Below are positions 1-25,139 of a stretch of 25,139 bases of DNA, piece after piece. This DNA comes from a virus. The stretch lies in the IMG/VR virus record IMGVR_UViG_3300030329_003268, positions 1 through 25,139 of that record; one strand, written 5' to 3'. Below the pieces are notes generated by a model. That model searched no databases, had not been told where the DNA came from, and saw only the letters and a list, made by a program, of their open reading frames with translations. The position numbers and the translations under genes were made by a program. Each line of letters starts with the position of its first letter. Position 1 is the stretch's first letter.

Positions 1-522
1 AAAAATCTTATATTAAATACTGAAATTTTTAATCATCAATTTGTAAATAGAGAAGCTATTGTTAAATCTATTCCTACAGCTTTTAAGACAGATATAAGAC
101 CAGGAGATACTGTTATAGTTCATCATAATATATTTAGAAGATGGCATAACCAACATGGAGTAGAGAAAAATAGTAGAAGTTTTTTTGACGAAAATACTTA
201 TCTCGTAAAAGAAGATCAAATATTTTTATATAAAAGAGATAAAGATTGGAAGGCATTAAACGGATATTGTTTCGTACAACCAATAAAACAACGTAAAAAA
301 TTAGGGGTTGATACAGAAGAATATTGTGTTGGAGTGGTTAAGTATACTGATGGTGAATATAAAAAAGAGGAATTGATTGGGTTTACACCTTTTTCTACAT
401 ATGAGTTTATTATAGATGGAAAAAGATTATATAGAGTTATGACACAATTTATTACAATTAAATATGAATATCAAGGAGACGAAGAAGAATATAATCCAAG
501 CTGGGCAGAAAGCTGTAGATGA
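1..522 (+). CDS. GroES-like (co-chaperonin-like) protein, 5' end missing
   Basis: Frame 1 is open from the first base to a TGA at 520-522, giving 174 residues; the true start lies left of the window. The text reads like two copies of the later half of a GroES fold. The first has RPGDTVIV, a polar loop and then YLVKEDQIFLYK. The second starts at GYCFVQPI, followed by VGVVKYTDG, FTPFSTYEF, IDGKRLYRV and ITIKYE. This matches the GroES order (strand, mobile loop, G-x-V, GD-hydrophobic, 'I-D-G/N-E-x-L', final strand). Phage co-chaperonins such as T4 gp31 help the host GroEL fold the capsid protein, which would suit a place beside the packaging and capsid genes. The C-terminus (DEEEYNPSWAES) has no counterpart in bacterial GroES. 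The GroES link is my reading of the pattern, not a search result; it could be another beta-barrel protein. The last 59 bases overlap the next gene in a different frame. Confidence 0.5.
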   Translation, partial: KNLILNTEIFNHQFVNREAIVKSIPTAFKTDIRPGDTVIVHHNIFRRWHNQHGVEKNSRSFFDENTYLVKEDQIFLYKRDKDWKALNGYCFVQPIKQRKKLGVDTEEYCVGVVKYTDGEYKKEELIGFTPFSTYEFIIDGKRLYRVMTQFITIKYEYQGDEEEYNPSWAESCR

Positions 523-739
523 GTTAATTAAAGTAGCTAAAGAACCAATTGTAGATTCTGATGATGATATATCAGCAGATAGATTAAAAAATGCCGCGGC
601 TACTAAAAAACTAGCTATATTTGACGCATTTGAAATACTTAATAGAATCCAAGAAGAAGAAAACTTGCTTGAGGGAAAAACACCTGAAGAGAGAAAGAAA
701 GAAGTCTTTAAAGGATTCGCAGAAGGTAGATCTAAGTAA
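464..739 (+). CDS. small helical protein upstream of TerL, candidate small terminase subunit
   Basis: This gene encodes 91 residues, almost all predicted helical and strongly charged (rich in K, E, D and A), with a helix-rich core around LKNAAATKKLAIFDAFEILN. I do not recognise a family. Its place directly before the large terminase, and its small size, are what one expects of a small terminase subunit, which binds the packaging signal and regulates TerL. I see no clear helix-turn-helix, so this role is positional inference. The start is the only ATG before the body of the protein. It lies 59 bases inside the upstream gene in another frame, in the AT-rich context aaatATG without a Shine-Dalgarno. 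The stop and the TerL start overlap as TAATG, which points to translational coupling between the two. Confidence 0.72.
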   Translation: MNIKETKKNIIQAGQKAVDELIKVAKEPIVDSDDDISADRLKNAAATKKLAIFDAFEILNRIQEEENLLEGKTPEERKKEVFKGFAEGRSK

Positions 740-2955
740 TGTACGAGCAAAGTTTAGTTAAGGTTGTAGAACCTATAAAAAGAACTACTATTACCCGAAT
801 GAATCGAGGTAAAAAATGGAAATACGGTTATAATAAAGAACACGATATAATTGTATTGTCTCGAAATGGGGTTATAGGTGAGATTATAGATATTCAAAAT
901 CTTATAATCGCTTTACCTAAAGCACCAAAAAAAATATATAAACATCCAAACAATAAATGGGTTAAACAAGAGTATCCAAAAGAATTAAGTAAAATTAAAA
1001 ATATATTTGATTGGAGAAGTTATCCAGATGAAAATAAAGAACAGTGGTATGATTATATAGATGAAGAATTTAAAAGAAGAGAAGAAGGTTTTTGGTTTAT
1101 TAATAATAACAAACCAACTTGGATAACCGGTACACATTATATGTATTTACAATGGAGTAAAATAGATGTAGGCGCTCCAGATTTTAGAGAAGCAAATAGA
1201 TTGTTTTACATATTTTGGGAGGCTTGTAAGGCGGATAAAAGATGCTATGGCATGTGTTATCTTAAAAATCGTAGATCTGGATTTTCATTTATGTCTTCAG
1301 CAGAAACAGTTAATTTAGCAACTATATCAAGCGATGCTAGATATGGTATACTTTCTAAAACTGGTTCAGATGCAAAAAAAATGTTCACCGACAAAGTCGT
1401 TCCGATTAGTGTTAACTATCCATTTTTCTTTAAACCCATACAAGATGGTATGGATAGACCTAAAACAGAATTAGCATATAGAGTACCAGCTAGTAAATTT
1501 ACAAGAAAGAAAATAACTTCTAATGAAAAAGTAGAAGAATTAGAAGGATTAGATACAACGATTGATTGGAAGAATACTGGTGATAATAGTTACGATGGAG
1601 AAAAACTAAATCTACTAGTTCATGATGAAAGTGGTAAATGGGAGAGACCTGATAATATATTAAACAATTGGAGAGTTACAAAAACTTGTTTAAGATTAGG
1701 TAGTAGAATAGTAGGAAAGTGCATGATGGGAAGTACATCAAATGCGCTAGATAAAGGTGGAGACAATTTTAAAAAATTATATTATGATTCCGACGTTACC
1801 CAACGAAACCGTAATGGACAAACAAAGTCTGGTTTATATTCTCTTTTTATCCCAATGGAATGGAACTATGAAGGATTTATTGACGAACACGGTATACCAG
1901 TCTTTAATAATCCAGATAATGATGTGTTCGGACCAGACGGTGAATTAATAGATATAGGTATTATAGAACATTGGGACAACGAGGTCGAAGGATTAAAATC
2001 AGATCAAGATGCTTTAAACGAGTTTTATAGACAATTTCCAAGAACTGAAGAGCACGCGTTTAGAGATGAAGCTAAAAACTCTATATTTAATCTTGTAAAA
2101 ATATACGAGCAAATAGATTACAATGATGGTATAGGTACGTCAGCTAATATAAGTACTGGTAATTTTCAGTGGGTAAATGGAGTAAAAGATACACAAGTAA
2201 TTTTTTATCCAGATCCTAAAGGAAGGTTTAAAATTAGTTGGACTCCACCAATACATTTGCAAAACAAAATAATAGTTAAGAACGGAATTAATTTTCCAGC
2301 TAACGAACATATGGGTGCCTTTGGTTGTGATAGTTATGATATATCAGGAACTGTAGATGAAAGAGGGTCAAATGGAGCTTTACACGGTCTTACTAAGTTT
2401 AGCATGGAAGATTGCCCACCAAATCATATGTTTCTAGAGTATGTTGCTAGACCTCCAACAGCTGAAATATTTTTTGAAGATGTTTTAATGGCATTAGTAT
2501 TTTACAGTATGCCACTTTTATGCGAAAACAATAAACCTAGATTATTATACTATTTAAGAAGAAGAGGTTATAGAGGTTTTAGTATGAATCGTCCAGATAA
2601 AACTTGGAATAAACTATCTGTCGCAGAAAAAGAAATAGGTGGAATACCAAATTCTAGCGAAGATATAAAACAAGCCCACGCGGCAGCTATTGAAATGTAT
2701 ATACAACAACATGTTGGACACATGGGAGAGGGTAATTATGGTAATATATATTTTAATAGAACATTAAATGATTGGGCAAGATTTGATATAACTAAACGAA
2801 CTAAATTTGATGCGACTATTAGTTCTGGATTAGCTATAATGGCTTGTAATAGACATTTATACGCACCAAATGCAAAAATAGAAAAACCAAAACTAGACAT
2901 ACATATATCTAAGTATAAAAACGATGGTAATATGTCAAAAATAATTAAACGATAA
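739..2955 (+). CDS. terL: terminase large subunit (TerL), DNA-packaging ATPase/nuclease
   Basis: This is the packaging motor that binds the portal, hydrolyses ATP to drive DNA into the procapsid and cuts concatemers. Visible parts include an N-terminal lead with GFWFINN and TGTHYMYL (about residues 117-138), typical of TerL in crAss-like and related phages. The ATP-binding loop is deviant, LKNRRSGFSF at 175-184, lacking the usual GK[S/T]. The Walker B is LLVHDE with D296 and E297. The C-terminal RNase H-like nuclease has a first acidic residue in GCDSYD (D531), a glutamate candidate E567 in FLEYVARP, and a late aspartate in FDATISSG (D691). The 738-residue length is large but normal for this TerL group. 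It overlaps the upstream stop by one base and the portal gene follows after two bases, so terS-like, TerL and portal read as one operon. Identification is firm; individual nuclease residues are by motif only. Confidence 0.93.
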   Translation: MYEQSLVKVVEPIKRTTITRMNRGKKWKYGYNKEHDIIVLSRNGVIGEIIDIQNLIIALPKAPKKIYKHPNNKWVKQEYPKELSKIKNIFDWRSYPDENKEQWYDYIDEEFKRREEGFWFINNNKPTWITGTHYMYLQWSKIDVGAPDFREANRLFYIFWEACKADKRCYGMCYLKNRRSGFSFMSSAETVNLATISSDARYGILSKTGSDAKKMFTDKVVPISVNYPFFFKPIQDGMDRPKTELAYRVPASKFTRKKITSNEKVEELEGLDTTIDWKNTGDNSYDGEKLNLLVHDESGKWERPDNILNNWRVTKTCLRLGSRIVGKCMMGSTSNALDKGGDNFKKLYYDSDVTQRNRNGQTKSGLYSLFIPMEWNYEGFIDEHGIPVFNNPDNDVFGPDGELIDIGIIEHWDNEVEGLKSDQDALNEFYRQFPRTEEHAFRDEAKNSIFNLVKIYEQIDYNDGIGTSANISTGNFQWVNGVKDTQVIFYPDPKGRFKISWTPPIHLQNKIIVKNGINFPANEHMGAFGCDSYDISGTVDERGSNGALHGLTKFSMEDCPPNHMFLEYVARPPTAEIFFEDVLMALVFYSMPLLCENNKPRLLYYLRRRGYRGFSMNRPDKTWNKLSVAEKEIGGIPNSSEDIKQAHAAAIEMYIQQHVGHMGEGNYGNIYFNRTLNDWARFDITKRTKFDATISSGLAIMACNRHLYAPNAKIEKPKLDIHISKYKNDGNMSKIIKR

Positions 2956-2957
2956 AT

Positions 2958-5378
2958 ATGGCAGAGTCTGTACATAATGATTTTCCTAGTCAAGTTGTAA
3001 GTGATGTTGAGAAACTAAGCTATGACTATGGTTTAAAAGTAGCTAAAGCTATAGAAAACGAATGGTTTAGTGTTGATAGAAATTATCATAGATATACTAA
3101 TAATAAAAATAACTTTCATTCATTAAGATTGTATGCTAGAGGCGAACAATCAATTCAAAAATATAAAGATGAATTATCAATAAATGGTGATTTATCTTAT
3201 CTTAATTTAGATTGGAAACCAGTTCCAATTATTCCTAAATTCGTAGATATAGTTGTAAATGGTATTGCTGAAAGAACTTATGATATAAAAGCTTATTCAC
3301 AAGATCCTTATGGTACAGCGCAAAGATCTACATATATGCAGTCTATAATAGACGATATGGATAATCAAAACTTTAATGATTATGTAGCACAAGCTTTTAA
3401 TATTGATCTATATACAAATCCTAAAGAAACTCTTCCTGAAACAAAAGAAGAACTAGCTCTTCATATGCAATTAACTTATAAACAAGGTATAGAAATAGCA
3501 CAAGAACAAGCTATTAATACTTTGTTTGAAAAAAATAGATATGAATTAACTAGAAAACGTTTTTATTACGATCTTACTGTTTTGGGTATAGGTGCTGTTA
3601 AAACAAATTTTAATACTTCAGATGGTGTTACTGTTGAATACGTAGATCCAGCTGACTTAGTGTATTCATATACAGAATCACCTTATTTTGAAGACATATA
3701 TTATGTTGGTGAAGTAAAAACTTTACCTATTAATGAATTAGCTAAACAATTCCCACATCTTACTGACTCAGATTTAAACGAAATATCTAATAGTAGAGTT
3801 CCAGAACAATCTAATTACTATAATTCTTATGTCGAAAAAAATAAAATAGATCAAAATAAAGTTCAAGTTTTATATTTTAATTATAAGACATATATGAACG
3901 AAGTTTATAAAGTAAAACAGGTTGCAACTGGAGGAGATAAAGCTATAGAAAAAGACGATACGTTTAACCCACCAAAAGAAAAACAGGGTTCTTATGCTAG
4001 ATTGGCTAGACAAATAGAGGTTTTATATGAAGGAGCGTTAGTCTTAGGATCAGATAAATTACTTAAATGGGAAATGTCTAAAAACATGATGCGTTCTAAA
4101 AGTGATTTGAGTAAAGTTAAAATGAATTACTCTATAATAGCACCTAGAATGTATAAGGGTAAAATAGAATCATTAGTTAAAAGAATAACTGGATTTGCAG
4201 ATATGATTCAACTTACCCATTTAAAATTACAGCAAGTAATGTCACGTATGGTACCAGATGGTGTGTATCTTGACGCTGATGGACTTGCTGAAATTGATTT
4301 GGGTAATGGTACAAATTACAATCCACAAGAAGCATTAAACATGTTCTTCCAAACTGGGTCTGTAATTGGTAGAAGTTTTACTTCTGAAGGTGATATGAAT
4401 CCAGGTAAAGTTCCTATTCAAGAAATAACCAGTGGAAGTGGTGGCCAAAAACTACAATCACTTATAGCTAATTATAATTATTATCTTCAGATGATAAGAG
4501 ATGTAACTGGTTTAAACGAAGCTAGAGATGCTACTACACCAGATAAAGATGCTTTAGTTGGCGTTCAAAAACTAGCGGCTGCAAACTCAAATACAGCAAC
4601 TAGACATATACTCCAAGCTGGATTATTTTTAACAGCTGAAACTGCTGAATGCATATCTCTTAGAGTTGCTGATATTTTAGAATATTCACCAATGAAAACA
4701 TCTTTTATTCAATCAATAGGTGCTCAAAACGTTGGTGTTTTAGATGATCTTACAGAAATGTATTTACATGATTTTGGTATATTTATTGAATTATCTCCAG
4801 ATGAAGAAGAAAAAGCTTTATTAGAGAATAATATTCAACAAGCTTTAGCTCAACAATCTATAGAACTAGAAGATGCTATAGACGTTAGAGAGATTAAAAA
4901 CTTAAAGTTAGCTAATCAATTATTAAAACTACGTAGACAGCAAAAACAAGCTAAAGATCAAATGATAGCAGAAAGAAATATTCAAATGCAAGCAGAAGCT
5001 AATATGCAGACACAACAAGCCGCTGCGCAATTAGAAGTTCAAAAAGAAGCTGCTAAATCTCAAGCAGAAGCTGGTTTGGAACAAATAAAAGCACAGTTAG
5101 ATTCTCAAAAACTCATGCAAGAAGCTGAGGTTAAAAAACAACTAATGGCTCAAGAATTTGAGTATAACATGCAGTTAAGACAAATAGATCAACAAACTTT
5201 ACAACAAAGAGAAGATCAAAAAGAAGATCGTAAAGATAAAAGAACAAAAATGCAAGCAAGTCAACAATCAGAGTTGATTGATCAAAGAAAAAACGATAAA
5301 CCACCTAAAAATTTTGAATCAGCAGGTAATGATATAATAGAAGGTGGTTTTGATTTAGGGGCTTACGAACCTAGATAA
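2958..5378 (+). CDS. portal protein
   Basis: The portal forms the dodecameric ring at one capsid vertex through which DNA enters and leaves, and it is the docking site of TerL. It follows TerL by two bases. The 806-residue length fits the long portals of crAss-like and related podoviruses. The early part (about residues 35-115) has the portal-like run NNFHSLRLYARGEQSI, then a Trp-Lys-Pro-Val-Pro-Ile-Ile-Pro-Lys stretch leading to VDIVVNGIAERTYDIKA. A beta-rich wing follows, with VEYVDPADLVYSYTESPYF near residues 228-246. From about residue 620 to 780 the protein is an unbroken Gln/Ala/Lys/Glu helix, probably a long coiled coil or barrel, and it ends in a charged, flexible tail with GGFDLGAYEPR. 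Portals of the P22 type also carry a helical barrel reaching into the capsid. The start ATGGCA in the context aaatATG lacks a Shine-Dalgarno. Confidence 0.88.
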   Translation: MAESVHNDFPSQVVSDVEKLSYDYGLKVAKAIENEWFSVDRNYHRYTNNKNNFHSLRLYARGEQSIQKYKDELSINGDLSYLNLDWKPVPIIPKFVDIVVNGIAERTYDIKAYSQDPYGTAQRSTYMQSIIDDMDNQNFNDYVAQAFNIDLYTNPKETLPETKEELALHMQLTYKQGIEIAQEQAINTLFEKNRYELTRKRFYYDLTVLGIGAVKTNFNTSDGVTVEYVDPADLVYSYTESPYFEDIYYVGEVKTLPINELAKQFPHLTDSDLNEISNSRVPEQSNYYNSYVEKNKIDQNKVQVLYFNYKTYMNEVYKVKQVATGGDKAIEKDDTFNPPKEKQGSYARLARQIEVLYEGALVLGSDKLLKWEMSKNMMRSKSDLSKVKMNYSIIAPRMYKGKIESLVKRITGFADMIQLTHLKLQQVMSRMVPDGVYLDADGLAEIDLGNGTNYNPQEALNMFFQTGSVIGRSFTSEGDMNPGKVPIQEITSGSGGQKLQSLIANYNYYLQMIRDVTGLNEARDATTPDKDALVGVQKLAAANSNTATRHILQAGLFLTAETAECISLRVADILEYSPMKTSFIQSIGAQNVGVLDDLTEMYLHDFGIFIELSPDEEEKALLENNIQQALAQQSIELEDAIDVREIKNLKLANQLLKLRRQQKQAKDQMIAERNIQMQAEANMQTQQAAAQLEVQKEAAKSQAEAGLEQIKAQLDSQKLMQEAEVKKQLMAQEFEYNMQLRQIDQQTLQQREDQKEDRKDKRTKMQASQQSELIDQRKNDKPPKNFESAGNDIIEGGFDLGAYEPR

Positions 5379-5410
5379 ACAAATTTTTATTAATTATATA
5401 ATATTTTATT
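5379..5410 (+). promoter_or_regulatory. AT-only leader before the scaffold gene, possible promoter or translation leader
   Basis: The 32-base gap is almost pure A/T and holds TTAATTATATAATATT. It contains a 13-base string (5383-5395) that recurs exactly at 8194-8206, again shortly before a start codon. It could be a promoter -10-like region, or only the unstructured A/U-rich leader that initiation without a Shine-Dalgarno favours. I cannot see a clear -33/-7 Bacteroidota promoter pair. Confidence 0.25.
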
Positions 5411-6625
5411 ATGACAAGAAGAAAAAAAGAAGAGGTAGTTGAAGAGACTATCGAACAACCAAAATTAGATGATAAGGTTGATAAATTAAAAGTTAAGAAA
5501 AAAAAATCTATGAAAAACCTTAATAAAAAAGATGAGGTAATAAAAGTAGATTTTAGTAAACCAAAAACCAAAGAAAATGAAGTTACAGAAGATAATGTTG
5601 ACGAAGCAGGAGTCACTGAGGATGTTAAATCCGAGGACACCGGGCCCACACAAGAACAAGAAGAAGTACAACCGGAAGAACAAACACAAGAAACTCCAAT
5701 ATTAGAAGAAATAACTGATGAAGAAGTAGAAGAAAAAGTTGAAGAGTTAGTTGAAGAAACTAAAGAAGCTATAGTTGAAGCTCAAGAAACTGGAAAAGAA
5801 CTTCCTGAAAATGTTCAAAAACTAATAGACTTCATGGAAGAAACTGGTGGGGATATAAATGATTATGTTCGATTGAATCAAAATTATTCTGAATTAAATG
5901 ATAATGATTTATTACGGGAATATTATAAACAAACTAAACCTCATTTAAATTCTGAGGAAATTGATTTCTTAATGGAAGATCAATTTTCTTATGACGAAGA
6001 AACAGATGAGGATATAAATATAAAAAGAAAAAAATTAGCTTTAAAAGAGCAAGTTGCTCAAGCAAAGCAACACTTGGACAGTGCAAAGTCCAAATACTAT
6101 GAAGACATCAAAGCTGGATCTAAACTTACAAAAGATCAACAAAAAGCTGTAGATTTCTTTAATAGATACAACAAGGAGTCAGAAGAAAGATCAAAAATAT
6201 CTGAACGTTCACAATCTATTTTTAATAAAAAAACTAATGAAGTTTTTAACGATAAATTCAAAGGTTTTGAATATAACGTCGGAGAAAAAAAATATAGATA
6301 TAATGTAAATGATATAGATAATGTAAAGCAAACACAAAGTGACATTAATAATTTTGTCAAAAGGTTTTTGAACAATAATAATGAAATGGAAGATGCAGGA
6401 GGTTATCATAAATCTATATTTACAGCTATGAACGCAGATAATATTGCTAATCACTTCTATGAACAAGGTAAAGCCGACGCTTTAAAAGATAGTATTGCCA
6501 AGTCTAAGAACATTGATATGAATCCTAGACAGGCACATACTGGAGAATTTGAAACGGGTGGCGTTAAATTTAAAATGGTAGGTGATAATTCTAATGATTT
6601 CAAATTTAAAATCAAAAATAAATAA
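5411..6625 (+). CDS. putative capsid scaffolding protein
   Basis: This gene encodes 404 residues immediately before the major capsid gene, the usual place of the scaffold that guides shell assembly and is then lost. The N-terminus is basic (MTRRKKEE, then K-rich to about residue 60). A long, very acidic, low-complexity section (about 60-140) of Glu, Thr and Gln follows, probably disordered or coiled. The middle (about 145-215) has GGDINDYVRLN, DLLREYYKQTKPHL and a charged KKLALKEQVAQAKQHL helix. The C-terminal part is helical, rich in Asn and Lys, and ends in KFKIKNK, a basic tail of the kind scaffolds use to touch the shell. No protease motif is visible, so I do not call it a protease-scaffold fusion. 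An A9 run at 5498-5506 lies in the lysine-rich part. The role rests on position and composition; the gene itself is certain. Confidence 0.72.
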   Translation: MTRRKKEEVVEETIEQPKLDDKVDKLKVKKKKSMKNLNKKDEVIKVDFSKPKTKENEVTEDNVDEAGVTEDVKSEDTGPTQEQEEVQPEEQTQETPILEEITDEEVEEKVEELVEETKEAIVEAQETGKELPENVQKLIDFMEETGGDINDYVRLNQNYSELNDNDLLREYYKQTKPHLNSEEIDFLMEDQFSYDEETDEDINIKRKKLALKEQVAQAKQHLDSAKSKYYEDIKAGSKLTKDQQKAVDFFNRYNKESEERSKISERSQSIFNKKTNEVFNDKFKGFEYNVGEKKYRYNVNDIDNVKQTQSDINNFVKRFLNNNNEMEDAGGYHKSIFTAMNADNIANHFYEQGKADALKDSIAKSKNIDMNPRQAHTGEFETGGVKFKMVGDNSNDFKFKIKNK

Positions 6626-6645
6626 CAAATTAAAACAATTTAAAA

Positions 6646-8148
6646 ATGGCAATTACAAGTGCAACGGCTAGTAATTTAACACCTTCACCGGTGATGAAAG
6701 CACTAGCTAGCAATTATTTAGACTTCACAACAGCTGCCGACGGCTGGGCGAAGCAATACTTACCAGATGTTTTAGCTGCAGAAGCGGAAGCTTATGGAAA
6801 TAGAACTATGGCAGGTTTTTTAAGACAAGTAGGTGCTGAGGAAGCTATGGCTTCAGATCAAGTTATTTGGTCAGAGCAAGGTAGATTACACTTGGCATAT
6901 AAAGGATATGTTAAACATGATGATAACCAATCAACCGCTGGTGGAACTAATAATGGTGGTGAAATAGCTATCGAGCAAGATATTGATGGTAGAGCAATTA
7001 CTACTACTCATGGTATTAGAAAAAACGATTTATTATTAATTGCTGATTCTAATACTACTGCTGTAGTTATTGTTACATCTGAACCAACAGCTACTCCTAC
7101 TGATGCTTTTAGTGTCGCTGTATATGACGCTGGATCTTCTACTGAAACTTTAGCAACATTAGGTTTTGCTCAAGGAAGCGATGATGATACTAGTTTAACA
7201 GTATTAGTTATTGGTTCTGAATATGCTAAAGGAACTGCTGGTAGAACTGGACAAAACGAGCCAGATCACAAAACTTATACTAACAAACCAATTATCATGA
7301 AAGATAAGTATGCTGTATCAGGTTCTGATACTGCTCAAATTGGTTGGGTAGAAGTTTCTAGTGAAGACGGTTCTGGAGGTTACTTATGGTACATTAAGGC
7401 TGAAGCTGAAACTAGAATGAGATTCATGGATTATTTAGAGATGTCTATGATAGAAAGTGTACCTGGTTCTGCAACAGCTGCTAATCAATCTGTTGATGAG
7501 TTTTTAGGTACAGGTGTTAATAACGGTCATCAAGGTTTATTTAACGCTATTGAATCTAGAGGTAATCAAACTTCCGGTGTAACTGGTGTTAACGCTGCTA
7601 CTGATTTAGCTGAGTTTGACGCAATTTTAGCTGAGTTTGATAAAAACGGAGCTATTGAAGAGAACATGATGTTTATTAATAGAACAACTGCTTTAGCAAT
7701 TGATGACATGTTAGCTTCAATGAATTCTTATGGATCAGGTGGTACTTCTTACGGTGTGTTTGATAACTCTGAACAAATGGCATTAAACTTAGGTTTTGCT
7801 GGTTTCCGTAGAGGTTCTTATGATTTCTATAAGTCTGACTGGAAATACTTAAACCAACAAGATGGTAGAGGTGGTATTAACTCTACTAATACTGTTGGTG
7901 CTATCAGAGGAGTTATTGTTCCTGCTGGAGTATCTTCTGTTTATGATCAAATGATGGGTAGAAACATGAAAAGACCTTTCTTACATGTTAGATTTAGAGC
8001 TTCTCAAACAGATAACAGATACCTAAAAACTTGGGTTACTGGTTCTGTTGGAGCTGTAACTTCTGATTTAGACGCTATGGAGATACATTATTTATCTGAA
8101 AGAGCGTTGGTTACTCAAGGTGCTAACAACTTTATGTTAATGAACTAA
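6646..8148 (+). CDS. major capsid protein
   Basis: This is the shell-forming protein, expected to have the HK97 fold. It has 500 residues, placed between the scaffold and a strong terminator. Residues 58-82 contain FLRQVGAEEAMASDQ and WSEQGRLH, a pattern I associate with capsid proteins of crAss-like and related marine phages. A beta-rich segment with small residues (about 95-215, rich in Thr, Ser, Ala and Asp) looks like an insertion or extended loop domain. Then come IGWVEVSSEDGSGGYLW and RMRFMDYLEMSMIES (about 232-272), which would be the spine-helix side. The C-terminus returns to beta-rich text. Codon use is more uniform than in the neighbours (GCT, GGT, ACT, TTA, AGA), as expected for the most heavily made protein. 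It starts ATGGCA after an A-rich leader without a Shine-Dalgarno. Confidence 0.88.
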   Translation: MAITSATASNLTPSPVMKALASNYLDFTTAADGWAKQYLPDVLAAEAEAYGNRTMAGFLRQVGAEEAMASDQVIWSEQGRLHLAYKGYVKHDDNQSTAGGTNNGGEIAIEQDIDGRAITTTHGIRKNDLLLIADSNTTAVVIVTSEPTATPTDAFSVAVYDAGSSTETLATLGFAQGSDDDTSLTVLVIGSEYAKGTAGRTGQNEPDHKTYTNKPIIMKDKYAVSGSDTAQIGWVEVSSEDGSGGYLWYIKAEAETRMRFMDYLEMSMIESVPGSATAANQSVDEFLGTGVNNGHQGLFNAIESRGNQTSGVTGVNAATDLAEFDAILAEFDKNGAIEENMMFINRTTALAIDDMLASMNSYGSGGTSYGVFDNSEQMALNLGFAGFRRGSYDFYKSDWKYLNQQDGRGGINSTNTVGAIRGVIVPAGVSSVYDQMMGRNMKRPFLHVRFRASQTDNRYLKTWVTGSVGAVTSDLDAMEIHYLSERALVTQGANNFMLMN

Positions 8149-8161
8149 TCATTCATATATT

Positions 8162-8199
8162 AAAAGTGTCGAGGCTTCGGCCTCGGCCCTTTTATTTTT
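8162..8199 (+). terminator. Rho-independent terminator after the major capsid gene
   Basis: Arms 8162-8175 and 8180-8193 enclose the tetraloop TTCG (8176-8179) closed by C-G. Going outward the pairs are CGAGGC with GCCTCG, one G-T wobble, G-C, one T-C mismatch, G-C and four A-T pairs. The right arm ends in TTTT and is followed by ATTTTT. The GC-rich stem stands out sharply from the AT-rich surroundings. The A-tract on the left side could let it also act on the opposite strand, though no gene there needs it. It would set the capsid transcript apart from the downstream genes. Confidence 0.9.
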
Positions 8200-8223
8200 A
8201 TTAATTTTATTATATATTATATT
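8194..8223 (+). promoter_or_regulatory. AT-only leader after the terminator, possible promoter or translation leader
   Basis: This stretch is purely A/T between the terminator and the next ATG. It repeats the 13-base string seen at 5383-5395 and continues with alternating TATATATTATATTATG. A gene right after a strong terminator needs either read-through or its own promoter, so a promoter here is plausible, but no consensus can be named with confidence. Confidence 0.27.
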
Positions 8224-9111
8224 ATGGCAAAGAAAAAAGAAACAAAAATTGAGGTAAAAGAACCTCAAGCAGAAGAGGTTCAAGTAAAAGAACCTCAAGT
8301 AGAAAAGGTTCAAGTAGAAGAAAATATTATTGAAGAACCTTATTTTAAAGATTATAATCCTTTAAAAGTAACTGAAAAAAAAGAAAGTGACGTTTGGGAA
8401 ATTAAAAATAGAGTTTATTATTTAAAAAGAGGTAAAAAACCTTTAAGTAAAATGATAAGAAGTGCTAATATATTTTATTTTGACGAAGAAAAAGGTTACG
8501 AAAGAGAATTAAAATATTGTGAAAATCAAAGAACGTGTTTTGTTGATGAAATGAAAGGTGATCAAAGATTATCACATATTGTTTTTAGAAATGGAGCTTT
8601 AACGGTTCCTAGAGAGAAAGTAGTATTACAACAATTACTTTCTTTATATCACCCTCATAGAGATAAGATTTATGAAGAGTGGAAACCGGTTAAAATAGCT
8701 GAAGATCAAGTTGATATCATGGAGTTAGAAGTAGATGCTTTAATAGCTGCTAGAAATATGGATATTGATTTAGCAGAAGCAGTTATGAGAGCGGAGATTG
8801 GTTCTAAGGTATCTAACTTGAGTTCTAAAGAGCTTAAACGTGATTTATTAGTGTTTGCTAAAAGAAACCCTAGATTGTTCTTAGAATTAGCTTCTGATGA
8901 TAACGTTGTACTTAGAAATTTTGGTATAAAAGCAACTGAACATGGAATTATTAAATTATCTTCTGATCAAAGAAACTTTTTATGGGGTTCTAATGATAGA
9001 AAGTTAATGACAGTTCCTTTTGACGAGCACCCATACACCGCTTTAGCGCATTGGTTTAAAACTGATGAAGGTATGGAAATATATGCAAATATAGAAAAAA
9101 GATTAAAATAA
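8224..9111 (+). CDS. unrecognised protein following the capsid gene, with N-terminal Lys/Glu repeats
   Basis: The gene encodes 295 residues. Residues 1-35 are low-complexity Lys/Glu/Val/Gln/Pro with a ten-residue unit (about VKEPQVEKVQ) repeated about two and a half times, likely a flexible arm. The rest is a mixed alpha/beta folded part. It has VWEIKNRVYYLKRGKKPLS (about 57-75), SHIVFRNGALTVPREK, and an acidic helical middle around residues 157-185. A run near 185-235 (NLSSKELKRDLLVFAKRNP, then LFLELASDD) is followed by a C-terminal helix. I do not recognise the family. Its position after the capsid gene and before the connectors suggests a virion structural or head accessory protein, or an assembly factor. 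It is bracketed by two hairpins, so its level may be controlled separately. The start is ATGGCAAAGAAAAAA, an A-rich beginning shared with the genes at 18688 and 19286. Confidence 0.85.
   Translation: MAKKKETKIEVKEPQAEEVQVKEPQVEKVQVEENIIEEPYFKDYNPLKVTEKKESDVWEIKNRVYYLKRGKKPLSKMIRSANIFYFDEEKGYERELKYCENQRTCFVDEMKGDQRLSHIVFRNGALTVPREKVVLQQLLSLYHPHRDKIYEEWKPVKIAEDQVDIMELEVDALIAARNMDIDLAEAVMRAEIGSKVSNLSSKELKRDLLVFAKRNPRLFLELASDDNVVLRNFGIKATEHGIIKLSSDQRNFLWGSNDRKLMTVPFDEHPYTALAHWFKTDEGMEIYANIEKRLK
8251..8325 (+). repeat. 30-bp tandem repeat inside the coding region
   Basis: Units 8251-8280 and 8281-8310 differ at only four or five bases, and a half unit follows at 8311-8325. The core GTAAAAGAACCTCAAG is identical in both full units. 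The unit is ten codons, so copy-number change keeps the frame and only lengthens the Lys/Glu/Pro arm of the protein. Confidence 0.88.
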
Positions 9112-9117
9112 TCTAAC

Positions 9118-9154
9118 TGTAGAGCGGTCGCCCTACGGGGCGATCGTAACTACA
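9118..9154 (+). other. long intergenic stem-loop with TACG tetraloop
   Basis: Inner arms 9124-9133 and 9138-9147 form ten pairs (two of them G-T) around TACG (9134-9137), closed by C-G. An A/AA internal loop follows, and then five outer pairs, TGTAG 9118-9122 with CTACA 9150-9154. No T-tract follows (AATTAAAAAG), so it is not a classical terminator. It may be an RNA processing or stability element, a weak pause, or a protein-binding site. It begins seven bases after the upstream stop codon and ends 15 bases before the next start. Confidence 0.8.
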
Positions 9155-9169
9155 AATTAAAAAGAAATT

Positions 9170-9865
9170 ATGGTAAATATAGATACAGTGTATCAAAGAG
9201 TTTTACTTTTAGCAAATAAAGAACAAAGAGGTTATATAACACCGCAAGAATTTAACCTATTTGCTAACCAAGCTCAAATGGATATATTTGAACAGTACTT
9301 TTATGATTTAAATCAATTTTTAAAAACACCAGGTAACGATACATTATATGCAGATCCTGTAACTATATTACAAGACAAAATAGAATTATTCCATAAATCA
9401 ACTACGATTGGACCTGGTTCTAACCCATTTGATTTACCAAGTGATTCTTATAGATTAGGACAGGTTAGATATAATAATACAACGCTTGGTTACGGGGTTG
9501 ATGTAGAAAGATCAAGTCATAGACAGTTTATGGTAGCTAGAAACACACCTTTAGGAAAACCAACGTTATCTAGACCAGCTTACTATATGAAAGACACTAG
9601 AATAATTGTTAATCCAAGTAGTATAGATAAAATAGATATTAATTATATCAGAAGACCTGAAGCTGTTAAGTGGGCTTATACAGTTGTACAAGGTAAAGCT
9701 ATATATAACAGTACAAATTCAACAAATTTTGAACTACATGATTCTGAAGAAGTAGAATTAGTTTTTAAAATATTAGAACTGGCTGGTATAACTCTTAAAG
9801 ACAATTCTTTATATCAAGTAGCGTCAACAGAAGAAAACGAAACTATTCAACAAGAAAAAAGATAA
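9170..9865 (+). CDS. putative head-tail connector / ring protein
   Basis: The gene encodes 231 residues. The N-terminal helix region has VYQRVLLLANKEQRGYITPQ followed by EFNLFANQAQMDIFEQYF (about 7-43). I associate this pattern with a conserved structural protein in Bacteroidota and marine phages with this gene order. A beta-rich middle follows, with FDLPSDSYRLGQVRY (about 87-101), PAYYMKDTRIIVNPS and IDINYIRRPEAVKW. The end, LHDSEEVELVFKILELAGI then the Q/E-rich tail, is helical. This build (helical ends, central strands) resembles the small neck proteins that stack below the portal. Position between the capsid genes and the P22-like tail genes agrees. The specific role (adaptor versus ring) is inference. 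The next gene starts four bases after its stop. Confidence 0.68.
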   Translation: MVNIDTVYQRVLLLANKEQRGYITPQEFNLFANQAQMDIFEQYFYDLNQFLKTPGNDTLYADPVTILQDKIELFHKSTTIGPGSNPFDLPSDSYRLGQVRYNNTTLGYGVDVERSSHRQFMVARNTPLGKPTLSRPAYYMKDTRIIVNPSSIDKIDINYIRRPEAVKWAYTVVQGKAIYNSTNSTNFELHDSEEVELVFKILELAGITLKDNSLYQVASTEENETIQQEKR

Positions 9866-9869
9866 ATAA

Positions 9870-11195
9870 ATGGGATTATTAGATAATACAACAGAACAAG
9901 CTTATTATGAAGGTGGTAATCTAGGTAGTTATCAATTTACTTCTTTAGATAATATTATCGATCAATTCATGTTTGCTTATGTTGGGGGAGACAAAATAAT
10001 AAGTAAGATAGGGAGATCAGAAGTTGCTTTTCACGCACAAAGAGCTATGCAGGAACTATCTTTTGATACGTTTAAATCCTGTAAATCTCAAGAAATAGAA
10101 CTTCCACCATCTCTTACTATGAAACTTCCTCATGATTATGTAAATTATATAAAGTTAACATGGAGTGATTCTGCGGGAGTAGAGCATATTATATATCCAA
10201 CATCAAAAACATCAAACCCAAAAAATATAAAACAAGAAGAAGATGGTAGTTATTTCTTTGATACATCTTTTTTACCACCATATGGAGATGAGAATTCAGA
10301 TTTATCTTTATGGAATTTAATACCAAACATAACTGGAACTATAACACACTCTCCTGGATCAACACCAGAATCTATTGATTTTGCCGCTACTGGTCCAGAT
10401 TCTAGAATGATATTTAATTTTGATGATATTAATTCAACTTTAGATCAAAATATTCCTTATAGATTAAATTTTACGGTTACTAATTGGACTACTGATACTG
10501 TTATTACTCCTATTCTATATCTTCCAAGTGGAAATTACGTGTATTTTGATACAACTACAGGAAATGGAGATTATGAATATGATATAGATTGGGGAAATTT
10601 AAGTAGTACACCATCAAATTGGCATAGTAATGCTTTAGGTTTTTTATGTACAAACGCCGCAGGTACAACTTCTACTTTCTCTATAAGCAACGTAACGCTA
10701 ACAGATCCTAACAATCATTCAGATTATCTGTTTTACGAAACATCATCAGATACTTGGTCAAATTATAAAAGTCATACACCAAATGATAATGCAGATAGAT
10801 ATGATGATGGAACATATGATTTAACTAAAGGCGAAAGATATGGTATAGATCCTCAACATTCTCAAGTAAACGGATCTTATTTTATTGATTGTAATAGTGG
10901 AAAAATACATTTTAGCTCTAGTTTAAATGGTAAAACTATTATTTTACATTATATAAGTGATGGTTTAGGTACAGATGGGGAAATGCAAGTACATAAATTT
11001 GCTGAAGAGGCTATATATAAATGGATATTTTATGCGATAACTTGTGTAAGACCAGGCGTGCCTGAATATGTTGTTAGAAGATATCAAAAAGAAAAAACAG
11101 CGGCTATTAGAACGGCTAAATTAAGATTATCAAATATTAAACTAGAAGAAATCACTCAAATACTTAGAGGTAAATCTAAGTGGATAAAACACTAA
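9870..11195 (+). CDS. tail tubular / head-tail connector protein with an apparent inserted beta-sandwich domain
   Basis: The gene encodes 441 residues. The first part (about 24-125) has VGGDKIISKIGRSEVAFHAQ, AMQELSFDTFKSC, EIELPPSLTMKLPHDYVNYI and GVEHIIYPTSKTSNP. The last part (about 310-441) has ERYGIDPQHSQVNGSYFID, IHFSSSLNGKTIILHYISDG, KFAEEAIYKW and ends RLSNIKLEEITQILRGKSKW. These two ends together read like one compact connector protein of the P22 gp4 / T7 gp11 tail-tube class. Residues about 148-281 between them look foreign to it. They form a run of alternating strands rich in Thr, Asn and Trp, with YRLNFTVTNWTTDTVITP, a YVYFDTTTGNGDYEYDI strand pair and FSISNVTLTDPN at the end. This is the look of a carbohydrate-binding-module-like jelly roll (CBM4/9 style). 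The overall connector role is inferred from family pattern and place. Confidence 0.75.
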   Translation: MGLLDNTTEQAYYEGGNLGSYQFTSLDNIIDQFMFAYVGGDKIISKIGRSEVAFHAQRAMQELSFDTFKSCKSQEIELPPSLTMKLPHDYVNYIKLTWSDSAGVEHIIYPTSKTSNPKNIKQEEDGSYFFDTSFLPPYGDENSDLSLWNLIPNITGTITHSPGSTPESIDFAATGPDSRMIFNFDDINSTLDQNIPYRLNFTVTNWTTDTVITPILYLPSGNYVYFDTTTGNGDYEYDIDWGNLSSTPSNWHSNALGFLCTNAAGTTSTFSISNVTLTDPNNHSDYLFYETSSDTWSNYKSHTPNDNADRYDDGTYDLTKGERYGIDPQHSQVNGSYFIDCNSGKIHFSSSLNGKTIILHYISDGLGTDGEMQVHKFAEEAIYKWIFYAITCVRPGVPEYVVRRYQKEKTAAIRTAKLRLSNIKLEEITQILRGKSKWIKH

Positions 11196-11198
11196 AAT

Positions 11199-14100
11199 AT
11201 GCCAGAGATTAAAAACACTTTTAGTCAGGGTAAAATGAATAAAGACCTTGACGCGAGGTTAGTGCCAAATGGACAGTATAGAGACGCGATGAACGTACAA
11301 GTTTCTACTTCAGATGATTCTAATGTTGGAGTTGTTCAAAGTTTACTTGGAAATACTTTAAAGTGGAGTGGTCACGTATTTGGAGAAACTTATCAAGCGG
11401 GTACATCATGTGTTGGCGCTGTTGCTGATGAACAGAATAATAAAATATATTACTTTGTTAAAAGTGATGTTTTAGACGCGGTGTTAGAATATGATTTTGA
11501 TAGTGAGACTAATGATGTTATTTTAGTAGACGCTAACCAAAACGTTTTGAATTTTACTGGTGATATTATCACAGCTATAAACGTAATAGATGGGTTGTTG
11601 TATTGGACTGATAATAATAGCGAGCCAAAAAAGTTAAATATAAATACTTTTAAAACAGCTGCTACTTTAAGTACTAATATAGATGATCACACACAAATAC
11701 ATGGTAGAGATGTAGAGGAAAAAGATATAACTGTTATAAAGAAAAAACCAACTAAAGCTCCTGTTATGACTTTCTCAACTGAGATAAGAGATGGTCACTT
11801 AGGAAATCTTGATGCTGATACGGAACAATATTATGGTATAGCTAGAGATCGAAATCTTTCACTTAAACAAGTTGGTGATGAGGCTAATATATTTATGGAG
11901 TTACAGAGTATAAACTTTCCCTTTGATTATAAAGTTGGAGATGTGTTAGTAGCAACACTAGAATCAAATCCTCTTCCACCAGAAGGAGCTGGAGAAGAAG
12001 AAGTACGCATGATTGTTAAAGAAGTTTTTGGAGCTATATATAGTAGTGATTATACAACTACTGGTAAAAGACAAAGATTACGCGTTACAATAGAATATGT
12101 TTCTCCGAGTGTCACTACTGGTTTAGTAGATTGGAACATTAGATTAATCTCATCAGACGTAACAATTAACGACAAAAAGTTTTTTAGATTTGCTACTAGA
12201 TTTAAATATACCGATAAAGAATATTCAGCTATTGGTCCTTGGACTAATGTTGCTTTTTTAGCAGGTAATTTTTTATACGCACCAACAAAAGAACCTTATA
12301 ATTTAGGAATGCAAAATGCTACAAAATCAATTACTTTACAAGCGTTTGCAGGTGGAGATACACCAGATGATGTTGAAGAAATAGATATATTATATAAAGA
12401 AGAAAATTCCAATACTGTTTATGTAATAGATACGTTAAAAAAAGACGATCCAGACATAGAAACCGCGACTTATCAAGCTGTTGACAGTAACTATTATAAC
12501 AATTGGGAATTTCCATATCCCAACACTATGGCTCCTTTTACTGCGGGCACAGGTTATAGCACTAACTTTCATGGTTGGAGCTCGAGTGGTTTTATTTATA
12601 ATACATACACTGGTAAATACATTATTACGTCACAAAATATTATTTCCGCGTTACCTGAAGAACAACTACTTAGAACTTGGGATAGTGTACCTATTAAAGC
12701 GTTAGCACAAGAAATAGTGTCTAATAGATTAATATATGGTAATTATACAAAAAACTATAGTTTAACAGAAAAACCAACACTAAGTTGTCAATTTATAAAT
12801 AAAACAATTTGGCCAGGATTAGAATTAGATCCAGGTTACTTGGCTAGAGGTCGTAAATCTATAAAAACACTTAGAAATTATCAAATTGGTGTTTTGTTTT
12901 CAGATGATTATGGTAGAGAGACACCAGTATTTACAAATGAAGAATCTAGTTTAACATCTCCTTTTCATTTTGATTATCCAAAACAAATCACGGCTTTTTT
13001 AAAATCTTTTAATCCACCAGATTGGGCTAAATATTATAAATTTTATATAAAAGATACTTCTGATGAATATTATAATTTAGCAATGGATAGGGCCTATCCT
13101 GCTAATGACGATCAAAATCTTTGGATATCTTTTCCTTCATCAGATAGAAATAAGATTGACGAAGAAAGCTATTTAATATTAAAAAAACCAAGACTAGGTG
13201 AACCAGCTATCAATGCTGGTGAAGCTTGGAAAGTAGGTGTTGGAAGCGGTTTAAATCAAAAAAATAAATATAAAGTAATAGATATAAAAAACGAGGCTCC
13301 TGACTTTATAAAAAATAAATATCATTCATTAGGTACAGCTTCAAAATATCAGTTTACTAATGATGCTGGTACTACTGTTGATGTTCTTTTACAAAAAACT
13401 TCATCAGGCAATGCAGGATTATTTTTTGAATCTCCTTACTCAGCAACTCAAGACGTTCCTGATATGTTGCCTGGTGCGGGTGTGTCGTACATGAAAATAG
13501 ATAAATTTATTTGGTATTCAAGTCAGAATCGTTTTAATAATCAAGATTTAAAACCAAAATTATCTGAAGGCGAAACTGTTTTAGCTATTCAGTTCTCTAT
13601 ACCTGGTATCGAACCAGGTACTAAAATTTTATCAAAAAAATATGATATTCTAAGTTGTACTCTTGACAGCACAACAGTCCCTACAGGCATAGAACAAGCT
13701 TTCTATGCGATTAAATTAAAAGAACCTATTGAAGACGGTGATAGTTGGATTCGATCTGCTGCAAATACTTTAGATCCTAATTTAACAGTTGAAATATTTA
13801 AAGTCGAAAATAAAGATCTACAGGAATTTGAAGGTAGATTTTTTGTAAAAATTATGGGGGACGTTTTAACAAAAAACTATGTTGAAACTAGATTAGGACA
13901 ATGGTTAGTTCTTAGTAATACTAAATTTTTAACTTTAACAGATAGAAATCTTGTAAGTGGAGATGGGACAACTTATAATTCTCACTCAAGTCTTTTATCA
14001 AATACTTTTAGCGAATGGGAAACACTTCTTTACCAACACGATAATGGTGCCGCAGGTTTCTTTATTGATGCAACTTTCTTCGCATCAGGACAAACCACAG

Positions 14101-17063
14101 CGAATAACAGTGTTGGATGTAGCGGTATTATGACAGGTACACCAACTGATATTATTTCAGACAATTTGTTTAATGCAACCAACGCGGATTATGATGAGTT
14201 GTTGAGCGGTTTGTATGATGGTATATTCACAGCGTCTGGCGATAAATATGCCGCTGGTGTTGCCTCTGATTTATCTGATATGGGAGAAAGATCTTTTAGA
14301 ACACAACCACAAGAACTCTTAACTCCAATTGGTAGTGCACCTACAACACAATTAGGTACTAGAAGATATGTTTATCATCAAAATAAACATTACTTAAATC
14401 TTTCATTTAGTGGATGTGGTATAACTATGGCTGGTGAAAATGAAAATTTTCCAGTTAAAACAGCACCTTCAACAAGCACGTATTATCAGTTCAATCCAAG
14501 TACATGCGGACCAACAGAGACCGTGAGCACCAACTGGACTACAGGATATACTATTAATAGTGGTGGTGGAAGTGGTGTTATAAAATATGTTCCTGATTTA
14601 AACGGGACTTCTAATCAAGGTTGGATAAGATTTCCTAATTATAATGACGGCGCTTTAAGCGCGTTTCCTTTTGATACAAATATATGGCCTTCTATAGATC
14701 CAGATTTAACGTCACCAACTAATTATTATAATAGTAGTTCTAAAAAGAAATGGAGAACAATGTGGGATCCTACAGTTGATGCTAGTGGTAATGAAGTTGT
14801 TAGTCGAAAAAAGTTTGTAGATAATTTAGAAGTAAATAGTCAATTTTATTTTGAAGATGATCCTGATCAAATTATTTATACAATAACTAGAGTAGAAAAA
14901 CTCAGATTTTATAATCACACATCATGGAGGACTACTTGGTTAGAAGACACGGGTGGAAACGCTGACAGTAGACTCGCGAAAAGACATCGTGTTGGTAGCT
15001 ATTCAAATAACTCTGTAGAAGAAGCTTTATTGTCATATTTAAACGATACTAGTGGTACTGTAAGTTTCGATATTGATGGTAACGCTATGGATATGGGTGG
15101 CGCTGGAACACGTTTAGCGTACTTACAACAAATGATATATCAATTTGGACATAGAAATAATAGAAGAGTAACTTATGTATTGGAATTAGATAAAGACCCA
15201 ACACAAGAAACTTGGTATCCTACAAATCTAGCTGATGTAGCAAGTTTTAACGTTTTGAAAAAGATGATTTTTGTAAGTAATGATAATTCTGGAGAACTTG
15301 TAATTGGATTACCTCAAAGCCCAGCTGTTTGGGAAACTGAACCAAAAGAAAAGTTAGAATTAGATTTATACTATGAAGCTAGTGATAATATACCATTAAC
15401 AATAAATGAAAACACACGAGAGTTATTTGCACCTTCTGGAAGTACCATTTGGTGTATAAATCAAGCTGAGACTCCTATTACAAACAACGAAGCTTGGCGT
15501 CACGATTTATTACAAGGACCATGTGCACAACCAACCATTCATTACTGGGAGACACCAAGTAGTGGTGTTTATAATGGAGAAGAAAATATATTTCGATGTG
15601 CTAATTTATGGGCTACTTATACAGATGATGCTGGAAATGATTGTTTTTTAACACAAGGATTAGCATCTAATTACACTCCTAGTGCTGATGATGTTTGGGT
15701 TGTTGGAGATGATAGTCAAGATTTTTCAAATCTTGGTACAGAAGGAAAATTTCTTATAAGAATAGATAAAGGATCTGGAGATTGGGTTACAGCTGAAGTT
15801 GAAGATTTTAGAGTTAGAGAATACATTAGCGGTGGTAAGACTAATTGGGTAATAAATAGACTTAAAATAAAAGAACAAGACAATCATCAATACTCAGTTG
15901 GACTTAATTGGTTTAATTGTATAGATTTTGGAAATGGTGTTGAATCAAATAGAATTAGAGATGATTTTAACGATGTTCTAATCCGAACAGGTATTAAAGC
16001 GTCTACTACTACAATAAAAAAATACGAACAAGAAGTTAAAGAAAATGGTTTAATTTTCTCTAGTATATATAGTCCTATGGGTAATATCAATGGATTTAGT
16101 GAGTTTATAGCAGCGCAGGATATTACAAAAGATCTTCCATTAGAATACGGTAGTATACAAAAGTTATTTACTAGAGATAATGATTTGTTATCATTCTGTG
16201 AAGATAAAGTTACTAGAATATATTCTGATAAAGACATATTGTATAACGCTGATGGAAACGCACAATTAACTGCTTCTAATAGAGTTTTAGGACAGTCTGA
16301 TCCTTTTGAAGGGGAATTTGGTATATCTAAAAACCCAGAATCATTTGCATCAGAATCTTATAGAGCTTATTTTGTAGATGCAAAAAGAAGATCTGTGTTA
16401 AGGTTATCTAAAGACGGAATAACTAGAATATCTGATTATGGGATGTCTGATTGGTTTAGTGATAATATAAAACCTGAGAATACATTAATTGGATCTTTTG
16501 ATTACGATAAACAAGAGTATAATTTAGCTGGAGTAAACAATAAGGTAGTGAGTTTTAGCGAGACAGTTAAAGGTTGGGTTAGTTTTAAATCTTTCAACAC
16601 TATGCAATTTGGTATTAGTTTAAGTGGTAAATATTTTACTTTTAACAATGGAAAACCATATGAACATCATAGTAATACTGACAGAAATGTTTTTTATAAC
16701 AACCATACTGCTTCGTCTATAACGGCTATTTTAAATCAATCTCCTGAAATAGTCAAAGATTTCAAAACATTATCTTACGATGGAACACAATCTAAAATTG
16801 TAGCACAAACAACAGACCAAGAAGCGGATTCATTTGGAGAATACTATAATATGGAATCTAAGGAAGGCTGGTATGTTGGCACCATATCTACAGATAGTAG
16901 TTTATTTTCTTATGATACAACTAATTCTCCATTTGATTTTAAAAATAAAGAAGATAAATGGTTTAATTATATAAGAGGAACTTCTATAGAAGAATCAGGA
17001 GGAAACAATTTTGATTTATCAAACTTTAATTTTCAAGGAATTGGAGAGAAAATAATACCATAA
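11199..17063 (+). CDS. large tail stabilisation ('muzzle'-type) protein, P22 gp10-like N-terminus
   Basis: The gene encodes 1954 residues. Residues 10-32 (QGKMNKDLDARLVPNGQYRD...) followed by NVGVVQSLLGN are the signature opening of P22 gp10-like stabilisation proteins in crAss-like and related phages. Further recognisable blocks are TWDSVPIKALAQEI (about 493-506), NRLIYGNY (509-516), YYKFYIKDTSDEYYNLAMDR (about 610-630) and SFPSSDRNKIDEESYLILKK (about 643-662). Near the end there is YGSIQKLFTRDNDLLSF with VTRIYSDKD (about 1650-1685) and YRAYFVDAKRRSVLRLS (about 1720-1740). The latter look like beta-propeller-type strands reading 'F-V-D-x-K-R-x-x-V-L-R'. Such proteins plug and extend the tail below the connectors and hold the genome in. 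The middle (about 850-1550) is variable and rich in Asn, Thr, Ser and Trp, and may contain receptor-facing domains. It begins four bases after the connector gene and ends two before the next. Family assignment is good; domain borders are estimates. Confidence 0.82.
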   Translation: MPEIKNTFSQGKMNKDLDARLVPNGQYRDAMNVQVSTSDDSNVGVVQSLLGNTLKWSGHVFGETYQAGTSCVGAVADEQNNKIYYFVKSDVLDAVLEYDFDSETNDVILVDANQNVLNFTGDIITAINVIDGLLYWTDNNSEPKKLNINTFKTAATLSTNIDDHTQIHGRDVEEKDITVIKKKPTKAPVMTFSTEIRDGHLGNLDADTEQYYGIARDRNLSLKQVGDEANIFMELQSINFPFDYKVGDVLVATLESNPLPPEGAGEEEVRMIVKEVFGAIYSSDYTTTGKRQRLRVTIEYVSPSVTTGLVDWNIRLISSDVTINDKKFFRFATRFKYTDKEYSAIGPWTNVAFLAGNFLYAPTKEPYNLGMQNATKSITLQAFAGGDTPDDVEEIDILYKEENSNTVYVIDTLKKDDPDIETATYQAVDSNYYNNWEFPYPNTMAPFTAGTGYSTNFHGWSSSGFIYNTYTGKYIITSQNIISALPEEQLLRTWDSVPIKALAQEIVSNRLIYGNYTKNYSLTEKPTLSCQFINKTIWPGLELDPGYLARGRKSIKTLRNYQIGVLFSDDYGRETPVFTNEESSLTSPFHFDYPKQITAFLKSFNPPDWAKYYKFYIKDTSDEYYNLAMDRAYPANDDQNLWISFPSSDRNKIDEESYLILKKPRLGEPAINAGEAWKVGVGSGLNQKNKYKVIDIKNEAPDFIKNKYHSLGTASKYQFTNDAGTTVDVLLQKTSSGNAGLFFESPYSATQDVPDMLPGAGVSYMKIDKFIWYSSQNRFNNQDLKPKLSEGETVLAIQFSIPGIEPGTKILSKKYDILSCTLDSTTVPTGIEQAFYAIKLKEPIEDGDSWIRSAANTLDPNLTVEIFKVENKDLQEFEGRFFVKIMGDVLTKNYVETRLGQWLVLSNTKFLTLTDRNLVSGDGTTYNSHSSLLSNTFSEWETLLYQHDNGAAGFFIDATFFASGQTTANNSVGCSGIMTGTPTDIISDNLFNATNADYDELLSGLYDGIFTASGDKYAAGVASDLSDMGERSFRTQPQELLTPIGSAPTTQLGTRRYVYHQNKHYLNLSFSGCGITMAGENENFPVKTAPSTSTYYQFNPSTCGPTETVSTNWTTGYTINSGGGSGVIKYVPDLNGTSNQGWIRFPNYNDGALSAFPFDTNIWPSIDPDLTSPTNYYNSSSKKKWRTMWDPTVDASGNEVVSRKKFVDNLEVNSQFYFEDDPDQIIYTITRVEKLRFYNHTSWRTTWLEDTGGNADSRLAKRHRVGSYSNNSVEEALLSYLNDTSGTVSFDIDGNAMDMGGAGTRLAYLQQMIYQFGHRNNRRVTYVLELDKDPTQETWYPTNLADVASFNVLKKMIFVSNDNSGELVIGLPQSPAVWETEPKEKLELDLYYEASDNIPLTINENTRELFAPSGSTIWCINQAETPITNNEAWRHDLLQGPCAQPTIHYWETPSSGVYNGEENIFRCANLWATYTDDAGNDCFLTQGLASNYTPSADDVWVVGDDSQDFSNLGTEGKFLIRIDKGSGDWVTAEVEDFRVREYISGGKTNWVINRLKIKEQDNHQYSVGLNWFNCIDFGNGVESNRIRDDFNDVLIRTGIKASTTTIKKYEQEVKENGLIFSSIYSPMGNINGFSEFIAAQDITKDLPLEYGSIQKLFTRDNDLLSFCEDKVTRIYSDKDILYNADGNAQLTASNRVLGQSDPFEGEFGISKNPESFASESYRAYFVDAKRRSVLRLSKDGITRISDYGMSDWFSDNIKPENTLIGSFDYDKQEYNLAGVNNKVVSFSETVKGWVSFKSFNTMQFGISLSGKYFTFNNGKPYEHHSNTDRNVFYNNHTASSITAILNQSPEIVKDFKTLSYDGTQSKIVAQTTDQEADSFGEYYNMESKEGWYVGTISTDSSLFSYDTTNSPFDFKNKEDKWFNYIRGTSIEESGGNNFDLSNFNFQGIGEKIIP

Positions 17064-17065
17064 TT

Positions 17066-18235
17066 ATGGAGGGAATAATAAGAAATATACGTTTAACACC
17101 AAGTGGTAACATAAGTAAAAGAAGCCATAGCGTTAAAGTGATTGTAAGTGCTACAGAAAATAGTTCTATTAGATTATTCGTTAAAAACGCTGCGGGTAAT
17201 TATTATAATTTTACTAGTAATGCTTTCGCTTCTGGTTTTAGTTATTTTAAATATGATTTTACTTCAAATCATGTACTTAAAAAACCCGTGGAAATACCGA
17301 GTGTATCTTCTAACGATACATATACATTTGAAATAATTGCTGTAAAGTCTACTATAGCTAATTCTACGACGCCTCAAGGATTTTCTCAAACTATCAGCCA
17401 ATATGTAGATTCAGACGCGGTTTTTCAATTAGCAACAGATACATCTGGAGACTTTTCCTCTTTTCCATCTAATGTAACAAGTACAAACTCACCTATTGTT
17501 GAAACAAATAAAAGATTATCTATAGATTGGACAGTAACAGCTCAAGCTGCTATTACAGGTAGTGCTTTGTCTATAGTTAGACAACCTCTTATAGGAGATT
17601 TTTATACACAAACAAGTGCTTATACTGCTAATGGAAGTGGTAGTAGCGCTACATCTTTAGTGTTAGATAGTGTAAGTGGTTTACATCCTGGTATGAAATT
17701 ATCATCAATTGATGGTACATATGATTCTAATTTAAGAACTATAACTAATGTAAATGGATCTACAAATACAGTTACTTTAAGTGGTAGCGCTTCTTGGGAT
17801 AATGATGAGCCTATTATATTTAGAGCATATGGCCCGGAATTAATGGGTTTGCATTCTGGAGTTAGAATACAGCCAGAAACACTATCTGTTACTTTGAAAC
17901 CAACTATAAAAGTTGTTAATGGGGCAACATCAAGTAGTACAGACGTTGTTCTTACTGATGTTACAGGTATAAGAGTAGGTGAAGGAATTACTTTAGTAAC
18001 GTCTCCAAGTATAGTTAGCGATGCAAACGTTTCTGTTGCTTCGATTGTTAGTTTTGCTGGTAAAGAAATAAGACTTTCTAGCGCCCAAAGTTTTAGACAT
18101 AAAGAAGTTTTAACACTTCAAGGAACATCTCAATCAGCAGATGTATCTTTAGATATAATAATTACAAAACAACCATTATCTAACACAAATATATATTTTG
18201 ATGTAGATAATATATTATCTTCATCAACCTCTTAA
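17066..18235 (+). CDS. beta-rich tail accessory / fibre-like protein with an internal duplication
   Basis: The gene encodes 389 residues, almost all short strands rich in Ser, Thr, Val and Asn, with few helices and no signal peptide. The N-terminal part (about 1-120) has SVKVIVSATENSSIRLFVKN and YNFTSNAF, looking like a small beta-sandwich. Two later segments, about 186-256 and 281-352, appear to be copies of one 70-residue domain. Each has a Gly/Ser-rich lead, a 'T/S-x-V-L-x-[DS]-V-[ST]-G-[LI]-x-x-G' turn (SLVLDSVSGLHPG and DVVLTDVTGIRVG), an inner strand with Ile-x-x-[IV] and a 'V-T-L-S / I-R-L-S' strand followed by [GS]-[SA]. It follows the stabilisation protein by two bases and precedes another small gene by three, so a virion tail part (fibre, cap or adhesin) is likely. 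The exact role is unknown. Confidence 0.72.
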   Translation: MEGIIRNIRLTPSGNISKRSHSVKVIVSATENSSIRLFVKNAAGNYYNFTSNAFASGFSYFKYDFTSNHVLKKPVEIPSVSSNDTYTFEIIAVKSTIANSTTPQGFSQTISQYVDSDAVFQLATDTSGDFSSFPSNVTSTNSPIVETNKRLSIDWTVTAQAAITGSALSIVRQPLIGDFYTQTSAYTANGSGSSATSLVLDSVSGLHPGMKLSSIDGTYDSNLRTITNVNGSTNTVTLSGSASWDNDEPIIFRAYGPELMGLHSGVRIQPETLSVTLKPTIKVVNGATSSSTDVVLTDVTGIRVGEGITLVTSPSIVSDANVSVASIVSFAGKEIRLSSAQSFRHKEVLTLQGTSQSADVSLDIIITKQPLSNTNIYFDVDNILSSSTS

Positions 18236-18238
18236 ATT

Positions 18239-18646
18239 ATGGCAATACAACAAATATATTTTGATAGTGATTCACAAATAAACGTTTCTGCTCAAATAGG
18301 AGATTACGCTTTTTATTTAAACGCGACCCCTAGTGATGATAAAGGTATAGAGTGGACAAGTACAGCGCCTACTTTATTTGGAGTAATTACAGAAATTGAT
18401 ACAAATTCATTTGGACCCTATATAAAAGTTGAAGATCAAGATGCAGACTTAATAACTTTAGGTTTTTTAACAAGTGGTACAATATTAACTCCTGCAGATG
18501 GTGATTTAATAATGTTCGCTAAAGATAATTCTATAAATAGATCTGGAATAAAAGGACACTATATGGAAGTTCAATTTTTTAATGATTCTAAAGCACATGC
18601 CGAACTATTCTCTGTAGGCTCTGAAATAACTAGTAGTAGTAAATAA
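18239..18646 (+). CDS. small conserved tail-associated structural protein
   Basis: The gene encodes 135 residues of mostly beta text. It has QIGDYAFYLNATPSD, FGVITEIDTNS, then PADGDLIMFAKDNSINRSGI (about 84-104). The C-terminus is GHYMEVQFFNDSKAHAELFS followed by VGSEITSSSK. The last two blocks form a pattern I associate with a small protein that recurs beside tail genes in phages of this layout ('KDN-x-x-N-x-S-x-x-x-G-Y-Y-x-E-V-x-F-x-N-x-S'). A small beta-barrel virion protein is the best guess; its exact site in the particle is not known to me. It starts ATGGCA three bases after the previous stop. A 41-base AT-rich gap follows with only a weak five-pair hairpin. Confidence 0.75.
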   Translation: MAIQQIYFDSDSQINVSAQIGDYAFYLNATPSDDKGIEWTSTAPTLFGVITEIDTNSFGPYIKVEDQDADLITLGFLTSGTILTPADGDLIMFAKDNSINRSGIKGHYMEVQFFNDSKAHAELFSVGSEITSSSK

Positions 18647-18687
18647 TTCACAAAAACTGTGATTATAAAAAGATAAAATACAATAAT

Positions 18688-19284
18688 ATGGCAAAAAAAA
18701 TAACCCCACTTAAACTTGAAAGAGGTACTCCTTTAAAAAGATTAAATTATACAACAGCACAAACAAGGAGTTTGATGAGTGAATTCGCTGGACTAAAAAG
18801 TGATTTTGCAGCAAATACGTTTGAAAATTTATACGCAGGTATAGTTAACCCATATGCTGACATGGAGAATGTTTTTGAAGAAGGTGAAATAGCTATGAAA
18901 GGTTATGAAGCTCAAAAAGATGTGTTAGCAGAAGGATTAGCAACAACTTTAGAGTCTCAAAGAACATCAGGAGGCGATATTAACATACAGGCTATAGCTA
19001 ATGCTTTAACAAAACAATCAAGAGATATATCTGCGAATATAGAACAACAAGAAGTAACTCAAAATAGACTCGCACAACAAGAGGCTAGTAGATTACAAGG
19101 TTTAGAAAGACAAGGTGAGCTACAAGCACAAATGATGCGTATAAAAGGAGCGGAAGATCAAAGAAATTTAAGATTACAACAACAACAAGCTTTATTAACA
19201 TTAGTTTCTGGTCAAATACAAGCAGGAAAAGCAGAGGATTACAAAACTAAAGGTTGGTTAAGTAAATTATTAAATATATTTTAG
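18688..19284 (+). CDS. coiled-coil internal virion (ejection-type) protein
   Basis: The gene encodes 198 residues. A short basic lead, MAKKITPLKLERGTPLKRLN, is followed by a helix with FENLYAGIVNPYADMENVFE (about 46-65). That motif recurs, in my recollection, in small Ala/Gln-rich virion proteins of this phage group. A long Gln/Ala/Glu helix covers about 70-175 (for example NIQAIANALTKQSRDISANI and RLAQQEASRLQGLERQGELQ), almost without Gly or Pro except one GGD turn. It ends in a basic-aromatic tail, TKGWLSKLLNIF. Length, helical content and position before the giant terminal protein recall small ejection proteins such as T7 gp14, but there is no sequence-level proof. The start ATGGCA is followed by a run of A that could cause polymerase slippage. 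The stop is TAG, the only one in the window, and the next start lies one base later. Confidence 0.7.
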   Translation: MAKKITPLKLERGTPLKRLNYTTAQTRSLMSEFAGLKSDFAANTFENLYAGIVNPYADMENVFEEGEIAMKGYEAQKDVLAEGLATTLESQRTSGGDINIQAIANALTKQSRDISANIEQQEVTQNRLAQQEASRLQGLERQGELQAQMMRIKGAEDQRNLRLQQQQALLTLVSGQIQAGKAEDYKTKGWLSKLLNIF

Positions 19285-19285
19285 A

Positions 19286-20761
19286 ATGGCAAAAAAGAAA
19301 AGCTCAACTACAGGTGTCATAGATATAACCGCTATGGGTAAAGCAGGGCAGATGACTGGTTTACAAACTTCTAAACAATCAGAATCTGATACTCCAAATA
19401 TAGTGAAACAAATTGGTAATTTTGCTCTTAGACAATATTTTAATGCTGTAGAGCATCAAAGAAAAGCAAGGGTTAATCATAGAAAAATATTTAATCCTTT
19501 ACTTGATAAAACACGTGATCTTGGAGATACTGGTGCAGTAAGTAGAATAGAAGCTTTAGCTGAAGATTACAAAGCTCAAAATAGGATATTAAACAATCCA
19601 ATAAACATGTTAATTCCATTTACTAAAAAATATAGAGATGCTGAGATAAGAAAAGATCAAATAGAACGATCATTACTTAGTATTGAGAACTCGTCTAAAC
19701 TAAGAACGGAAATGATTGAAAATGTTTCTTTAATAATAAATGGAGATAAAAAAAATGAAAAAGGAGATAAGATTGGTTTCGCGTCTCAAAGTACATCTAG
19801 TCAAATATTACATAGTAGCGCTTTAGCTTCAGGTGCTATTACAGATGCTACAATATATTTACCAAATGAAGATGGTGTTGAAGAAGCGTTTGTCGTTTTA
19901 TCGTTAACAGATTGGGATCCAAATACACCTGAAGTAGATGGATCTATTCCAAGCGTTTATGAAAATAGCGGTATTGTAAAAAGTGTTGATCATGATAACA
20001 ATAAAAGCACACCAGAAATTAAAGTTGTTAAATTTGATGATATGATAGCTAATGAGTTTTTTGCTGGAGAAAGTCAAGTTGTTACTAGAGATCATTATAA
20101 TACATTTATAGAAAACGCTGCAAATTTAGGTTATAGTGAAATGATGCTTGATATGAATAGTACAAAAGGAGTGAGTGTCAGAAAAACTTTTTATGAACAA
20201 GTAGATAATTGGAGTAATCATGATCTTGGAGATGAATTTTTTGGGGGAGAAATTACTATAGATGGCGTAACTAAAACTTACGCAGCTCATTTTATGGAAG
20301 GAATTGATAAAACATTAACAATTACAGACGCTAGTGGAAATGAAATAATAATCAATGAAAAATATTATGGCATGTTAGAGGGTATGAAAGCAGATTTTGC
20401 TAAAAATCCTGAAAAATATAGACAATTAGTAAAAAATCTTTCTTTAGTTGCAGCAGATCAAAACAATATAAGTGCTACTGTTGAACGTGAAGCCTACAAC
20501 AAAAGCAAAAAATCACCTAAATTTAGTTGGACACAAGCAAATAGAGTTAGAGATGATATTATGGATATTGTAAACGCAAACTCAGGTTCTTATATAGACA
20601 ATAACGGACATACTTGGGAATGGGATAGTACTATAAAAAAGTTTAAGAATCCAAATTATGGAATTAAAGAAGCAAAAGGATTATTAAAAAGTGATACACA
20701 TATTGATTATTACACTTATACATTAAGAAAAACTCCTAATTGGGGTAAACCTCGTCCATAA
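19286..20761 (+). CDS. putative internal virion / cargo protein of unknown fold
   Basis: The gene encodes 491 residues. The lead is basic and Ser/Thr-rich (MAKKKSSTTGVIDITAMGKA). A helical part follows at about 40-150 (NFALRQYFNAVEHQRKARVN, IEALAEDYKAQNRILN, KYRDAEIRKDQIERSLLSIE). The centre (about 180-300) is mixed alpha/beta and acidic, with VEEAFVVLSLTDWDPN and VKVVKFDDMIANEFFAG-like text. The last third is again helical, with a C-terminal HTWEWDSTIKKFKNPNYG and DYYTYTLRKTPNWGKPRP. I recognise no enzyme motif or family. Position between the coiled-coil protein and the giant protein, in one run of closely spaced genes, suggests a virion protein packaged with them. Other possibilities are an assembly chaperone or an inner core protein. 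The gene call is certain; the role is weak inference. Confidence 0.75.
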   Translation: MAKKKSSTTGVIDITAMGKAGQMTGLQTSKQSESDTPNIVKQIGNFALRQYFNAVEHQRKARVNHRKIFNPLLDKTRDLGDTGAVSRIEALAEDYKAQNRILNNPINMLIPFTKKYRDAEIRKDQIERSLLSIENSSKLRTEMIENVSLIINGDKKNEKGDKIGFASQSTSSQILHSSALASGAITDATIYLPNEDGVEEAFVVLSLTDWDPNTPEVDGSIPSVYENSGIVKSVDHDNNKSTPEIKVVKFDDMIANEFFAGESQVVTRDHYNTFIENAANLGYSEMMLDMNSTKGVSVRKTFYEQVDNWSNHDLGDEFFGGEITIDGVTKTYAAHFMEGIDKTLTITDASGNEIIINEKYYGMLEGMKADFAKNPEKYRQLVKNLSLVAADQNNISATVEREAYNKSKKSPKFSWTQANRVRDDIMDIVNANSGSYIDNNGHTWEWDSTIKKFKNPNYGIKEAKGLLKSDTHIDYYTYTLRKTPNWGKPRP

Positions 20762-20771
20762 AACTAATTAA

Positions 20772-23700
20772 ATGAAGAGATATAAACATCCAAACGGTTT
20801 TACATATACTGAAGAAGAGTTATTAGAAGCTGCTGCTAATGAAAATATGACTTTAGAAGAGTTTATTTCCAATAGAGGTTTAAAATTAATTACTGCTGAA
20901 ATGGATCCTATAAGTGTAGATGAAGGGGTAGTAGACGTAGCAAGTGTTGATAGCCCTATAAAAACTCCTAGTATAACACATCCAACAACAGAAGGGTTTT
21001 TAAACGCGGCATCTGCTGTTTTTACTCAAGAAGGTGATGTTGTTAAGTTTCTTAATAGTCATTATGATGAAAGTCAAGTTAGATTTGTAGAGGCTGAAGC
21101 TGGAAGAGATTCTGTAGAAGTTTTAATTGGTACTCAAAAAGAAGGGGAAGGAGAGGTTTTTAATTTAGCCTGGAAAGAAAAAAATAATGAACTTATATTT
21201 GAGGAAATTAAAGCCTATATAGATAGTCAAGGCGATATAAAACCTAGAACTATATACAACGACGGAGATGTTGAGGAGTTCGATAGTAAATCTTTTCACA
21301 CAATAGAAGATGGTAGAGAGGTAGGTGTTGATAAAACACAATTAATTGATGATTTAAGAGAAAAATTTCCTAAACAACAAACTGGTTTTACGTTTGAAAC
21401 TGGAGAAGATTCTACTTATTTAAAAGTAACAGCACCAAACGGAGAGGTTTTAGAAGGTAATAAAGTTACAGAATTAGATATAAAGAATTTTATAAATGAA
21501 AACTCAATGAATGATGATGAGTTGCAACTTATAAAAGATGATGAACTAACAGTAATAAGATCATTAGAGGAAAATTTATTAAATTTTAGTGTTGATTATA
21601 TTAATGAGAATTTCGCACCAATAATGGGTCAAATATCAGGAACCGAAAAAAATCCATTTAATTCGGTTAATAAATATTATTACGACAAAAAAGATAATAT
21701 ACAAAAAGCTTTTTTAGAAGAATATAATTTAAAAGTTGGTGGGGGCACGCATTCACTTACTGATAGACAAATAGATTTAGTATTTGACGAGGCTTGGAAC
21801 ACGTTGGTTCAAGCAGAAATTAGTACTTCGATCATGAGAACTTCAAAAGCGCTAGTTACTAGGTTGACAACCGATCCAGATGCTTATAAGTTATATATAG
21901 ATGGGTTAGAAAAAGACTTTAAAAATAGAAATTTTAAAGAAGGTAGTTTAGAAGCAAAAACCTATCTTCAATTTCAAGAGTTAATGAAGTTAAATCATGA
22001 TATTGCTACATTTATTGGTAGTGTAGAAAGTCAAGAATACAAAAATTTAGTAAATAAATCAACTGCATTAGAAAAAGAATATTTATCAAACTTTAATAAA
22101 TATATTAAGGGTGAGGGACGAGTTATGTTTGATGTTAATGGTAATAGAGTAAACCCTGAAAAAATATCAAAAGAAGATAAAGATAGTGGTTTAGCAAGTG
22201 GTAATATAGTTGACTTTGGTCAAGACGTAGATATTCATTATAATATGTTATTAAATTCATATTTAGTTGATAGCGAAGGATTACCTACTAATGATTGGGA
22301 TAAAACAAGAGTAGCTTTTGATTTGCATCTTGAAGATTATAATTTTCACAATACATTGGCTACTAAAAACAATATAACATTAACATTTAATTTAAACAAT
22401 AAGAATTATAAGAAAAAATATCCTAATGCTAATTATTTAGGTGGCCGTCCTGATATGTTAGTTGGAAGTAATCAATCTGCAGAAACATCCGCTGGACAAA
22501 GACCATTTGTTGGATTAGAAATGTATTTAGTGCCTAGGGCATTACGTGGTGGTACTATTCAACAACCTATGAAATTAACATGGACAGATGATGATGGTAA
22601 TACATACTTGTTAAACGATATAGTAACAACAAAGCAAGGAAGACACAAGTATTGGGATGCGAACACTAAAGAATTTGCTTCAATAGAAAAGATGTTTATT
22701 GTTCCAAAAGACGCTAGTTCTGAAGAATGGAAAACTTTAGTAAACAAAGGAGTTGTTATAAAAACAAAAGACAATAGAACTGATAGTGATGTTTGGGTGT
22801 TTGGATATAAAGACAACTTTAAAGTTAAAGGAAATAGTATAGCTACACTAGGAGAGATGCAACTTAGTGGTGATGACATGTTATTAATGAATTTGAACGT
22901 GCGTTATGACTTTGAAGATAACGAGTCTATTGAGACTTTTAACAGGAATCCAGAATCTTATTTGCAAAAATCGGATTTGTTTTGGGGACCAGGAGAAGTT
23001 GGTGTAGAAGGTGAAAAAAAAGGAGGTGGTAAATGGAGTTTACATATAGAGGGTGATGCACAAACGGGGTATTATTTTGATGATGATCCTGGTACTCAAT
23101 ATTGGGATGGGGAGGCTAGTCCAGAGTTTCAATTCCTTATGGAATCTTTAGATGCGTATAGAATAGATAGAAAAGACATGGCTGTTCAATCAGAGGCTTG
23201 GAAATTATTACATATGAATGTGGATCCTGGTTTTATGGAAAGAGATAAGGGGGATTTATATTTTAAAGGTGTTGCATTAATGATGCCTGGTAACTTTCAA
23301 ACTGCTGAAGCACAAATTCATAATTATAGTTTAGATGTTGATGCCAGAATCCAAACAGGTGGTGATTTAATAAATGAAATAAATGGTATAACACAACTAT
23401 TATATCCTGATAGAAAAGATCTTCACTTTGGAGGTCTTTCTAAATACCAGCAAGACAATTTAGAAATGGATTGGCAAGAAAAATTTGCTTATGGTATGGG
23501 TAGTTTTACACCTATGATAGCTGAGTTTGCACTTCTTGGCGCTGTTACAGGAGGAGTTTCTAGTTATGTTGGTTTAACAAGATTACTAGGTAACATGAGA
23601 AAAGTAGTATATGTTGCTAAAGTAGGAGGAAAAGGGTTTAAGGCTGGTCAAAGAATGTCTAAATTCCAAATGATGAACGCGGCTAAAGCGGCTGGTATGT

Positions 23701-25139
23701 CAGTAAAAGCGTTTAAAAAAGCAAAAGGTATTACTAAGGTTGCTGGGGGTTTTGCGAGTCAAGCTGGAGCTGTTTTAATAGGTGCTATTTTAGAAGAAGG
23801 TAAAATGCAATTAATGGATCCTATTTTTGGAGTTGACATGGGCGATGGAACTGGATTTGGATTCTATTTAGGTGGAAGCGCCGCGAGATGGTTAACACCT
23901 TTTAGATTCTCAAAAACAGGTATCGATTGGAAACTTATGGGAAATGTTTATCAAACAAGAATCCCATCAATTGGTTGGAAAGGTGTATCAAGTAAAGTTG
24001 TAGGTAATTATGCTCCTGGAATTGGTAATGTTTTTTTAGAAAGATTTGCTTTAGCTGGTATTGGGGGATTAGCCGGTTCTGAGGCAGCTTCAACTTTAAA
24101 CGCGTCAATAATGGATGCTATGGGATATAGAGATTTTACAACTTTTCTTGATGAACATTATAGTGGTTGGGAAAAATGGGGAGGACATGCTTTTGTAGAA
24201 ACATTACAATTTGCAGTTTTAGGATTAACGCATATGAAGAGACCAGATTTTATCTTTGGTTTGAAGCAAAAAAAGAAGTTTAGGGATAATATGATTAAAA
24301 AAAGAGATGAATATTTAATCGTAACAAAAGGTAAAAGAAAAATAAAAGATGCTAACGGTAGAAAACCTCATGAAGAAGGGTATATAACTACTTATAAAGA
24401 AACTAAAAGTATACCTGATAAAGGTAACGCCGCGAGAGGATATCACAAGTACGATGAACTAGCTGCGTTAGCTAATACTCAAATAAATACAATTATAAGT
24501 GCTCAAGCTTACACAGATATAAATTTCTTAGAAAGAAAATTTAATAGAGATTATAATAGATTTGCAAAAAGATTTAAAAGAGATCCTAAAAACGAAGGAA
24601 AAACTCCGTTTGAATTAACATTAACTAAAGATGGTTATTATAGAGACGCTGGAGGAGTTAAAAGAAAACTAACTGGTGGCCGTGTCGCGAAAGTAGATAA
24701 AAATCCAGAAACAGGAGAATGGGATATAATTACATTAGATTTAAGAAAAGTACAACCAGGAACAATGCCGCATGAGATATATCATGTTTTAATGAATAAA
24801 AAGTTTGTAAAAGATTTAAACTTAAGTAAAGAGCAAGCTAGAATAATTAATGATAAACTAATGCAAGCTTTATCACCTATTTTAGTAGAGAAATTTGGTG
24901 TAGATATAAAATTTGATAAACAAGGAAATCTTATAGGTTTCGAAGAGAGAGAGATAGTTGATTCGGAAGGGAGAATGCCAGGAGAAAAAGGTTATCAAAA
25001 AACAGTTATTCCTTTAGATGCGTTTACTAAGAAAGTAAAAAAAATATATGAAGAAATAAGACAAGATAAATCAACATTTCATGAAGAATATGTAACTAAT
25101 TTATTAGAACTTATATTAAATGATAAGGCTGGTTATGAA
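20772..25139 (+). CDS. giant virion protein with HExxH zinc-metallopeptidase motif, 3' end missing
   Basis: The frame is open from ATG at 20772 to the window edge: 1456 residues seen, more beyond. The N-terminus, MKRYKHPNGFTYTEEELLEA followed by NMTLEEFI, resembles a short helical module seen at the start of several large phage virion proteins. Residues about 40-900 are acidic mixed alpha/beta text. A hydrophobic, Gly/Ala-rich, membrane-interacting-looking region spans about 914-1150 (PMIAEFALLGAVTGG, AVLIGAILEEG, LAGIGGLAGSEAAS, LQFAVLGL). Then comes a basic helical part, and TMPHEIYHVLMN with H1334, E1335 and H1338, the HExxH zinc site. A possible third ligand is E1438 or E1439 in HEEYVTNLLELI. 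This architecture suits an ejected protein that crosses the envelope and cuts peptide bonds, comparable in place to T7 gp16 or the large cargo proteins of crAss-like phages. Substrate unknown. It starts ten bases after the previous stop, in the context attaaATG. Confidence 0.8.
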   Translation, partial: MKRYKHPNGFTYTEEELLEAAANENMTLEEFISNRGLKLITAEMDPISVDEGVVDVASVDSPIKTPSITHPTTEGFLNAASAVFTQEGDVVKFLNSHYDESQVRFVEAEAGRDSVEVLIGTQKEGEGEVFNLAWKEKNNELIFEEIKAYIDSQGDIKPRTIYNDGDVEEFDSKSFHTIEDGREVGVDKTQLIDDLREKFPKQQTGFTFETGEDSTYLKVTAPNGEVLEGNKVTELDIKNFINENSMNDDELQLIKDDELTVIRSLEENLLNFSVDYINENFAPIMGQISGTEKNPFNSVNKYYYDKKDNIQKAFLEEYNLKVGGGTHSLTDRQIDLVFDEAWNTLVQAEISTSIMRTSKALVTRLTTDPDAYKLYIDGLEKDFKNRNFKEGSLEAKTYLQFQELMKLNHDIATFIGSVESQEYKNLVNKSTALEKEYLSNFNKYIKGEGRVMFDVNGNRVNPEKISKEDKDSGLASGNIVDFGQDVDIHYNMLLNSYLVDSEGLPTNDWDKTRVAFDLHLEDYNFHNTLATKNNITLTFNLNNKNYKKKYPNANYLGGRPDMLVGSNQSAETSAGQRPFVGLEMYLVPRALRGGTIQQPMKLTWTDDDGNTYLLNDIVTTKQGRHKYWDANTKEFASIEKMFIVPKDASSEEWKTLVNKGVVIKTKDNRTDSDVWVFGYKDNFKVKGNSIATLGEMQLSGDDMLLMNLNVRYDFEDNESIETFNRNPESYLQKSDLFWGPGEVGVEGEKKGGGKWSLHIEGDAQTGYYFDDDPGTQYWDGEASPEFQFLMESLDAYRIDRKDMAVQSEAWKLLHMNVDPGFMERDKGDLYFKGVALMMPGNFQTAEAQIHNYSLDVDARIQTGGDLINEINGITQLLYPDRKDLHFGGLSKYQQDNLEMDWQEKFAYGMGSFTPMIAEFALLGAVTGGVSSYVGLTRLLGNMRKVVYVAKVGGKGFKAGQRMSKFQMMNAAKAAGMSVKAFKKAKGITKVAGGFASQAGAVLIGAILEEGKMQLMDPIFGVDMGDGTGFGFYLGGSAARWLTPFRFSKTGIDWKLMGNVYQTRIPSIGWKGVSSKVVGNYAPGIGNVFLERFALAGIGGLAGSEAASTLNASIMDAMGYRDFTTFLDEHYSGWEKWGGHAFVETLQFAVLGLTHMKRPDFIFGLKQKKKFRDNMIKKRDEYLIVTKGKRKIKDANGRKPHEEGYITTYKETKSIPDKGNAARGYHKYDELAALANTQINTIISAQAYTDINFLERKFNRDYNRFAKRFKRDPKNEGKTPFELTLTKDGYYRDAGGVKRKLTGGRVAKVDKNPETGEWDIITLDLRKVQPGTMPHEIYHVLMNKKFVKDLNLSKEQARIINDKLMQALSPILVEKFGVDIKFDKQGNLIGFEEREIVDSEGRMPGEKGYQKTVIPLDAFTKKVKKIYEEIRQDKSTFHEEYVTNLLELILNDKAGYE

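Follow-up and report, generated by a model that had tools for sequence, protein, structure and literature searches.

Gene order and features of the locus

The DNA analysed here, referred to as the window, is a stretch of 25,139 nt that forms part of a 32.9-kb virus record. Because its genes follow the order seen in Cellulophaga phage phi38:1 and relatives, and because its muzzle protein scores above the Pfam cut-off, the virus belongs to the crAss-like podophages, and among these to the marine kind. Cultured relatives have hosts in Cellulophaga, Flavobacterium, Maribacter and Tenacibaculum; no plasmid or near-identical cultured phage matching the window was found. The features considered in this study are as follows (CBM, carbohydrate-binding module).

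739-2955: large terminase
2958-5378: portal
5411-6625: open reading frame between the portal and the capsid-type protein
6646-8148: capsid-type structural protein
8224-9111: open reading frame between the capsid-type protein and neck1
9170-9865, + strand: neck1, the upstream ring/adaptor protein, 231 aa, without an insert in the window (PHROG 14543)
9870-11195, + strand: neck2 ring protein (head-tail adaptor/connector), similar to crassvirus ring protein 1, 441 aa (PHROG 13977, E 2.3e-43; model of homologue L040; muzzle gene next)
9870-10253, + strand: N-terminal core of neck2, residues 1-128 (alignment to insert-free homologues)
10254-10745, + strand: inserted segment, residues 129-292, i.e. 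the predicted jelly roll and its two linkers (junctions placed by core HMMs on 233 homologues)
10311-10703, + strand: predicted CBM-like jelly-roll strands, residues 148-278 (AlphaFold2 model with pLDDT of about 60-86, Foldseek, CBM70 profile match)
10746-11192, + strand: C-terminal core, residues 293-441, including two long C-terminal helices (alignment and model)
11199-17063, + strand: muzzle (nozzle) protein, 1954 aa (Pfam PF25731 crAss_MUZ, 45.6 bits against a cut-off of 27)

Neck1 matched Pfam SU10_adaptor at E 4e-4, which is under the cut-off, and gp34 (R4/R5) of phicrAss001 by hhalign (77%, E 2e-5). The capsid-type protein is 500 aa long compared with 446 aa in phi38:1, which may reflect a domain difference. 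An extra gene of 389 aa lies 3' of the muzzle gene (17066-18235) and has, by eye, 'GMxLxxIDG'-like beta repeats that recall the class B inserts described below; the class B model gave no report on this gene at E 1e-3. The open reading frame at 20772-25139 (>1456 aa) continues beyond the window, carries a HEIYH zinc-metallopeptidase-like motif near the window end and possibly encodes an ejected virion protein.

The core of neck2 and its likeness to ring protein 1

Sequence searches with neck2 yielded little: phmmer against the PDB returned no match for the window protein, Pfam returned chance-level matches only, and hhalign comparison of the core profile with the ring, hub and auxiliary proteins of phicrAss001 gave nothing, R1-R5 all scoring <1%. 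The insert-free homologue L040 was modelled with AlphaFold2 (62-row alignment, mean pLDDT 77.6) because the full-length model left most of the core at pLDDT <50. The top Foldseek matches of the L040 model were 7QOI and 7QOG, chain B (probability 1.00, E about 2e-6 to 5e-6, TM 0.57-0.59 on target), and chain B of 7QOG is gp43, the ring protein 1 (R1) of phicrAss001. Further matches were tail or neck proteins of the phages VP1, SU10, Pa223, KHP30, DEV and GP4, and the model contains the conserved helices and beta-sandwich of the ring-protein fold. Neck2 also lies directly upstream of the muzzle gene, as gp43 precedes gp44 in phicrAss001.

The predicted structure supports a neck2 core of the R1 type of head-tail ring protein, and with the muzzle gene next to it the original prediction of an insertion into a neck connector is borne out. 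In phicrAss001 the rings are dodecamers stacked on one another; R1 is the one at the portal end, and R1 and R2 together bear the tail-hub collar (PMC10172136). By analogy with such homologous ring structures, neck2 would form a dodecamer round the DNA channel and present its insert in twelve copies (PMC10172136).

Limits and conservation of the insert

It had been predicted that a separate, Trp/Asn/Thr-rich domain at residues 148-281 splits the 441-residue connector. Alignment with ten insert-free homologues of 280-292 aa is continuous from one end to the other apart from a single block in the window protein: the core continues to DGSY (residue 128) and restarts at SDTWSNYK (residue 293), and the insert was therefore defined as residues 129-292. 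The predicted strands, at residues 148-278, occupy nearly the same span as the domain first proposed, and the composition agrees as well, with W/N/T contents of 2.4/10.4/14.6% in the insert against 1.0/5.5/5.9% in the core. The window insert is acidic (pI 4.05) and is without any lysine.

Versions without the segment occur in the cultured phages phi38:1, Panino and elemo (283-290 aa) and in many contigs (about 290 aa), including L040, which aligns with the window protein at either end but not over residues 129-292. The segment is therefore not part of one fold in all homologues, and the L040 model indicates that the core folds without it rather than being completed by it. The closest relative, L001, comes from another metagenome and carries the same domain, with amino acid identities of 69% in the insert and 81% in the core. 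Between these two sequences dN/dS is 0.27 for the insert and 0.15 for the core (NG86, with dS near saturation), and the insert evolves under purifying selection. No further copy of the insert family was found elsewhere in the 32.9-kb record. Chance or assembly error as the origin of the insert was ruled out, given that 118 of the 233 homologues have inserts and that the domain shared with L001 is under purifying selection.

Predicted fold and relation to carbohydrate-binding modules

In the full-length AlphaFold2 model, residues 147-280 form a beta-sandwich at a local pLDDT of about 60-86; most of the core is below 50 and, at such low confidence in the core, this model does not fix how the domain is oriented. 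A Foldseek search of the same model against the PDB gave 151 matches at E ≤0.001, which include CBM4 (3p6b, 1gu3), CBM11, CBM16 (3oea, TM 0.60 on target), CBM22 and CBM30 as well as a CBM70 hyaluronan module, the HFTV1 turret and a phage tail fibre. The CBM matches most likely stem from the insert, since the model of the core is poor in its beta part and many targets have a length of about 145 aa. The insert thus shows the beta-sandwich jelly-roll fold of CBMs (about 140-165 aa), as predicted at a local confidence of 60-86 only.

A profile of 15 related inserts matched the CBM70 structure 4d0q over its full length (E=3.2e-8) and CBM4 (1gu3/1ulo) at E 0.007; the CBM70 match relies on rows of the NGDF type and falls to E of about 0.1 when only the eight rows nearest to the window are used. 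Pfam PF02018 (CBM_4_9) did not match the window insert at E 0.5, a Pfam search with the window insert alone matched no CBM family, and CBM_4_9 was detected in the inserts of 4 of the 15 relatives (best E 1.4e-4). As regards the CBM4/9-type jelly roll of the original prediction, the fold is thus upheld by the model, by Foldseek and by the 15-row profile, and the window copy itself has no match to the Pfam CBM_4_9 family. These results support an autonomous CBM-type jelly roll, as modelled, which, judging from fold and profile similarity only, may bind sugar.

The CBM70 module binds hyaluronan via tryptophan and basic residues, and its groove is positively charged (PMC4175358). The ligand residues W82/R112/R145/K185 are not conserved across 32 aligned sequences: W is absent among the residues listed for the W82 column, R145 is R in nine sequences, R112 is R in one and K185 is K in four. 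Because these critical residues are not conserved, hyaluronan binding is not implied by the profile match, and hyaluronan or mucus as the specific ligand was rejected as a claim.

Insert classes and other decorated sites

Core HMMs were placed on 233 distinct homologues, a set whose counts mirror the queries used and form no census. An insert of >70 aa at the residue-128/293 junction (site 2) was present in 118 of these, an N-terminal insert instead in 45 and neither in 70. Insertion into a core connector, first thought unusual, is therefore common in this sample, as about half of the relatives carry an insert there and the inserts belong to several unrelated classes. At site 2 we distinguished class A (24 inserts of 207-255 aa), class B (55 inserts, mostly of 150-200 aa, with GMxVxG-type motifs), class C, which is that of the window (28 inserts), and the related class D (4 inserts; hhalign 97% to C), while seven of the 118 fall outside classes A-D. 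Profile-profile comparison detected no similarity among A, B and C/D and, as far as such comparison can tell, at least three sequence-unrelated insert classes share one junction. The likeness to CBMs reported above is that of the window-type inserts and is not claimed for class B, and hence not every variant need bind sugar. The neck2 gene of L162 (3001-4299) has a unique, cysteine-rich site-2 insert of about 155 aa that is unlike all other classes.

The second insertion site of neck2 is near the N terminus, between residue ~15 and GxYQF. The domains at this site are beta-rich, 80-140 aa long, contain 'FTGDGTTTxFTL' and give weak DUF4183 or tail-fibre-like matches. They are found in the following neck2 genes.

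L183, 2719-3864: neck2 with N-terminal-site domain
L184, 2713-3870: neck2 with N-terminal-site domain
L211, 2719-3846: neck2 with N-terminal-site domain
L258-L297: neck2 with N-terminal-site domain

The two neck2 sites were filled together in 0 of 233 and 0 of 83 cases (sets that are partly the same contigs), where about 23 of 233 would be expected if the sites were independent. When tested on the tree by independent pairs, this mutual exclusion was not significant, and for this reason it is given as a pattern only; one conceivable cause is that a subunit can take no more than one decoration.

A lengthened neck1 was found in 30 of the 233 loci, and in some of these a class B or C domain accounts for the extra length; among the 118 loci whose neck2 has a site-2 insert, neck1 is long in only 2. 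The muzzle of some relatives also bears class B or C domains, with class C jelly rolls placed near residues 127-280 in several cases. The genes are as follows.

L188, 1176-2990: lengthened neck1
L005, 4198-5988: lengthened neck1
L062, 4962-5993: lengthened neck1
L208, L217 and others: lengthened neck1
L005, 7261-13257: muzzle with class C jelly rolls
L057, 6874-12870: muzzle with class C jelly rolls
L053, 6871-9645: muzzle with class C jelly rolls
L110, 4369-7365: muzzle with class C jelly rolls

As neck1 and the muzzle carry class B and C domains, the neck and the tail tip share a pool of small beta-domains.

Gain, loss and transfer of inserts

On a tree built from 195 neck2 cores, at least 46 changes of insert state are needed (mean of 113 after shuffling). 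For site-2 presence the number is 12, and for class among carriers it is 32; because many branches are weakly supported, these counts are approximate. Cores that are 88-90% identical can carry different classes (L007 with C and L039 with B; L018 with C and L051 with A), and the core of L040, which has no insert, is 86% identical to that of the insert-bearing L044.

The loci L010 and L088 share insert DNA that is 93% identical in genes that are otherwise 73% identical. Along the gene, the DNA of the two loci is about 72% identical in the core, rises to 87-97% over the insert and drops again behind it, with the steps falling within ~30 nt of the domain edges, and the synonymous distance is 1.12 in the core and 0.30 in the insert. 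Such a profile shows the horizontal transfer of a domain cassette. The window insert, at 69% identity to that of L001, is only 26% identical to that of L088, the corresponding cores being 81% and 77% identical. On the strength of these comparisons, site 2 is an exchangeable docking point at which cassettes come, go and replace one another, as they do in other host-interaction proteins of phages.

Proposed function and alternative explanations

We consider it fairly probable that the insert is a CBM-like adhesion decoration, exchangeable and twelve-fold on the neck ring, that binds surface polysaccharide before the receptor is engaged. The jelly roll would emerge from a loop that is exposed on the ring protein next to the portal, and twelve copies, a number taken from homology, would be displayed outward round the neck. 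Most likely the domain serves as an adhesin of low affinity and high avidity, directed at polysaccharide on surfaces or particles, be it capsule, exopolysaccharide or marine gel, and it would bring or hold the virion near the host before the muzzle engages its receptor. The docking site would accept domain cassettes by gain, loss and swap. About half of the sampled homologues manage without a site-2 insert, which counts against this reading.

Structural reinforcement, in which the domain would prop the neck against adjacent rings or the vertex of the capsid, would agree with the purifying selection on the insert and has a model in roseophage R4C, whose adaptor is described as having an Ig-like domain that touches capsid subunits (PMC10276861). 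We nevertheless regard it as unlikely: cores that are 86-90% identical may be without an insert or bear either a jelly roll or a domain unrelated to it, a cassette has moved between divergent phages, and free exchange of this kind would not be expected of a domain that has to fit fixed partners. The domain could otherwise hold a tail fibre or appendage on the neck, given that R1 and R2 of phicrAss001, which hold the tail-hub collar, form the surface on which tail hubs and fibres dock (PMC10172136) and that the window has no obvious hub genes from the MCP to the muzzle. This seems quite unlikely, as insert-free relatives share the gene order and docking therefore cannot generally depend on the insert; moreover, a docking domain should vary in step with the fibre that it holds, and a match to carbohydrate-binding modules would not be expected of it. 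That unrelated domains are freely exchanged is less easily reconciled with bracing or docking than with an adhesin.

The presence of many unrelated classes at one junction, and the frequent absence of any insert, would also be explained if pooled beta-domains recombine into tolerated loops and persist, as neutral or selfish decorations, by doing little harm. Such an origin is very unlikely in our estimation, since dN/dS is well below 1 inside the inserts, the frames are open throughout and the same few families recur at several places in the tail machinery.

The interpretation given in the original prediction is thus partly supported, and the reading of the insert as an exchangeable adhesin can tentatively be extended. 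It is conceivable, though we would not call it probable, that the head-proximal neck ring is a primary, fast-exchanged adhesion platform of these phages, with two sites on the ring protein and a neighbouring ring and muzzle that share part of the pool, and that it replaces the role of tail fibres and helps to set host or habitat range. CBM insertions are already known in distal tail hubs and accessory collar proteins; in the present case the same logic is seen on a DNA-channel ring beside the capsid, in the crAss-like group and with many natural variants. This points to a place, apart from the fibres, at which adaptation to surface polysaccharide may occur in these phages, and cores of up to 90% identity with different decorations offer natural comparisons for the function of neck decorations.

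Comparison with known systems

The gp43 protein of phicrAss001 (7QOG chain B) is like neck2 in its predicted core fold and in its place directly upstream of the muzzle gene; it differs in having 236 aa without an added domain and no detectable sequence similarity. The neck passage structure of lactococcal phages is, unlike neck2, an accessory collar protein and no ring of the DNA channel. Its proteins share with neck2 the neck location and domain shuffling, and some have carbohydrate-binding domains (PMC10684548). The R4C adaptor likewise has a beta-sandwich domain on a dodecameric ring, but this domain is N-terminal and contacts the capsid, and no exchange between relatives is described in the available part of that report (PMC10276861). 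The CBM70 module of Streptococcus pneumoniae hyaluronate lyase (4D0Q) and CBM4 resemble the insert in their jelly roll and whole-module profile match; CBM70 differs in its ligand residues, which the insert does not keep, and in its positive groove, as opposed to the acidic insert (PMC4175358).

The evolved Dit proteins of skunaviruses and other siphophages likewise come as a classical version and as a longer one, in which alignable ends enclose an internal insertion of the CBM type, and their inserts differ between relatives and are linked to adsorption to EPS+ hosts (PMC10688798). In skunaviruses, recombinant phages showed that the CBM insertions of evolved Dit promote adsorption to EPS+ lactococci (PMC10688798); together with the shuffled neck passage structures, this is the nearest precedent for the proposed function of the neck2 insert. 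Dit forms the baseplate hub at the distal end of siphophages with Gram-positive hosts, whereas neck2 would be a head-proximal ring of a crAss-like podophage, in which the carrier is a protein other than Dit and unrelated domains fill the same junction.
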